DNA from: Microlunatus kandeliicorticis | GTDB taxonomy: Bacteria; Actinomycetota; Actinomycetes; Propionibacteriales; Propionibacteriaceae | Direction of reading: 5' to 3' | DNA: 64,000 bases | NCBI RefSeq assembly: GCF_014137855.1 | Contig: NZ_JACGWT010000002.1 | Span: forward strand, 806,001-870,000 | Shown here: piece after piece, positions 1 through 64,000 of the stretch | Layout of the letters: every line of letters begins with the position of its first letter | Position numbering within the stretch: the stretch's first letter is position 1 | Notes under the pieces: model-generated | What the model was told of the DNA's origin: nothing | The model's input: the letters and a program-made list of their open reading frames with translations, nothing else | Databases searched by the model: none | Program-made: the position numbers and the translations under genes

Positions 1-157
1 GCGCGCCAACCTGCACCGCGCACGTCAGGGGAAGGGGCCGCTGCGCAAGAACCCGTTCCACTTCGGGCGCAGCATCGACCCGCTGGTGGTGGCGCTCGTC
101 GCCGGGCCGCTGGCCCTCGTGGTGCTGCTGGCCTGGGCCGTGGCCAGCAAGTTCTGA
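1..157 (+). CDS. C-terminal fragment of a membrane protein
   Basis: The window opens inside a gene whose last 51 codons end at TGA 155-157. The visible part is a basic, glycine-rich stretch followed by one clear hydrophobic helix of about 22 residues (DPLVVALVAGPLALVVLLAW) and a short AVASKF tail. This looks like a C-terminal membrane anchor or the last helix of a multi-pass protein. The next gene starts 5 nt downstream on the same strand, so the two are probably co-transcribed. The family cannot be named from this fragment. Confidence 0.55.
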   Translation, partial: RANLHRARQGKGPLRKNPFHFGRSIDPLVVALVAGPLALVVLLAWAVASKF

Positions 158-162
158 TCCGC

Positions 163-1107
163 GTGCCCGACGACCTGCGCGACCGGGCGCGGCGTGCGGC
201 GGTGGCCGTACAGGACGCGGTGACGAACGACCTGCGTTACCACCGGACCAGCCGGCTGCTGATCGTGGCCGACGACGCCGTGCTCGTGGACGACCGCTAC
301 CGCGATCCCGGGGCCGAGCACGTCTTCTCGGTGACCAAGAGCGTGCTGGCCACTGTGCTCGGGGTGATCGCCGGTCGGGAGGGACTGCCGTCGCTGGAGG
401 CGCCGGTCTCGGACGTGCTCGCCGAACTCCGCGGCACGCCGTCGGCCGGACAGACCTGGCGCCAGCTGTTGACCATGACCCGCGGCGCCGTGACCGACGG
501 CACGTGGGAGATCGACGCGGTCAACGGGCTCCCGTCCGGTCAGGTCGCGCACCTGGCCCGGGCGCCGCAGGTCAGCCCGCCGGGTGAGCAGTTCGGTTAC
601 GACAACGGCGCCGCCCACCTGCTCAGCGCGGCGGCGGCGGAGCACGTCGGGGTCTCGGTCGCCGACTACGCCGAGCGGCACCTCTTCGCGCCGCTCGGGA
701 TCGAGGGCGCCCGTTGGGCGCACGACCCGGACGGCATCGCCCAGGGCGCCGACGGGCTGCAGCTGTCGGCCGACGGCGTCGCGGCGATCGGGCGGCTCTG
801 GCTCGGTGCGGGTCGGCACCACGGTCACGAACTGGTCGAGCAGGGGTTCCTGGAGGCCATGACGAGCCGGCAGAACGACGGCGGTCCGCCCGAGGACGTC
901 CCCTACGGCTTCCTGACCTGGCTGCCCCCGGGGCTGGTCATGGCCGCCGGCTGGGCGGGCCAGCACCTGCTGGTCGACCGGTCACGCCGGCTCGTCGTGG
1001 TGGTCACCACGGACGCCGGCTTCCGGCCGGGACCACCGCCCATCGACGCGATGCCGCAGGACTGGCGCCCCGCCGTCGAGCTGGTGCGTCCGGTCCTGTT
1101 CGGCTGA
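163..1107 (+). CDS. Serine hydrolase, class C beta-lactamase-like
   Basis: A 314-residue protein starting at GTG 163. It carries the hallmarks of the penicillin-binding/beta-lactamase fold. SVTK near residue 57 is the SxxK nucleophile motif, and YDN near residue 146 (GYDNGAAHLL) is the YxN motif. The helical all-alpha insertion and the C-terminal beta strands (WAGQHLLVDRSRRLVVVVTT) also fit. No signal peptide is seen, so it is probably cytoplasmic and more likely an esterase or peptidase than a true beta-lactamase. The KTG-like motif is weak (WAGQHL, with no clear K/H-T/S-G). It follows the membrane-protein fragment closely and converges on the histidine kinase gene. Family assignment is firm; the substrate is unknown. 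Confidence 0.85.
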   Translation: MPDDLRDRARRAAVAVQDAVTNDLRYHRTSRLLIVADDAVLVDDRYRDPGAEHVFSVTKSVLATVLGVIAGREGLPSLEAPVSDVLAELRGTPSAGQTWRQLLTMTRGAVTDGTWEIDAVNGLPSGQVAHLARAPQVSPPGEQFGYDNGAAHLLSAAAAEHVGVSVADYAERHLFAPLGIEGARWAHDPDGIAQGADGLQLSADGVAAIGRLWLGAGRHHGHELVEQGFLEAMTSRQNDGGPPEDVPYGFLTWLPPGLVMAAGWAGQHLLVDRSRRLVVVVTTDAGFRPGPPPIDAMPQDWRPAVELVRPVLFG

Positions 1108-1130
1108 GCCCACCCGGGTCCCCGGCGGCC

Positions 1131-2372
1131 TCAGCCGACCCCGTGCTCCGGCAGGGTGATCACGAACTCGGCACCCTGTTCGCGGCCGACGGTTGCGGTG
1201 ACCTGCCCGTCCATGGCCTGGACGAGGCGGCGGACGATGTGCAGGCCGAGCCCGGTGCCCTCGATGCCGCTGGTGTTCGAGCCGCGGACGAAGGCGGTGA
1301 ACAGGTCCTCCTGGTCGGAGCCGCCGGGCAACCCGACGCCGTGGTCGGAGATCACGAAGACGATCTCCCGGGTCTCCGGCCGCCGGCTCAGGGCGATGGT
1401 GATCACGCCGCCGTCCGGGGAGTACTTCACCGCGTTCTCGGCGAGGTGCCAGAGCGCCTGGCGAGCCGCCTCCGGGTCGGCGTGGACCCAGAGGTCCGGG
1501 ATGATCTCCCGCGCGATCCGGTGATCGGGACCGCAGAGGCCCTGCAGGTCGTCCGCGATCCACTCGGACAGCCGGCTGAGGTCGAGCGGCTCGGGACGCA
1601 ACGACGCCGACAGGCTGCGGTCGCGTGCCTCCTCGAGCAGCGAGTCCAGCTGGCCGACCGCCCGCTTCGACGCCTCCTGGATGCTGGTCAGCCCGCGTTG
1701 CAGCTTCGGCCGCTCACGGACGTCGGTGTCCTCGAGCAGCGTCTCCGCCCACCCGGTGATGATCGCCAGCGGCGACTTCAGCTGGTGCTCGGCCTCGGCC
1801 AGGCCGACGTCGTGGTCGCGGGCCAGCTGCTCGAGGTCGCCGAGATGGTCCATCGCCGCGCGGTGGGTGCGGTCGCGGTTCCAGTGCTCGGCGATCAGCT
1901 GGGCCAGCACCAGCAGGACCGGTCGCGCACTACTGGCCACCCGGTGGTGGTCGTGACTGGCGCCGCACAGCGTGGCCACCAGCCGACGGTCGTCGTCGAC
2001 GATCGGGACGCTGACGAAGGCGTTGATTCCCAGCTCGCCGGCCACCGCGGTGCCCGGCAGATCCCGTTCGACGTCGTCGGTCGCCCAGGTGCCGGTGTCG
2101 AGCGCCCGCCGGCACAGCGAGTCCCACCAGGCCGTCATCGTCCCGTTGGCGATGTCGAGCGCCGCGAGGTTGCTCGAGAACCGCACGGTCTGAGCGGTGC
2201 GGCCACCGTCGACCTCGGCGATGTAGGTCGACTCCAGACCCGTGACCGCGTGCACCATGTCGAGGATCGACGGGGCGATCATCGGGAGCGGCCGGATCCG
2301 GATCGGTGCTTCCACCCCGTCGGGTTCGAGGAAGAACGCGGCGGGCGAGGTGCGGGGGCGGGGGTCGGGCAT
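1131..2372 (-). CDS. GAF-domain sensor histidine kinase
   Basis: A 413-residue soluble kinase. A GAF sensor domain spans roughly residues 31-165 and contains the typical FVSVPIVDDD strand. A dimerisation/phosphoacceptor helix has HQLKSPL (His196). The HATPase domain shows the N box (Asn313 in ENAVKYSPDGG), G1 (SDHGVGLP, Asp343) and G2 (GTGLGLHIV). No transmembrane helix is visible, so it probably senses a cytoplasmic ligand or redox signal. I start it at ATG 2372; an in-frame GTG at 2468 would add 32 poorly conserved residues and crowd the divergent RidA promoter. No response regulator gene is adjacent, so the partner is an orphan elsewhere or the kinase joins a branched pathway. Confidence 0.85.
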   Translation of the reverse strand: MPDPRPRTSPAAFFLEPDGVEAPIRIRPLPMIAPSILDMVHAVTGLESTYIAEVDGGRTAQTVRFSSNLAALDIANGTMTAWWDSLCRRALDTGTWATDDVERDLPGTAVAGELGINAFVSVPIVDDDRRLVATLCGASHDHHRVASSARPVLLVLAQLIAEHWNRDRTHRAAMDHLGDLEQLARDHDVGLAEAEHQLKSPLAIITGWAETLLEDTDVRERPKLQRGLTSIQEASKRAVGQLDSLLEEARDRSLSASLRPEPLDLSRLSEWIADDLQGLCGPDHRIAREIIPDLWVHADPEAARQALWHLAENAVKYSPDGGVITIALSRRPETREIVFVISDHGVGLPGGSDQEDLFTAFVRGSNTSGIEGTGLGLHIVRRLVQAMDGQVTATVGREQGAEFVITLPEHGVG

Positions 2373-2508
2373 GTCCGCGCTGAGATCTCGTTTCCGGCTC
2401 GGGTTCGACGGCGAAACGCCTGGTGACGGCAACATTATCGCGAGCGACGGACCCGGACCAGGGGTCACCGTGCGCCGTCGTCCGGCCGGTCCGTGCCAGG
2501 CTGCGCGG

Positions 2509-2940
2509 GTGTCCTCTCCGGTCCAGCTGCTCCGGGTCCCCGGTCTCGCGCCCGTCCCCTACGCCTACGCCGCGGTCGTCGACCCGACCCGGCGTCTGGT
2601 CCTCACCGCCGGTGCCTGCCCGCTCGACGCCGACGGCCGCACCGTCGCGGTGGGCGATCCGGTGGGGCAGGCCGAGCGGGTGCTCGACAACCTGACCGCG
2701 ACGCTCGCTGCCGCCGGCGCCGGGCTGACCGACGTGGTGCGGACGACGGTCTACGTCGCGAGCAGCGACCGGGCCGACCTGGGCGCCGTGTGGGAGGTGG
2801 TGGCGGATCGCTTCGGCGACCACGACGTCCCCAGCACGCTGCTCGGCGTCGCGGCGCTCGGCTGGCCCGACCAGCTGGTCGAGATCGAGGCCGTGGCCGT
2901 GGCCGACAGCGAGCCGGTCCCTCCGGCTGATCCGCGGTGA
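2509..2940 (+). CDS. RidA/YjgF/UK114 family protein
   Basis: A 143-residue protein starting at GTG 2509. It shows the small-trimer RidA fold: a LVLTAGACPLDADG beta hairpin, QAERVLDNL helix, AGLTDVVRTTVYVAS and a C-terminal LVEIEAVAV strand. RidA enzymes hydrolyse reactive enamine/imine intermediates made by PLP enzymes. The key arginine (VRTTVYV) and the terminal glutamate (LVEIEAV) are present, so imine deaminase activity is plausible, though many subfamilies have other roles. There is no good Shine-Dalgarno. A TGcCAGGCT extended -10-like box ends 6 nt before the GTG, which suggests a leaderless message. It is divergent from the histidine kinase. Confidence 0.85.
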   Translation: MSSPVQLLRVPGLAPVPYAYAAVVDPTRRLVLTAGACPLDADGRTVAVGDPVGQAERVLDNLTATLAAAGAGLTDVVRTTVYVASSDRADLGAVWEVVADRFGDHDVPSTLLGVAALGWPDQLVEIEAVAVADSEPVPPADPR

Positions 2941-3016
2941 CGGCGTTGGACCGCGCTGCCACACTGGCCGTCCCGACGCGGCGCCGGGCCGCGCGGGTCC
3001 GAGCTCAGGAGTGACG

Positions 3017-3673
3017 ATGGCCGAGTCCACGCGATCGAGCGAGACCGCGGCACCCGACCGCGACGGCGGGCTCGAACACCTGCTCAACCGGGTCGTCGCG
3101 ATGAACGCCGACCTGGCCCGTCGGCACGTCCGTCGGTTCGGCGGTGATCGCACGGGTGAGGAGCTGCTGCGCCGCCTCGACCGGCAGTACCGCGCGGCGG
3201 TCACCGCCTCGGGCGGCTTCGTCGGCGCGACCGCCGCGGTGCCGGGTGTCGGGACGGCGGTCAGCGCCGCGCTCGCTGCCGGCCAGACCCTCGGCACGCT
3301 GCAGGCGACCATGCTCTACGTGCTGTCCTACGCCGAGGCGACCGGCGTCTCCGTCGACGACGTCGACCGTCGCCGGGTGCTGCTGATGGCCGTGCTTCTC
3401 GGGGAGACCGGCCAGCAGGTGGTCGAGAAGATCCTCGGCAACAGCGACCAGGACTGGGTCTCGCTGATCGGCGGCAGAGCCTCCAAGGACCTCGTCTCGC
3501 GGATCAACCGTGAGCTGCGGCGTCGCTTCCTCGGCCGCTTCGGGGTGCGCCAGGGCATCACCTCGCTGGCCCGGATGCTGCCGTTCGGGGCCGGTGCCGC
3601 ACTCGGCGGGATCGCCGGGGCGGCCAGCAGTGCCGCGGTGATCAGATCGACCCGCCGCGCCTTCGGCGTCTGA
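3017..3673 (+). CDS. EcsC-like helical protein (tentative)
   Basis: A 218-residue protein. The start ATG 3017 is chosen because AGGAG lies 5 nt upstream (3007-3011). Residues 60-105 form two Gly/Ala-rich hydrophobic helices (GGFVGATAAVPGVGTAVSAA). A charged helical middle follows, and a second Gly/Ala-rich hairpin (FGAGAALGGIAGAASSAAVI) lies near the C terminus. The pattern of two amphipathic Gly/Ala hairpins around a helical core resembles the EcsC family and related membrane-associated actinobacterial proteins, but no catalytic motif is visible. It stands alone and converges with the dioxygenase-associated pair across a strong terminator. Confidence 0.45.
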   Translation: MAESTRSSETAAPDRDGGLEHLLNRVVAMNADLARRHVRRFGGDRTGEELLRRLDRQYRAAVTASGGFVGATAAVPGVGTAVSAALAAGQTLGTLQATMLYVLSYAEATGVSVDDVDRRRVLLMAVLLGETGQQVVEKILGNSDQDWVSLIGGRASKDLVSRINRELRRRFLGRFGVRQGITSLARMLPFGAGAALGGIAGAASSAAVIRSTRRAFGV

Positions 3674-3706
3674 GGGCGGGACCCGGCGTCCACCGGGCCG
3701 GAACGG

Positions 3707-3748
3707 ACGCGTCGCCCGGGTGCCGGTGGGGGCACCCGGGCGACGCGT
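3707..3748. terminator. Perfect 18-bp hairpin, bidirectional terminator
   Basis: The arms 3707-3724 (ACGCGTCGCCCGGGTGCC) and 3731-3748 are exact reverse complements around a 6-nt loop (GGTGGG). It sits between two convergent genes (stop at 3673 on +, stop at 3791 on -), the expected place for a shared rho-independent-like terminator. As usual in high-GC actinomycetes there is no T tract. Confidence 0.85.
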
Positions 3749-3790
3749 GATCTCGGGTCGGCGGTCGTGCCGCCGGGTCGTGCGTCCGGT

Positions 3791-4114
3791 TCAGCTGCTG
3801 GTCTCGACCAGCCGCTCGAACAGGAACTCGTAGGGCAGGTAGGAGACGTCGTACTCGTGCCCGGGCTGGTGCGCGGTGAGCTGCGACATCTGGATCAGCC
3901 GCCAGCCGTCGATCAGGGCCTCCAGCCCGGTCGCGTACGGCGGGACGTCGCTGTCGCCCATGGTCGGGCGCGACCGGCCGGTGCCGTCGTAACGCGACCA
4001 GCCGATCACGTTCGAGTCGAGGGCCGAGGTGCCCAGGTAGAGGACGAGCACCTGCTGGCGCAGGTGGGCGTCGATCGGCCGGGCCGAGAACGATTCTTCG
4101 ACGGAGATGGTCAT
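3791..4114 (-). CDS. Small conserved hypothetical paired with PhyH-like dioxygenase
   Basis: A 107-residue soluble protein with ATG at 4114 and a GGGA ribosome site 8 nt upstream. It has no signal peptide, cysteine or obvious catalytic motif. It is rich in aromatic and polar residues (SNVIGWSRYDGTGRS, HEYDVSYLPYEFLFERL). It starts 31 nt downstream of the dioxygenase stop on the same strand, so the two form an operon, and the protein may be a subunit or accessory of that enzyme. I do not recognise the family; the pairing is the only functional hint. Confidence 0.6.
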   Translation of the reverse strand: MTISVEESFSARPIDAHLRQQVLVLYLGTSALDSNVIGWSRYDGTGRSRPTMGDSDVPPYATGLEALIDGWRLIQMSQLTAHQPGHEYDVSYLPYEFLFERLVETSS

Positions 4115-4145
4115 CAGGCTTCCCTTCGCTGTGCGGTCGCGGTGA

Positions 4146-5027
4146 TCAGAAGTTCCAGCCGGCGCTCGGCTTGTTCGAGCCGAGCCGCGGGTCGGTGGCC
4201 CCCGGGGCCAGGAACTGCGGCCGCAGCGTCTCCCGGGTCAGGTAGTAGTCGATGTCGAACTCCTGGTCGCCGGTCAGCGTCCGCCACAGCTTGGCGCGGT
4301 TGACCAGCTCGAGCCGACCCTCGTTCGCCGAGGTCCAGCCGAAGTTGGTCCGGAGCTCCTTGACCACCGCGGGGTCGTCGATGTCGTCGGTGTTCCACAG
4401 CCGCAGCTGGCGCACGGTCGGGTTGAACCTGATCTTGAACATGTAGCGCGGCTGGTCGGAGTCGTTGCGGCGTCCGCCGTGCCAGATGCCGTGGTGCAGG
4501 AAGACCACGGTGCCGGCCGGGCAGGTGAGCCGGGTCTGGCCGGCCAGGTTCTGGTAGCGGCCGATCCCGGTCTGGTTGATCTTGCGCAGGTGGGTGCCCG
4601 GCACGCTCAGCGTGCCGCCCTGCTCGAGGGTGACCTCGCGCGGGTAGTACATGAGCTGGACGTCGAACGCGTCGGTCCGGGTGTCCAGGATCGCGTCGCC
4701 GTGCATGTTCTGGGCCTCGCCGCCGCGCGGCGGGCGGACGTGCACCGCGTGGTGGTCGATCACCGGGTTGGGGCCGACCAGGCTCTGCACCGCACCGGCC
4801 ACGGCGGGCAGGTCGAGCAGCTCGCGGACGAAGGTCCCGGTCGGGAACGCCTCGTCGAGCGCGGTGCCGTAGGGGTAGCCGGGGATGCCTTCGTCGAGCA
4901 CGTCGATCGCGCGCTCGTTCATGCTCGCCGGGACCACCGCTTCCAGAGCGATCGCGCCGTGCGACACGAAGTGGGCCATTTCCACCGAACTCAGCAGGTG
5001 CTTGCGATCCACCAGGGGCGTCACCAC
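4146..5027 (-). CDS. Phytanoyl-CoA dioxygenase (PhyH) family oxygenase
   Basis: A 293-residue protein of the Fe(II)/2-oxoglutarate-dependent PhyH family. The double-stranded beta-helix facial triad is visible: HGD at residues 109-111 (NMHGDAIL) and a distal histidine at about 183 (HHGIWHGGRR), with a nearby Arg as 2-oxoglutarate anchor. PhyH proteins hydroxylate varied small molecules, not only phytanoyl-CoA. The start is GTG 5027 with AAAGGA upstream; GTG 5024 is also possible. Downstream lies the 107-residue partner. A divergent AraC-type regulator 129 nt away suggests inducible catabolism or modification of a specific small molecule. The substrate is not predictable from sequence. Confidence 0.85.
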   Translation of the reverse strand: MVTPLVDRKHLLSSVEMAHFVSHGAIALEAVVPASMNERAIDVLDEGIPGYPYGTALDEAFPTGTFVRELLDLPAVAGAVQSLVGPNPVIDHHAVHVRPPRGGEAQNMHGDAILDTRTDAFDVQLMYYPREVTLEQGGTLSVPGTHLRKINQTGIGRYQNLAGQTRLTCPAGTVVFLHHGIWHGGRRNDSDQPRYMFKIRFNPTVRQLRLWNTDDIDDPAVVKELRTNFGWTSANEGRLELVNRAKLWRTLTGDQEFDIDYYLTRETLRPQFLAPGATDPRLGSNKPSAGWNF

Positions 5028-5155
5028 GCCGTCCTTTCCTCAAGTCGGGATCCGGGCGCGACTGCCGATTGCGTCACGCTCCGGTGGTCGAGCCTAAGCC
5101 GGGCGGGTCGACCCGCGGATGGTGCAAAGCCCACCGCTGCTGGTTCAATTCGTGC

Positions 5156-5974
5156 ATGACGAGCCGAGTCGCCGACGACGTCCCGGCTACCCCGCTGGAC
5201 CTGTCCGGGCCACCGGAGGTCGCGGGGATCGGGCGCAGCACCCACGGGGTGGTCCGGCCGGTCGACGAGTTCCGGCTGCCCGAGCTGTGGTCGCTGCACC
5301 TGTACAGCTACCACGCCGAGCTCGAGGTCGACGGCGCCGCCCACGCGATCGCCCCCGGCACGGTCAGCCTGGTGCCGCCGGGTGCGGTGATCCGCTACCG
5401 CTACCAGGGGCCCTCCACGCACCTGTACGCCCACCTCCGGGCCCGCGCGCTCCCGGTGCGCCGGGCTCACGCGCCGGGGTCCCGGCTGCGGCTGGTGATG
5501 TCGCCGGGGGCTGACCTCCCAGTGGTCAACGACCTGATGGCCTCTGCGGTGGCCAGCGCGCCGAGCCGACCGACGCGGTCGCGCTGCGATCTCTGGGCCG
5601 TGCTGCTGCGCCTCGACGAGCGGCCCGTGCTCGGTCAGGCGCCGCCCGCCCAGCAGCATCTGACCGCGGCGATGAGCTACGTCGAGTCCAGGCTCCCCGA
5701 TCCGATCACGGTCCCCGAGATCGCGGCCGCCGTCGGCGTCTCGGCCAACCACCTGACCCGGGTGTTCACCGCCGAGCTGGGCAGCACGGTGGTCGGCTAC
5801 GTGCGCCGGCGGCGGATCGAGCACGCCCGGCGGCTGCTGGCCAGCACCACGATGTCCATCGCCGCGGTCGCCGCGAGCGTCGGTTTCACCGACCTCCAGG
5901 CGTTCAACAAGACCTGTCGCGCCGTCACCGGGGTGTCCCCGCGCCAGCTGCGACGGGCGGCCGAGGAGGTCTGA
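5156..5974 (+). CDS. AraC-family transcriptional regulator
   Basis: A 272-residue regulator starting at ATG 5156. The N-terminal half is a cupin-like sensor domain ([31 protein letters not shown]). The C-terminal hundred residues hold the two helix-turn-helix units: [21 protein letters not shown] and the second helix pair [20 protein letters not shown]. This is a classic AraC/XylS layout in which ligand binding to the cupin domain changes promoter binding. It is transcribed divergently from the PhyH-like gene, and that gene pair is its likely target. The next gene, the copper ATPase, lies 43 nt downstream but has its own operator. Confidence 0.9.
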
Positions 5975-5988
5975 TCCGGGTGCCGGCC

Positions 5989-6010
5989 ATATACCCCCAA
6001 GGGGTATATT
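5989..6010 (+). promoter_or_regulatory. CsoR-type copper operator overlapping -10 of copA
   Basis: The near-perfect palindrome ATATACCCCC-A-AGGGGTATAT lies at 5989-6009. It matches the known actinobacterial CsoR operator pattern (TACCCC...GGGGTA flanked by A/T). Its right arm contains TATATT (6005-6010), an excellent -10 box ending 7 nt before ATG 6018. Bound Cu(I)-responsive repressor would therefore block RNA polymerase directly. No csoR gene is in the window. Confidence 0.8.
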
Positions 6011-6017
6011 GCGGGCC

Positions 6018-8558
<2,541 letters not shown>

Positions 8559-8596
8559 CCCGGCGCCGGCGCACTGACCGTCGGGTTCGGCAGGGT

Positions 8597-9571
8597 CTAC
8601 CAGTCCCAACCCGACGACGGAGGCGCCGGACACCGCGGACAACGGGCCGGGAGGCCCGACCAGCCGCGGTCGCGGAGCACCGTCGCGACCTGCCGGGCCA
8701 CCCGGCACGGCCGGCTGGCGACGTCGGACCAGCCGTAGCGCAACGTGGTCAGCCCGCGCACCGCGGCCACGTTGTCGCGCTCGAGGTCCCGGAACCGGCC
8801 GGCGCCGAGATGGCCGAGCCGACCGTCGAGCTCCACCAGCAGGGCGAAGTCGTCGTAGGCGACGTCGACCACGCCGAGCCCACGCCGCCGCTGCCGGAGC
8901 CCGGTGGGCAGTCCGTGCGCGCGTTCGACGGTGCGCAGGTAGCGCAGCTCGAGCGGGGTCTCGGCACCGGCGGCGACGTCCTCGGGCAGGCTGCCGAGCA
9001 GCCGCCGGTGCCGCAGCCGCGGCCGGGCCGAGGCGGCGCGGGCCAACCGGGCCGGCGTGGTGCGACGGCGTTGGACCGCTCGGGTGACCCAGTCGAGCGC
9101 GGCCCTCTGGTCGCCGAGGTCGACCAGGTCGAGCACGGTGTCCTCGACGGTGGTGCGAGGCAGGTCGTCGAGCAGTGACACCCGACGGTGCGGGAGGGAC
9201 TGCCGCCGCCAGCTCCACCCGTACGGAGGCTCCGGGCGGCGGAGCGGCAGGTCGGCGTCGGCGGGCAACCAGACGGCGATCTCGTCCGGCGGGTCGTCGA
9301 CCAGTCCGCGGGTGAACGCGGCCGCCTCGGCCGCGAGCACGGCACCGTCGCCGCCGACCAGGACCGCGGCCCAGGCCTGGCTGAACCAGGTGGGCGGGCC
9401 GGTCAGCAGGTAGACCGCCCGGCACAGCCGCGGCCAGCCGCCCGGTCCGGTGAGCCGGGCGAGAGCGGTGCGGCTCAGTCCGTGACCGAGGCACAGGGCG
9501 CGGGTGGCGGCGCCGGCCTGGCGGTCGGCCAGGGCGAGCAGGGCAGCGGGAACCGGCTGTCGTGGGTACAC
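8597..9571 (-). CDS. AbiEi-like N-terminus / DUF559 endonuclease-like protein
   Basis: A 324-residue cytoplasmic protein of a type common in actinomycetes. The N-terminal half resembles the winged-helix AbiEi antitoxin-like module (LCLGHGLSRTALARLTG, WPRLCRAVYLLTG). The C-terminal third resembles DUF559, a Vsr/restriction-endonuclease-like fold: VDVAYDDFALLVELDGRLGHL followed by RDLERDNVAAVRGLTTLRYGW. The acidic LVELDG strand and basic R-x-R-D region are where the family's putative nuclease residues lie. Function is unproven for the family. It converges with copA 38 nt away and its start faces the sugar locus promoter. Start is GTG 9571. Confidence 0.7.
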   Translation of the reverse strand: MYPRQPVPAALLALADRQAGAATRALCLGHGLSRTALARLTGPGGWPRLCRAVYLLTGPPTWFSQAWAAVLVGGDGAVLAAEAAAFTRGLVDDPPDEIAVWLPADADLPLRRPEPPYGWSWRRQSLPHRRVSLLDDLPRTTVEDTVLDLVDLGDQRAALDWVTRAVQRRRTTPARLARAASARPRLRHRRLLGSLPEDVAAGAETPLELRYLRTVERAHGLPTGLRQRRRGLGVVDVAYDDFALLVELDGRLGHLGAGRFRDLERDNVAAVRGLTTLRYGWSDVASRPCRVARQVATVLRDRGWSGLPARCPRCPAPPSSGWDW

Positions 9572-9706
9572 ACCCGCACCCTGGGGAGGTCACCGCGGCC
9601 CGCGCGGGCGTCGTCCACAGGGCCGGTCAGTGGTTCGCTCGATCCACCGTCGGATCCGGCCCCGTAGACCCTGCACAAGCCGACGACGGCGCGCCCGACG
9701 AGTTCG

Positions 9707-9752
9707 TTGACAGGGGAAAGCGTTGTCCACTAGCCTCCAGAAAACGCTTTCT
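9707..9752 (+). promoter_or_regulatory. Promoter and two LacI-type operators of the sugar-acid importer operon
   Basis: TTGACA (9707-9712) and TAGCCT (9731-9736) form a strong sigma-70-like promoter with an 18-nt spacer. A palindrome AGAAAACGCTTTCT (9739-9752) covers the expected transcription start. A second, weaker palindrome GGAAAGCGTTGTCC (9715-9728) lies within the spacer. The stronger site recurs exactly at 19953-19966 beside a LacI gene, so repression by that protein is inferred. The solute-binding protein ATG is 25 nt downstream of the operator. Confidence 0.8.
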
Positions 9753-9776
9753 GACTCGAGGACGAGGGTGGAGGAC

Positions 9777-11078
9777 ATGGGCGTCAACCGGAGACAGTTC
9801 CTGATCGGTGGGCTCGGAGCGATGGCCGCGACGGCCGGTCTCGCCGGGTTGAGCGGCTGCGGCGGGAGCTCGAGCAGCGGCTCCGCGACCAGCGGCGACC
9901 TGGCCTTCACCTGGTGGGGCAACGACGTCCGCAACAAGGAGACCACCGAGGCGATCGCCGCCTACGGCAAGGCGAACCCCGGGGTCAAGATCTCGCCGCA
10001 GCCGGGGGAGTGGGCGAGCTACTGGGACAAGCTGGCCACCCAGACCGCCGCCAACAACGCGCCCGACGTCATCCAGATGGACATGGCCTACATCTCCGAG
10101 TACGGCAACCGCGGCGCGCTGCTCGACCTGTCCAAGTACGGCGCGGACACCTCGAAGTTCGCGGCCGGCACGGTCGACTCGGGCAAGATCGACGGCACCC
10201 TCTACGGCATCAACGCCGGCATCAACACCCCGACGATCCTGGTCAACCCGAAGCTGTTCGCCAAAGCCGGCATCGACGTCCCGGACGACAAGACCTGGAC
10301 CTGGAACGACTACAAGCAGATCGCCGGCGAGCTGACCGGCAAGCTCGGCAACGGCATCGTCGGCACCGCCTCGCCGTTCAACGACGCCACCCTGAGCGCC
10401 TGGCTGCGCCAGCAGGGCAAGGAGCTCTTCGTCGACAAGGGGCTCGGCTTCACCGCCACCGACGTCGTCGGCTGGTTCCAGCTGATGCTCGACTTCCAGA
10501 ACGCGAAGGCCATGCCGTCGGCCTCGGCGATCACCGAGGAGGCCTCGCAGTCGCTCGACCAGGGCTCGCTGGTCACCGGCAAGGCCGCGATGGCCTACTT
10601 CTGGTCCAACCAGGTGGAAGCCGTCAACCAGGCCGCGGGAACCGAGATGAAGCTGCTCCGCTATCCGAGCCTGGCCGGCAAGGCCGCCGAGCGGAAGGCC
10701 TGGTACAAGGCGTCGATGCTCTGGTCGGCCTCGAGCCGGTCGAAGTCGCCCGAGGCCGCGGTCGCGTTGATCAACTGGTGGGTCAACAGCACGGACTGCG
10801 CGAACATCTGCCTGGCCGAGCGCGGCATCCCGGCCAACACCGAGGTGCTGGGCACCGTCAAGCCCAAGCTGTCCAAGGCCCAGCAGAGCGTCGCCACCTT
10901 CATCGACGAGATCAAGCCCGAGCTGGCCGACACCCCGATCGCCCCACCGCCCGGCGGCGGCACCCTGGGGGACGTGATGAGCCGGGCGATGAGCGACCTG
11001 CTCTTCGGCCGGAGCAACGTCAACGACGCCGCGAAGAAGTTCGTCGACGAGCTCACCTCCAACCTGTCCGCCTCCTGA
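9777..11078 (+). CDS. ABC sugar importer, solute-binding lipoprotein (cluster 1)
   Basis: A 433-residue family-1 solute-binding protein. ATG 9777 is preferred because GAGGG lies 8 nt upstream and the protein then begins with a Tat-like RRQFLIGG motif and the lipobox LSGC (Cys28). It is therefore an extracytoplasmic lipoprotein. The mature protein has typical CUT1 features (FTWWGNDVRNKETTEAI, APDVIQMDMAYISEY, AMAYFWSNQ). It captures a sugar or sugar-acid oligomer for the two permeases that follow 17 nt downstream. It is the first gene of the operon behind the LacI-controlled promoter. Its ligand is unknown; the glycosidase and sugar-acid enzymes nearby suggest a pectin- or rhamnoside-type oligosaccharide. 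Confidence 0.92.
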   Translation: MGVNRRQFLIGGLGAMAATAGLAGLSGCGGSSSSGSATSGDLAFTWWGNDVRNKETTEAIAAYGKANPGVKISPQPGEWASYWDKLATQTAANNAPDVIQMDMAYISEYGNRGALLDLSKYGADTSKFAAGTVDSGKIDGTLYGINAGINTPTILVNPKLFAKAGIDVPDDKTWTWNDYKQIAGELTGKLGNGIVGTASPFNDATLSAWLRQQGKELFVDKGLGFTATDVVGWFQLMLDFQNAKAMPSASAITEEASQSLDQGSLVTGKAAMAYFWSNQVEAVNQAAGTEMKLLRYPSLAGKAAERKAWYKASMLWSASSRSKSPEAAVALINWWVNSTDCANICLAERGIPANTEVLGTVKPKLSKAQQSVATFIDEIKPELADTPIAPPPGGGTLGDVMSRAMSDLLFGRSNVNDAAKKFVDELTSNLSAS

Positions 11079-11095
11079 CCCGGACCGGCTGACCG

Positions 11096-12052
11096 ATGAG
11101 TGCGATCTCCGAGCTCTCCAGTCTCAAGATCACCCGCGCCCGCACCCCGGAGGAACGCCGGATGCGGGCCAAGGAGGCCGGCCGCGACAACAAGGCCGGC
11201 TACCTCTTCCTGGCGCCCTGGCTGGTGGGGCTGCTGGTGATCACCGTGGGGCCGATGCTGGCCTCGCTCTACCTGTCCTTCACCGACTACAGCCTGATCC
11301 AGGCGCCGCGGTGGGCCGGGCTCGACAACTACGCGCGGATGCTCGAGGACCCGCGTCTGCACCAGTCGCTCAAGGTCACCTTCGTCTACGTGTTCGTCTC
11401 GGTGCCGTTGCAGCTGCTGCTGGCGCTGGCCATCGCGGTGCTGCTCGACAGGGGGATGCGCGGGCTGTCGCTCTACCGGTCGATCTTCTATCTGCCGTCG
11501 ATGCTCGGCGGCTCGGTGGCGATCGCCGTGCTGTGGCGGCAGATCTTCGGCACCGAGGGGCTGGTCAACCAGATCCTCCGGCTGTTCGGGGTGAACGCCT
11601 CCACCGGCTGGATCTCCGACCCGCAGTACGCGCTCGGGACGATCATCCTGCTGCACGTCTGGACGTTCGGGTCACCGATGGTGATCTTCCTGGCCGGGCT
11701 GCGGCAGATCCCCGGGATGTACTACGAGGCCGCCGCGGTCGACGGGGCCAGCCGGTGGACCCGGTTCACCCGGATCACCCTGCCGCTGCTGAGCCCGATC
11801 ATCTTCTTCAACCTGGTGCTGCAGATCATCGGCGCCTTCCAGTCGTTCACCCAGGCCTTCGTGGTCTCGAACGGCAGCGGGGGACCGAGCGACTCGACGC
11901 TGTTCTACACGCTCTACCTCTACCAGCGCGGGTTCGGCCAGTTCCAGATGGGCTACGCCGCCGCGATGGCCTGGCTGCTGGTGGTCATCGTCGGCGTCCT
12001 CACCGCGATCAACTTCTTCGCCTCTCGATACTGGGTGTTCTACGATGACTGA
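11096..12052 (+). CDS. ABC sugar importer permease, MalF/UgpA type (cluster 1)
   Basis: A 318-residue inner-membrane subunit with six predicted helices. The first lies in the segment GYLFLAPWLVGLLVITVGPM after a long basic N-terminal tail. The cytoplasmic EAA loop that docks to the ATPase is clear (YYEAAAVDGASRWTRFTRIT). It starts 17 nt after the binding-protein stop and overlaps the next permease by 8 nt, so the three genes are one unit. It forms a heterodimeric channel with the following gene product. No ATP-binding subunit is encoded nearby, so a shared MsiK-type ATPase elsewhere is presumably used. Confidence 0.93.
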   Translation: MSAISELSSLKITRARTPEERRMRAKEAGRDNKAGYLFLAPWLVGLLVITVGPMLASLYLSFTDYSLIQAPRWAGLDNYARMLEDPRLHQSLKVTFVYVFVSVPLQLLLALAIAVLLDRGMRGLSLYRSIFYLPSMLGGSVAIAVLWRQIFGTEGLVNQILRLFGVNASTGWISDPQYALGTIILLHVWTFGSPMVIFLAGLRQIPGMYYEAAAVDGASRWTRFTRITLPLLSPIIFFNLVLQIIGAFQSFTQAFVVSNGSGGPSDSTLFYTLYLYQRGFGQFQMGYAAAMAWLLVVIVGVLTAINFFASRYWVFYDD

Positions 12053-12983
12053 CCTCCAGGCCGCCGCTCCCGCCCGCCTCGCCCCGTCGCGCGCGGACGC
12101 CACCCGGGCCGGGTCCCGACAGGCCCCGAGCCGCCCCGAGCGCCGCGCGCACCCGGCCGCCACCGCCCGCGCGCTGATCAAGCACCTGGTGCTGATCGCC
12201 GCCAGCCTGGTGATGATCTATCCGCTGCTGTGGATGCTGGTCAGCTCGTTCCGGCCCACCGACGTGATCTTCCGGACGCCGGGGCTCTGGGTGAACAACC
12301 TGGTCACCGACAACTACAGCACCGGCTGGAACGCCTTGTCCGAGCCGTTCGGGCACTACCTGCTCAACTCGGCGCTGGTCGTGGTCGGCGCGGTGCTCGG
12401 CAACCTGACCTCGTGCTCGCTGGCGGCCTACGCCTTCGCCCGGCTGCGGTTCCGGCTCAAGACCCTGTGGTTCTCGATCATGCTGGTGAGCATCATGCTG
12501 CCGATCCACGTGATCGTCGTGCCGCAGTACATCCTGTTCAACCTGCTGGGCTGGGTGAACACCTTCATCCCGCTGGTGCTGCCGAAGTTCCTCGCCACCG
12601 ACGCGTTCTTCGTCTTCCTGATGGTGCAGTTCATCCGTGGCATCCCGCGCGAGCTCGACGAGGCCGCCCGGATCGACGGCTGCGGGCACTGGAAGATCTT
12701 CACCCGGGTGATGCTGCCGCTGATGGGCCCGGCGCTGGCCACCACCGCGGTGTTCACCTTCATCTGGACCTGGAGCGACTTCTTCACCTCGCTGATCTAC
12801 CTGACCGACCCGGCCAAGTACACCGTCCCGGTGGCGCTGCGCTCGTTCCTGGACGCCACCAGCGGCAGCAACTGGGGCGCGATGTTCGCGATGTCGGTCG
12901 TCTCGCTGGTGCCGATCTTCATCGCCTTCCTGGCCGGGCAGCGGTTCCTGGTCAAGGGCATCGCCACCACCGGCGGCAAGTGA
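12045..12983 (+). CDS. ABC sugar importer permease, MalG/UgpB-partner type (cluster 1)
   Basis: A 312-residue permease with a long Ala/Arg/Pro-rich cytoplasmic leader (residues 1-40), six hydrophobic helices and the EAA loop ELDEAARIDGCGHWKIFTRV. It ends in the typical QRFLVKGIATTGGK tail of CUT1 MalG-like subunits. It overlaps the upstream permease gene (12045-12052) and is translationally coupled to it. A 103-nt gap separates it from the oxidoreductase gene, with no convincing terminator, so the operon may continue through. Confidence 0.93.
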   Translation: MTDLQAAAPARLAPSRADATRAGSRQAPSRPERRAHPAATARALIKHLVLIAASLVMIYPLLWMLVSSFRPTDVIFRTPGLWVNNLVTDNYSTGWNALSEPFGHYLLNSALVVVGAVLGNLTSCSLAAYAFARLRFRLKTLWFSIMLVSIMLPIHVIVVPQYILFNLLGWVNTFIPLVLPKFLATDAFFVFLMVQFIRGIPRELDEAARIDGCGHWKIFTRVMLPLMGPALATTAVFTFIWTWSDFFTSLIYLTDPAKYTVPVALRSFLDATSGSNWGAMFAMSVVSLVPIFIAFLAGQRFLVKGIATTGGK

Positions 12984-13086
12984 TCCCGGGCCGCCGGGCC
13001 CTCAGCTCCGTCAGAGAACCGGCGCGCCAGACTCGACGGAGCGAGACCGAGCAGACCCACCCGACCCGAGCACAGGAGAGCCACAC

Positions 13087-14415
13087 GTGAGCAGGACCCG
13101 TTACGCGGTCGTCGGCACCGGACACCGGGTGCAGATGTACCTCGGCGCGATCGCCGGTGACCACCGGGACGACGCCGAGCTGGTGGCGTTGCTCGAGCCC
13201 AACCCGGGCCGGCTGGCCGTCCACCAGGGCTGGCTGACCGACGCCGGGCTCGACCTCTCCGGGGTGGCCACCGGTCACCCGGACCGGCTCGAGGAGCTGC
13301 TGGCCGCCCAGCGGGCCGAACGGCTGATCGTCACCTCGCCGGACTTCACCCACGCCGGCTACATCGTCCGTGGGCTCGAGGCGGGTGTCGACGTGGTGGT
13401 CGAGAAGCCGCTGACCATCGACCCAGACGGCGTCCGCGCCATCGCGCAGGCGGTCGACCGGACCGGCCGGCGGGTGGTGGTCACCCACAACTACCGCTAC
13501 AGCCCGCGCAACTCGGGACTCAAGCAGCTGGTCAAGGAGGGCGCGGTGGGCACCCCGCTCTCGGTCACCTTCGAATGGGTGCTCGACACCGCGCACGGTG
13601 CGGACTACTTCCGCCGCTGGCACCGGGACAAGAAGAACTCCGGCGGGCTGCTGATCCACAAGGCCTCGCACCACTTCGACCTGATCAACTGGATCCTGGC
13701 CGACGCCCCCAGCCGGGTGTTCGCCAGCGGCGGGGTGCGCTTCTACGGCGCCGAGAACGCCGAGCGGCGCGGGCTGCCGCCCCGGCCGCCGCGCGGCACG
13801 CACGACGGGTCGCGGACGCCGTGGGAGCTCGACCTGCGCGACGACCCGAAGCTCGAGGCGCTCTACCACGCCAACGAGAGCTACGACGGCTACCTGCGCG
13901 ACCAGGACGTGTTCGGGCCCGGCGTGACCACCGAGGACAACCTGGCCCTGGTCGTCGACTACGAGCACGGCGCGACGCTGAGCTACGCGCTCAACGCGCA
14001 CAGCCCGTGGGAGGGCTACCGGATCGCGGTCAACGGCACCGAGGGCCGCGCCGAGCTCGAGGTGATCGAGCGCGCCGCGGTGCTGGAGGACGAGGACGGC
14101 AAGGTCGTCGTCGATCCGAGCGCGCTGCCCGAGCACGCCAGCCGCCAGGGCGGTCAGCGGCTCACCCTGCAGCGGCACTGGCAGCCGGCCGAGGACGTCC
14201 CGATCGTCGAGGGCGCCGGAGGTCACGGTGGCGGTGACGCGCTGCTGCTGGCCGACGTGTTCCGCGGCCCGGGCGACGACTGGCTCGAGCGCCCCTCCGA
14301 CTGGGTCGACGGCGTCCGTTCGGTGGCGGTCGGGATGGCCGGCAACGTGTCGCTGCGCACCGGACGGGCGGTCACCGTCGACGAGCTCGACCTCGGGGTG
14401 AAGCTGTCCCGGTGA
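13087..14415 (+). CDS. Gfo/Idh/MocA family NAD(P)-dependent oxidoreductase
   Basis: A 442-residue sugar dehydrogenase-like protein starting at GTG 13087 with AGGAGA 8 nt upstream. The N-terminal Rossmann fold has YAVVGTGHRVQMYL, and the family's EKP motif is at about residue 107 (VVVEKPLTID). The catalytic-domain signature KNSGGLLIHKASHHFDLINW contains the conserved Lys and His residues. Family members oxidise or epimerise hydroxyls of sugars, uronates, inositols and glycosides, sometimes by transient 3-keto chemistry. It overlaps the downstream glycosidase gene by 4 nt (ATGA), which suggests that the oxidoreductase prepares or processes that enzyme's substrate. A second Gfo/Idh/MocA domain occurs in the fusion protein of the same locus. 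Confidence 0.9.
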   Translation: MSRTRYAVVGTGHRVQMYLGAIAGDHRDDAELVALLEPNPGRLAVHQGWLTDAGLDLSGVATGHPDRLEELLAAQRAERLIVTSPDFTHAGYIVRGLEAGVDVVVEKPLTIDPDGVRAIAQAVDRTGRRVVVTHNYRYSPRNSGLKQLVKEGAVGTPLSVTFEWVLDTAHGADYFRRWHRDKKNSGGLLIHKASHHFDLINWILADAPSRVFASGGVRFYGAENAERRGLPPRPPRGTHDGSRTPWELDLRDDPKLEALYHANESYDGYLRDQDVFGPGVTTEDNLALVVDYEHGATLSYALNAHSPWEGYRIAVNGTEGRAELEVIERAAVLEDEDGKVVVDPSALPEHASRQGGQRLTLQRHWQPAEDVPIVEGAGGHGGGDALLLADVFRGPGDDWLERPSDWVDGVRSVAVGMAGNVSLRTGRAVTVDELDLGVKLSR

Positions 14416-16931
14416 GCCATCCGGACCCGTCCCGCCCGCTCGACCTCGCGGCCCTGCGGGCCGGGTTCGTCGACCCGCCACGCGAGGCCGCGCCGATGAT
14501 GCGGTGGTGGTGGTTCGGCCCGAGCGTCGAACGCGGTGAGCTCGACCGCGAGCTGACCGCGATGGCGGCGGCCGGGATCGGCGGCGTCGAGATCGCCTAC
14601 GTCTACCCGCTGGCGCCCGCGACCATCCGCTTCCTGTCGCCGGAGTTCCTGGCCGACCTGCGCTGGGCGGCCGAGCGCGCCCGCGCCCTCGGTCTGCGCG
14701 TCGACCTGACGCTGGGCAGCGGCTGGTCGTTCGGCGGTCCGCACGTCAGCCCCGAGCACGCCGCCCGGCGGCTCTGGTGGGACCGGCGCGAGATCGGCCC
14801 CGCAGCCCTCACGGTCTCCACCGTGGCGGGCTTCCCCGGCGACCGGTTCGTCGCGGCCTATCTCGGGTCCGGCTCCCGTCAGGAGGAATCCGACGACGTC
14901 GTCCAGCTCGCGACCGACGGCGACCGGGTCCGGGTGCCCGCCGGCGCCGGTCCGCGGCAGCTGCTGCTGGCCTGGTCGCGTCCGACCGGTCAGAACGTCA
15001 AGCGGGCCGCAGCGGGTGCCGAGGGCCCGGTGTTCGACCACTACGCCGCGGAGGCCACCGCCGAGCACCTGGCCGCGGTGGGGGACCCGCTGCTCGACGC
15101 CGTCCCCGCCGCCCTGCTCGGCTCGGTGTTCTGCGACAGCCTCGAGGTCTACGAGGCCGACTGGACGCCCGCGCTGCCCGAGGAGTTCGAGCGCCGCTGC
15201 GGCTATCCGCTGCTGCCGGAGCTGTACCGGCTGGCCGGCGACCACGGCGACGCCGAACGCGCCCGTCGGGTGCGGGCGGACCTGCACCGGACGCTCAGCC
15301 GGCTCTACGAGGAGCACTTCGTCGTCCCGGTCCGCGACTGGGCCCGGCGGCGTGGGGTGCCGTTCCGGATCCAGGGCTACGGCACGCCGCCTGCGCTGGT
15401 CAGCAGCTACCGGCACGCCGACCTGATCGAGGGGGAGGGCTGGGGCTGGAAGCGGCTCACCCAGACCCGCTGGGCCAGCTCCGCGGCGCACCGCTACGGA
15501 CGTCCGGTGGTGTCCTCGGAGATCTGGACCTGGGTGCACTCGCCGTCGTTCCGGGCCACCCCGCTCGACCTGCTCGGTGAGGCGCACGAGCACCTGCTGC
15601 TGGGGATCAACGCCTTCGTCGGGCACGGCTGGCCCTACTCGCCCTCGGACGCCCCCGGGCTGGGCTGGATGTTCTACGCCGCCGGGGCGCTCGACGACCG
15701 GAACCCCTGGTGGCCGGCGATGCCTTCTCTGACCCGCCGGCTCAGCCGGCTCTGCTGGCTGCTCCGGCAGGGCGAGCCGGTCGCCGACGTCGCGGTCTAC
15801 GTCCCCACCGAGGAGGTGTTCGCCCGGATGGGCACGGCGCAGGGCGGCTCGCTCGACGCCTGGCGCGAGACCCGGGCGCTGATCGGCGACGCCGTGGTCG
15901 GGGCGATCCGCGAGGCCGGGCTCGACTACGACCTGGTCGACGACGACGGCTTCGCCGGCTTGGAGGCCGATCGCTACCGCGCCCTGCTGGTGCCCGACGG
16001 CTGCGTGCTGTCGGCAGGAGCTGCGCACTGGGCCGAACAGCTGACCGCCGCCGGGGGTCAGGTGATCACGCCGGACACGCTCGACGAGCTCGAGCCGGAT
16101 CTCCTGATCACGCCGCGGGTCGCCGCGCTCGGCCACGTCCACCGCCGGCTCGCCGACGTCGACGTCTGGCTGGTGGTCAACACCGGACCCGACCGGCTGA
16201 CCGCCACCGTACGGCCGCGCACGAACGCGGATCGCTGGCAGAGCTGGGATCCCGCCACCGCCGCGGTGACCAGAGCGGGGACGCTCGCCGACGGGATCGC
16301 CATCGAGCTCGAGGCCTATCAGGCGGTGGTGATCATCACCGGGGACGTCGACGACGGTCCGGTGGCGGTCGCCGACCCGCCGGCCGAGCGGGTGACCCTG
16401 GGCGACTGGACGGTCGCGGTCGAGGACGAACCGCCGCGGCCGGTCGGGTTGCCGCACCGCTGGGAGGACGAGCCGGTGCTGCGTCACCACGCCGGCTCGG
16501 CGGTCTACCGCACCACGCTGCCGCCGGTCCCGGCCGGGGCCCGGGTGGTGCTCGACCTGGGGCCCTTCGTGCCCGGGGACGACCGCGGGAGTGACCAGGA
16601 CGGGATGGTGGGGCCGTCGTACCGGGTGGCCGAGGGGGCCCCGGTCGGGGTCGCCGCGCGGGTCGGCGTCGACGGTGTCGAGCTCGGGGTGATCTGGGCG
16701 CCGCCGTACCGGGTGGACCTGACGACGGCGGTCGCCACCGGCGGCCGGGTGCTCGAGATCGAGGTGTTCAACACCGCGGCGAACGCGCTCGCGGTCGACG
16801 AGGAGATCCTCGCGCTGGCCGCGGCGGCGGAGGCGCGCGACGGTCGCCGGTTCCGGATGCAGCAGCTCGACCGGGCCATGGACGGCGCGCGTTCCGGGTT
16901 GCTCGCCGTCCCCACCCTGTTGGTCGGCTGA
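14412..16931 (+). CDS. GH106-like glycoside hydrolase (alpha-L-rhamnosidase-like), cytoplasmic
   Basis: An 839-residue protein. The opening PMMRWWWFGPSVERGELDRE and MAAAGIGGVEIAYVYPL strands, the GSGWSFGGPHV motif and the FCDSLEVYEADWTP segment are characteristic of GH106-like proteins. That family includes alpha-L-rhamnosidases acting on rhamnogalacturonan and flavonoid glycosides. A C-terminal beta-sandwich (ARVVLDLGPFVPGDD to VLEIEVFNTAANAL) is present. It is shorter than classical GH106 enzymes (about 1,000 or more residues) and lacks a signal peptide, so it works in the cytoplasm on imported substrate. It is translationally coupled to the oxidoreductase. Activity as a rhamnosidase is inference; other linkages are possible. 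Confidence 0.65.
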   Translation: MSHPDPSRPLDLAALRAGFVDPPREAAPMMRWWWFGPSVERGELDRELTAMAAAGIGGVEIAYVYPLAPATIRFLSPEFLADLRWAAERARALGLRVDLTLGSGWSFGGPHVSPEHAARRLWWDRREIGPAALTVSTVAGFPGDRFVAAYLGSGSRQEESDDVVQLATDGDRVRVPAGAGPRQLLLAWSRPTGQNVKRAAAGAEGPVFDHYAAEATAEHLAAVGDPLLDAVPAALLGSVFCDSLEVYEADWTPALPEEFERRCGYPLLPELYRLAGDHGDAERARRVRADLHRTLSRLYEEHFVVPVRDWARRRGVPFRIQGYGTPPALVSSYRHADLIEGEGWGWKRLTQTRWASSAAHRYGRPVVSSEIWTWVHSPSFRATPLDLLGEAHEHLLLGINAFVGHGWPYSPSDAPGLGWMFYAAGALDDRNPWWPAMPSLTRRLSRLCWLLRQGEPVADVAVYVPTEEVFARMGTAQGGSLDAWRETRALIGDAVVGAIREAGLDYDLVDDDGFAGLEADRYRALLVPDGCVLSAGAAHWAEQLTAAGGQVITPDTLDELEPDLLITPRVAALGHVHRRLADVDVWLVVNTGPDRLTATVRPRTNADRWQSWDPATAAVTRAGTLADGIAIELEAYQAVVIITGDVDDGPVAVADPPAERVTLGDWTVAVEDEPPRPVGLPHRWEDEPVLRHHAGSAVYRTTLPPVPAGARVVLDLGPFVPGDDRGSDQDGMVGPSYRVAEGAPVGVAARVGVDGVELGVIWAPPYRVDLTTAVATGGRVLEIEVFNTAANALAVDEEILALAAAAEARDGRRFRMQQLDRAMDGARSGLLAVPTLLVG

Positions 16932-16955
16932 CGGGTTGGTCGGCCGTCCGGGCGC

Positions 16956-17600
16956 TCAGCGCAGCGAGGCGACCAGCTGGTCGGCCCGATGGCGCAGCGC
17001 CCCGAGGTCGCCGCCGGTGAGGGCGTCACCGACCAGCGAGCCGCTGACCCCGACCGCCGCCGCCCCGAGCCGCAGGTAGTCGGCGGCGTTGTCGACGGTC
17101 ACCCCGCCGGTGGGCATCAGCGCGATGTCGGGCAGCGGGCCACGCAGCTCGCGGAGGTAGTCCGGTCCGCCGAGCGGCCCGATCGGCGACACCTTGACCA
17201 GCGGGACGTCGAGCTCCCAGGCGGTGACGATCTCGGTCGGGGTGAGCGCACCGGGGACGTAGCTCAGCCCGAGCTCGGCTGCGGTGGCGACCAGCCGGGG
17301 CAGGACCACCTGGCTGACCGCGAAGTCGGCCCCGGCGTCGGCCGCGGCCCGCAGGTGGTCGGGGGTGCGGACGGTGCCGACGCCCAGCAGCACGCCAGGC
17401 AGCCGGCGCTTGGCCTCGACCAGCGCCTCGAGCGCGCCCGCGCTGGTCATCGTGAACTCCAGGCAGGTCAGCCCGGCCTCGGCCAGCACCTCGGCGGCCG
17501 CGACGAACCGGCCGGCGTCGGGGGCGCGGAAGATGCCGACCGCGGCCGCCTCGGGCAGCACCGAGGCGCGGCGGGCGGAGCGGGTGGTGGTGCTGGTCAT
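16956..17600 (-). CDS. eda: KDPG/KHG-family 2-keto-3-deoxy sugar-acid aldolase
   Basis: A 214-residue class I aldolase. The active-site pattern of the family is present: Glu48 in CLEFTMTS, the GVGTVRT phosphate/carboxylate loop, and Schiff-base Lys136 in PLVKVSPIGPLGG, followed by LMPTGGVTVDNAADYL. These enzymes cleave 2-keto-3-deoxy-(6-phospho)gluconate or galactonate analogues to pyruvate and an aldehyde. The usual VKFFPAE around the lysine is VKVSPIG here, so the substrate may differ from KDPG. ATG 17600 has GAGGAG upstream and overlaps the esterase stop by 4 nt. It gives the locus a plausible last step for a sugar-acid pathway fed by the dehydratase encoded 3.4 kb away. Confidence 0.85.
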   Translation of the reverse strand: MTSTTTRSARRASVLPEAAAVGIFRAPDAGRFVAAAEVLAEAGLTCLEFTMTSAGALEALVEAKRRLPGVLLGVGTVRTPDHLRAAADAGADFAVSQVVLPRLVATAAELGLSYVPGALTPTEIVTAWELDVPLVKVSPIGPLGGPDYLRELRGPLPDIALMPTGGVTVDNAADYLRLGAAAVGVSGSLVGDALTGGDLGALRHRADQLVASLR

Positions 17601-18772
17601 CGGGCTCTCCTCGTGGGTGGTCGGTGGACGGGTGCCGGGGCGGCGGGCCGCAGGGCGTCGTCGAGGAAGGCCCAGGCCTCGGCCTGCTCGGTGGCCCCGA
17701 AGCCGTGCGGGCCGGGGTGGAAAGCACCGGTGTAGCGGTCGGTCCCCCGGTGCAGCACGGTCAGCCGGTCGTCGGCGGCCCGCATCCCCGCCGGGGTGAA
17801 GAGGGCGTCGTCGCTGCGGTAGCTGACCAGGAACCGGGCGCGGCCGAGCCGGGTCAGGTCGGGCCACTCGGTGTGCACCGCCAGCCCGGGGGCGTGCAGC
17901 AGCCAGCTGTGCTGGTCGATCCGGTCCGGGACGGTGGACGCGAAGGTCGCCATCATGCAGCTGACCACCGCGGCCCGCACCCGGTGGTCGAGCGCGCCCA
18001 GCAGCAGGGCCCGACCGCCGCCGCCGGAGAACCCGAAGCAGCCCAGTCGGTCCCGGTCGACGCCGGGCAACCCGGCCACCAGGTCGAGCGCGGCGAGGTC
18101 GTCGGCGAGCACCAGCCCGGCGAAGGTCTGGCCGAGGATCCCGGCGGTCTTGGCCACGGTCTCCTCGTGCCAGTTCGAGACCGCGTCGAACCGCTCGTCG
18201 TCGGACGGCCGGACGCCGTCGCGTGCCCAGCGGGCCTCGAGGGCGTCGATCAACCCGGCCAGCTTGACGGTGGGTCGGGACAGGTCGAACCTGCGGCTGT
18301 CCCAGGAGAAGGCGTCGTGGGCGAGCACGGCGTAGCCGCGGCGGGCCAGCGCGCTGGCCGGGGCCAGGCCGTCGTAGGCGCTCTGCTGCATCGCCCGGGC
18401 GCGCGGGCGGGTCCGCTCACCCAGGTCGACGAGCTGCTCGCCGCCGACCGACCGGGCGCCGCCGTGGCAGTGCAGGGCGAGCACCCCGGGCAGCGGCTCG
18501 GCCGTGCCCTGCGGGCGGAGCAGCCAGCCCCGCGTCCGCGGCCCGTAGCCGACCGTCCAGTCCAGCGGCTGCGCCTCGACGCCGTCGACCACGAGCGACG
18601 GGCCGGTCCGGACGTCGGTCGCGGTCAGCGCGGGGATGCCGAGCAGCCGGGCGACGGCGTCGGTCTCCGGGTCGTCGGCGGTCCAGGTTGCGGCGCCGTG
18701 GGCGTGGGCGGGCCAGTCCTCGTAGCCACCGATCGGGGTCGGCTGCGACGGGAGGGTGCTGGGTGTCGTCAC
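17597..18772 (-). CDS. Alpha/beta-hydrolase, acetyl-esterase/lactonase-like
   Basis: A 391-residue alpha/beta-hydrolase without signal peptide. It shows the oxyanion strand VLALHCHGG, the nucleophile elbow GFSGGG with Ser249, and a likely catalytic His in HPGPHGFGATEQ. It resembles the large acetyl-xylan-esterase/dienelactone-hydrolase-like enzymes of sugar clusters. In this locus it could remove acetyl groups from imported oligosaccharides or open an aldonolactone made by the sugar dehydrogenase. Sequence alone does not choose between these. It overlaps the LacI gene upstream and the aldolase downstream by 4 nt each, so the three are translationally coupled. Confidence 0.8.
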   Translation of the reverse strand: MTTPSTLPSQPTPIGGYEDWPAHAHGAATWTADDPETDAVARLLGIPALTATDVRTGPSLVVDGVEAQPLDWTVGYGPRTRGWLLRPQGTAEPLPGVLALHCHGGARSVGGEQLVDLGERTRPRARAMQQSAYDGLAPASALARRGYAVLAHDAFSWDSRRFDLSRPTVKLAGLIDALEARWARDGVRPSDDERFDAVSNWHEETVAKTAGILGQTFAGLVLADDLAALDLVAGLPGVDRDRLGCFGFSGGGGRALLLGALDHRVRAAVVSCMMATFASTVPDRIDQHSWLLHAPGLAVHTEWPDLTRLGRARFLVSYRSDDALFTPAGMRAADDRLTVLHRGTDRYTGAFHPGPHGFGATEQAEAWAFLDDALRPAAPAPVHRPPTRRAR

Positions 18773-19875
18773 CGGGCCACCCGCCGCCGGCGCGACGTCC
18801 GTCCCGCGGAGGTGGCGACCGGCGCGGGCCCGGTGCTCGCCCGTCGCTCGACCGAGGGGCGGAACACGGCGTGCCCCGGCGTCGTCCGGCCGCCGAGCCG
18901 GTCGGCCATCCGGTGCCAGGCCTGGACACCGAGCTCGTCGACCGGGACGGCCGCGGTGGTGAGCGGCGGGCTCAGGTAGCGGGCGAACGGGATGTCGTCG
19001 AAGCCGGTGACCGAGACGTCCGCGGGCACCCGGATCCCGCGTTCCCCGAGCCCGCTGAGCAGCCCCATCGCCACCAGGTCGTTGAAGGCGAGCACCGCGG
19101 TCGGCTGACCGCCCTCCGGATCGCCGGCCCCGACGTGCCCGGCGATCCGGTCGGCGACGGTGGCCGCGGCCGCGTACCCGTCGGCGAAGTTGACCCCGCA
19201 GGGCAGCGTCACCACCCGGGCGTCCGGGTGGTCGGCGCCGAAGTCGCGGACCGCGGCCAGCCGGCGGGTGTTCGACGCGCTCCGGGAGGCCCCGGCCAGA
19301 TAGACCAGCTCGCGGTGCCCGTCGGCGTGCAGCAGCTCGAGCAGCTCCGCCAGCGCGGCCCGGTAGTCGGCCGCGACCACCGGGGTCCCGGTCGGGTCGG
19401 TGCTGCCCGGCTCCCGGTTGACCAGCACGACCGGTTGCAGCTCACCGAGCAACCGGCGCAGGTCGTCCTCGGGCATCCGCGGCGCGCAGAGCACCAGCCC
19501 GTCGCAGCGGCGCCGGGTGGTGCCGGCCAGCGCGATCTCCTCGGTCACCGACTCTGCCGAGTCGGCCACCAGGATGTGGTAGCCGTCGCGGCCCGCCGCC
19601 CGGCTGAGCCCGCGCAGGACGCCCAGGAAGGTCGGGTTCTCCAGGTCGGGCACCACCACCGCGACGGTGTTGGTCTTGCCGAGCACCAGGCTCCGGGCCA
19701 GCGGGCTGGCGGAGTAGCGCAGGTCGTCGGCGGCCTGCCGGACCTTGGCCGCGAGCGCGCGGTCGACCCGCGGGTTGTCGTTGAGCACCCGTGACACGGT
19801 GGCCAGGGAGACCCCGGCGCGGGCGGCGACGTCGGCGATGGTCGCGGGCCGGGACGCGCGTGGCTCGGTGCTCAC
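18769..19875 (-). CDS. LacI-family repressor of the sugar-acid locus
   Basis: A 368-residue regulator starting at GTG 19875 with GGAG upstream. The N-terminal HTH reads ATIADVAARAGVSLATVSRV, followed by the hinge helix region SASPLARSLVLGKTNTV and a periplasmic-binding-like sensor domain (DGLVLCAPRM, AVLAFNDLVAMGLL, VSVTGFDDIPFARYLSPPLT). The palindrome AGAAAACGCTTTCT lies 77 nt upstream between this gene and the divergent dehydrogenase operon, and recurs at the importer promoter at 9739. I infer that this protein binds both sites. It heads a three-gene operon with the esterase and aldolase genes. Confidence 0.93.
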   Translation of the reverse strand: MSTEPRASRPATIADVAARAGVSLATVSRVLNDNPRVDRALAAKVRQAADDLRYSASPLARSLVLGKTNTVAVVVPDLENPTFLGVLRGLSRAAGRDGYHILVADSAESVTEEIALAGTTRRRCDGLVLCAPRMPEDDLRRLLGELQPVVLVNREPGSTDPTGTPVVAADYRAALAELLELLHADGHRELVYLAGASRSASNTRRLAAVRDFGADHPDARVVTLPCGVNFADGYAAAATVADRIAGHVGAGDPEGGQPTAVLAFNDLVAMGLLSGLGERGIRVPADVSVTGFDDIPFARYLSPPLTTAAVPVDELGVQAWHRMADRLGGRTTPGHAVFRPSVERRASTGPAPVATSAGRTSRRRRVAR

Positions 19876-19952
19876 CTGCGCGCTCCGGTGCTCACGGTCG
19901 CTCCTCGGGACGTCGGCCCTGGCTGCCGCACCAGGTCGTCCTGTACGGTATC

Positions 19953-19966
19953 AGAAAACGCTTTCT
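19953..19966. promoter_or_regulatory. LacI-type operator shared with the importer promoter
   Basis: AGAAAACGCTTTCT, a 14-nt palindrome with one mismatched pair, lies in the 174-nt divergent region between the lacI operon and the dehydrogenase operon. With the preceding C it forms a 15-nt exact repeat of 9738-9752. A TACGGT box at 19944-19949 could be the -10 of the rightward promoter, placing the start point inside the operator. Confidence 0.75.
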
Positions 19967-20049
19967 CGGCGTCCGGACGACGTCGCGGGCTCGCGTCGCG
20001 TCTCGGCGGACGAGTCCATCGTGCCCGAAGCGACGAGCGGGAGGTCAAC

Positions 20050-21030
20050 GTGGGGAACGGTCCATCCGGGACGGAGCCGCTGCGGATCGTGGTCACCGGC
20101 GGGGCCGGCCGACTCGGGCGCAGTGTGGTCGCCGGGCTGCGGGCGGCCGGCCACGCGGTGCTGTCGGCCGACCGGGAGTCCGGTGGGGGTGAGCCGTCGG
20201 TCGCGGTCGACCTGCTCGACCCGGAGGCGGCCCGCCGGACCTTCGCCGACTTCGGTGCCGATGCGGTGATCCACCTGGCCGCGATCGCGGTGCCCTTCAG
20301 CGCACCCGAGCGGACGATCTGGACGACCAACACCGCCCTGGCCTTCACCGTGCTCGAGGCCGCCGTGCAGGCAGAGGTCGGTCGGGTCGTGGTGGCCAGC
20401 AGCCCGACCGTCTACGGATACAACGCGCCCGGCGGGTGGGTGCCCGAGCGGTTCCCACTCGACGAGGACGTCCCGCCACGGCCCTGGAACGCCTACGCCG
20501 CCTCGAAGCTGGCACACGAGCAGCTGGTCGCCACCTTCGCCCGGCAGCACGGCGATCGCGTCCGGTTCGCCGCCTTCCGGCCCTGCTACGTGATCGCGCC
20601 CGAGGAGTGGGCCGGCGCCCTCACCCAGCAGGGCCACACCGTCCGGGCCCGGCTGGACGACCCCGCGCTGTCGGCCGCCGCGCTGTTCAACTACGTCGAC
20701 GCCCGCGACGTGGCCGATTTCCTCGAGCGGCTGCTCGAGCGGCTGCCGGTGATCACCAACGGCGAGACCTTCCTGGTCGGCGCCGAGGACGCGCTGGCCC
20801 GCGAGCCGCTGGCCGAGCTGCTGCCGCGCTTCCACCCCGGCACCGCCGCGGTGGCGGCCGGACTGACCGGGACCGAGCCCGCGTTCACCAGCGCCAAAGC
20901 GGCCCAGCTGCTCGGCTGGCGGCCCACCCGGCGCTGGCGGAGCGAGCTCGTCGACCATGATCATCTCGCTGGCGGTCACGGACCGGGTGATCACGACCTC
21001 CAGGTCCCGGCGGGCGGAGCGGCGCGGTGA
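20050..21030 (+). CDS. NAD-dependent sugar epimerase/dehydrogenase (extended SDR)
   Basis: A 326-residue extended short-chain dehydrogenase. GTG 20050 is chosen because GGGAGG (20039-20044) lies 5 nt upstream. It has the TGGAGRLGRSVV nucleotide loop, VIHLAAIAVPF, VVVASSPTVYGY and the catalytic YAASK, and ends with a NYVDARDVADFLERLLERL C-domain segment. NAD-dependent epimerases, uronate dehydrogenases and related sugar dehydrogenases share this fold. In this locus oxidation of a sugar to a lactone is attractive because a dehydratase follows directly. The stop overlaps the GTG of the next gene. The last 25 or so residues, rich in His/Gly, look non-conserved. Confidence 0.85.
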   Translation: MGNGPSGTEPLRIVVTGGAGRLGRSVVAGLRAAGHAVLSADRESGGGEPSVAVDLLDPEAARRTFADFGADAVIHLAAIAVPFSAPERTIWTTNTALAFTVLEAAVQAEVGRVVVASSPTVYGYNAPGGWVPERFPLDEDVPPRPWNAYAASKLAHEQLVATFARQHGDRVRFAAFRPCYVIAPEEWAGALTQQGHTVRARLDDPALSAAALFNYVDARDVADFLERLLERLPVITNGETFLVGAEDALAREPLAELLPRFHPGTAAVAAGLTGTEPAFTSAKAAQLLGWRPTRRWRSELVDHDHLAGGHGPGDHDLQVPAGGAAR

Positions 21031-23330
21031 CCGGGCCGACGATCGTCGCGCTGGAGATCGAGCGCCACACCGCGCGGCTCCCGCGTCCGTGGGGGGCCGA
21101 CGTGCCGGTCAACCACGTGATCGAGGTCCGGGTGACCGACAGCGACGGCGGCACCGGCACCGGCTTCAGCTGGACGCCGACGATCGGGGTCGAGTCGGTG
21201 CAGGCGCTGCTCGAGCACGACGTCCGGGCCACCGTGCTCGGTGCGGCCGCCGACGCCGCCACGCTGTGGCCGCAGCTGTGGGCCCGGCTGCACGAGGCCG
21301 GTTCGGGCGGCGTGACCACGATCGCCATGGCCGGCGTCGACCTGGCGCTGTGGGACCTGGCCGGACGCCGGGCCGGCCGGTCGCTGGCCGGACTGCTCGG
21401 CCGCCGCCGCGACGACGTCGAGGTCTACGGCAGCGGCGTGAACCTGCACTACCCGCTCGACGAGCTGCTGGCCCAGGTGCGGCGCTGGATCGAGGCCGGG
21501 TTCGGGGCGGTCAAGATCAAAGTCGGCCGGCCCGACCTCGGCGAGGACGTCGAGCGGGTGGCCGCGGTCCGCGAGCTGCTCGGTCCCGACCGTGCGCTGA
21601 TGATCGACGCCAACCAGCGGTGGGACCTCGACCGGGCGACCCGGGCGATGGCCGCGCTGGAGCCCTACCGGCCGGCCTGGATCGAGGAGCCGCTCCGCGC
21701 CGACGACCTGGCCGGTCACGCCGAGCTCCGGCGACGGATCGCCACCCCGGTGGCGATGGGGGAGAACCTGCACACCGTCTACCGGTTCCGGGACGCCCTC
21801 GACCTCGGCGCGGCCGACGTGCTGCAGCCCAACGTGGTCCGGGTCGGCGGCATCACCCCGTTCCTGACCGTCGCCGCGCTGGCCGACGCGCGCGGCGTCG
21901 CCCTGCACCCGCACCTGCTCCCCGACGTCTCCGGCCAGCTCGCGCTCGCGCTCGACCGGCCCTGCCTGGTCGAGGACGTCGAGGACGCCGGGCTCGCCGG
22001 GTTGGGGCTGCTGGCCGGCCCGTCCCCGGTGCGGATCGCCGGCGGCCGGCTGACCGAGACCGGGTCGCCGGGGCTCGGGCTGACCTTCGCCTCCGGCGCC
22101 GAGCCAGGCCGGAGGACCGCACCGAACGCCGCCCGGACGGCCCCGCCCGCGCGCGCCGTGCTGGTCGGGGTCAACGGCTTCGGACGGGTGCACGCGACCA
22201 ATCTGGCGCGGCTGGCCGTCGAGCGTCCGGGGCTGGTCAGGCTGGTCGGCGCGGTCGACCCCGCGGTCGATCCGGCCGTCGACCCCTACCCCGAGGGCCC
22301 GCTGTCCGGCACCCCGGTGTTCGGCGACCTGGGCACCGCCCTCGACCGCGTCGGCCCGGTGGACCTGGTGATCGTCGCCGCCCCGATCGGCGCGCACGCG
22401 TCGCTCGCGGAGACGGCGCTCCGGGCCGGGGCGGACGTCCTGCTGGAGAAGCCGCCGGTGGCCACCCTCGCCGACTTCACCCGGCTGCACGCGCTCGAGG
22501 ACGAGACCGGCCGGGTCGTCCAGGTCGGGTTCCAGAGCCTGGGAGCGCACCTCGACGGTCGCCGCGGCGCCGACCTCGTCGCCGCCGACGCGGTGGGCAT
22601 CGGTCGGGTGCGACGGGTCGGCGCGGTCGGGGCCTGGCGCCGGACCGCCGGCTACTGGACGCGCTCGCGGTGGGCCGGCCGCCGGAGCCTCGACGGCCGG
22701 CCGGTGATCGACGGCGTGGTGACCAACCCGCTCGCGCACGCCGTGGCCACCGCGCTGGCCGCCGCCGGCGCCCGGACCCTCGACGACGTCACCGCGGTCA
22801 CCGCGGACCTGCACCGGGTCAACCCGATCGAGAGCGACGACACCTCGGTGGTGCGGATCGCCACCACGTCGGGGATCGAGGTCACCTGCGCGTTGACGCT
22901 GTGCGCGCCGGAGGAGCACCCGCCGGTCGTCCACGTCGACGGGGAGCACGGGCGCGCCACCCTGGCCTACACGACCGACCGGCTGACCCTGCCCGACGGG
23001 CGGACGCTGGGGCTCGACCGGACCGACCTCGTGGAGAACCTGCTCGACCACCGCCGGGACGGGCGTCGGTTACTGGTGCCGCTCGCCGACACCGGGGCGT
23101 TCATGCGGGTGCTGGACGCGGTGGCCGCGACCGAACCGCAGCCGGTCGACGCGGAGTGGGTGCGCTGGTCGGGCGAGGGGGACCAGCGGGCGCCGGTGCT
23201 CGAAGGCATCGAACGCTGGCTCGACCGGGCCGTCGACGAGGGCCGGACGTTCGTCGAGCTCGGGGTGCCGTGGGCCCGGCCCGGCTCCGGAGCGGGAGCC
23301 CGTACGCAGACCGTGGAGGCGAGCCGATGA
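21027..23330 (+). CDS. Fusion: enolase-superfamily dehydratase + Gfo/Idh/MocA oxidoreductase
   Basis: One uninterrupted 767-residue reading frame. Residues 1-360 are a mandelate-racemase-subgroup enolase-superfamily domain. It has the KxK pair (Lys163, Lys165 in AVKIKVG), metal ligands Asp194 (MIDANQRWD), Glu220/221 (WIEEP) and Glu246 (MGENLHT), and His294/His296 (LHPHLLPD). After a Pro/Ala/Arg-rich linker (about 360-378), a second enzyme begins with a Rossmann fold (VLVGVNGFGRVHATN) and EKP motif (VLLEKPPVATL), typical of Gfo/Idh/MocA oxidoreductases. Residue 269 is Asn (LQPNVVRVGG) where mandelate racemase has the Asp of its Asp-His dyad. It overlaps both neighbours by 4 nt. The fusion suggests coupled redox and dehydration/epimerisation of one sugar acid; the substrate is unknown. 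Confidence 0.88.
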   Translation: MTGPTIVALEIERHTARLPRPWGADVPVNHVIEVRVTDSDGGTGTGFSWTPTIGVESVQALLEHDVRATVLGAAADAATLWPQLWARLHEAGSGGVTTIAMAGVDLALWDLAGRRAGRSLAGLLGRRRDDVEVYGSGVNLHYPLDELLAQVRRWIEAGFGAVKIKVGRPDLGEDVERVAAVRELLGPDRALMIDANQRWDLDRATRAMAALEPYRPAWIEEPLRADDLAGHAELRRRIATPVAMGENLHTVYRFRDALDLGAADVLQPNVVRVGGITPFLTVAALADARGVALHPHLLPDVSGQLALALDRPCLVEDVEDAGLAGLGLLAGPSPVRIAGGRLTETGSPGLGLTFASGAEPGRRTAPNAARTAPPARAVLVGVNGFGRVHATNLARLAVERPGLVRLVGAVDPAVDPAVDPYPEGPLSGTPVFGDLGTALDRVGPVDLVIVAAPIGAHASLAETALRAGADVLLEKPPVATLADFTRLHALEDETGRVVQVGFQSLGAHLDGRRGADLVAADAVGIGRVRRVGAVGAWRRTAGYWTRSRWAGRRSLDGRPVIDGVVTNPLAHAVATALAAAGARTLDDVTAVTADLHRVNPIESDDTSVVRIATTSGIEVTCALTLCAPEEHPPVVHVDGEHGRATLAYTTDRLTLPDGRTLGLDRTDLVENLLDHRRDGRRLLVPLADTGAFMRVLDAVAATEPQPVDAEWVRWSGEGDQRAPVLEGIERWLDRAVDEGRTFVELGVPWARPGSGAGARTQTVEASR

Positions 23331-24436
23331 CCACCACCACCCCCAGCCGGGTCGGCGGCACCGACACCGGATCGGACGAGCGGCGGACCAAACAGCGCCG
23401 GCTGCGCGAGGTGCTCGACCGTGCCGACCAGGACGCCGTGCTGCTGACCAGCGCCACCGCGCTCGGCTGGTACCTCGCGGGTGCCCGGAGCCACGTGAGC
23501 CTGGCCGCCGACCCGATCGTCGCGGTCCGGGTCACCCGGGACGACCGGGCACCCGGCGGGGTCGCCGACGACGTGCTGGTCACCGACAACGAGACCGCCC
23601 GGCTGGTCCACGAGGAGCTGCCCGACGACGTCACGGTCTGGGAGCGGCCGTGGTTCGCGCCGCTGCCCGACCTGCGCGCCTGCCCGGAGTCGGTGCTGGC
23701 CGACGCGTTGCGCGCGGCCCGGGCTCCGCTGCTCGCGCCCGAGATCGACCGGTTCGCCCGGCTCGGCCGCGACGCCGCCGCGGTGCTGACCGACGCGCTG
23801 GCCGCGGCCACCCCCGACCAGACCGAGCGCGAGCTCGCCGGGGCGGTGGCCGGCGCGCTGGCCGCGCACGGTGCCGACCCGCTGGTGGTGCTCGTCGGCG
23901 GGTTGGCGCGGAGCTCGTTGCCGCACCCGCTGGCGACCGACGGGCCGCTGGGGGACCGCGCGCTGCTGGTGGCCTGCGCCCGGCGCGACGGGCTGATCGT
24001 CAACCTCAGCCGGGCGGTGGCCTTCCGGCCGCTGACCGCGGGCGAGCGCGACGCCCAGCACCGGATCCTCGAGGTCGAGCGGGAGACCCTCGACGCCACC
24101 CGTCCGGGGGTGCGGCTCTCCGAGGTGCTGACGGTGATCGCCGGCGCCTACGAGCGGCACGGCTTCGGCGCCGACCACTGGCGCGGTCACCACCAGGGCG
24201 GCGTCGCCGGGTACGCCGGGCGGGATCCACGGGCGACGCCGGACACCCACGACCCGGTCCGGCTCGGCCAGGCGTTCGCGTGGAACCCGTGGGCCCCCGG
24301 CGCCAAGGTCGAGGACACGGTGCTGCTGGCTGGCGACGACGCCCGCCCGGCGTTCGAGACGCTCACCACCGACCCCCGCTGGCCGGTCACCGAGGTCGGC
24401 GGCCGCCCGCGTCCGGTGGTCTGGGAGCGCGGCTGA
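23327..24436 (+). CDS. M24 (pita-bread) family protein, creatinase-like, metal ligands lost
   Basis: A 369-residue protein with a creatinase-type N-terminal domain (LREVLDRADQDAVLLTSATALGWYL) and a C-terminal pita-bread domain (GAYERHGFGADHWRGHHQGG, then WAPGAKVEDTVLL). In metallopeptidases two Asp, one His and two Glu bind metals. Here the first region reads GLIVNLSRAVAF, without the two Asp, and the usual Glu-Pro-Gly is NPWAPG. The catalytic His is kept. It is therefore more like metal-free creatinase than prolidase and may hydrolyse a C-N bond. It is the last gene of a coupled operon with the dehydrogenase and fusion protein, and its role there is unexplained. Confidence 0.75.
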   Translation: MTTTTPSRVGGTDTGSDERRTKQRRLREVLDRADQDAVLLTSATALGWYLAGARSHVSLAADPIVAVRVTRDDRAPGGVADDVLVTDNETARLVHEELPDDVTVWERPWFAPLPDLRACPESVLADALRAARAPLLAPEIDRFARLGRDAAAVLTDALAAATPDQTERELAGAVAGALAAHGADPLVVLVGGLARSSLPHPLATDGPLGDRALLVACARRDGLIVNLSRAVAFRPLTAGERDAQHRILEVERETLDATRPGVRLSEVLTVIAGAYERHGFGADHWRGHHQGGVAGYAGRDPRATPDTHDPVRLGQAFAWNPWAPGAKVEDTVLLAGDDARPAFETLTTDPRWPVTEVGGRPRPVVWERG

Positions 24437-24448
24437 CAGCGAGAGCCG

Positions 24449-24925
24449 TCAGTGTGGGAGATCGGGCCGGGTCTTCGCGGCTCGATCACCCACGCTGTCG
24501 GGCTGACGCGGGTCGCCGGTCGCGGTGAGTCCGATGTCCACGATCGCGCTCCGCGGACCTGCGGCGTCGAGCTGGTCGAGGGCGATCCAGGCCGCGCGAT
24601 CAGTGGTGCCGCCCACCTCGAGGGTGCCGAGCGTGCCGCCGACGACCGTGGCCAGGTAGACGATCCGCACCGACCGGAACGGACGTGGCCCCTCGGTCGA
24701 CCAGGTGGTGAAGGTGGTGAGCGGCGCACCGACGGCCACGTCGAAGCCGGTCTCCTCGCGGACCTCGCGGACGACGGCGTCCTCGACGGTCTCCCCGAAC
24801 TCGACCCCACCGCCGGGCAGGGTCCAGCCGGGTTCGCTGCCGTTGAACCAGCTGAGCAGGACCTCACCCCGCTCGACCACCACCGCGTAGGCGGCCAGCC
24901 GGGTGTCGATCTCGGTGAACTCCAC
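24449..24925 (-). CDS. Nudix hydrolase
   Basis: A 158-residue protein with an intact Nudix box ([18 protein letters not shown] then REETGF) at about residues 38-60. It is preceded by [16 protein letters not shown] and followed by a beta-rich C-terminal half. Such enzymes cleave nucleoside diphosphates linked to another moiety; the substrate is not predictable. It converges with the M24 gene with only 12 nt between. The GTG start at 24925 has no ribosome site, but TACGCT ends 6 nt upstream, consistent with a leaderless transcript. Confidence 0.88.
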
Positions 24926-24959
24926 CGACGGAGCGTAAAGGCGTGGTCGCGGGCGTCGC

Positions 24960-26225
24960 TCAGGCGCCGACGGCCTGCGGGCCGGTCGGGTCGGCTCCCG
25001 TCAGTGAGCCCTCGCCGACCAGCTGCTCGAGCACCAGGGCGGCCATCCCGAGGGCGACCGGTTCGGTCACGTCGCTGGCCACCAGCCGGACGGCCGCCGC
25101 CGAGCCGGACAGCGCCTGGCTGCGCAGCACCGGATCGGCCACCCGCAGCAGGCTCTCGCCGACGTGGCCGACCACCCAGCTGCTCAGCACCAGCAGCTCG
25201 GGGTTGAGCATGTTGACCAGGTCGGCCAGCGCGTGGCCGAGCAGGTGCCCGAACCGGTCGAGCAGCCACGCGGCGTCGGCCTCGCCGGACCGCAGCCCGG
25301 CCTCGACCGCGGCCATGAAGTGGGTCTGCAGGGCCGGGCGCAGATAGCGGTGGTCGTCGCCGAAGTGCTCGGCGAACGCCCGCATCAGCCCCGGCGTCCC
25401 GAGGTAGGCCTCGACGCACCCGGACCGGCCGCACCGGCACGGCCAGCCGTCGAGGACGAGGGTGGTGTGCCCCCACTCACCGGCGTTGTTGCTGGTGCCA
25501 CGGAGCAGCCGACCGCCGATGGCGATCCCGGCGCCGACCCCGGTGCCGAGGTTGACGGTGACCAGGTCGCCGGTCTCCCGTCCGTGCCCGAACCACAGCT
25601 CGGAGAGGGTGGCCGCCTTGAGCGGGTTGTCGAGCAGCAGCCGGTGCGGCAGCCGCTCGCGGAGCATCTGCTCGAGCGGGACCCGGTTCCAGCCCCACCG
25701 CGGCGCGAACAGCGACACGCTGGCGTCCGGCTGCACCTGTCCGGGCAGGCTCACCCCGACGCCGAGGGTCGGCAGCTGCGGGGCCTGGGCCAGCGCCTGC
25801 TCGACGGTGTCGGCGATCAGGTGCGAGAGCGGTTCGGGGTCGGAGACCCCCTCGGCGTCGGCGCGCACCTGGCTCACCGGCCGCAGCGCGGCGTCGTAGA
25901 CGTCGGTGGTCACGTAGGTCTCGGCGACGTCGACCCCGACCAGGGTGCCGAACGACGGGTCGACCCGCAGGCGGGCCCGTGGCCGCCCGCCGGCCGAGGA
26001 CTCCTTGCCGGCCTCGCCGAGCAGCCCGACACCGAGCAGCTCGCCGACCACGGTCGAGACGGTGGGGAAGCTCAGCCCGGTGCGGGCGGCCAGCGCGTGC
26101 CGGGTCAGCGGCGACCGCGGCCGGGCTGCCTCGCCGGACAGGGCGTAGACGGCGCGGAGGATCTCGAGGCGGTTGGCGTGCCGGATGTCGCGGGTGGTGG
26201 CGTTTGCGCGGAGCTGGGTGGACAC
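24960..26225 (-). CDS. ROK-family transcriptional regulator (NagC/XylR-like)
   Basis: A 421-residue regulator starting at GTG 26225 with GAGGAGGG upstream. It has an N-terminal winged HTH ([20 protein letters not shown]) and a ROK sugar-kinase-like body with the glucokinase-type loop [17 protein letters not shown]. The zinc-binding ROK signature is [15 protein letters not shown] followed by RCGRSGC. It lies just downstream of the second ABC importer operon and points the same way, behind a hairpin. It probably responds to a sugar or sugar phosphate taken up by that importer, in addition to the LacI protein on the other side. Kinase activity is unlikely given the HTH. Confidence 0.92.
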
Positions 26226-26270
26226 CGGCCCTCCTCTCTGCTCAGCAGGCCGAGTGCAGCATGCGGCATC

Positions 26271-26294
26271 CCGGCCGCCCCGGAGGGCGGCCGG
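26271..26294 (-). terminator. Hairpin terminator after the second importer operon
   Basis: CCGGCCGCCC (26271-26280) and GGGCGGCCGG (26285-26294) are exact inverted repeats with a 4-nt loop CGGA. They lie 26 nt after the permease stop codon and 46 nt before the ROK gene start on the minus strand, the expected position for a terminator separating the two units. Confidence 0.75.
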
Positions 26295-26320
26295 TCAGCC
26301 AGCGGACAGCGTCGGGCCGG

Positions 26321-27229
26321 TCAGCCCTTGATGCCGGTCTCGGCGACGCCCTGGACGAGATAGCGCTGGAGGAAGACGAACACCAGCACCAGCGGGGCTA
26401 TCGAGACGGCGGCGGCCAGGAACAGCTCGTGCAGGTTGATCGTCTGCGCGGTCAGGAAGGTGGACAACGCCACCTGGACCGTCCACATCGAGCTGTCCTG
26501 TCCGATCACCAGCGGCCAGAGGAACGCGTTCCAGCTGGCGATGAAGGTGATCACGGCGATCGCGGCGAAGAAGGCGCCCGAGTTGGGCACGACCACCCGC
26601 CAGTACGCGCCCATCCAGCCGAGCCCGTCGACCCGGGCCGCCTCCTCGAGCTCCTTGGGGAAGGAGAGGAAGTACTGCCGGAACAGGAAGGTGGTGAACC
26701 CGCTGAACAGCGTCGGGACGATGATCCCCTGCAGGGTGTCCACCCAGCGCAGCTGGCTGACGATGATGAAGCTCGGGATGAAGGTCACCGCGGGCGGGAT
26801 CATCAGCGTGACCAGGATCGCGTAGAAGATCTTGGTCGCGTGCTTGTAGGGGATCCGGGCCAGGCCGTAGCCGGCCAGCGAGCTGAGCAGCAGCTGCCCG
26901 GCGGTCTGCAACACGGCGATGACCGCCGAGTTCCGCAGGCTCTGCAGGATGTTGACCGACGGGTCGGTGAACAGCTCGCCGAAGTTCTTCCACTGGATGT
27001 CGGTGGGGAAGAACTTCCAGGTCGGCCCGGTGATGTCGATGTCCGTGCTCAGCGCGTTCCGGACGATCAGGTAGAAGGGGATCAGGAACAGGATCGTGGC
27101 CAGGCCCAGGCAGACGTAGGCCACCGCCGAACCGACCGGCGTCCCGCGTCGGGGGTCGCGGTGCCGCCGGCCGGCGGTCGGGGCGGGCGGATCGACGAGC
27201 TCGGTCGGGTCGGTCGACGTGACGGTCAT
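26321..27229 (-). CDS. ABC sugar importer permease, MalG type (cluster 2)
   Basis: A 302-residue membrane protein with six helices. The EAA docking loop is EEAARVDGLGWMGAYWRVVV, and the C-terminal QRYLVQGVAETGIKG tail is the usual end of MalG-like CUT1 permeases. It overlaps the upstream permease gene by 4 nt, so the two are translationally coupled. A proline/arginine-rich cytoplasmic N terminus of about 35 residues precedes the first helix. It pairs with the next gene product to carry the substrate handed over by the cluster 2 lipoprotein. Confidence 0.92.
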   Translation of the reverse strand: MTVTSTDPTELVDPPAPTAGRRHRDPRRGTPVGSAVAYVCLGLATILFLIPFYLIVRNALSTDIDITGPTWKFFPTDIQWKNFGELFTDPSVNILQSLRNSAVIAVLQTAGQLLLSSLAGYGLARIPYKHATKIFYAILVTLMIPPAVTFIPSFIIVSQLRWVDTLQGIIVPTLFSGFTTFLFRQYFLSFPKELEEAARVDGLGWMGAYWRVVVPNSGAFFAAIAVITFIASWNAFLWPLVIGQDSSMWTVQVALSTFLTAQTINLHELFLAAAVSIAPLVLVFVFLQRYLVQGVAETGIKG

Positions 27230-28182
27230 TCCGCGGCCTTTCCGAAGCCGAAGATGCGGCCCTGGGCGAGGGTCACGATCATGATCAACAGGGCGAGGAT
27301 CACCGCGCCGGCGCTGCCGTGGCCGTAGTCCTGGTCACCCTGGGCGGTGTAGTAGAGGTAGACCAGCGGCGGCCGGGCGAACGAGGCGTTGCCGAGCAGG
27401 TTGAAGAACTCGTCGAACGCCTGGTAGGCGGCGATCAGCAGCAGCAGCAGGACGGCCACCGAGGTGGCCCGCAGCTGCGGGAAGGTGACGAAGCGGAAGG
27501 TCTGCCAGCCGCGCTTCGCGCCGTCCACCTCGGCCGCCTCGTACAGCTCGGGGCTGATCCGCTGCAGACCCGCGAGGAACAAGATCATGTAGAAGCCGAC
27601 CTGCAGCCAGAGCCGGGCCGAGACGATCACGATCCAGTAGAGCGGCGGGCTGGTGGTGGCCAGCCAGGCGACGTTCGGGACGCCGAACCAGCTGAGCACC
27701 GTGTTGGCCAACCCGAACCGGACGCCGTTGAAGATCGACAGCTTCCAGACCAGCGAGGCGACCACGTAGGAGCAGGCGGTGGGCAGGAAGAACACCGACC
27801 GGAAGAACGCCCGGGCGAACCGGATCCGGTTGAGCAGCAGGGCCAGCCCGATCGACAGCGCGAACGTCACCGGCACGATGAACGCGGCGAAGATCGTGAA
27901 GGTGATCAACGAGTCGAGGAACGGCCCGGGCTTGAGCAGGTCGATGTAGTTCTGCAGCCCGATGAAGGCGCTCGGGGTCACCGTGTTCTGGGCCCGGTTG
28001 AAGCTCAGCACCACCGACCAGACGATCGGCAGGTAGACGAAGACCAGCAACCCGATCAGGAACGGCCCGACGAACAGCCAGAAGGCTCCGGTGACCCCGG
28101 AGATCCGGCCTCCCCGGCGCCGTCGCGCCGAGGAAGCCGGTCGTGCGGGGACGGCCGGAGCATCAACCGTCGAGGTCGCCAT
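27226..28182 (-). CDS. ABC sugar importer permease, MalF type (cluster 2)
   Basis: A 318-residue permease with six hydrophobic helices beginning at GAFWLFVGPFLIGLLVFVYL. Its EAA loop is YEAAEVDGAKRGWQTFRFVT. It follows the solute-binding gene with a 1-nt gap and overlaps the second permease. As in the other two importer clusters no ATPase gene is present. Position next to an arabinose operon suggests arabinose-containing oligosaccharides, but the ROK and LacI regulators on either side could also point to xylosides. Confidence 0.92.
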   Translation of the reverse strand: MATSTVDAPAVPARPASSARRRRGGRISGVTGAFWLFVGPFLIGLLVFVYLPIVWSVVLSFNRAQNTVTPSAFIGLQNYIDLLKPGPFLDSLITFTIFAAFIVPVTFALSIGLALLLNRIRFARAFFRSVFFLPTACSYVVASLVWKLSIFNGVRFGLANTVLSWFGVPNVAWLATTSPPLYWIVIVSARLWLQVGFYMILFLAGLQRISPELYEAAEVDGAKRGWQTFRFVTFPQLRATSVAVLLLLLIAAYQAFDEFFNLLGNASFARPPLVYLYYTAQGDQDYGHGSAGAVILALLIMIVTLAQGRIFGFGKAAE

Positions 28183-28183
28183 C

Positions 28184-29506
28184 TCAGCCGAAGAGCCGCT
28201 GGAGCTCGGAGTCGACGACCTTGGCCGCCTTGTTCAGGTTGGACTCGACGTCACCACCCTGGCGGACGATCGCCGTGGCGGCGTCGGCGTAGGCGCTGTT
28301 CATCTTCGCGGTCCACGCGGTGTTCGAGGCGATCGCGTAGTCGTTGAAGATCTTGAGGGCGTCGGCGGCCGGGCCCGACTGCAGCTTGGTCGCCTTGGCG
28401 GCCAGCGACTTGCGCGGCGGGATGTGGAAGCCGTAGCTGAGGTTGAAGTCCTCCTGGTCGGCGGTGTTGTCGATCCACAGCCACTTGGTGAAGGCCTTGG
28501 CCGCCTCCACGTCCTTGGCCTTGGCGCTGACCATCGAGGTCCAGCCACCGGCGAAGGTCGACGGCTTGCCCACCGTGCTGCTGAACTTCGGCCAGGCCAC
28601 CACGCCGAAGTCGTCGCCCAGCGCCTTCTGGATGCCGGGCATCGCCCACAGACCGCACCACTGCATCGCGGCCAGGCCCTGGGTGAAGGACGACGGGTCC
28701 CACCAGTCGGTCGGCGCGCCGAGCAGGATCGACTTGGTGTTGAACAGCTGACGCATCTTCTCGAACGACTGCATCACCTCGTTGCTGGTGAAGCCGACCT
28801 TGTTGTCCGCGGTCAGGTAGTCCGACCCGACGGTCCAGAGGATCGGGCCCAGCAGCGAGCCACCGCCGAACGACGGGGTGACGCCCGCGTCGTTGCCGAT
28901 GAACAGGCCCTTCTGGTTGCTGGTCGTCAGCTCCTGGCTGGCCGAGATCAGCTCGTCGATGGTGGTGGGCGGCTGGATGCCGGCCTTGCTCAGCAGGCTC
29001 TTGCGGTAGTAGAGGACGCCCATGTCGTCGACGATCTTGACGCCGTAGATCTTGCCGTCGACGGTGCAGGACTTGAGGTCGGCCTCGGTGTAGTCGCTCT
29101 TGAGGTCACCGATCACGTCGGTCATGTCGACGACCTGGTTGCTCTTGACCTGGTCGATGTTGACGCTCGACTCGAACACGTCCGGGCCCGAGCTCGACAG
29201 CAGACCGCTGTTGAGCTTCGAGGTGTAGTCGCCCGGGGTCCACTGCACCTTGACGGTGGCGTCGGGGTAGGCCTTGGCGTAGCGCATCACGGCCTGCTGG
29301 GTGCCGGCCTCGCCGTACTGGTGGTACCACTGCGAGATCGTCGGCTTCGAGCCGCTCCCGCCGCTGCCGCCGGAGTCACCCGAGACACCCGAGCTGCCGC
29401 CACCGCAGGCGGCGAGGAGGGGGGCGGAACCGACCGCGGCGGCTCCGAGACCCATGGCGGCCAGCAGCCGCCGACGGTTGAACGATGCGGGCAGATTCGG
29501 GCCCAT
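28184..29506 (-). CDS. ABC sugar importer, solute-binding lipoprotein (cluster 2)
   Basis: A 440-residue family-1 solute-binding protein. The N terminus has a Tat-like [10 protein letters not shown] and the lipobox LLAAC (Cys34), followed by a Gly/Ser linker. The body shows the familiar [30 protein letters not shown] and [13 protein letters not shown] segments. AAAGGAG sits 9 nt before ATG 29506. It is the first gene of the three-gene importer operon, transcribed towards the ROK gene and away from a LacI gene on the same strand. Confidence 0.92.
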
Positions 29507-29578
29507 GGGCTCACAACTCCTTTGTCATGGCACCGATCGCTGTGACCGGACCGCCGGCGTCGTCGCCGCGGTGTTCGG

Positions 29579-29606
29579 ATGATACATATAAAAAGACGGA
29601 GCGGAA
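29579..29606 (-). promoter_or_regulatory. Putative promoter of importer operon 2
   Basis: An unusually A/T-rich run (ATGATACATATAAAAAGAC) lies upstream of the solute-binding gene. Read on the minus strand it offers TATCAT (29584-29579) as -10 and TTCCGC (29606-29601) as a weak -35 with a 16-nt spacer. The leader would be about 65 nt. I found no copy of the neighbouring LacI operator here, so control by that LacI protein is not shown. Confidence 0.45.
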
Positions 29607-29625
29607 GTCCTCCGCGGCTGAACCG

Positions 29626-30732
29626 TTATCTCGGCGTGTCCTGGCCGCGTCCGGTCGGGCGCGATCCGGTCGGGACCGACCGGCGGCCGGTGCGCCGCGG
29701 TGCGGGCGCCGTGCTGTCACGCACCACCAGCTCGGGCAGGATCAGCTCGCGGGCGTGCGGGTCGCGGCCGTCGATGGCCTCGAGCAGCACCGCGATCGAG
29801 GCCCGGCCGACCGCGGGGAAGTCCTGCTGGACGGTGGTCAGCGCCGGGGTCAGGTAGGGCGTCTCGGGCAGCCCGTCGAAGCCGACCACGCTGACGTCGT
29901 CGGGCACCCGGCGGCCGGACCGGTGCAGCGCGGCGAGCAGGCCGATGGCGATCTGGTCGCTGGCCGCGAACACCGCCGTGACCGGACGGCGCGGGCCGCT
30001 GCGCGCGAGCAGCTCCTCGGTGGACCCGAAGCCGCCGGCCGCGCTCCAGGTGGTGTGCACCGGTTCGGGCGGTCGGAGCCCGGCGGCCAGCATCGCTGCC
30101 CGCCAGCCGTCCCGGCGGGCCCGCGCCTCGGCCCAGTCGAGCGGACCGCCGAGATGGGCGATCTCGCGGTGGCCGAGCGCCAGCAGGTGCTCGGTGGCCA
30201 TCCGCGCCCCGGCCTCCTGGTCGACCCCGACTGTCCAGCGGGCGCGGGTCAGGTCACCCTCGACCACGACCACGGGCACCCCGACCGGAGCGGTGCGGGC
30301 CACCTCGAGCGCCTCGTCCTGCCCGGCGATCACGATGATCCCCACCACCGGGACCCGCATCAGGTGCTCGACCGAGTCGGCCAGCAGCGTCCGGGTCAGC
30401 TCGGGCAGGCTCACCGTGCTGGCGAACAGCCCGGCAGCCCGGGCGGCGTCCTCGATGGTGCGCTGGATCGATGTCGGGCCGAAGTGCGCGGCGCCGGTGC
30501 TGATCACCCCGATCACGTCGGTGCGGCCGCGGACCAGCGCCCGGGCCGCCGAGTTCGGCCGGTAACCGAGCCGGTCGATCGCCTGCTGCACCCGGGCCCG
30601 GGTCTCCGGGCGGATCAGCGGAGAGTCGTTGACCACCCGCGAGACGGTCTGCGGCGAGACCCCGGCGAGCCGGGCCACGTCGGCCATCACCGGCGGGCGC
30701 GACGCGGGGCGGGGACGACCGGTGACGGTCAC
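29626..30732 (-). CDS. LacI-family repressor of the arabinose operon
   Basis: A 368-residue LacI protein. GTG 30732 is chosen because AGGAGG lies 7 nt upstream; an extension to 30804 is less likely. The HTH is [20 protein letters not shown], the hinge is [15 protein letters not shown], and the sensor domain ends with [20 protein letters not shown]. Two 20-nt operator-like sites, differing at only 3 positions, lie in the 181-nt divergent region between it and araD, so it probably represses itself and the arabinose genes. It would be functionally equivalent to an AraR repressor, although the fold here is pure LacI with no GntR DNA-binding domain. Confidence 0.92.
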
Positions 30733-30761
30733 GGCCCACCTCCTCGTCTCGACCGGTGGCG

Positions 30762-30781
30762 GGATGTTAACGCGCACATCC
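30762..30781. promoter_or_regulatory. LacI operator A (arabinose regulon)
   Basis: GGATGTTAACGCGCACATCC, 30 nt upstream of the lacI GTG. Its reverse complement matches the araD-side site at 17 of 20 positions. On the minus strand the site contains TAACAT, a usable -10 box, so repressor binding would compete with polymerase. Confidence 0.7.
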
Positions 30782-30839
30782 CGCGCGCTGCTGCCACCGC
30801 GCACGAGCCGTGTCGAATCCGTTACGGTGGTCAGCGTCC

Positions 30840-30859
30840 GGGTGTGAGCGCTAACATCC
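30840..30859. promoter_or_regulatory. LacI operator B (arabinose regulon)
   Basis: GGGTGTGAGCGCTAACATCC, 54 nt upstream of the araD GTG, with the core TGTGAGCGCTAACA common to LacI-family operators. It also overlaps a TAACAT -10-like hexamer (30852-30857), mirroring site A. Its pairing with site A across the divergent region suggests one repressor controls both directions. Confidence 0.7.
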
Positions 30860-30913
30860 GGTGCCGCGGGCCGGTGTGGGCCGGCCCCGTCCGCCGTGGG
30901 AGGGACCAGTCAG

Positions 30914-31603
30914 GTGACCGATCAGCCCGTGACCGACACCGGCGTCCGCGACGCGATCGCCCGGCTGCGGGTGGAGGTCGCCGCGCTGCACGCCGAGCTG
31001 CCGGCGAACGACCTGGTCGTCTGGACCGCCGGCAACGTCTCGGCCCGGGTGCCCGGCGCCGACCTGCTGGTGATCAAGCCGTCCGGCGTCCGCTACGACG
31101 AGCTGACCCCCGAGGCGATGGTGGTCTGCGACTTCGACGGACAGCTGGTGCAGGGGGAGCGCGCCCCGTCCTCGGACACCGCGGCGCACGCCTACGTCTA
31201 CCGGCACCTGCCCGAGGTCGGCGGCGTGGTGCACACCCACTCCACCTACGCGACCGCCTGGGCCGCCCGGCGGGAGCCGATCCCGTGCGTGCTGACGATG
31301 ATGGCCGACGAGTTCGGCGGCGACATCCCGGTCGGGCCGTTCGCGGTGATCGGCGACGACTCGATCGGCCGCGGGCTGGTCGAGACGCTGGCCGGCACGC
31401 GGAGCCGCGCGGTGCTGATGGCCAACCACGGGCCGTTCACCGTGGGGCCGACCGCCAAGGCGGCGGTGAAGTCCGCGGTGATGTGCGAGGAGGTCGCCCG
31501 CACCGTCCACATCGCCCGTCAGCTCGGCGAGCCGACGCCGATCGAGCCGGCCCTGATCGACTCGCTCCACGACCGCTACCAGAACGTCTACGGCCAGCGC
31601 TGA
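30914..31603 (+). CDS. araD: L-ribulose-5-phosphate 4-epimerase
   Basis: A 229-residue class II aldolase-fold protein that interconverts L-ribulose 5-phosphate and D-xylulose 5-phosphate. Zinc ligands His107 and His109 ([11 protein letters not shown]) and His172 (MANHGPF) are present. So are the phosphate-binding TAGNVSAR and [10 protein letters not shown] motifs and the SSDTAAH segment. GTG 30914 follows GGAGGG by 9 nt. The gene opens the operon araD-araA-phosphatase-mutarotase behind operator B. Length and motifs match AraD rather than fuculose aldolase. Confidence 0.93.
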
Positions 31604-31653
31604 GCGCCGGCCGCCACCCACCCGACGAACGATCCACCGAGAAAGCGAGTCCG

Positions 31654-33141
31654 ATGCCCGCCACGTGCTGGTTCCTCACCGGTAGCCAGGGTCTCTACGG
31701 CCCCGAGGTCGTCGCCCAGGTCGAGCAGCAGTCCCGGCAGATCGTCGAGCGGTTGTCCGAGGGCGGGCTGCCGGTGCCGGTGGTCTGGAAGCCGGTGCTG
31801 ACCAGCGCCGGCGACATCCACCGGGTGATGCTCGAGGCGAACGCCGACCCCGACTGCATCGGGCTGATCGCCTGGATGCACACCTTCAGCCCGGCCAAGA
31901 TGTGGATCACCGGCCTGGACGCGCTGCGCACCCCGTTGCTGCACCTGCACACCCAGGCGAACGAGTCGCTGCCGTGGTCCGAGATCGACATGGACTTCAT
32001 GAACCTCAACCAGGCCGCGCACGGCGACCGCGAGTTCGGCTACATCCAGACCCGGCTCGGGGTGCCCCGCAAGACCGTGGTCGGGTTCGCCGGTGACTCG
32101 CGGGTGCTGGCCAGGATCACCTCCTGGCAGCGGGCGGCGCTCGGGGCCGCGGCCGTCCGCTCGCTCAAGCTGGCCCGGTTCGGCGACAACATGCGCGACG
32201 TCGCGGTCACCGAGGGCGACAAGGTCGAGGCCCAGCTGCGGCTCGGCGTCTCGGTCAACACCTGGGGGGTCAACGACCTCGTCGAGCGGGTCGACGCCAC
32301 CACCGACGCGCAGGTCGACGAGCTGGTCGACGACTACCTCGACAGCTACGAGGTGGTGTCCGAGCTGCGGCCGGGTGGCGACCGGCACGAGTCGCTGCGC
32401 TACAGCGCGAAGATCGAGGCCGGGCTGCGGAGCTTCCTCACCGAGGGCGGCTTCGGTGCCTTCACCACCAACTTCGAGGACCTCGGCGGGCTCCGGCAGC
32501 TGCCTGGGATGGCCGTCCAGCGGCTGATGGCCGAGGGCTACGGCTTCGGCGGCGAGGGCGACTGGAAGACCTCGGTCATGCTGCACACGATCAAGGCGAT
32601 GACCCCCGAGGGCGGGCCGACCTCGTTCATGGAGGACTACACGTACCACCTCGGCCCGGGCCGGCAGAAGATCCTCGGCGCGCACATGCTCGAGGTCTGC
32701 CCCTCGATCGCGGCGGCGAAGCCGCGGGTCGAGATCCACCCGCTGGGCATCGGCAACCGCGAGGACCCGGTCCGGCTGGTCTTCGACGCCCGCCCCGGCG
32801 ACGGCGTCGTGCTCGGCATCTGCGACCTGGGGGACCGGTTCCGGCTGGTGCTCAACGAGATCGAGGTGACGCCGTCGGACGAGCCGCTGCCCAAGCTGCC
32901 GGTGGCGCGCGCGGTCTGGGAGCCCAAGCCCGACCTGCCCACCTCGGCCGAGTGCTGGATCAGCGCCGGCGGCCCGCACCACACCGTGCTGTCCGAGGCC
33001 ATCGGCACCGAGGAGATCGCCGACCTGGCCGAGATCCTCGGCACCGAGCTGGTGGTGATCGACGCCGACACCACCCCGCGCCGGTTCCGCGACGAGCTGC
33101 GCTGGAGCGCCGCCTACCACCGGCTGGCCGCGCGGCTGTGA
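31654..33141 (+). CDS. araA: L-arabinose isomerase
   Basis: A 495-residue enzyme converting L-arabinose to L-ribulose. The start matches known AraA proteins ([27 protein letters not shown]). The four metal-site residues are all present by alignment with the E. coli enzyme: Glu301 ([10 protein letters not shown]), Glu327 ([10 protein letters not shown]), His344 ([10 protein letters not shown]) and His443 (GGPHHT). It is 50 nt downstream of araD and its stop overlaps the GTG of the phosphatase gene. No ribulokinase gene lies in this operon, so the phosphorylation step must be encoded elsewhere. Confidence 0.97.
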
Positions 33142-33989
33142 GCGAACCGACCACCGGAGCCGGAGCGGCCACCCCCGACGTCGCCGAGCGGCTGGCGTTC
33201 GCCCGTGAGCTGATCACCGAGGCGGGTGCGCTCGCGCTGTCCTACGCCGAGCGGGTCGGCAGCCTCGACGTCAGCCTCAAGGGTCCGCAGGACCTGGTCA
33301 GCGAGGCCGACGTGGCCGTCGAGAAGCTGATCAAGGAACGGCTCGCCGCCGCCTACCCCGACGACGGCTTCCTCGGCGAGGAGACCGGGGCCGCCGCGCT
33401 CGAGGACACCGACCACGTCTGGGTGGTGGACCCGATCGACGGGACCCAGCCCTTCACCCTCGGCTTCCCCACCTGGTGCGTGTCGATCGGCGTGGTCAGC
33501 CGGGGCAGGCTGGCCTTCGGGCTGGTCAACGCCCCGGCCGCCGGCGAGCTGTTCGTCGGCGGGCACGGCGTCCCCGCGACGCTCAACGACCGGCCGATCC
33601 GGGTCCGCGACGCCGACCGGCTGACCGACGGGCTCACCTATCTGGGGCACTCCAGCCGGGCCGCGCCCGAGTACGTCGTGCCGGTGCTCGACCGGCTCCT
33701 CCGCGGCGGCGGGATGTTCGTCCGCAACGGCTCCGGTGCCCTCGGGCTCTGCGACGTCGCCGCCGGCCGGCTGGTCGGGCTGGTCGAGTCGCACATGAAC
33801 TCCTACGACTGCCTCGGCGGGATCGCCGTGGTGCAGGCGGCCGGCGGGCGGGTCAACGACTACCTGGTCGGGGACGCGCTGACCCGCGGCAACTGGATCG
33901 TGGCCGGACCGCCCGGCCTCTACGACACCCTCGTCGAGGTGCTCGGCGACGCCCGTCTGCGCGAGGCGGGGGAGGAGACAGCCCGATGA
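33138..33989 (+). CDS. Inositol-monophosphatase-family sugar phosphatase
   Basis: A 283-residue Mg-dependent phosphatase. It shows the IMPase signatures FLGEETG (Glu81/82), DPIDGTQPF (Asp98, Asp101) and a C-terminal [17 protein letters not shown] in place of the usual WDxAAG. GTG 33138 overlaps the araA stop and its own stop overlaps the mutarotase ATG, so it is translationally coupled inside the arabinose operon. The substrate could be a sugar phosphate, inositol phosphate or histidinol phosphate. A house-cleaning role for arabinose or ribulose phosphates is an inference from position. Confidence 0.88.
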
Positions 33990-34942
33990 CGCCCCTGTCC
34001 GGTCACCAGTACGAGCTGCACGGCCACGGCTACACCGCGGTGATCGCCTCGGTCGGCGCCTCCCTGCGCCGGCTCGTCCGCCACGACCCCGGCACCGCGG
34101 CCGACCGCGACCTCGTGGTCCCCTTCGACGCCGACGTGTTGCGCCCGGCCTATCGCGGGGCGACCCTGGCGCCCTGGCCCAACCGGGTCACCGACGGTCG
34201 CTACGCCTTCGACGGCACCGAGCACCAGCTCGCGCTCACCGAACCGGCCCGCGGGCACGCCCTGCACGGGCTGGTGGCCTGGGCCGACTTCACCGCCACC
34301 GAGCTGGCCGACGACCGGGTGGGCCTGATCACCCACCTGCCCGCGCAGCAGGGCTATCCCTTCCCGGTCTCGGTCGCGGTCACCTTCGCGCTCGGCCCCG
34401 ACGGGCTGACCAGCACGGTCACCGGCACGAACCTGGGGACGGTCGACGCGCCGTGGGGCACCGGGCCGCACCCGTACCTGGTGGCCGGTCCCGGCCGGGT
34501 CGACGACTGGACGCTGACGCTCCCCGCGCACCGGGTGCTGACGGTGACTCCCGACCGGCTGGTGCCCACCGGGCTGGAACCGGTCGAGGAGCACGACGGC
34601 GGGGCCCTCGACTTCACCGCGGGACGGACGATCGGCAACACCTTCGTCGACCACGCCTTCACCGCGCTCGACCGCGACGCGGACGGCCGGGCCACCGTCG
34701 AGGTGCGCACCACCGGCGGACCCGGCGTCGCGATGAGCTTCGGCCCCGAGTGCCCGTGGGTGCAGGTGCACACCGCCGACCTCGACGACCCGGCGCTCAG
34801 CCGGATCGGACTGGCCGTCGAGCCGATGACCTGCGCCCCCGACGCCTACAACGACCACCCCTTCAACCCCGGCGCCGGTCTGGTCCGGCTCGCCCCCGGC
34901 GGTGCGCACACCGCCGCCTGGACGATCACCGCACGCGACTGA
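33986..34942 (+). CDS. Aldose 1-epimerase (mutarotase)
   Basis: A 318-residue galactose-mutarotase-fold protein that interconverts anomers so that the isomerase receives the right form of the sugar. The hallmark stretches are LAPWPNRVTDGRYAFDG, HALHGLVAW with the catalytic His, GTGPHPYL with the second His, and AVEPMTCAPDAYN with the catalytic Glu. It is the last gene of the coupled arabinose operon and is followed by a G/C hairpin. Confidence 0.93.
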   Translation: MTPLSGHQYELHGHGYTAVIASVGASLRRLVRHDPGTAADRDLVVPFDADVLRPAYRGATLAPWPNRVTDGRYAFDGTEHQLALTEPARGHALHGLVAWADFTATELADDRVGLITHLPAQQGYPFPVSVAVTFALGPDGLTSTVTGTNLGTVDAPWGTGPHPYLVAGPGRVDDWTLTLPAHRVLTVTPDRLVPTGLEPVEEHDGGALDFTAGRTIGNTFVDHAFTALDRDADGRATVEVRTTGGPGVAMSFGPECPWVQVHTADLDDPALSRIGLAVEPMTCAPDAYNDHPFNPGAGLVRLAPGGAHTAAWTITARD

Positions 34943-34975
34943 CGCGGGGCTCGGCTGGCATGATCTGACCACCAC

Positions 34976-34995
34976 GGCCCGCCGGTCGGCGGGCC
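34976..34995 (+). terminator. Possible terminator after the arabinose operon
   Basis: GGCCCGCCG (34976-34984) and CGGCGGGCC (34987-34995) are inverted repeats. The central 2 nt would force opening of the top pairs. It lies 34 nt after the mutarotase stop and just before the ribosome site of the next gene, so it could be a terminator or could modulate translation. Confidence 0.5.
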
Positions 34996-35013
34996 CGTCG
35001 TGAGGAGTCGCCG

Positions 35014-36684
35014 ATGACCCAGAGCGCACCCGCGCAGCCCGCCGTCCCGTCGTACGCGAGCGGGACCTCGGCCGTCCCGCTGCTCGGCGACACCATCGGC
35101 GCCACCCTCGACCGCACCGCGGCCCGGGTCGGCGACCACGAGGCGCTGGTCGAGTGCGCCACCGGGCGACGTTGGAGCTATCCCGAGCTGGTCGCCGAGG
35201 TCGACGCCTGCGCGCTCGGGCTCGACGCCCTCGGGGTGGCCAAGGGCGACCGCGTGGGCATCTGGGCGCCGAACTGCGCCGAGTGGGTGTTCGTCCAGTT
35301 CGGCACCGCCAAGCTCGGCGCGATCATGGTCAACATCAACCCGGCCTACCGGACCCACGAGCTCGCCTACGTGCTCCGCCAGTCGGGCATCTCGGTGCTG
35401 GTCAGTGCACCCGAGTTCAAGACCAGCGACTACCGGGCGATGGTCGACCAGGTGCGCGACGACTGCCCCGAGCTCCGCGAGGTGCTCTTCCTGGGCGACG
35501 AGGCCTGGCAGCAGCTGCTCGCCACCGGCCGGGCGGCCGACCGGTCGCTGCTGGCCCGGCGCGAGGCCGAGCTGTCGGCCGACGACCCGATCAACATCCA
35601 GTACACGTCGGGCACGACCGGTTTCCCGAAGGGGGCGACCCTCACCCACCACAACCTGCTCAACAACGGCTTCTTCGTCGGCGAGGGGTGCGGCTACACC
35701 GAGGCCGACCGGGTCTGCATCCCGGTGCCCTACTACCACTGCTTCGGGATGGGGATGGGCAACCTGGGCTGCGTCAGCCACGGCTCGACCATGATCATCC
35801 CGGCGGCCGGCTTCGACCCGTCCGCCACCCTGCGGGCCGTCCAGCAGGAGCGCTGCACCTCGTTGTACGGCGTACCCACGATGTTCATCGCCGAGCTCGG
35901 GCTGCCCGACTTCGCCGACTACGACCTGTCCAGCCTGCGCACCGGGATCATGGCCGGGTCGCCGTGCCCGGTCGAGGTGATGAAGCGGGTGGTCGACGAG
36001 ATGGGGATGACCGAGGTGACCATCTGCTACGGGATGACCGAGACGTCCCCGGTCTCCACCCAGACCGGCGCGGACGACGACCTCGAGCGCCGGACCGCCA
36101 CCGTGGGCCGGGTGCACCCGCACCTCGAGGTCAAGATCGTCGATGCCGAGACCGGACTGACCGTGCCGCGCGGGGAGACGGGCGAGCTGTGCACCCGCGG
36201 CTACTCGGTGATGCTCGGCTACTGGAACGAACCCGACAAGACCGCCGAGGTGATCGACGCCGCGCGGTGGATGCACACCGGCGACCTGGCCACCATGGAC
36301 AGCGACGGCTACCTCAACATCGTCGGGCGGATCAAGGACCTGGTCATCCGCGGCGGCGAGAACGTCTACCCGCGCGAGGTCGAGGAGTTCCTCTACACCC
36401 ACCCCGACGTGGTCGATGCGCAGGTGATCGGGGTCCCCGACGAGCGCTACGGCGAGGAGCTGATGGCCTGGGTGCAGCTGCGCGACGGCGCCGAGCCGCT
36501 GACCGCCGAGAGCCTGCGTGCCTTCTGCAGCGGGCGGCTGGCGCACTACAAGATCCCGCGTTACGTCAAGATCGTCGACGGCTTCCCGATGACCGTCACC
36601 GGCAAGGTCCGCAAGGTCGAGATGCGCGAGACCTCGGTGACCGAGCTCGGGCTCGAGCAGGTCGCGGCGATCAGGAACGCCTGA
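35014..36684 (+). CDS. AMP-forming acyl-CoA synthetase
   Basis: A 556-residue ANL-superfamily ligase that activates a carboxylic acid to its acyl-CoA through an acyl-AMP. The P-loop is [24 protein letters not shown] forms the adenine-binding A5 motif, and [20 protein letters not shown] the A7/A8 region. [14 protein letters not shown] follows, and the A10 lysine is in [19 protein letters not shown] precedes ATG 35014 by 6 nt. It most resembles medium/long-chain fatty-acid synthetases; the exact acid is unknown. It is probably a single-gene unit, since the next gene converges with it after 15 nt. Confidence 0.92.
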
Positions 36685-36699
36685 CCCGGCCGCGGGGGC

Positions 36700-37113
36700 T
36701 CAGACGCTGAGCAGCCGGCGGACGGCCTCGACCGCGGCGGCGTCGCTGTCCAGCCAGTCGACGCTGTCGAGGTCGGCGGCGTCGAGCCGGCGGAGCGCGT
36801 CGTGCGACCCGTCGCGCGGCGCAGGTTGGTCGTCGGTCACGGCCAGGAACAGCCGGAGCAGGTGCCGGGGCCCGATCGGCCAGCCGCCGCCGTCCGCGGC
36901 CACCACCTCGGCGCCGATCCGGACCGCGGTGAGCCCGAGCTCCTCGGCGAGCTCGCGGGCCAGCGCAGCCTGCGGGGTCTCGCCCTCCTCCTGCTTGCCG
37001 CCGGGGAACTCCCAGCGCCCGGCCAGCGCCGGCGGGCGGGTGCGGCGGGCGGCCAGCACCGTGCGCGGCCGGTCGAGGTCGTCGGTCAGCACCGCACCCA
37101 CCACCGTGATCAC
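36700..37113 (-). CDS. mutT: MutT-type Nudix (8-oxo-dGTP) hydrolase
   Basis: A 137-residue protein with the MutT opening VVGAVLTDDLDRPRTVLAAR, then WEFPGGKQEEGETPQAAL and RELAEELG forming the Nudix box. The WEFPGGK sequence before the box is typical of MutT proteins, which remove 8-oxo-dGTP to prevent A:T to C:G mutations. GTG 37113 has no ribosome site, but TAGCCT (37127-37122 on the minus strand) lies 8 nt upstream, so the mRNA is probably leaderless. Confidence 0.88.
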   Translation of the reverse strand: MITVVGAVLTDDLDRPRTVLAARRTRPPALAGRWEFPGGKQEEGETPQAALARELAEELGLTAVRIGAEVVAADGGGWPIGPRHLLRLFLAVTDDQPAPRDGSHDALRRLDAADLDSVDWLDSDAAAVEAVRRLLSV

Positions 37114-37133
37114 GACCGGGAAGGCTAGCGAGG

Positions 37134-38300
37134 TCAGGCGGCGGAGCGGAGCAGCAGGCTGCGGGCGGCGTGCGCGGCCAGGTCGCGGTCGTAGCTGAGC
37201 ACCCAGTCGAACGCGCGGTCGCGGTCACGGAGCACCAGGTTCTTGCGGTCGCGGGCGGCGAGCAGCGCGGTGCCTGCCGGCCCGAGCACCAGCAGGATCC
37301 ACTCGTCGATCAGGGTGTCGCCCCGCTCGATGCCGATCACCAGCTCCGACGGCGCCTCGCGGAGTCCGCGGGCCGCCATCACCGTCTGGACGTCGTTCTG
37401 CCGCAGCCGAGCGAACCGGGCCGCGGTGGTGCGGCCGACGTTGCGCGCGTGCTGGAAGGCGGCCAGCACCATCGTGGTGGCGCCCGAGGTCATCGCGGTG
37501 TGCTCGAGGTGGCGGCTGAGGTCGACCAGCATCGGCTTGGTGCTGAGTCGATGGTCGTGCCGACGGGCGGCGAGCTCGTAGATGCCCACCCCGGGATCCA
37601 GCCGCGGGGGCGGCACGAACAACCCGATCGAGCTGTCCAGGTCGGCCGGCAGCGGGGCCATCGTCGGACGGGCGGCCCCGCCCACGGCGAGCGTCGCCCC
37701 GATTCGGACCGCGGTGGACCGTCGCTCCGGCGTGTCCACCCCGGTGGCCAGCACCGCGGCGCCGTTGGCCTGGGTGACCGCCGTGATCATGGTCAGCGTC
37801 TCGATCAGCAGCTCCGCCCCCGGTCCGGGAGCGAGCAGCCCGGCGTCGAGCATGATCACGCCCGGCTCGACCACCGTCACCGCGGGCAGCGAGCGCGGTG
37901 TCCGTCCGACCCCGGCCAGCCCGACCTCCCAGCCGCGGTCGCGGACGTCGGCGATCGCCCGCAGCGCGGTGGCCGGGCGAACGAGCACCGCGTCGGCGTC
38001 GACGGCCACCACCAGCGCCCGACGGCTCAGCCCGTCGGCGGGGGGCAGATCGGCCAGCCGTTCGAGCGGCAGCTCGAAGATCAGCGGGACGTCGATCACG
38101 CCCAGCTCGAGCCGGATGGTGCGGAGCACGGTCATGATCCGGCCGACGTCGAGCTGCCGCTCCGGGGTGGTGTCGTGCAGCTCGATGGCCACCGGACGGC
38201 TGTCGCCCAGGGCGATCACCGGGTTCACGCCCACGCCGAACAGTCGGCGTCGCAGCAGGGTCGCCACCCCGTCGAGGTCGAACGCCGCCCCGCGGATCAC
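37134..38300 (-). CDS. Degenerate EAL-like + DICT sensory domain protein
   Basis: A 388-residue soluble protein. Residues 1-235 follow the order of strands in an EAL phosphodiesterase domain (VNPVIALGDSRPVAIEL, VIDVPLIFELPLE, GWEVGLAGVG, VIMLDAGLLA, GAAVLATGVDTPERRSTAV). However, the catalytic EAL/metal residues are not recognisable, so it is likely inactive in c-di-GMP hydrolysis. The C-terminal 150 residues (MLVDLSRHLEHTAM, VLAAFQHARNVGRTTAARF) resemble the DICT sensory domain. GTG 38300 is preceded by TACGGT with a 6-nt gap, suggesting a leaderless start. The protein may be a light or second-messenger sensor; assignment rests on pattern only. Confidence 0.6.
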   Translation of the reverse strand: MIRGAAFDLDGVATLLRRRLFGVGVNPVIALGDSRPVAIELHDTTPERQLDVGRIMTVLRTIRLELGVIDVPLIFELPLERLADLPPADGLSRRALVVAVDADAVLVRPATALRAIADVRDRGWEVGLAGVGRTPRSLPAVTVVEPGVIMLDAGLLAPGPGAELLIETLTMITAVTQANGAAVLATGVDTPERRSTAVRIGATLAVGGAARPTMAPLPADLDSSIGLFVPPPRLDPGVGIYELAARRHDHRLSTKPMLVDLSRHLEHTAMTSGATTMVLAAFQHARNVGRTTAARFARLRQNDVQTVMAARGLREAPSELVIGIERGDTLIDEWILLVLGPAGTALLAARDRKNLVLRDRDRAFDWVLSYDRDLAAHAARSLLLRSAA

Positions 38301-38399
38301 TTCCCTACCGTAGCCCCGACCCGGGCATCGTGCCTCGTCAGTGCGGATTCCTCCCAGGAAGGCGGCTCCGGGACGGTCGACGGCGACCGGTCCGACGGG

Positions 38400-40271
38400 T
38401 CAGGCGAGCTTGCGGTCCAGGTTGGTCGCCGCGCTGATCAACGCCAGGTGGGTGAAGGCCTGCGGGAAGTTGCCGAGCTGCTCCCCGGTCATCCCGATCT
38501 GCTCGGCGTACAGGCCGAGGTGGTTGGCGTAGGTGAACATCTTCTCCAGTGCGAGCTGCGCCTCGTCCAGCCGGCCGACCCGGGTCAGCGCCTCGACGTA
38601 CCAGAAGGAACAGAGCGAGAAGGTCCCCTCGAGCTCGTCGTCGTCGAGCCCGTCGGGGGTCTCCTGCGGGTCGTAGCGGAAGACCAGCGAGTCGCTGACC
38701 AACCGGTCCTCGATCGCCCGGAGCGTCGAGACGAAGCGGGGATCGTTGGGCGCGACGAACTTGAGCATCGGCATCAGCAGGACCCCGGCGTCGAGGCTGT
38801 CGCCGCCCTCGCGGGCCACGAACGCGCAAAGGTCGGGGTTCCAGCAGTCGTCCATCACCCGCCGGTAGATCCGGTCGCGTACCTCGGTCCAGTGACTCAG
38901 GTCGCCGGGGAGGCCGCGCTGCCGGGCGATCCTGATCATGCGTTCGACCGCCACCCAGCACATCAGCCGCGAGACGGTGTGCGGCTGCGGGTCGCCGCGG
39001 ATCTCCCACATGCCGGCGTCGGGCGCGTCCCAGTGCTCCATCAGCCACTCGAGCGCGCGCGTCAGGTCGTTCCAGGCGTCCGCGCTGATCCCGGGCCCGT
39101 ACTTGTTGAACAGGTAGACCGAGTCGATCAGCTCGCCGTAGATGTCGAGCTGCAGCTGGTCGACGGCGGCGTTGCCGACCCGCACCGGGCGGGAGCCGGC
39201 GTAGCCGCGCAGGTGGTCGAGCGCGTGCTCACCGTCGGGGGCGTTGCCGTCGATGTCGTAGAGCACCCGCAGCGGACCGAGGTCGCCGTCGGCCTTGGGG
39301 TCCTGGCCGATCCGCTCCGACAGCCAGGTCATGAACGCGCCGGCCTCGTCGGTGAACCCGAGGTGGAGCAGGGCGTAGAGCGTGAACGCGGCGTCGCGGA
39401 TCCACACGTAGCGGTAGTCCCAGTTGCGGTTGCCGCCGATCACCTCGGGCAGGCTGGTGGTCGGCGCCGCGATCACCGCGCCGGTCGGCTCGTGGGTGAG
39501 CAGCTTGAGGGTGAGCGCCGAGCGCTGGACGGTCTCGCGCCAGCGCCCGGTGTAGGTCGACTGCGCCAGCCAGCTCCGCCAGAACCGCGAGGTGGCGTCG
39601 AAGAGCTCGTGGGTGTCGTCGGGGTCGCAGGCGGCCACCGGCTGGTCCTCGTCGAGCACCTCGAGCACGAACAGGGCGCTCTCGCCCTCGGAGAGCGCGA
39701 AGTCGGCGGTGACGTCGCCGTCGGTGGTCTGCAGCGGGACGGTGGCGCTCAGCCCGAGCCGCACGGACGTCGTGCCGATCAGCACGCCGTCGTCGGTCTG
39801 CTCGGTCTCGGGGTGCTCGTGCCCGTAGCCGGGGCGGGCCGCGACCACCGTCCGCAGCGCGGTCTTGCCGCGGACCCCGACCACCCGGCGGACCAGCCGC
39901 TGGCGGTGCTCGGTGTCGTGCGGCCTGAGCACCGGCATGAAGTCGTGGACCTCGGCCACGCCCTCGGCGGTCAGGAACCGGGTGATCAGGATCGCCGAGT
40001 CCGGGAAGTAGAACTGCTGGGTGCGGTCCGGGTCGTCCCGGGTGCTGAGCCGCCAGGCGCCACCACGCTCGTCGTCGAGCAGGGCGGCGAACACGCTGGG
40101 GGCGTCGAACCGGCGTGCGCAGAACCAGTCGATGGTCCCGTCGCTGCCCACCAGGGCCGCGGTTCGCAAGTCGCCGATCAGCCCGTGGTCCGCGATCGGC
40201 AGCGGGACGTCGCGGGCCGGGCGGCTGCCGCCCGGCCGGTCGTGCCCGTCCGGTGCGTCGTCTGCTGCCAC
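38400..40271 (-). CDS. GH15 glucoamylase/trehalase-like glycoside hydrolase
   Basis: A 623-residue cytoplasmic (alpha/alpha)6-barrel hydrolase. The N-terminal super-sandwich begins PLPIADHGLIGDLRTAALVG and DGTIDWFCARRFDAPSVFAA. The barrel holds GGNRNWDYRYVWIRDAAFTL, MWEIRGDPQPHTVSRLMCWV with the likely general acid Glu, and LGLYAEQIG with the likely base. This arrangement matches the GH15 proteins of actinomycetes, some of which are trehalases and others glucoamylase-like. GTG 40271 is preceded by TAGCCT with a 6-nt gap and no ribosome site. It stands alone. Confidence 0.9.
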   Translation of the reverse strand: MAADDAPDGHDRPGGSRPARDVPLPIADHGLIGDLRTAALVGSDGTIDWFCARRFDAPSVFAALLDDERGGAWRLSTRDDPDRTQQFYFPDSAILITRFLTAEGVAEVHDFMPVLRPHDTEHRQRLVRRVVGVRGKTALRTVVAARPGYGHEHPETEQTDDGVLIGTTSVRLGLSATVPLQTTDGDVTADFALSEGESALFVLEVLDEDQPVAACDPDDTHELFDATSRFWRSWLAQSTYTGRWRETVQRSALTLKLLTHEPTGAVIAAPTTSLPEVIGGNRNWDYRYVWIRDAAFTLYALLHLGFTDEAGAFMTWLSERIGQDPKADGDLGPLRVLYDIDGNAPDGEHALDHLRGYAGSRPVRVGNAAVDQLQLDIYGELIDSVYLFNKYGPGISADAWNDLTRALEWLMEHWDAPDAGMWEIRGDPQPHTVSRLMCWVAVERMIRIARQRGLPGDLSHWTEVRDRIYRRVMDDCWNPDLCAFVAREGGDSLDAGVLLMPMLKFVAPNDPRFVSTLRAIEDRLVSDSLVFRYDPQETPDGLDDDELEGTFSLCSFWYVEALTRVGRLDEAQLALEKMFTYANHLGLYAEQIGMTGEQLGNFPQAFTHLALISAATNLDRKLA

Positions 40272-40328
40272 CCCCCGAGGCTAGTGGGCCGGCCCAGGGC
40301 CGGACCCGCCGGTCAGCCCCCGGTGGCG

Positions 40329-41534
40329 TCAGCCCACGGTGATCGTCAGCAGCGTCGGCTTGGGGGCCACCACCCGGCCCTCGGCGTTGAAGCCGCCGCC
40401 GTGGACGTCGTCGTAGGGGAACGCGTACCCGGCGCCGCCGGCGGTGTTGGCGTGCACGAGCCGGGCGTAGTGGTTGGTCCGGGCGGTCCGGTAGAAGCGG
40501 CCGGCGGTGACGTCGGGCTGCCGCGCGTTGGCCAGCAGGGTGGTGCGGTTGAGCGCGGCGGCGAGCCGGGCGCTGACGTTGCCCATCGCGTCGTTGCTGG
40601 TGGCGAACGGCGCGGTGCTGCAGTTGAACACCGCCGCGCTGCTCGGCCGGCGGAAGCTGCCCACCCCGCGGAACCGGAGCAGCCCGTCGGCCCCGACTCG
40701 GCCGGTCACCCGGCCCCAGGCCGACTGGGTGTCGATCACCAGGTCGTGGCTGCGGTAGTGCCGCCAGACCTGCGCGATGTAGGGGTCGAGATAGCCGGCC
40801 AGCGGATCGGGGCCGCCGACCGCGGCCAGGTTGGGGCTGAGCACGCGCAGCGGCCGGCCGCGCTCGGTCACCACCAGTCGGCCCCAGCCGCTGCCCTCGC
40901 GCGACCCCTGGCGGCGCAGCCCGGCGGCGATCCGGGCGAGCCCGTCGCGACGCAGACCGCCGACGGTCTGGGTGCCGCCCGGGGTGCGGAGCCGCAACCC
41001 GATCGGCAGCCCGACGAAGTCGACGAAGCTGATGTTGGCGTACAACCCGAACCGGTCGAGGCTGAGCTCGCAGAAGCCCCAGTCGAGGGACCGGTTGGGG
41101 TCGGAGGGGTTGGTCACCGAGGGGGTGGCGACCCCGCCGCCCGGGTTGACGAAGAACTGCAGCGGTCGGTCGACCGAGAACGAGATCCGCCCGCTGTCCA
41201 TCGGGGGCACGACGATCCGGCGGGGTCGGCCCGCGGCGGCGAGCTTGATCGCCACCGAGCGTCCGAGCGGGGTCATCGGGGCGGCGTCACGGTCGGCGAA
41301 GATCTTCGTCCGGCCGTCGGCGGCCAGGAAGAACCAGCGGCCGCTGGCCCGGTCGATCCCGGAGACCACGGCGTAGACGGTCTTCCCGCGACGGCGGTGG
41401 ACCAGGTCGACCGGGAGCCTGCGGACGGCGGCGGCGGCGCTGGGGAGACCGAGCGCGGTCCCGCCGACGGCGGTGGCCGACAGCAGCGCGGCGGACGACA
41501 GGGCGGAGGACAGCAGGGTGCGGCGGGTGATCAC
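40329..41534 (-). CDS. Secreted GH64 beta-1,3-glucanase
   Basis: A 401-residue protein with a Tat-type leader (MITRRTLLSSALSSAALLSA) and an Ala-rich cleavage region. The body matches GH64 laminaripentaose-producing beta-1,3-glucanases. Recognisable parts are GLYANISFVDFVGLPIGLRL following the catalytic WGFCELSLDRF, RVLSPNLAAVGGPDPLAGYL, AALNRTTLLAN, and ARLVHANTAGGAGYAFPYDD. It would degrade fungal or algal beta-1,3-glucan outside the cell. No carbohydrate-binding module is attached. Downstream on the same strand lies the GH15 gene, 57 nt away, but that gene has its own promoter-like box. The 251 nt upstream (41535-41785 on the window) show no gene. Confidence 0.88.
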   Translation of the reverse strand: MITRRTLLSSALSSAALLSATAVGGTALGLPSAAAAVRRLPVDLVHRRRGKTVYAVVSGIDRASGRWFFLAADGRTKIFADRDAAPMTPLGRSVAIKLAAAGRPRRIVVPPMDSGRISFSVDRPLQFFVNPGGGVATPSVTNPSDPNRSLDWGFCELSLDRFGLYANISFVDFVGLPIGLRLRTPGGTQTVGGLRRDGLARIAAGLRRQGSREGSGWGRLVVTERGRPLRVLSPNLAAVGGPDPLAGYLDPYIAQVWRHYRSHDLVIDTQSAWGRVTGRVGADGLLRFRGVGSFRRPSSAAVFNCSTAPFATSNDAMGNVSARLAAALNRTTLLANARQPDVTAGRFYRTARTNHYARLVHANTAGGAGYAFPYDDVHGGGFNAEGRVVAPKPTLLTITVG

Positions 41535-41785
41535 GGTGGGGCTCCTTGATCGGGATCCCGGCCACCTGGGCGGCCTCGGAGGACGCCGGTGCGGTGGGGG
41601 ATCGAGGCAGGGGAGGTGGGTGGCGGCGGTGCCGGGTGGTCGTTCCGCGGCCGGGCCCCGAGCCGGTCCTCCCCCGAGGAGCGTGAACGCCCCGAGCCTA
41701 CGTCGCCACCCTCCCGGCGAGGCAAGCCCGCTGTCTGCGGATCAAGATCGCGATGAACGGCGGGTGAGAGCACCCCGGGAACCGC

Positions 41786-42175
41786 TCAGGCGAGGACCAT
41801 GATCACCGCGGCACCGACGGCCAGGTGCACCCCGGCCGCGACCACACCGCCGACCCGGCCGGAACGTCCGCGGGACGGGCGGTCGGCGCGGCGCGGCGCG
41901 AGCCAGGGCAGTCGTCGCCAGCGGAGCACGAGCCCGGCCACCCCGATGCCGAACAGGGCGGCGGCGACGGCCCAGCCGGTGATCGCCGCGCCGGGCGGGG
42001 GCGCGAGCGCCCGGACCACCGCCAGCAGGACGGCGGCGTCGAGAGCGACCAGTGCCCCGGCCAGTCGCGAGCGGGTGCCGTGCCGCGGCGACCAGGCCCG
42101 GACCAGCAGGGCGGTGAGCTGGGCCGCGGCGACCGCCCAGAGGATGATCATGATCAACAGACCGACGGTGTCCAT
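41786..42175 (-). CDS. Small four-helix membrane protein
   Basis: A 129-residue protein, ATG 42175, with about four hydrophobic segments: VGLLIMIILWAVAAAQLTAL, LAGALVALDAAVLLAVVRAL, ITGWAVAAALFGIGVAGLVL and VGGVVAAGVHLAVGAAVIMV. The connecting loops are basic. Its start codon overlaps the stop of the upstream serine hydrolase (ATGA), so it is translationally coupled and may anchor or assist that secreted enzyme. I do not recognise the family. Confidence 0.7.
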   Translation of the reverse strand: MDTVGLLIMIILWAVAAAQLTALLVRAWSPRHGTRSRLAGALVALDAAVLLAVVRALAPPPGAAITGWAVAAALFGIGVAGLVLRWRRLPWLAPRRADRPSRGRSGRVGGVVAAGVHLAVGAAVIMVLA

Positions 42176-43323
42176 CAGCGGCGTCCTCCCAGATCGGCGA
42201 GCAGGGCGAAACCCCGCTCGGTGACGTCGACGGCGCTGGCGGACAGCACGACCACGGCGGTGCCCGACCGGCGGTCGGCCCCGAGGAACGAGCTGAAGCC
42301 GCCGGTGCCGCCGTTGTGCCAGAGCACCAGGGACGCGGGGTCGACCGGGGACGGCGAGGTCAGCCAGGCCCAGCCGATCCGCGCCCGCCCCTGGAACGGC
42401 CGGGTCGGCGTCATCGCGGCGGCCCCGGGGAGGTCGCCGGTGAGCGCGCCGCGGGCCAGCCGGGCCATGTCGGCGATGTCGGACCGGACCCCGCCGGCCG
42501 GGGTGAGGGCCGGGCCCAGCCAGGGACCCGAGCGGCGTCCGGACGCGGTCTCGCCGAGCAGGTCGCGCCGCGTCAGCTCGTCCGTCGACACCGGCACCAG
42601 CGTGTCCCGCATCCCGGCCGGCCCGAGGATCCACTCGCGCAGCAGCGCGGGGTAGGGACGGCCGGCGGTGGCGGCCAGGGCCGCGCCGAGCAGGCCGAAG
42701 CCGGCGTTGCTGTAGGTCCCGGGCGGCGCGGTGAGCGGGGTGCGCTCGGCCGAGCTGATCAGGTCGGCGACCGTGGTCTCGTGCGGGTTGGTCGCGGTCA
42801 GCGTGCCCCACCAGGCCCGACCGATCGAGGCGCCCGTGGTCAGCGTCCGCGGGAGCCCGGAGGTGTGGCTGGCCAGCTGCCCGAGGGTGACCGCGGCCAG
42901 GCGACCGGTGACGCCGGGGAGCCGGTCGCCGAGCCGGTCGTCCGGGGCGACCACGCCGCGGGCGATCAGGTCGGCGAACAGCAGACCGGTCAGCGGCTTG
43001 CTGATCGAGCCGATCTCGAACCGGTCGTCGGCGTCGGCACCGATGACGGTGGTGCGGGTGCGGTCGCGGGTCACCCAGGCCACGGCCAGTGCGGGTCGGT
43101 CGGCGCCGATCACCCGGCGGGCCGTGCCGGCCAGCTCGGCGTCGCCGGTCTGCCGGTCGGGCAGCCGACCGGGAGCCGGCCAGGCCGCGGCGCCGAGGCC
43201 GAGGCCGCCGGCCGCGCCGAGACCGACGGCGGTCAGCAGGGTGCGGCGCCGGACCCGGGGTGCGGCCGGTTCGGGCGGGGGTGCTGGGGGCGCGGGGGTT
43301 GCTTCGGGATGCGGTGTTGACAC
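42175..43323 (-). CDS. Exported serine hydrolase, class C beta-lactamase/D-Ala-D-Ala-peptidase-like
   Basis: A 382-residue protein with a Pro-rich N terminus, a Tat-like RVRRRTLLTAVGLGAAGGLG leader and a beta-lactamase-fold domain. The motifs are GSISKPL (SxxK nucleophile), YSNAGFG (YxN) and HNGGTGG (the KTG-equivalent HxG). The QLASHTSGLPR and VSTDELTRRDLL segments also fit the serine beta-lactamase-like family (PF00144). It probably acts in the periplasmic space or on the cell surface as an esterase or peptidoglycan-related hydrolase. The winged-helix regulator gene upstream is on the same strand 128 nt away. Confidence 0.88.
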   Translation of the reverse strand: MSTPHPEATPAPPAPPPEPAAPRVRRRTLLTAVGLGAAGGLGLGAAAWPAPGRLPDRQTGDAELAGTARRVIGADRPALAVAWVTRDRTRTTVIGADADDRFEIGSISKPLTGLLFADLIARGVVAPDDRLGDRLPGVTGRLAAVTLGQLASHTSGLPRTLTTGASIGRAWWGTLTATNPHETTVADLISSAERTPLTAPPGTYSNAGFGLLGAALAATAGRPYPALLREWILGPAGMRDTLVPVSTDELTRRDLLGETASGRRSGPWLGPALTPAGGVRSDIADMARLARGALTGDLPGAAAMTPTRPFQGRARIGWAWLTSPSPVDPASLVLWHNGGTGGFSSFLGADRRSGTAVVVLSASAVDVTERGFALLADLGGRR

Positions 43324-43451
43324 GGAGCTCCTCCTTCGCAGGGCAGGGTCGGGCGCGTCGTGATCACCGGAGGGTGATCACGAACGTCGATGAGCAGGTG
43401 TGTGGCGGTCGGGACAGGCGGTCGGGACAGGTGACCGTCAGGCGGCCGGGG

Positions 43452-43970
43452 TCAGAGGGCGGCGGCGAGCACGGTGAGCAGCGGGACCACCCGTTCGGGG
43501 GGAACCCGCAGCCGTCCCCGTCCGGCGGCGCTGAGCCAGCCGGCCGCGGTCAGCGCCCGGACGTGGTGGTAGACCTGCCCGGTCGTCCCCATCCCGTCGA
43601 GCTCGGCGAGCGCGGCGGCCGTACGGTGCCCGCGGAGCACCGCGAGCAGCAGCCGCAGCCGCACCGGGTGCCCGAGCGCGGCCAACCGCTCGGTGACCAG
43701 CTCGCGGCTGTCGTCGTCGAGACCCAGCAGGTCGTCGGTGGCGCGCCCGTACTGCCACTCGACGGGGCCGTCGTCGGTGCGGACCGCGCCGGCGAAGGTG
43801 ACCGCTCCCGCGGACCCCTCGGGCAGCCGGGCGCGCAACCCCTCGAGGATCCAGAACATGCCCTGATCGAGCGTGGGCTCGGTCGGTGCGGGGTCGGCGG
43901 GACCGGCCAGGCCGAGGGCCTGTTCGACGGCGGCCACCCGTCGTTCCAGCTCCTCGTACCGGTTGGTCAT
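43452..43970 (-). CDS. ArsR-like winged-helix regulator, probably autorepressed
   Basis: A 172-residue regulator. Residues 1-25 form a short coiled-coil-like helix (YEELERRVAAVEQALG). The C-terminal part is a winged HTH: LAALGHPVRLRLLLAVLRGH, GTTGQVYHHVRALTAAGWLS and a GRLRVPPERV wing. This is the ArsR/helix-turn-helix_20 type, without the usual metal-binding Cys motif. ATG 43970 lies 6 nt after a -10 box, and an 18-bp perfect palindrome fills the promoter spacer, so the protein very likely represses its own leaderless gene. The downstream serine hydrolase and membrane protein genes may share control. Confidence 0.82.
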   Translation of the reverse strand: MTNRYEELERRVAAVEQALGLAGPADPAPTEPTLDQGMFWILEGLRARLPEGSAGAVTFAGAVRTDDGPVEWQYGRATDDLLGLDDDSRELVTERLAALGHPVRLRLLLAVLRGHRTAAALAELDGMGTTGQVYHHVRALTAAGWLSAAGRGRLRVPPERVVPLLTVLAAAL

Positions 43971-43976
43971 GTTTCA

Positions 43977-44005
43977 AGAGTACGTAGTTACGTAACTACG
44001 GTCAA
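43977..44005 (-). promoter_or_regulatory. Promoter with operator palindrome filling the spacer
   Basis: On the minus strand TTGACC (44005-44000) and TACTCT (43982-43977) form a promoter with exactly 17 nt between them. The perfect palindrome CGTAGTTACGTAACTACG (43983-44000) occupies that spacer. The ATG follows the -10 box by 6 nt, so transcription should start at or next to the start codon. The likely ligand is the adjacent winged-helix protein. Confidence 0.85.
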
Positions 44006-44184
44006 GGGCGATTCCGGTTGGCTGGCTGAGCCGGGGCTGAGCGTGACGTTTCCTCGCCGTGTCGATGGCCCTCGACCCCTTCTCGGGCGGACACGACAGG
44101 TCTAGCGTCAGCACGCCGGTCGCCGCGGTGCGGACCAGCGGTCCGATGCCGCGTCGCGTCCACCCGCCTGTCTCAGGAGGTCCG

Positions 44185-45843
44185 ATGACCCAACTCGCCT
44201 CGCCGGCCGCGCCGGGCCAGACCCACGCGCTCAAGCGCTCGGTCGGCTTCTGGGGGCTCACCTTCGTCTCGCTCGGGTCGATCATCGGCTCGGGCTGGCT
44301 GCTCGGCGCGCTGACCGCCGCCGGGATCGCCGGCGGCGGCGGATCGCTGGTCTCCTGGGTGCTGGCGGCGATCATGCTGATGGTGCTGGCGCTGATCCAC
44401 GCCGATCTCGGCGCCGCCTATCCGGTGGCCGGGGGCACCAGCCGCTACCCGCACTACGCGTTCGGCGGGTTCGCCGGGTTCACCGCCGGCTGGACCACCT
44501 ATCTCCAGGCGGTGGCGATCGCGCCGCTCGAGGTGGAGGCCTCGCTCAGCTACGTCAACTCGATCGGGTCGGTGAGCAAGACCTTCCCGCTGGTGAACAG
44601 CGACGGCACCCTGACCCTGCAGGGCATCGTCATCGGTCTGCTGGCCATGGTGCTGTTCTGCTTCATCAACCTCGGCGGGGCCAAGTGGCTGTCGGACAGC
44701 AACACCGGCATCGTGCTGTGGAAGCTGTTCGTCCCGGTGCTGACCATCGTCACCCTGCTGCTGATCGACTTCCACCCGGGCAACTTCACCGCCAACGGCG
44801 GGTTCGCGCCCTTCGGCTTCCACGGGATCTTCGCCGCGTTGCCCGCCGGCGTGGTCTTCGCCCTCCAGGGCTTCGAGCAGGCGACCCAGATGGCCGGCGA
44901 GTCGGTCAACCCGCAGAAGCACGTGGCCCGCGCGATCATCCTCGCCATGGTGATCGGGGCGATCGTCTACATCGGTCTGGAGATCGCCTTCGTCGGCGCG
45001 CTGAACCCGGGCCAGCTACTCAAGAACGGCTGGGCGCACCCGATCGGCGCCGGCGACTACGGCCCCTACTACACGCTGGCCATCCAGTCCGGCGTCGCCT
45101 GGCTGGCGGTCATCCTGATCATCGACGCGATCATCTCGCCCGGAGGCACCGGTTTGATCTACGTCGGCACCACCGCCCGGATCTCCTACGCGCTGGGCCT
45201 GCCGGACGCGCTGACCAAGGTGTCCAGGCGGGGTGTGCCGGTCTGGTCGATCATCGTGGCCACGATCTTCGGGATGCTCTTCCTCGCCCCGGCCCCGAGC
45301 TGGCAGCAGCTGGTGTCGGTGATCACCGGTGCGACCGCGATCATGTACGCGTTCGCCCCGATCGCGCTCGGCGCCCTGCTCAAGAACGACCCCGAGCGAC
45401 AACGGCCCTACCGGGTGCCGGCACCGAAAGTGATGCTGCCGCTGGGCTTCTGCTTCGCCAACCTGATCATCTACTGGGGCGGATTCGCGGCCACCTGGAA
45501 GCTGGTGCTCGGGTTGCTGATCGGGCAGATCATCTTCGTGATCGCCAGTGCGGCGCGGGCCAAGAACGTCGACGCGTCGCACGCCCGTTGGCAGTTCGCC
45601 GCCTGGTTCTGGCCGTGGCAGATCGGTCTGGTCGTGCTGGGCTGGGTCGGCAACTACGGCGACGGGGCGCTCAAGCTGCTCCCCGACGACTGGGACGCGG
45701 TGATCGTCGCGGTGTTCGCGCTGGTCATCTACTTCGTGGCGACCTCGCTCGGCCAGAGCCGTGAGCGTGCCGAGGCCTCGGTCTCGGAGGACCTCTCGGA
45801 CGAGGAGATGGCCGGGCTGCGTTCGCCCGCCGGCTTCGCCTGA
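44185..45843 (+). CDS. APC-family amino-acid permease
   Basis: A 552-residue transporter with about 12 membrane helices. It starts at ATG 44185, 4 nt after AGGAGG. The APC consensus in helix 1 is present (GFWGLTFVSLGSIIGSGWLL). Further family features are HADLGAAYPVAGGTSRYPHY in helix 2-3 and FALQGFEQATQMAGESVNPQ in helix 6. A TAGCGT box at 44103-44108 is a possible -10. The acidic C-terminal tail (SVSEDLSDEEMAGL) is cytoplasmic. The substrate may be an amino acid or a polyamine and is not resolved. The operon ends in a repeat array. Confidence 0.9.
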   Translation: MTQLASPAAPGQTHALKRSVGFWGLTFVSLGSIIGSGWLLGALTAAGIAGGGGSLVSWVLAAIMLMVLALIHADLGAAYPVAGGTSRYPHYAFGGFAGFTAGWTTYLQAVAIAPLEVEASLSYVNSIGSVSKTFPLVNSDGTLTLQGIVIGLLAMVLFCFINLGGAKWLSDSNTGIVLWKLFVPVLTIVTLLLIDFHPGNFTANGGFAPFGFHGIFAALPAGVVFALQGFEQATQMAGESVNPQKHVARAIILAMVIGAIVYIGLEIAFVGALNPGQLLKNGWAHPIGAGDYGPYYTLAIQSGVAWLAVILIIDAIISPGGTGLIYVGTTARISYALGLPDALTKVSRRGVPVWSIIVATIFGMLFLAPAPSWQQLVSVITGATAIMYAFAPIALGALLKNDPERQRPYRVPAPKVMLPLGFCFANLIIYWGGFAATWKLVLGLLIGQIIFVIASAARAKNVDASHARWQFAAWFWPWQIGLVVLGWVGNYGDGALKLLPDDWDAVIVAVFALVIYFVATSLGQSRERAEASVSEDLSDEEMAGLRSPAGFA

Positions 45844-45845
45844 TC

Positions 45846-46137
45846 GCCCTTCGACAGGCTCAGGGCACCGTGGTGGGGTCCGAACCCAGGGCACCGTGAT
45901 CGAGCTCGTGCCCTGAGCCGCCCCACCCGTGCCCTGAGCCGCCCACCGTGCCCTGAGCCGCCCACCCGTGCCCTGAGCCTGTCGAAGGGCAGGGAAGCGT
46001 GGCCCTGAGCCGCCCCACCCGCGCCCTGAGCCTGTCGAAGGGCGGGGGGAACGTGGCCCTGGGCCGCCCACCCGTGCCCTGAGCCGCCCCACCCGTGCCC
46101 TGAGCCGCCCACCCGTGCCCTGAGCCTGTCGAAGGGC
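45846..46137. repeat. Array of 20-22-bp GCCCTGAGCC repeats between convergent genes
   Basis: The 293-nt gap holds ten direct copies of a unit beginning GCCCTGAGCC or GCCCTGGGCC, at about 45910, 45932, 45950, 45970, 46003, 46023, 46056, 46076, 46097 and 46117. One inverted copy lies at 45846-45867. Three direct copies end in CTGTCGAAGGGC, and the rest in GCC(C)CACCC. Opposed copies can pair as long hairpins. The array starts 2 nt after the permease stop codon and ends on the SDR stop codon, so it may serve as a bidirectional terminator. The units are not separated by unique spacers. Confidence 0.9.
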
Positions 46138-47009
46138 TAGCCGGCGTCGAGGGCGCGCGCGCCGCGCCGGCCGAGCCGGTTGAGCACCGCCGGGAACAGC
46201 GCGGGGGCGACCCGGGAGAGCAGGGCGATCAGCCGGGCGTCGGAACCGATCAGCAGCGTGCGACGGCGTCGCTGCGCGGCGTCGAGGATCAGCGCCGCGG
46301 CCCGCTCGGGCGGGAAGCGCAGCGCCGAGCGGTCGAACCGGGCGACGGCCGCCCGGGCCTCTGGGGTGTCGATCGCCGAGGCCAGCCGGGCGTTCCGGGC
46401 GATGCCGGTGGCGATGCCGCCGGGGAACACGGTGGTCACGCCCACCCCGACCTCGGCCAGCTCGTGGGTCAGCGACTCGCTGAACCCGCGCAGACCGAAC
46501 TTGCTGGTGGCGTAGGCGGACTGGCCGTACGGCCCGATCAGGCCGAAGACGCTCGAGGTGTTGACCACGTGCGCGTTCTGGTTGGTCACCAGCGAGGGGA
46601 GCAGCCCACGGACGATGGTGATCGGGGAGCGCAGGTTGATCTCGATCAACCAGTCGAACTCCTCGGCCGAGAGCTCGTCGAACCGACCGGCCAGCGCGGC
46701 GCCGGCGTTGTTGAACACCAGGTTGAGCCCCGGGTGCCGTTCGCGGACGGCCTCGACCAGGGCCCGGCACTCGCGCGGCCGCGACAGGTCGACGCTCTGC
46801 TCGTCGACCTCGATCCCCGGGCGAGCACGGCGGATCGCGCCGGCCACCCGGGCCAGCCCGTCGGTGTCCCGGTCGGCCAGCACCAGCGCGCAGCCGCGGT
46901 CGGCCAGCCCGCGGGCGAGGTGCTCGCCCATCCCGCCGGCCGCGCCGGTGACCAGGGCCGTCGACCCGGCCCAGCGGAGCGGGGGCAGCCCGGACCGGTT
47001 GGCGGTCAT
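46137..47009 (-). CDS. Short-chain dehydrogenase/reductase
   Basis: A 290-residue classical SDR. The cofactor loop is TGAAGGMGEHLA at residues 21-32, with NNAG at 100-103. The catalytic triad is Ser152/153 (NTSSVFG), Tyr166 and Lys170 (SAYATSK). An acidic residue (Asp47 region LADRD) after the second strand favours NAD(H). The C-terminal 60 residues (RRRTLLIGSDARLIALLSRV) resemble membrane-associated SDRs that work with flavin monooxygenases. Its stop abuts the repeat array. It starts inside the end of the monooxygenase gene (4-nt overlap), so the two act together, probably on a ketone/alcohol pair. Confidence 0.92.
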   Translation of the reverse strand: MTANRSGLPPLRWAGSTALVTGAAGGMGEHLARGLADRGCALVLADRDTDGLARVAGAIRRARPGIEVDEQSVDLSRPRECRALVEAVRERHPGLNLVFNNAGAALAGRFDELSAEEFDWLIEINLRSPITIVRGLLPSLVTNQNAHVVNTSSVFGLIGPYGQSAYATSKFGLRGFSESLTHELAEVGVGVTTVFPGGIATGIARNARLASAIDTPEARAAVARFDRSALRFPPERAAALILDAAQRRRRTLLIGSDARLIALLSRVAPALFPAVLNRLGRRGARALDAG

Positions 47010-48547
47010 CGCGCGGCCCCGACCGGTCGACGGGTGGTCGCGGGACGGCTCGGGCGTCCGAAGACGAGGTCGGTGCGCAACCGGCCGTGGCCGAGGGTGA
47101 GCGACTCGACCGCGTAGCTCTGCCGGACCCGCCAGGGCCCGCGGTCACCGGTGCTCGGCAACGCGTCGCGGGCGCGGAGCAGGTAGCCGGCGGTGAGCGG
47201 CATCAGCGGCTGTCGGCGGACGCTGCTCGGCGGGACGGCGGTGACCGTGCGGTAGCCCTTCCTGATCATGAAGCGGAGCAGCCGGCACAGGTGCCGGGCG
47301 AGCAGGTCCGAGCGCAGCGTCCAGGAGGCGTTGACGTAGCCGATGACCGCCACCAGGTTCGGCACCCCGGCGACCAGCCCGGCCCGGTGCAGCAACGACT
47401 CCGAGGCGGTCACCTCGCGGCCGTCCACCCGGACGCTGGTGCCGCCGAGCAGCTGGACCGCGAGACCGGTCGCGGTGATGATCACGTCGGCCGGGACGAG
47501 CTCGCCCGACCCGAGCCGGACGCCGTCGCGCTCCCACCGCGCGACCCGGTCCGTCCGCATGGCCAGCCGGCCCTCGCGGACCGCGGCGAACAGCTCGCCG
47601 TCGACGGTGGCGCAGACGCGCTGGTCCCAGACGTCGTAACGCGGGGTGAAGTGCGCGGCGACGACGTCGGCGGGCAGCTGCCGGGCGATCACCGCGCCGA
47701 CCATCCGGTTGGCCAGCTGCGGGCGCCAGCGCGACAGCCGCCAGATCTGCCCGAGCCGGCCGACGTTGCGGGTCCGGATCAGCCGGTGGGCCGTCGCGGG
47801 CGGGAGCCGGCGCCGCCACCGGTCGGCGAACGGGTCGCGGCGGCCGAGCGGGACGACCCAGCTGGGCGAGCGCTGCACCATCGTCACACTGCCCCCGGTC
47901 CGGGCGGTCCGGTCGGCCAGCACCGGCGCGATGGTCACCGCGGTGGCGCCCGAGCCGATGATCACCACCCGCTTGCCGTCGAGGTCGAGGTCCGCGGGCC
48001 AGAACTGCGGGTGGACGACGGTGCCGGCGAAGTCCTCCTCGCCCTCGAACCGCGGTCGGTGCCCGTGGTCGTAGGCGTAGTAGCCGGTGCCGAAGACCAC
48101 GAACCGCGCGGTCCGGACGTCCTCGCCGCCGTCGGCCCGGCGCACGGTGAGGGACCAGCACTGGTCGGCGCTCGACCAGTCCGCGGCCAGCACCCGGGTG
48201 CGGTAGGTGATCAGCCGCTCGAGGTCGAGGTCGGCTGCGGTCCGACACAGGTAGTCGAGGATCTCGGCGCCGTCGGCGACCGCGTTCGGGTTGCGCCACG
48301 GCCGGAACGGATAGCTCAGGGTGAAGGCGTCGGAGTCGGAGCGCACCCCGGGATAGCGGAACAGGTCCCAGGTGCCGCCGAGGTCGGCGCGCGCCTCGAG
48401 GATCGCCACGTCGATCCGGGGCAGCCGGTCCCGCAGCCGGGCGGCCACCCCCAGCCCGGTCAGCCCGGCGCCGACGACGACCACGTCGTGGTCGGGTGAG
48501 CCGGCCGGTCGCCGCGGTGCGTCCGTCGTCCCGTGCTGCGTCGCCAC
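47006..48547 (-). CDS. Flavin-containing (Baeyer-Villiger-type) monooxygenase
   Basis: A 513-residue FAD/NADPH enzyme. The FAD loop is VVVGAGLTGLGVAARLRDR. A fingerprint of the form FxGxxxHxxxWP is present (FAGTVVHPQFWP at about 170), the Baeyer-Villiger signature, and the NADPH loop is VIIGSGATAVTIAP. GTWDLFRYPGVRSDSD and the IITATGLAVQLLGG strand also match. It probably converts a ketone to an ester or lactone. The start GTG 48547 has CAGACT 6 nt upstream. The coupled SDR would make the ketone from an alcohol, a known arrangement for catabolism of cyclic or long-chain alcohols. The substrate is unknown. Confidence 0.92.
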   Translation of the reverse strand: MATQHGTTDAPRRPAGSPDHDVVVVGAGLTGLGVAARLRDRLPRIDVAILEARADLGGTWDLFRYPGVRSDSDAFTLSYPFRPWRNPNAVADGAEILDYLCRTAADLDLERLITYRTRVLAADWSSADQCWSLTVRRADGGEDVRTARFVVFGTGYYAYDHGHRPRFEGEEDFAGTVVHPQFWPADLDLDGKRVVIIGSGATAVTIAPVLADRTARTGGSVTMVQRSPSWVVPLGRRDPFADRWRRRLPPATAHRLIRTRNVGRLGQIWRLSRWRPQLANRMVGAVIARQLPADVVAAHFTPRYDVWDQRVCATVDGELFAAVREGRLAMRTDRVARWERDGVRLGSGELVPADVIITATGLAVQLLGGTSVRVDGREVTASESLLHRAGLVAGVPNLVAVIGYVNASWTLRSDLLARHLCRLLRFMIRKGYRTVTAVPPSSVRRQPLMPLTAGYLLRARDALPSTGDRGPWRVRQSYAVESLTLGHGRLRTDLVFGRPSRPATTRRPVGAAR

Positions 48548-48588
48548 CCCGCCAGTCTGTCCCCACCGCCGCAGGGACCGGCAGCGGG

Positions 48589-49851
48589 ATGTGGTCGACT
48601 GGCGCGGTGCCGAGCCCGCCCGTCGACCGACCCGACGGGACCGACGGCGGCGGCGCCGCGGCCCGGCTGCCCGCCGCGGTGGCGCTGCCCGGCGTCCTGC
48701 TGCTCGCGCTCAACCTGCGGATCGTGGTCGGCAGCCTCGGTGTGCTGCTCCCGCAGGTGCGCGCCGACCTGGACATGTCGACCACGGTGGCCGGGGTGCT
48801 GACCACGGTGCCGGTGCTCTGCTTCGCGCTCTTCGGGTTCGCCGCCAACGCGGTCGCCGGCCGGATCGGGCTGCACCGGACGGCCGGCCTGGCCATGCTC
48901 GCGCTGACCGCGGGGCTGCTGCTGCGGCCGGCCCTCGGCTCCGCCTGGCCGTTCGTGCTGGTGACCGCGCTGGCCACCGCGGGTGCCGCGCTGGGCAACG
49001 TGATCCTGCCCGGGCTGACCCGCCGGCACTTCCCGGACCGGATCCGCGGGGTCAGCGCGCTTTACGGCGCGTTCCTGGTCGGCGGGGCGACCCTGGCCTC
49101 GGCGACCACCGTCCCGCTGGCCGGGCTGCTCGGCGGGTGGCGGCCGGGGCTGCGGATCTGGGCCGTGGTCAGCGGGGCCGCGCTGGTGGTCTGGCTGCTG
49201 CTCAGCATCCGCGACCGGCCGGCGCCCGGGGCGAGCCGCGGGACCCCGCTGCGGACGCTGGCCCGCTCCCGGCTGGCCTGGACCCTCGCGCTGCTCTTCG
49301 CGGTGCAGTCGGCCACCGCCTACGCCCAGTTCGGCTGGTACCCGGCGATCCTCGTCGACGGCGGGCTCGACCCGGGCGAGGCGGCGCTGATGCTGGCCAT
49401 CGTCACGGGGGTCTCGGTGCCGCTGACCCTCGCCCTCCCTGCGTTGATCCGGTGGTCCGGGGATCGGGTGCTGCTGCCGATCGGGTTCGGCGTGGTCACC
49501 GCGCTCGGCTGGCTCGGGGTGCTGCTGGCGCCGACCATCCTGCCGTGGCTGTCGGCGCTGCTGCTCGGCGCCGGGTCGACGGTGTTCACCTGGGTGCTCG
49601 CCGTGCTCGGCCAGCGGTCCCGGACCACCGAGGGCACCGTCGCGCTCTCCGGATTCGTCCAGTCGATCGGCTATCTGATCGCCTCGGTGGGGCCGTTCGG
49701 CGTCGGGCTGCTGCACGAGCTGACCGGTGCCTGGACGGTCCCGCTGGGGGTGCTGCTCGGGCTCGCGGTGCTGATCGGGGTGCTCGGGTCGCTGGCCGCC
49801 CGACACCGCTATGTCGAGGACGAACTGGTGGGAGCACAATGGCCGACATGA
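48589..49851 (+). CDS. MFS transporter, CynX/NimT-like
   Basis: A 420-residue major-facilitator protein with 12 hydrophobic segments, beginning ALPGVLLLALNLRIVVGSLG. The cyanate/2-nitroimidazole-transporter-like pattern is seen in VRADLDMSTTVAGVLTTVPV, NVILPGLTRRHFPDRIRG and YAQFGWYPAILVDGG. ATG 48589 is preceded by AGGGA at about 11 nt; GTG 48607 is an alternative. It is divergent from the flavin monooxygenase with 41 nt between them, and overlaps the aldo/keto reductase gene by 13 nt. It may export a toxic small molecule or import an anion. Confidence 0.88.
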   Translation: MWSTGAVPSPPVDRPDGTDGGGAAARLPAAVALPGVLLLALNLRIVVGSLGVLLPQVRADLDMSTTVAGVLTTVPVLCFALFGFAANAVAGRIGLHRTAGLAMLALTAGLLLRPALGSAWPFVLVTALATAGAALGNVILPGLTRRHFPDRIRGVSALYGAFLVGGATLASATTVPLAGLLGGWRPGLRIWAVVSGAALVVWLLLSIRDRPAPGASRGTPLRTLARSRLAWTLALLFAVQSATAYAQFGWYPAILVDGGLDPGEAALMLAIVTGVSVPLTLALPALIRWSGDRVLLPIGFGVVTALGWLGVLLAPTILPWLSALLLGAGSTVFTWVLAVLGQRSRTTEGTVALSGFVQSIGYLIASVGPFGVGLLHELTGAWTVPLGVLLGLAVLIGVLGSLAARHRYVEDELVGAQWPT

Positions 49852-50735
49852 CCGCGCAGATCCCGACCCGGCCCTTCGGGCGCACCGGGCACGACAGCAC
49901 CCGGGTGATCTTCGGCGCCGCCGCTCTCGGCGCCGTCACCCAGGACGAGGCCGACCAGACGCTCGACCTGGTCCGGCAGCACGGCATCAACCACCTCGAC
50001 GTCGCGCACTCCTACGGCGACGCCGAGGAGCGGATGGGGCCCTTCGTCGCCGAGCACCGCGACGAGTTCTTCCTGGCCACCAAGACCGGCGAGCGGACGG
50101 CCGAGGCGGCCTGGGCCGAGATCAACCAGTCGCTCGAGCGGCTGCGGACCGACCACCTCGACCTGATCCAGCTGCACAACCTGGTCGACGAGCAGGAGTG
50201 GCAGACCGCTTTCGCCAAGGGCGGGGCGCTCGAGGCCGCCGTCCGGGCCAAGGACGAGGGGCTGGTGGCCAACATCGGCGTCACCGGGCACGGCGTGACC
50301 GTGGCCCGGCAGCACCTGCGGTCGCTGGCCGAGTACGACTTCGCCTCGGTGCTGCTGCCCTACAACTTCCCGATGACCCGCAACGCCGCCTACATCGCCG
50401 ACTTCGAGGAGCTGTCGGCGCTGTGCGCGGAGCGCGGGGTGGCGATGCAGACCATCAAGTCGATCACCCGCGCGCCGTGGGACGAGGCGCTCGCCGACTC
50501 CGACAAGTTCGCCAGCACCTGGTACGAGCCGCTGCGCGACCCGTCGGCGATCGAGACCGCGGTGGCCTGGGTGCTCGGGCGCGAGGGCGTCTTCCTCAAC
50601 ACCGTCGGTGACATCCACATCCTGCCGCTGGTGATCGCCGCGGCCGAGAAGGCCAGCGAGCACCCCGGCCGGCCCGACGACGAGGCGATGGGCGAGCTCG
50701 AGCGCGCCTGGGAGATGGCCCCGCTCTTCGTCTGA
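49839..50735 (+). CDS. Aldo/keto reductase
   Basis: A 298-residue TIM-barrel oxidoreductase with the AKR catalytic tetrad: Asp and Tyr in LDVAHSYGDAEERMG, Lys in FLATKTGER and His in LIQLHNLVDE. The start PTRPFGRTGHDSTRVIFGAA is typical. ATG 49839 has GGGAG nearby and lies inside the end of the MFS gene, so the two are coupled. The enzyme probably reduces an aldehyde or ketone with NADPH. A large palindrome follows 30 nt after the stop. Confidence 0.92.
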   Translation: MADMTAQIPTRPFGRTGHDSTRVIFGAAALGAVTQDEADQTLDLVRQHGINHLDVAHSYGDAEERMGPFVAEHRDEFFLATKTGERTAEAAWAEINQSLERLRTDHLDLIQLHNLVDEQEWQTAFAKGGALEAAVRAKDEGLVANIGVTGHGVTVARQHLRSLAEYDFASVLLPYNFPMTRNAAYIADFEELSALCAERGVAMQTIKSITRAPWDEALADSDKFASTWYEPLRDPSAIETAVAWVLGREGVFLNTVGDIHILPLVIAAAEKASEHPGRPDDEAMGELERAWEMAPLFV

Positions 50736-50764
50736 GCCACCTGCAGGTTCTCCAGACCAGGGGC

Positions 50765-50851
50765 CGCACGAAACCGCGGCTCGACCGGGACCCCGACCAC
50801 CACTGAGCGTGGTGGTCGGGGACCGACCCGATCGAGCCGCGGTTTCGTGCG
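50765..50851. repeat. 87-bp nested palindrome (possible terminator or mobile repeat)
   Basis: The outer arms 50765-50784 and 50832-50851 are a 20-bp perfect inverted repeat (CGCACGAAACCGCGGCTCGA and its complement). An inner hairpin with 13-bp perfect arms, 50791-50803 (CCCCGACCACCAC) and 50809-50821, has a 5-nt loop. A few unpaired bases separate inner from outer stems. The element lies between the aldo/keto reductase and the toxin-antitoxin pair, all on the plus strand. It is far longer than most terminators and could form a cruciform. Confidence 0.85.
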
Positions 50852-50897
50852 TGTGGCACCAGGAACCCCTCTGTCTCACCGGTGATACCCTGCCCAC

Positions 50898-51134
50898 ATG
50901 AGCGAAGCGACCGTGCGCGACCTGCGCAATCAGGGTGCGTCCGTGCTCGCGCGGGTCACGGCCGGCGAGCGGGTGACCATCACGCGCGACGGCCACCCGG
51001 TCGCGGAGCTGGTGCCGGTGCCCCGGCCGTCCCTGTCGGCGGACGTGCTCGTTGACCGCTTTCGGCGGCTGGCGCCCGTCGACCCCGATCGTCTGCGCGA
51101 GGACGTGGACGCCGCGGTCGACCAGAGCCTCTAG
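50898..51134 (+). CDS. Phd/YefM-family antitoxin
   Basis: A 78-residue antitoxin. The N-terminal DNA-binding domain has VRDLRNQGASVLARV and the typical beta hairpin GERVTITRDGHPVAELVP. The C-terminal helix (DVLVDRFRRLAPVDPDRL to VDAAVDQSL) should wrap the toxin. ATG 50898 follows an extended -10 TGATACCCT with a 6-nt gap and no ribosome site, so the message is probably leaderless. Such antitoxins repress their own promoter. The toxin gene begins 2 nt after the stop. Confidence 0.9.
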   Translation: MSEATVRDLRNQGASVLARVTAGERVTITRDGHPVAELVPVPRPSLSADVLVDRFRRLAPVDPDRLREDVDAAVDQSL

Positions 51135-51136
51135 CC

Positions 51137-51556
51137 GTGGAGGATCGCCGGAACCGGGGCGTTCTCGACACGAACCTGGTCGTGCTGCTGTCGAGGCTCG
51201 ACCCGGTCGACCTGCCGGTCGAGCCGGTCATCACCGCGGTCACCCTGGCCGAGCTCTCGGTCGGGCCGCTGGTCACCGACAATCCGGCCGAGCGGGCCGC
51301 GCGGCAGGCGTGCCTGCAAGAGGCCGAAGCCTCATTCGATCCGCTGCCCTTCGATGCGGCGGCCGCACGGGCCTTCGGCGCGGTCGCGGCGAGTCTCCGC
51401 CGTGGGGGACGGAAGCCGGCCGCCCGCGCGTTCGACGCTCTGATCGCCGCGACGGCCATGGCCCACCGGCTCCCCGTGTTCACGGCGAATCCGGCCGACT
51501 TCGCGAACATCGACGGACTCGACGTCGTCGCGGTGCCGCACCCCGACCGGGTCTAG
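51137..51556 (+). CDS. vapC: PIN-domain ribonuclease toxin
   Basis: A 139-residue PIN-domain protein. The four acidic/polar active-site positions are visible: Asp11 (VLDTNLVV), Glu39 (TLAELSVG), Asp100 (AFDALIAA) and Asn118 (FTANPADF). VapC toxins are Mg-dependent endoribonucleases that cut tRNA or rRNA and are held inactive by the cognate antitoxin. The GTG start lies 2 nt downstream of the antitoxin stop, a tight type II toxin-antitoxin pair. The pair is of the Phd-VapC type. It may stabilise the region or respond to stress. Confidence 0.92.
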   Translation: MEDRRNRGVLDTNLVVLLSRLDPVDLPVEPVITAVTLAELSVGPLVTDNPAERAARQACLQEAEASFDPLPFDAAAARAFGAVAASLRRGGRKPAARAFDALIAATAMAHRLPVFTANPADFANIDGLDVVAVPHPDRV

Positions 51557-51565
51557 CCCGGCAGC

Positions 51566-54500
51566 TCAGCCGACCAGCTCGCTGCCCGCCGCCCCTTCCG
51601 AGCCGACGAAGGCCTCCCAGAGGGCGGCGTACCCGGCCCCGCGGGCGATCAGCTCGGACTGGGTGCCCTGCTCGGCCACCTTGCCGTCCTCGAGATAGAC
51701 GATCCGGTCCGCACGGGCCGCGGTGGTCAGCCGGTGCGCGACGACCAGCGTGGTCCGTCGCCGGGCGACCCGCTCGGTGGCCCGGGTGACCAGCGCCTCG
51801 CTGCGCAGGTCGAGCGCGGCGGTGGCCTCGTCGAGCAGCAGGATCGCCGGGTCGACCAGCTCGGCGCGGGCCAGCGCGAGCAGCTGCCGCTGGCCGGCCG
51901 ACAGGTTGCGGCCGCGCTCGCTGACCGGGTGCAGGTAGCCGCCGGGCAGCTCGGCGATCATGGCGTGCGCGCCGACCGCGCGGGCCGCCGCTTCGACCTC
52001 GGCGTCGTCGGCCCCCGGACGTCCGTAGGCGATCTGGTCGCGGACGTTGCCCCCGAACAGGTAGCTCTCCTGCGGCACCAGCCCGAGCCGGCGGCGGAAG
52101 GTGCCGAGCCCGAGCGCGCGGAGGTCGTGGCCGTCGATCAGCACGCGGCCGTCGGTGACGTCGTAGAACCGCTCGATCAGCTTGACCATGGTCGACTTGC
52201 CGGCGCCGGTCTCGCCGACCAGCGCGACCGTCTCGCCCGGGGTGATGCTCAGGTCGAGTCCGGTCAGGGCCGGGCGGTCGGCCCGCTCGTACTGGAAGAC
52301 CACCCGGTCGAACTCGACCCGGCCCTCGACCTCGTCGAGCACGACCGGTTCCGTGGCCTCGGGCGTCGAGGTCGGGGTGCTGAGCAGGTCGCGGATCCGC
52401 TGCAGGCCGACCCGGGCCTGCTGGTAGCCGTCGAAGACCTGCGAGAGGTTCTGGATCGGGCTGAACAGCAGGTCAATGTAGAGCAGGTAGGCGATCAGCC
52501 CGCCCGCGGTCAGCGTCCGCTCGTGGAACTGGGTGGTGGCCAGCACCAGCACGAACGCCCCGGCCAGGTCGCTGAGCAGGGTGACGAAGGGGAAGTAGAG
52601 CGAGATCAGCCGCTGGGCCTGGGTGCGGGTGACCCGGTAGCCGTCGGACAACTCGGCGAACCGGTCGGCGTTGACCCGCTGCCGACCGAACAGCTGGGTG
52701 ACCCGCAGCCCGGCGACGTTCTCCTGCAGGTCGGCGTTGACCACCGACACCTGCTCGCGGGCCCGGCGGTACTTGCGCGCCGAGGCGGACCGGAAGAACA
52801 GGGTGACCACGACCAGCACCGGCACCACCACGCCGACGACCAGCATCAGGTCGAGGTTGAGGATCAGCAGCGCGATCAGGATGCCGACGAAGGTGAGCAG
52901 GCTGACCACCGCGGTGACCAGGCCGGTCTGCAGGAACTGGCTGAGCGCGTCGACGTCGGTGGTCATCCGGGTGAGGATCCGGCCGCCCATCTCGCGCTCG
53001 TAGTAGTCGAGCCCGAGCCGCTGCAGGTGGGCGAAGATCTTGACCCGCAGCGTGTAGAGGAACCGCTCGCCGGTGCGGCCGGTGATCCGCTGCCCGGTGG
53101 TCTCGGTCTGCCAGTCGAGCAGCACCACCACCAGCGCGACCACCGCGGCGCCGATCACCACCGAGATCGCGCCGCGGTTGACGCCGTCGTCGATGCCGCT
53201 GCGGATCAGCACCGGGAGCGCCAGCCCGAGCAAAGCGTCGAGCGCGACCAGCAGCAGCCCGAGCAGGAACGGGCCGCGGAACCGGCGGAGCATCCGGCCG
53301 AGCGAGAACCGCTCCTCGGCGGCGCGGGCGAAGGCCGGGTCGACCTGCGGGTCGTCCTCGGTGGCCGGCAGGCTCTGCACCGCCCGGAGCAGCTCGGGGG
53401 TGGCGGGCATCGAGGCGAGGCCGCTCATCAGGCCACCCCCTCCGCCGCCCCCGCCCATCCCGCGGCCGGGACGCCCGGCGGTGCCGGTGGAGGCCGGGCC
53501 GTCGAGGTGGGCCGGCACCCGGGAGGGGTCCCAGAGACTCGCGGTGACGCCGTCGGGCCCCGGCGGTTCGGGCTCGGCGACCTGGTCGAGCTCGGCGTCG
53601 TCGGGGCCGGCCAGCAGCATCCGGAACAGCTCGCTGCGCCGGGCCAGCTCGTCGAGCGTGCCGAGGTCGACGATCCGGCCCTGGTCGAGCACGGCGATCC
53701 GGTCGGCCAACCGCAGGGTCGAGCGGCGGTGCGCCATCAGGATCGTGGTCCGGTCGGCCGCGACCGCGTGCAGCTGCTCGTGGATCCGGGCCTCGATCCG
53801 GGCGTCGATGGCCGAGGTGGCGTCGTCGAGCAGCAGGATCCGCGGGTCGACCAGCACGGCCCGGGCCAGCGCGACCCGCTGCCGCTGGCCGCCGGACAGG
53901 GTCAGGCCCTGCTCGCCGACCACGGTGTCGTAGCCGTCGGGCAGCTCGCGGATGAAGTCGTCGGCGCAGGCGATCCGGGCGGCGGCCTCGATCTCGTCCC
54001 GGGTGGCTCCCGGACGGCCGTAGCCGATGTTGTCGGCCACCGAGGTGCTGAACAGGAAGCTGTCCTCCATCGCCACCCCGACCGAGGCGCGGAGCGAGGC
54101 GAGGGTGACGTCGCGGACGTCCTGGCCGTCGACCAGCACCCGGCCGCCACCGACCTCGTAGCTGCGGGTCAGCAGGTGGCCGAGGGTGGACTTGCCCGAG
54201 CCGGAGCCGCCCACCACGGCGATGGTCTCGCCGGGCTCGATCCGCAGGTCGAGCCCGCGGAGCAGCGGCTGGTCGGGCCGGTACCCGAACGCGACGTCCT
54301 CGAAGGTCACCGCGCCGGGGCCGGGGCGGAGCGCGGTGGCGTCCGGGCGCTCCTCGATCACCGGGCGGGTGTCGATCAGCTCGAACACCCGGATCACCGA
54401 GGCGCGGGCCTGCTGGCCGGTGGTGAGCAGCAGGCTGAGCAGCCGGACCGGCCCGGAGAGCTGGGCGACGTAGGTGGAGAAGGCCAGGAAGGTGCCGAGG

Positions 54501-55393
54501 GTGAGGTGGCCGCGGATGGCCAGGTAGCCGCCGAGGGCCAGGATGCCGACGGTGCCGAGCTGCGGGATGGCGGCCAGCGCGGGGGAGAAGAAGCTGTTGA
54601 ACCGGACGGTGCGGAGCCGGGCGCCGAACAGCTTGCGCGCGATCGACTCGACCCGGTCGAGCTCGCGCGACTCCTGCCCGAAGCCCTTGACCACCCGGAC
54701 GCCGGTGGTCGCAGCCTCGACCGCGCCGGCCAGCTCGGCTTCGTGCTGCTGAGCGACCCAGCTGGCCGGGAAGAGCTTGGCCCGGCTCCGGCTGCCCAGG
54801 ATCCACAGCGCCGGCACCGCGGCCAGGGCCAGCAGCGCGAGCACGGGGGAGAGCCAGAACATCACGGCCAGCGAGACCACGAAGAGCACGAGGTTGCCGG
54901 TCAGGTTGGGCAGCATCTGCAGCAGACCCTGGACCACGGTGAGGTCCGAGGTGGCCCGGCCGACCACCTGGCCGGTGTCGAGCTCGTCCTGCCGCCGCCC
55001 GTCGAGCGCGGCCAGCGAGGCGAACACGTCGGTCCGCATCCGGTGCTGGACGTCGACCGAGAGCCGCCCGCCGTTGAACCGGCGCAGGTAGGTGAACCCG
55101 AAGACGGCCAGCGCGGCCACGACCAGCAGGCTCGCCCAGGGCAGCAGCGGCGCCTGCCGGGTCAGCACGACGTCGTCGATGATCTTCCGCTGGATCAGCG
55201 GCACCCCGACCGAGACGGTCTGCCCGACGATCCCGGCTCCGAAGGCGATCAGCACCCGGCTGCGGAACTGCCAGCAGTAGCCGGCCAGCCGGCGGATCCA
55301 GCCGCGCTCCGGGTACGCCGCACCCGGCGGAGCCGCCGACGTCGGGGTCTCGCGCTGGTCGGGTCTGGTGAGCGTGGTGTCGATAGTTAGCAA
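51566..55393 (-). CDS. Fused two-half ABC exporter (multidrug type)
   Basis: A protein of about 1,275 residues with two complete exporter halves, each a six-helix membrane domain plus ATPase. Half 1 has Walker A GGSGSGKS (about 395), signature LSGGQ (499) and H-loop His555. Its Walker B is ILLLDDATSAID, with Asp524 replacing the catalytic Glu, and MEDSF replaces the Q loop. Half 2 has GETGAGKS, LSAGQ, ILLLDEATAALD and a normal His. It is therefore an asymmetric transporter with one degenerate ATP site. A Gly-rich loop joins the halves. The start is uncertain: I use TTG 55393, where homology to LTIDTTLTRPDQ begins. GTG 55474 is an alternative. Confidence 0.88.
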   Translation of the reverse strand: MLTIDTTLTRPDQRETPTSAAPPGAAYPERGWIRRLAGYCWQFRSRVLIAFGAGIVGQTVSVGVPLIQRKIIDDVVLTRQAPLLPWASLLVVAALAVFGFTYLRRFNGGRLSVDVQHRMRTDVFASLAALDGRRQDELDTGQVVGRATSDLTVVQGLLQMLPNLTGNLVLFVVSLAVMFWLSPVLALLALAAVPALWILGSRSRAKLFPASWVAQQHEAELAGAVEAATTGVRVVKGFGQESRELDRVESIARKLFGARLRTVRFNSFFSPALAAIPQLGTVGILALGGYLAIRGHLTLGTFLAFSTYVAQLSGPVRLLSLLLTTGQQARASVIRVFELIDTRPVIEERPDATALRPGPGAVTFEDVAFGYRPDQPLLRGLDLRIEPGETIAVVGGSGSGKSTLGHLLTRSYEVGGGRVLVDGQDVRDVTLASLRASVGVAMEDSFLFSTSVADNIGYGRPGATRDEIEAAARIACADDFIRELPDGYDTVVGEQGLTLSGGQRQRVALARAVLVDPRILLLDDATSAIDARIEARIHEQLHAVAADRTTILMAHRRSTLRLADRIAVLDQGRIVDLGTLDELARRSELFRMLLAGPDDAELDQVAEPEPPGPDGVTASLWDPSRVPAHLDGPASTGTAGRPGRGMGGGGGGGGLMSGLASMPATPELLRAVQSLPATEDDPQVDPAFARAAEERFSLGRMLRRFRGPFLLGLLLVALDALLGLALPVLIRSGIDDGVNRGAISVVIGAAVVALVVVLLDWQTETTGQRITGRTGERFLYTLRVKIFAHLQRLGLDYYEREMGGRILTRMTTDVDALSQFLQTGLVTAVVSLLTFVGILIALLILNLDLMLVVGVVVPVLVVVTLFFRSASARKYRRAREQVSVVNADLQENVAGLRVTQLFGRQRVNADRFAELSDGYRVTRTQAQRLISLYFPFVTLLSDLAGAFVLVLATTQFHERTLTAGGLIAYLLYIDLLFSPIQNLSQVFDGYQQARVGLQRIRDLLSTPTSTPEATEPVVLDEVEGRVEFDRVVFQYERADRPALTGLDLSITPGETVALVGETGAGKSTMVKLIERFYDVTDGRVLIDGHDLRALGLGTFRRRLGLVPQESYLFGGNVRDQIAYGRPGADDAEVEAAARAVGAHAMIAELPGGYLHPVSERGRNLSAGQRQLLALARAELVDPAILLLDEATAALDLRSEALVTRATERVARRRTTLVVAHRLTTAARADRIVYLEDGKVAEQGTQSELIARGAGYAALWEAFVGSEGAAGSELVG

Positions 55394-55400
55394 GTCTAAC
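55386..55400. promoter_or_regulatory. GTTAG-n5-CTAAC inverted repeat at the exporter start
   Basis: GTTAGCAAGTCTAAC is a 5-bp inverted repeat with a 5-nt centre, resembling MarR-family operators that control drug exporters. It overlaps the chosen start codon and a TAGACT -10-like box on the minus strand. No MarR gene is in the window, so the regulator would act from elsewhere. Confidence 0.5.
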
Positions 55401-55733
55401 CACAACCTGCGAACGCCTCGCCAAGACCTCGAGGTGAACGCGGCAGCTCCGCGCAGAGCGCGGTCCCCGGCCACCCACCCGCTCCGGCGCGGGCCGTCCT
55501 GAGAAGGCGGCGGCCGGGGCGAGGGTGTCGGGGTGTGGTCGGGCGTTCCGAGCGCGGCGTCGGGGACGCGAGGTGGACGATCAGGCGCAGGCTGCCGCGC
55601 GAGGTGGGCGGGACACCCTCGCCCCGGTCGCCGCCGACGGGAGCGACCACCGGCCCCGCGCTTCGACGGGCTCAGCGAGCGTTTGCGCTTCGACGGGCTC
55701 AGCGAGCGTTTGCGCGCTGAGCCTCGAAGCCCG
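55394..55733. other. 340-nt spacer with CTTCGACGGGCTCAG repeats
   Basis: This gap between two minus-strand genes has no recognisable gene. Two identical 27-nt units occupy 55658-55684 and 55685-55711; each begins GCGCTTCGACGGGCTCAG and continues CGAGCGTTT. An inverted partial copy (GCGCTGAGCCTCGAAGC) follows at about 55713-55729, so the block can fold back on itself downstream of the importer operon and may terminate it. The remaining 260 nt show nothing clear except the exporter promoter region. Confidence 0.75.
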
Positions 55734-56672
55734 TCAGCCCTTGAGCCCGCTCCCGGCGACACCCTCGACGATCCGGCGCTGGAAGATGACGAACAGGATC
55801 ACCAGCGGCAGGGCGCCGAGGATCGAGGACGCCTGGATGTCGCTGAGCCGCTGCCCGAAGGAGCCCTGCACGGTGGCCAGGCCGACCGGGATGGTCATCA
55901 GCTTGGGGTTGGAGAGCACGAACAGCGGCAGGATCAGGTTGTTCCAGACGCCGACGAAGGTGACGATCGACATCGCCGCGATGACCGGCTTGGAGAGCGG
56001 CAGCACGATCCGTCGGTAGATGGTCCAGAAGCTCGCGCCGTCGATCCGGGCCGACTCCTCGAACTCCTTGGGCAGGCCGTCGAAGAACTGCTTGAAGACG
56101 AACACCGCGATCACCGACGGCACCTGCGGCAGGATCACCGCCCAGTAGGTGTTGAGCAGCCCGACCGCGTTGAGCTCGGCGAAGACCGGGACGATCAGCA
56201 CCTGCGGCGGCACCATGATCCCGAGCACCATGGCCAGGAACACCGCCCGCCGGCCGCGGAACCGCAGCCGGGAGAGGGCGTAGGCGGCCATCGAGCCGAA
56301 GATCACGGTCAGCGCCACGGTGATCACCGAGGTGATCGCGCTGGCCAGGTACCAGTTCCAGATGTCACCGCCGGCCAGCAGGGTGCCGTACGAGCCGAGG
56401 GTGAGCTTCCAGTCGGTGAGGATCGGCAGTGCGCCGAGCGCGGCGGTGGCGTTCGAGGTCAGCGAGGTCTTGATCGCCCACAGGCTCGGGATCAGCCAGA
56501 GCACCGCGAAGACGATCAGCACCAGCCAGGAGACGACGGTGAAGACCTGGCCGGACTTGCGTTCCTGGGCTTCGGAGCGGCGCGGCGGCGGGGCGGCCGC
56601 GGAGACCCCGGACCGGTGCTTGCGCGCGGTCTGCTCGGGACGGGCCGGGTCGGAGACGGTCTGGCTGGCCAT
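55734..56672 (-). CDS. ABC sugar importer permease, MalG type (cluster 3)
   Basis: A 312-residue permease starting at ATG 56672 with AGGAGGG 8 nt upstream. It has a 40-residue polar N terminus, six helices, the EAA loop FEESARIDGASFWTIYRRIV and the end FQRRIVEGVAGSGLKG. It overlaps the upstream permease stop by 1-4 nt (ATGA). It forms the channel with that protein and takes ligand from the cluster 3 lipoprotein. The neighbouring arabinofuranosidase and shared operator suggest arabino-oligosaccharides. Confidence 0.92.
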   Translation of the reverse strand: MASQTVSDPARPEQTARKHRSGVSAAAPPPRRSEAQERKSGQVFTVVSWLVLIVFAVLWLIPSLWAIKTSLTSNATAALGALPILTDWKLTLGSYGTLLAGGDIWNWYLASAITSVITVALTVIFGSMAAYALSRLRFRGRRAVFLAMVLGIMVPPQVLIVPVFAELNAVGLLNTYWAVILPQVPSVIAVFVFKQFFDGLPKEFEESARIDGASFWTIYRRIVLPLSKPVIAAMSIVTFVGVWNNLILPLFVLSNPKLMTIPVGLATVQGSFGQRLSDIQASSILGALPLVILFVIFQRRIVEGVAGSGLKG

Positions 56673-57622
56673 CAGGCGGCCCTCCTGTTCTGCGCGCGCT
56701 CGATCAGCTGGCGGATGCCCGTGACGATCAGGATGACGATGAGGAGCAGCACCGAGGCGGCCGACCCGGCACCGACCCGGTAGTTGGTGAACGCGGTGTC
56801 GGTGACCAGCCCGAGCACGACCTGGGAGGAGGTGCCGGGTCCGCCCGCGGTCATCAGGTAGACCTGGTCGAAGATCTTGAGGCTGGCGATGATCTGCAGC
56901 AGCACGACCAGGGTGGTGGTGCGGCCGAGCAGCGGGATGGTGATCGACTTGATCTGCTGCCACTGGCTGGCCCCGTCCACCGCGGCCGCCTCGTAGAGCT
57001 CGCGCGGGATGTCCTGCAGGCCGGCGAGGTAGAGCACGAAGTTGAAGCCGATGGTCCACCAGATGGTGGTGACCGCGACGCCGATCAGCGCCAGGTCGGG
57101 GGTGCCCAGCACCGGGTTCGGGGCCGGGTTGCCCAGCGCGGTGCGGAGCGAGTCCCAGAGCCCGGTCGACGGTGAGTAGATGAAGGTCCAGACGATCGCG
57201 ATCGCCGCCGACGGCAGGATGAACGGGACGAAGAAGGCCAGCCGGAAAAACCACTGCGCCCGGCGCACCCGGTTGGCCAGGATGGCGAAGACGAAGGCCA
57301 GCACCACGAGCGGGATGGTGGTGATGATCGTGAAGAAGATCGTGTGCCACATCGACTCCCAGAACAGCGGGAGGGTGAGCATCTCGGCGTAGTTGCCGAA
57401 CCCGGCGAAGCTGCCGAAGCCCTTCGCCACCAGCGAGGTGTTGAAGAAGCTGGAGATCAGCATGTAGATGATCGGCCAGATCAGGAACAGCACGTAGAAG
57501 ATCCCGAACGGCGCGATGAACAGCCAGGCCGGTCGGGCCTCGCCGCGGCGGACGTCGGACTCCTCGCGAGCCGACGGACGGGCGACCGGTGCGGTCGGTC
57601 GCTCGAGGGTCGAGGCGGTCAT
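56672..57622 (-). CDS. ABC sugar importer permease, MalF type (cluster 3)
   Basis: A 316-residue permease with six helices, beginning with ARPAWLFIAPFGIFYVLFLI. The EAA loop is YEAAAVDGASQWQQIKSITI. It lies 76 nt downstream of the solute-binding gene and is coupled to the MalG-type gene. As in the other two clusters, no ATP-binding subunit is adjacent. Confidence 0.92.
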   Translation of the reverse strand: MTASTLERPTAPVARPSAREESDVRRGEARPAWLFIAPFGIFYVLFLIWPIIYMLISSFFNTSLVAKGFGSFAGFGNYAEMLTLPLFWESMWHTIFFTIITTIPLVVLAFVFAILANRVRRAQWFFRLAFFVPFILPSAAIAIVWTFIYSPSTGLWDSLRTALGNPAPNPVLGTPDLALIGVAVTTIWWTIGFNFVLYLAGLQDIPRELYEAAAVDGASQWQQIKSITIPLLGRTTTLVVLLQIIASLKIFDQVYLMTAGGPGTSSQVVLGLVTDTAFTNYRVGAGSAASVLLLIVILIVTGIRQLIERAQNRRAA

Positions 57623-57698
57623 CGGCGCTCCTTCGCGCTCGGGACGGTGGGGTCGACTCGTTCAGTCGGGCGGCGCTCGGCCGGCGGCCGGGCCGCCA

Positions 57699-59072
57699 TC
57701 AGAGCGGGCTCTTGGTGTCGGCGTAGACCAGCAGCTGGTCGCGTGCGGTGGACAGCGCGGCCGCCGGGGTGGCCTGGCCTTGCTGGACCAACCCGAACTG
57801 GGCGCCCACGGTGTTCTCGAAGTTGGAGCCCGAGCCCGAGTACCAGGCCTGGGCGTCGTAGACCACCGAGTTGACCGCGTCGGCGTAGTTCGACTGCGGC
57901 TTGAGGTCCTTGTACTGCTGGCTGTCCAGCGTGGGGACGTAGGCCGGGATGTGACCGCCCTGGGCCCAGGTGAGGCTCTGGTCGAGCAGCGACTTGACGA
58001 AGCCGAGGGCCCGCTTGAGCTGGTCCTCGCTGCGGTTCATCCGCGGCAGCACGAAGGTGTGCGAGTCGCCCTGGCAGGCCGGCTGGTCGAACAGGGTGGG
58101 CACCGGCACCATGCCGAACTTGAGACCGTCGATCGACTCGGCGGTGGTGATCTCCCACTCGCCCTGCAGGTAGAAGGCCGACTTGCCGGTAAACATCAGC
58201 GTCTGCGACCCGGTGTAGTCGGTGATCGCCGGCATCAGCTTCTTCTTGGTCAGCGACTGGATGTAGTCGAGGGTCTTGATCGTCAGGTCCTCGTTGTACG
58301 TCAGCTTGCGGCCGCCGTCGCCGAGCCACGGGGTCGAGCCGGTCTGCTGGGAGTAGAGGCTCTGGAACCAGCGCCAGCTGGTCGCGGTGTCGCCCACGGT
58401 GGCCACCGAGGCGCCCCAGCTGCCGGTGACCTTCTTGGCCGCCTCGAGCGCGGCCTCCCACTGGTCGGTGCCGCGGATCTCCTTGAGGTTGCCGTCGCCG
58501 TCGAGCAGGTCGGCCTTCTCGCAGACGTCCTTGTTGTAGTAGAGGACGAACGGGTGGGTGTCGATCGGGATGGCGTAGCGCTGGCCGTTGACCGCGAGCG
58601 CCTCCCAGACCTTGGGGGAGAAGCTCGACGAGGACAGCCCGACCATCGCGAGCATGTCCTCGGTGATCGGCTCGAGCAGCCCGGCGATGGCCAGGTTCGA
58701 CTGCCGGGTCAGGTGCGAGACCGCGACGTCGGGCGGGGCGTCGCCGAGGGTGGCCAGTGAGACCTTGGTGTAGTACGGGTTGCCCCAGGCGAAGGTGGCC
58801 GCCTGCAGCGAGTTCGGGCCCTTCTGCTTCTCGTAGGTGGCCTCCATGGTCTGCATGCGCGACCCGTCGCCACCGCCGAAGAGGTTCCAGTAGGTGACCG
58901 TCCCCGGGTCGAGCTGGCTGCCCACCAGGCCGGCGGAGATCGCACTGCCGCAGCCGCTCAGACCACCGGCGATGCCCAGTGCCCCGGCGGCACCGAGGCC
59001 GCCCCTGAGCAGTGATCGCCGCGAGAAACGTCCGCTCGGATTGCCCGAGGGTCTCTGGGGTACAGCCGTCAC
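57699..59072 (-). CDS. ABC sugar importer, solute-binding lipoprotein (cluster 3)
   Basis: A 457-residue family-1 binding protein starting at GTG 59072 with GAGGAGG 5 nt upstream. The N terminus carries a Tat-like FSRRSLLRGG and the lipobox GLSGC (Cys41). Recognisable body segments are VTYWNLFGGGDGSRMQTM, PDVAVSHLTRQSNLAI and KSAFYLQGEWEITTAES. It is transcribed from a promoter overlapped by the CTACAACG-type operator and is divergent from its LacI gene. The mature protein probably binds arabinosides. Confidence 0.92.
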   Translation of the reverse strand: MTAVPQRPSGNPSGRFSRRSLLRGGLGAAGALGIAGGLSGCGSAISAGLVGSQLDPGTVTYWNLFGGGDGSRMQTMEATYEKQKGPNSLQAATFAWGNPYYTKVSLATLGDAPPDVAVSHLTRQSNLAIAGLLEPITEDMLAMVGLSSSSFSPKVWEALAVNGQRYAIPIDTHPFVLYYNKDVCEKADLLDGDGNLKEIRGTDQWEAALEAAKKVTGSWGASVATVGDTATSWRWFQSLYSQQTGSTPWLGDGGRKLTYNEDLTIKTLDYIQSLTKKKLMPAITDYTGSQTLMFTGKSAFYLQGEWEITTAESIDGLKFGMVPVPTLFDQPACQGDSHTFVLPRMNRSEDQLKRALGFVKSLLDQSLTWAQGGHIPAYVPTLDSQQYKDLKPQSNYADAVNSVVYDAQAWYSGSGSNFENTVGAQFGLVQQGQATPAAALSTARDQLLVYADTKSPL

Positions 59073-59105
59073 AGGGGCCTCCTCGCCGTCCTTGCCGTGC
59101 GGCCG

Positions 59106-59164
59106 ACCCTAGCGAGGGCCGCACGGGATTGCAACGTTGTAGAAGGGCGCGCGGCGGATACGGT
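59106..59164. promoter_or_regulatory. Divergent promoters sharing one LacI operator (cluster 3)
   Basis: The operator TTGCAACGTTGTAG occupies 59129-59142. For the minus-strand importer, TTGCAA (59134-59129) and TAGGGT (59111-59106) are a -35/-10 pair with a 17-nt spacer. For the plus-strand LacI gene, TTGTAG (59137-59142) and TACGGT (59159-59164) have a 16-nt spacer, and the GTG follows 6 nt later. One bound dimer would cover both -35 boxes. The reverse complement of the operator matches the site before the arabinofuranosidase at 12 of 14 positions. Confidence 0.75.
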
Positions 59165-59170
59165 GTCCCC

Positions 59171-60169
59171 GTGCGAGCGACCGTCCGGGATGTGGCGAAG
59201 CTCGCCGGGGTGTCCCCGAAGACGGTCTCGAACGTGGTCAACGGGCAGGTCCCGGTGAGCCCGCACACCCGGGACAGGGTGGAGCAGGCGATGGACCAGC
59301 TCGACTACGTCCCCAACCTCTCGGCCCGCGGACTGCGGAACGGCCGGACCGGGGTGATCGCCCTGGCGCTGCCCGCGCTGGCCACCTCCTACTCGGCCTC
59401 GATGACCAGCGAGATCGTCGCCGCCGCGGCCGAGCGCGGCTGGAACGTGCAGATCGAGGACACCGGGGTGACCGACGGCCGGCGCGAGGCGATGCTGCTC
59501 AACCGGGCCCGGGCTCACCTGGTCGACGGGCTGATCCTCAACCCGGTGCTGCTCGAGACCTCGGCGGTGCAGCGCGGGGTGTCGTTGCCCCCGGTGGTGC
59601 TGATCGGCGAGGTCGACCAGCCGATCGCCGACCACGTGTGGATCGACAACGTCGCGGCCGCCGACGCCGCCACCAGCCGCCTGGTCGGGGCCGGGCACCG
59701 CCGGATCGCCTTCCTGGGCCGGATGCGGTCGGCCACCGCGCGGCTGCGGCAGAAGGGCTACCGGGCCGCGCTCCGCCGGGCCGGGATCCGGCCGGACCCC
59801 GAGCTCGCCGTGCCGTGCCGGATCTGGAACCCCGACGGCGGCTACACGGCGATGCGGACCTGGCTGGCCGACCACGAGCCGCCGGACGCGATCTTCGCCA
59901 GTACCGACTCGCTCGCCCTCGGGGCGCTGCACGCGCTGGCCGACCTCGGGCTGACCGTTCCCGGCGACGTCAGCCTGGTGGGTTACGACGACGTGCCGGA
60001 GGCGGCGCACTACACCCCGCCGCTGACCACGGTCGGCTTCGACCGCCGGCTGTTCGCCGAGACCGTGCTGACCCTGCTGGCCGAGCGGATCGCCGATCCG
60101 GCCCGGCCGATCGTCTCGCGCACGATCCCCTTCCGCCTGGTCGAGCGCGAGAGTGTCCGGGACCGCTGA
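59171..60169 (+). CDS. LacI-family repressor of the arabinoside module
   Basis: A 332-residue LacI protein beginning MRATVRDVAKLAGVSPKTVS. The HTH is followed by the hinge (PNLSARGLRNGRTGV) and a sensor domain (DGLILNPVLLETSAV, ASTDSLALGALHAL, DVSLVGYDDVPEAAHYTPPLT). GTG 59171 has TACGGT 6 nt upstream and no ribosome site, so it is probably leaderless. It lies between the importer operon and the arabinofuranosidase gene, each with a copy of the same operator. Its inducer is probably arabinose or a small arabinoside. Confidence 0.93.
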   Translation: MRATVRDVAKLAGVSPKTVSNVVNGQVPVSPHTRDRVEQAMDQLDYVPNLSARGLRNGRTGVIALALPALATSYSASMTSEIVAAAAERGWNVQIEDTGVTDGRREAMLLNRARAHLVDGLILNPVLLETSAVQRGVSLPPVVLIGEVDQPIADHVWIDNVAAADAATSRLVGAGHRRIAFLGRMRSATARLRQKGYRAALRRAGIRPDPELAVPCRIWNPDGGYTAMRTWLADHEPPDAIFASTDSLALGALHALADLGLTVPGDVSLVGYDDVPEAAHYTPPLTTVGFDRRLFAETVLTLLAERIADPARPIVSRTIPFRLVERESVRDR

Positions 60170-60178
60170 CGCCCGGCT

Positions 60179-60207
60179 TTACCGCCCGCTCTACAACGAT
60201 GTAACGT
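60179..60207 (+). promoter_or_regulatory. Promoter and LacI operator of the arabinofuranosidase gene
   Basis: TTACCG (60179-60184) and TAACGT (60202-60207) form a -35/-10 pair with a 17-nt spacer. The operator CTACAACGATGTAA (60191-60204) fills most of the spacer and enters the -10 box. The ATG follows the -10 by 8 nt, consistent with a leaderless transcript. Confidence 0.75.
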
Positions 60208-60215
60208 CTGCGCGC

Positions 60216-61751
60216 ATGACTCGTGCGCGCGTGGTGATCGACCGTGACTTCACCCTCGGGGAGGTGCCGCGCCGGATCTTCGGCTCGTTCGTCGAGCACA
60301 TGGGGCGCTGCGTCTACACCGGCATCTTCGAACCGGGCCACCCGGAGGCCGACGAGGACGGGCTGCGGACCGACGTCCTCGAGCTGACCCGCGAGATGGG
60401 AGTCAGCGTGGTGCGCTACCCCGGCGGCAACTTCGTCTCCGGCTACAACTGGGAGGACGGCGTCGGTCCGGCCGACCAGCGCCCGGCCCGGCTCGACGGC
60501 GCCTGGCACACCGTCGAGTCGAACGCGTTCGGCCTGCACGAGTTCATGACCTGGGCCCGCAAGGCCGGGGTCGAGCCGATGGAGGCGATCAACCTCGGCA
60601 CCCGCGGTGTGGACGCCGCCCGCGAGCTGGTCGAGTACGCCAACCACCCGGGCGGCAGCGCGCTGTCGGACCGCCGGATCGCCAACGGGGCCAAGGACCC
60701 GTTCGGGATCAAGCTGTGGTGCCTGGGCAACGAGATGGACGGTCCCTGGCAGATCGGGCACAAGACCGCCGAGGAGTACGGCCGGCTGGCCCAGGAGGCC
60801 GCCAAGGCGATGAAGTTCGTCGACCCGACCATCGAGGTGGTGGCCTGCGGCAGCTCGAACCTGCAGATGCCGACCTTCGGGCACTGGGAGCACACTGTCC
60901 TCGGGCACGCCTACGACGACGTCGACTACGTCTCGCTGCACGCCTACTACGAGGAGCACGACGGCGACCACGCCAGCTTCCTGGCCAGCGGGGTCGGGAT
61001 GGACACCTTCATCGAGTCGGTGATCGCCACCGCCGACGCGGTCGGGGCGGCGCGGAAGAGCCGCAAGAAGATCAACCTCAGCTTCGACGAGTGGAACGTC
61101 TGGTACACCCGTCCGGGCTCGGAGGACGCCCCGGGTGACGTCGCCGACGCCGGCTGGCGGCACGCCCCGCGGCTGATCGAGGACGCCTACAGCGTCACCG
61201 ACGCGGTGGTGGTGGGCACCTTCCTCAACTCGCTGCTCCGGCACGGCGACCGGGTCAAGATCGCCAACCAGGCCCAGCTGGTCAACGTGATCGCGCCGAT
61301 CCGCAGCGAGGAGAACGGGCCGGCCTGGCGGCAGACCAGCTTCTGGCCGTTCGCCCGGATGTCCGCGCTGGCCAAGGGCGAGATCGTCGCCCCGCGGGTG
61401 ATCTCGGACCGCGTCGACACCGCGCAGTACGGCGACGCCGACCTGGTCGACGTGGCCGGCAGCTACGACGCCGAGTCGGGTCGGCTGGCGCTGTTCCTGG
61501 CCAACCGCGACCTCGACGGCAGCGCCGAGGTCGAGGTCGACCTGCGCGGGCTGACCGCTTCGTCGGTGACCTTCGCCGAGGTGCTCACCGTGCCGGAGGG
61601 CGGCGACCGCAACTCCGCCAACACCGAGCAGGACCAGGACCGGGTGCGGATGGTCGCGCTCGACGGGGTGGCCGTCGACGGCGGCACCGTCCGGCTCACC
61701 CTGCCGGCGCTCTCCTGGGCCGCGGTCGAGCTGGCGGTGGCCACGGCCTGA
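60216..61751 (+). CDS. GH51 alpha-L-arabinofuranosidase, intracellular
   Basis: A 511-residue GH51 enzyme that releases L-arabinofuranose from arabino-oligosaccharides. Family motifs are GSFVEHMGRCVYTGIFEPGH, VRYPGGNFVSGYNWEDGVGP, the acid/base Glu173 (CLGNEMDGPWQ) and the nucleophile Glu292 (LSFDEWNVWY). A C-terminal beta-sandwich (GRLALFLANRDLDGSAEVEV) follows. There is no signal peptide, so it cleaves substrate after import. It feeds the araA/araD operon about 29 kb away. It is followed by a strong hairpin. Confidence 0.96.
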   Translation: MTRARVVIDRDFTLGEVPRRIFGSFVEHMGRCVYTGIFEPGHPEADEDGLRTDVLELTREMGVSVVRYPGGNFVSGYNWEDGVGPADQRPARLDGAWHTVESNAFGLHEFMTWARKAGVEPMEAINLGTRGVDAARELVEYANHPGGSALSDRRIANGAKDPFGIKLWCLGNEMDGPWQIGHKTAEEYGRLAQEAAKAMKFVDPTIEVVACGSSNLQMPTFGHWEHTVLGHAYDDVDYVSLHAYYEEHDGDHASFLASGVGMDTFIESVIATADAVGAARKSRKKINLSFDEWNVWYTRPGSEDAPGDVADAGWRHAPRLIEDAYSVTDAVVVGTFLNSLLRHGDRVKIANQAQLVNVIAPIRSEENGPAWRQTSFWPFARMSALAKGEIVAPRVISDRVDTAQYGDADLVDVAGSYDAESGRLALFLANRDLDGSAEVEVDLRGLTASSVTFAEVLTVPEGGDRNSANTEQDQDRVRMVALDGVAVDGGTVRLTLPALSWAAVELAVATA

Positions 61752-61770
61752 CTCCGGCGGGGCACTGCGC

Positions 61771-61812
61771 TGCGCTGAGTCTGTCGAAGGGCGCTTCGAC
61801 AGGCTCAGCGCA
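61771..61812 (+). terminator. 19-bp hairpin terminator built from CTTCGACAGGCTCAG repeats
   Basis: The arms 61771-61789 (TGCGCTGAGTCTGTCGAAG) and 61794-61812 pair over 19 bp with one G-T wobble and a GGCG loop, 19 nt after the arabinofuranosidase stop. The arms are two opposed copies of the same repeat seen at 45.9 and 55.7 kb. Another single copy (CCCTGAGCCCGTCGAAGGG) lies at 61881-61899. Confidence 0.8.
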
Positions 61813-61966
61813 CGGGTCGGGAGACGGCGCCCCGAGCGCGGCACCCAGCACGTTGCCATGAGCCCAACACCCACCACGGTCCCTGAGCCCGTCGAAGGGT
61901 GTCTGGTGGGGAAGTGACACATCCCTTAGGTTGAACGGCGGAAGTTCACCCCCAGGGAGGTCACCG

Positions 61967-62926
61967 ATGACGCGTCGCCTGTTGCTCAGCCTGCTGTCCG
62001 TGCTGTCCGTGCTCGCACTGGTGGTGGGCGGCGTCGCGCCGGCCGCCGCCCGTCCCGGGCCGGGCGGCCCGAAGCCGGGCCACCTGCTCCGGGCCCACGA
62101 CCGGGTGGTCGCCTACTACCAGACCATCTACACCACCGACGCCGACGGCACGAAGCACTACGTCGATCCGAGGCCGCTGGCCAAGGTCGCCACCGACGTC
62201 AACGTCGGTGCCGTCCACCTCAACGACGACCGCAGTCTGCACCTCAACGACGACCCGCCGAACGACCCGTCGTTCGACCGGATGTGGGCCGACCTGCACG
62301 CGATGCAGCGCCGCGGCGTCAGGGTCAACGCGTTCGTCGGCGGCGCGGCCCAGGGCAGCTACCGCAACCTGGCGGAGCACTTCGACGTCTACTACCCGAT
62401 CCTCCGGGACTTCCTGCGGACCTACCGGCTCGACGGCGTCGACCTCGACATCGAGGAGCCGTTCAGCCTCGACGACACCGTGCACCTGGTCCGCGCGCTG
62501 CGGCACGACTTCGGCCCGCGGTTCGTCATCACGCTGACCCCGGTGGCCGCCGACCTGGCCGGTCTGACCGACTTCTCCGGCGGCTTCTCCTACGCCGAGC
62601 TCGAGCGCCGGGCCGGTCGCGACATCAACTGGTACAACGCGCAGTTCTACTGCGGGTGGGGCGACCTGCGCACCACCGACATGTACGACAAGGTGCTGGC
62701 CAACGGGTTCGCGCCGTCCCGGTTCGTCGCCGGCACGGTGACCAACCCGGCCAACTGCGGCGGCTACGTCGAGCCCGCCACCCTGGCCTCGGTGCTGCAC
62801 ACCCTGACCCACGAGCACCCGGACTTCGGTGGGGTGGCCGGCTGGGAGTACTTCAACGCCCTCGGTCCGGGCGACACGGGTCCGGCCGGGTGGTACGGAG
62901 CGGTGCGCCGCGACCTCCGTCCGTAG
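61967..62926 (+). CDS. Secreted GH18-like glycosidase
   Basis: A 319-residue protein starting at ATG 61967 with AGGGAGG 6 nt upstream. Residues 1-30 form a Sec signal peptide (RRLLLSLLSVLSVLALVVGG, then APAAARP). The TIM barrel carries the GH18 signature DGVDLDIE at residues 156-163, with Glu163 as the catalytic acid. RVNAFVGGAAQGSYRNLAE precedes it, and GVAGWEYFNAL forms the last barrel strand. It may hydrolyse chitin-like or peptidoglycan GlcNAc polymers or be an endo-N-acetylglucosaminidase. A TAGGTT box at 61927-61932 may be its -10. Confidence 0.85.
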   Translation: MTRRLLLSLLSVLSVLALVVGGVAPAAARPGPGGPKPGHLLRAHDRVVAYYQTIYTTDADGTKHYVDPRPLAKVATDVNVGAVHLNDDRSLHLNDDPPNDPSFDRMWADLHAMQRRGVRVNAFVGGAAQGSYRNLAEHFDVYYPILRDFLRTYRLDGVDLDIEEPFSLDDTVHLVRALRHDFGPRFVITLTPVAADLAGLTDFSGGFSYAELERRAGRDINWYNAQFYCGWGDLRTTDMYDKVLANGFAPSRFVAGTVTNPANCGGYVEPATLASVLHTLTHEHPDFGGVAGWEYFNALGPGDTGPAGWYGAVRRDLRP

Positions 62927-62956
62927 AGTGTGGCGGGTGCCTCCGGAGTCGCCCGC

Positions 62957-64000
62957 ATGATCGCGATCCTGGTGGCCGCCGCGACCGCCCTGCTCTTCAC
63001 GCTCTTTCTCACCCCGCTGTTCGTCCGGCTGTTCCAACGGCTCGGCTGGGGGCAGCGGATCCGGGTCGACGGCCCGACCAGTCACCACACCAAGGCAGGC
63101 ACCCCGACCAAGGGCGGGATCGTCTTCCTCAGCGGGGCGGTCGTCGGCTACTTCGCCGCCCACCTGTTCGTGCCCAACACGGCGATCACCGCCAGCGGTC
63201 TGCTCGCGCTGTTCCTCACCCTGGGGCTGGCCCTGGTCGGCTTTCTCGACGACTACACCAAGACCCGGCGCGACCGCAGCCTCGGGCTGACCGGCTGGCA
63301 GAAGATCGGCGGGCAGGTGGTGGTGGCCAGCGTGTTCGCCGTGCTGGCCCGGATGTTCCCCGAGGGCGGCACCGGGATCCGCCCGGCCAGCACCGCGGTC
63401 TCGGTGGTCGGCGACGTGCCGTGGCTCGACTTCGCGCTGCTCGGACCGGTGGTCGGGCTGGTCGGCTACGTGCTCTGGGTCAACCTGCTCTCGGTGGCCG
63501 CCTCGAACGCGGTCAACGTCACCGACGGGCTCGACGGCCTCGCCGCCGGGGCCAGCATCATCGCGCTGTCGGTCTACGTGCTGATCACCCTCGGCGAGTT
63601 CCGGCGCAGCTGCGCGGTGGTCAGCGCGGCCGACGCCAGCGCGGGCCGGTGCTACGGCGCCCGGGACCCGCTCGACCTGGCGATCTTCGCCGCGGCGCTG
63701 GCCCTCGCGCTGGCCGGCTACCTGTGGTGGTCGGCGCCGCCGGCCCGGATCTTCATGGGCGACGTCGGCTCGCTCGGGCTGGGCGGGGCGCTGGCCGCGC
63801 TGGCCATCCTCAGCCGCACCGAGCTGCTGCTGGTGGTGATCGGCGGGCTGTTCTGCGCCACCACCGGCTCGGTGATCATCCAGCGCGCCTACTTCAAGAT
63901 CACCGGCGGCAAGCGGATCTTCCGGATGAGCCCGCTGCACCACCACTTCGAGCTGCTCGGCTGGCCCGAGCCGTTGATCACCATCCGGTTCTGGCTGATC
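62957..64000 (+). CDS. mraY: Phospho-N-acetylmuramoyl-pentapeptide transferase, 3' end beyond window
   Basis: 348 codons are visible before the window ends. MraY transfers phospho-MurNAc-pentapeptide from UDP to undecaprenyl phosphate, the first membrane step of peptidoglycan synthesis. The family motifs are present: GTPTKGGIVFL, FLDDYTKTRRDR, NAVNVTDGLDGLAAG, IFMGDVGSLGLGG and the SPLHHHFELLGW loop. About ten helices are visible. ATG 62957 has GGAG upstream, and TAGAGT (62924-62929), overlapping the GH18 stop codon, is a likely -10 box. It is not preceded by the usual murE/murF genes of the division cluster; what follows is not in the window. Confidence 0.93.
   Translation, partial: MIAILVAAATALLFTLFLTPLFVRLFQRLGWGQRIRVDGPTSHHTKAGTPTKGGIVFLSGAVVGYFAAHLFVPNTAITASGLLALFLTLGLALVGFLDDYTKTRRDRSLGLTGWQKIGGQVVVASVFAVLARMFPEGGTGIRPASTAVSVVGDVPWLDFALLGPVVGLVGYVLWVNLLSVAASNAVNVTDGLDGLAAGASIIALSVYVLITLGEFRRSCAVVSAADASAGRCYGARDPLDLAIFAAALALALAGYLWWSAPPARIFMGDVGSLGLGGALAALAILSRTELLLVVIGGLFCATTGSVIIQRAYFKITGGKRIFRMSPLHHHFELLGWPEPLITIRFWLI

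Follow-up and report, generated by a model that had tools for sequence, protein, structure and literature searches.

We find that two enzymes with a probable role in sugar-acid breakdown, encoded by separate genes in relatives, are joined as one protein in the soil actinobacterium Microlunatus kandeliicorticis. The gene lies in the window, the whole stretch of 64,000 nucleotides that was analysed (contig NZ_JACGWT010000002.1, positions 806,001 to 870,000), and translation of positions 21027-23330 on the forward strand gave a single open frame of 767 residues with one terminal stop. An enolase-superfamily domain of the mandelate-racemase type forms the N-terminal part and a Gfo/Idh/MocA oxidoreductase the C-terminal part. 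This joining of coupled operon genes, seen in a single species, is probably real and probably bifunctional, and it resembles a small local reshuffling within an operon of familiar type more than a new enzyme class. The parts of the frame are as follows.

21027-22088, forward strand: enolase-superfamily domain (mandelate-racemase subgroup), residues 1-354, by Pfam MR_MLE_N and MR_MLE_C, conserved residues and nearest structures.
22089-22157, forward strand: linker of 23 codons, 87% G+C; relatives have a TGA and the start of a second gene at the corresponding place.
22158-23330, forward strand: Gfo/Idh/MocA oxidoreductase domain and short tail, without DUF6807, by Pfam, predicted fold and conserved residues.

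Pfam searches of the fusion revealed MR_MLE_N (2.3e-10), MR_MLE_C (7.7e-62) and GFO_IDH_MocA (5.4e-14), all above their cut-offs, and GFO_IDH_MocA_C3 (PF22725, 4.6e-6) at 27.1 bits against a cut-off of 27. Searching the organism's own genome (G000) returned the identical, unbroken match over residues 1-767; the next match listed was 38% identical and covered the enolase half only, and beyond the fusion itself no match in this genome passed 1e-80. An earlier note on this DNA had described a 767-codon frame with no stop in the linker and both domains in one frame, and both descriptions were borne out, the domains being apparently intact. Every one of the 99 residues invariant among 21 aligned relatives was kept in the enolase-type half, as were 46 of the 47 invariant among 30 aligned relatives in the oxidoreductase half, and in each case the window behaved like the other rows when these were left out in turn. 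Third-position G+C was 0.972 in the enolase half and 0.963 in the oxidoreductase half. On this sequence evidence, the fusion is most likely a tethered bifunctional enzyme.

The N-terminal half belongs to the mandelate-racemase subgroup of the enolase superfamily, with both MR_MLE domains over cut-off and the KxK motif and D, E and E ligands present. The earlier note had read KxK and the metal ligands correctly: alignment showed that K163, K165, D194, E220 and E246, together with H296 and N269, are identical in 113 of 113 relatives. Its 'HxH' is not a family motif, as the first histidine (294) is histidine in only 27 of the 113. The subgroup carries an Asp-His pair (D270 and H297) on the opposite face. 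The window has H296, and N269 replaces the aspartate both here and in all 113 relatives, so this pair is incomplete. The C-terminal half has the Rossmann domain, EKP motif and C-terminal alpha/beta domain of Gfo/Idh/MocA enzymes by Pfam, alignment and structural model. The Rossmann/EKP reading in the earlier note thus held, with PF01408 and PF22725 matched and an invariant EKP shared by all 31 oxidoreductases aligned. The predicted structure of 22137-23327 reached a mean pLDDT of 93.4.

The search with both-domain coverage proposed earlier found separate genes in every homolog examined. For candidate loci in public genomes we kept the best 80 of 305 relatives, and whole-genome searches covered 40 genomes of relatives (E limit 1e-3), 20 of the genus (1e-80), 391 of the order (1e-100), 394 of the class (1e-90) and 396 of the phylum (1e-90), samples that overlap and include the window's own genome; all searches follow relatives of the window protein. 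No other full-length unbroken match was listed among the best 80 of 305 loci or in the genomes of relatives, genus, order, class and phylum. Second copies of the same place were dropped, leaving 118 enolase-type loci with a readable 3' end (113 distinct sequences, five pairs being identical over most of the protein), and the window's locus is the only one whose frame continues for over 40 residues beyond the domain. Fusion in more than one species was therefore not found: one of the 118 loci is fused. In 22 of the other 117 loci, a count from which pairs identical over most of the protein are absent, an oxidoreductase gene follows directly on the same strand, and in all 22 a TGA stands between the two genes. 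The second gene is in phase 2, with the stop inside an ATGA or GTGA that makes a possible start-stop overlap, in 19 of the 22 (some of these may in fact start at a later ATG), and in phase 0 behind an in-frame TGA in the remaining 3. The two genes stand several kilobases apart and on opposite strands at many Micrococcaceae and Microbacterium loci, and in the same-genus genome G017 the oxidoreductase is present while an enolase-type match is absent at E 1e-80. The fusion is true of the window sequence and not of the family, and it is not a conserved one.

Several apparent exceptions were discarded. G526 and G463 gave matches that seemed to pass the domain border, and no oxidoreductase match was found there. 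L064 appeared to hold a second fusion, of an oxidoreductase, a DUF6807-like part and an M24 protein in one frame, and proved to contain 104 N in that frame, a scaffold gap. Among 1515 matching records in the plasmid search, a single one spans 80% or more of the query, and its match is split in two. The Nonomuraea gerenzanensis record has no genes annotated at the corresponding place. In the parts available of the open-access literature we found no enolase-type/Gfo fusion in print, and the words 'fusion' and 'fused' do not occur in the available part of PMC9795676.

A fusion seen once raises the question of whether the organism has two genes like its relatives, joined in the record by a sequencing or assembly error at the junction. 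All relatives examined are unfused, the junction is 87% G+C, and the arrangement comes from one species and one assembly of 9 contigs. By analogy, it may also belong with the frame transitions found in one genome only, which are often errors or recent indels (PMC3711429, available part). The junction itself argues against this. The 69 bases at 22089-22157 contain no stop triplet in any phase, and the other two phases run on to a stop at 22369 or beyond 22757. In the oxidoreductase phase no ATG, GTG or TTG precedes 22158, and the GTG there, the sole internal GTG start, falls within the first strand of the modelled domain (residues 5-10), where it encodes residue 8. If the assembly had one base too many, correcting it would bring back the relatives' commonest phase but no stop; with no second-gene start either, one such base cannot conceal the relatives' layout. 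We likewise rejected a single base missing from the overlap as the cause of the fusion, because the phases show that one base cannot give the relatives' arrangement: none of the 22 relatives has the phase that would result. Switches of coding phase were screened for by a method that detected 41 of 78 single-base losses planted in long genes. It flagged 3 suspicious places in 464 kb of the organism's genome, a stretch that includes the window, and as many in 340 kb of G018, a single-contig genome, which gives no sign of an indel-rich assembly. The earlier note had named a sequencing error hiding a linker stop or frameshift as what would undo the fusion; a single-base error is out, and errors of two or more bases are possible. 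Overall we consider an artefact improbable.

With an importer, a LacI regulator, an SDR, a hydrolase and a KDPG-type aldolase, the neighbouring genes read as a cluster for sugar-acid catabolism, which agrees with the setting proposed earlier. The genes around the fusion are as follows.

9723-12983, forward strand: ABC sugar importer, a binding protein (by Pfam) and two permeases (by position, reading of the open frames and conservation).
13087-14415, forward strand: another Gfo/Idh/MocA oxidoreductase (Pfam), found by synteny in the clusters of many relatives.
16956-17603, reverse strand: KDPG/KHG-type aldolase, Pfam Aldolase 2.8e-32 on the C-terminal part of the open frame 16956-17867; start approximate.
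17597-18772, reverse strand: alpha/beta hydrolase, AXE1-like (Pfam AXE1 1.5e-6), with a probable lactonase or esterase role.
18769-19875, reverse strand: divergent LacI-family regulator (Pfam).
20050-21030, forward strand: SDR gene of the NAD-dependent epimerase/dehydratase family (Pfam Epimerase 1.9e-32); start uncertain, 20044 or 20050.
23327-24436, forward strand: M24 peptidase-fold protein (Pfam Peptidase_M24 6.5e-13), a frequent neighbour in relatives.

The stop of the SDR gene overlaps the GTG start of the fusion in a GTGA (21027-21030), and the TGA stop of the fusion overlaps the start of the M24-type gene in an ATGA (23327-23330); these overlaps at the operon's other two junctions favour a fusion of coupled genes. 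Two genomes of the same genus, G010 and G018, share the window's gene order all the way between importer and M24-type gene (the SDR gene is shown for G010 only), and a gene resembling GH106 alpha-L-rhamnosidase lies in the cluster of all three. Family knowledge links such enzymes to a route of oxidation, dehydration and aldol cleavage, and the cluster suggests that a sugar is oxidised to an acid, dehydrated to a 2-keto-3-deoxy acid and cleaved by an aldolase.

The explanation that we favour, and consider likely, is that two genes lying side by side in an operon for sugar-acid catabolism, and coupled in translation, have fused in this one species, probably recently. The 22 adjacent pairs all separated by TGA, the 19 with ATGA or GTGA, and the single fused locus among 118 together point to the joining of coupled operon genes in one species. 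In relatives, the TGA that closes the enolase-type gene usually overlaps a possible start of the Gfo/Idh/MocA gene. In the lineage of the window neither this stop nor this start is left and the phases agree, so that a single ribosome pass would make both enzymes as one polypeptide, joined by a linker of about 23 residues. Acting on an aldonate, aldarate or lactone, the N-terminal domain would abstract the proton adjacent to the carboxylate, using a lysine base, Mg2+ and H296, and then eliminate water or open a ring to yield a 2-keto-3-deoxy acid. The C-terminal domain would use NAD(P) to oxidise or reduce a sugar or sugar acid in the same pathway, and the KDPG-type aldolase would then cleave the product. 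Tethering would supply the two enzymes in equal amounts, and a channel would not be needed.

The earlier note had gone further and took the fusion to argue that a substrate is passed between the two steps, which would make hand-over of one site's product to the other site, as its substrate, the reason for the fusion. Direct adjacency of the genes in 22 relatives, and their presence in the same region in many others, fits such a hand-over. Against it, the two are separate proteins in every relative examined, including all 22 with the same neighbours, the Micrococcaceae loci hold the genes kilobases apart on opposite strands, and G017 has the oxidoreductase without a close enolase-type copy. Moreover, those relatives in which the oxidoreductase has a covalent partner carry it as an extension at the C terminus (DUF6807 in the two tested), and the window's protein lacks it. 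Substrate passing as the meaning of the fusion is thus unsupported, and we regard hand-over as very unlikely.

The end could be read in 64 related oxidoreductases: 47 extend more than 200 residues beyond the domain (46 by 265-330 residues, and L064, which is broken by N) and 17, mostly more distant ones, stop after it; 2 further oxidoreductases run off their loci. Pfam identified the extensions of G010 and G018, the two tested, as DUF6807 (6.4e-56 and 1.6e-57). The four closest same-genus oxidoreductases (59-62% identical) have the extension and the next, L097 (56%), lacks it. In an alignment with seven relatives all seven have it, and the window stops 11 residues past the clearly shared part. 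At E 1e-15, DUF6807 was found in 7 of 20 genus genomes and nowhere in the window's genome, which is 98.6% complete. By its Pfam name DUF6807 is a domain of unknown function. In the available parts of the open-access literature it is mentioned once, in passing.

Without its DUF6807 partner the oxidoreductase may be changing role or decaying. If it has decayed, the half lost DUF6807 together with its own start, and the fused protein keeps the enolase-type activity only. The extension is absent from the gene and, at E 1e-15, from the genome, start and stop are both gone, and the oxidoreductase is the more diverged half. Its identity to the same-genus G016 is 60%, compared with 64% for both G010 and G018, and to L006 it is 51% against 52 and 56%. 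Rough NG86 dN/dS values were 0.339/0.568 for window-G010 and 0.121/0.479 for G010-G018, compared with 0.185/0.457 and 0.073/0.388 in the enolase half, and the higher ratio in the window comparison makes some relaxation of the oxidoreductase in this lineage possible. However, 46 of 47 invariant residues are kept, both insertions in the window's oxidoreductase are in frame, codon bias persists, the half is no further from the distant L002 than its counterparts in G010 and G018 (47% identity against 44 and 45%), and 17 of the 64 related oxidoreductases likewise end without the extension. We therefore judge decay to be a rather poor prospect, about as improbable as an assembly artefact. A bolder and unlikely reading is that the oxidoreductase swapped its covalent partner, losing DUF6807 at its C terminus and gaining the enolase-type enzyme at its N terminus, to become a natural bifunctional dehydratase/NAD(P) oxidoreductase with both sites acting on successive intermediates of one sugar-acid pathway. 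The searches made found no other example of such a chain.

Read as a recent fusion of coupled genes, the locus shows cleanly how the loss of one start-stop junction can give rise to a bacterial gene fusion, the unfused relatives serving as controls. It also links, within a single shared cluster, an oxidoreductase in which DUF6807 is frequent with the Asn-His group of enolase-type enzymes. That group is apparently uncharacterised, and an assay of the fused protein could help to assign a pathway both to it and to the DUF6807-type oxidoreductase.

Among solved structures, the best PDB sequence matches of the N-terminal domain are 2ovl, a putative racemase, and 5xd7, a 3,6-anhydro-L-galactonate cycloisomerase, followed by 2og9 and by 2pp0, a talarate/galactarate dehydratase. 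The best NCBIfam match was L-talarate/galactarate dehydratase (NF047820, 4.3e-74), and membership was rejected at 249.6 bits against a curated cut-off of 500. In the Streptomyces coelicolor cycloisomerase SCO3480, according to the available part of PMC9706016, the KxK, D, E, E and His correspond, with the window numbered one position earlier, and the active-site list includes Asp-270; this residue is also Asp in the aligned 2ovl and 5xd7, whereas the window has N269. The cycloisomerase active-site set is thus incomplete in the fusion, and with Asn at this position in 113 of 113 relatives, neither cycloisomerase nor dehydratase activity should be copied over. The C-terminal domain has no close solved structure in the PDB (best phmmer E 3.7e-7). 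By Foldseek it shares its overall fold with WlbA, scyllo-inositol/L-glucose dehydrogenase and the glucuronide 3-dehydrogenase P2B11, at 16-24% identity among the 50 matches listed, from which no substrate can be read. 2ovl, 5xd7 and SCO3480 are stand-alone enzymes, whereas the window's domain is fused. The same-genus Gfo/Idh/MocA proteins of the same operon (L136:11270-13264 and L124:11391-13382), 62% identical over shared columns, carry DUF6807, whereas the window's oxidoreductase lacks it and is joined instead to an enolase-type domain in front.

The oxidoreductase of this operon frequently carries a long C-terminal extension in related loci, as in L136 (11270-13264), L124 (11391-13382) and 45 other loci, and the extension common there is absent from the window's own oxidoreductase. 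In both oxidoreductases tested the extension corresponded to DUF6807. Extension-bearing oxidoreductases were found in actinobacteria and at one locus of an Acidobacteria MAG (L020; 288 residues, by length). In the same-genus genome G017, the gene for the extended oxidoreductase adjoins an AXE1-like gene (G017:C9, locus L086), and a search of G017 at E 1e-80 returned no enolase-type match.

The surrounding region of the window holds two sugar-related clusters, the first with a gene order common to the same-genus genomes G010 and G018; the names given after the class II aldolase-family gene were assigned to frames by eye.

9723-24436, predicted catabolic cluster: importer, Gfo/Idh/MocA, GH106-like, KDPG-type aldolase, AXE1-like hydrolase, LacI, enolase-type, oxidoreductase and M24 genes
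23327-24436, M24 peptidase-fold protein of that cluster, often adjoining in the clusters of relatives
30896-34942, second sugar cluster: class II aldolase-family gene (first; Pfam), then putative L-arabinose isomerase, phosphatase and aldose epimerase
about 28103, minus strand, one candidate frame switch flagged by the coding-phase screen, close to the border between two ABC importer genes

Residue 269 of the enolase-type group (window 21831-21833) is Asn in all 113 of the 113 related loci. Judged from sequence, the Asn-bearing group may represent an uncharacterised activity group: the S. coelicolor cycloisomerase SCO3480 is listed with Asp, a member of the Asp-His pair, at the position where the enolase-type group has Asn.
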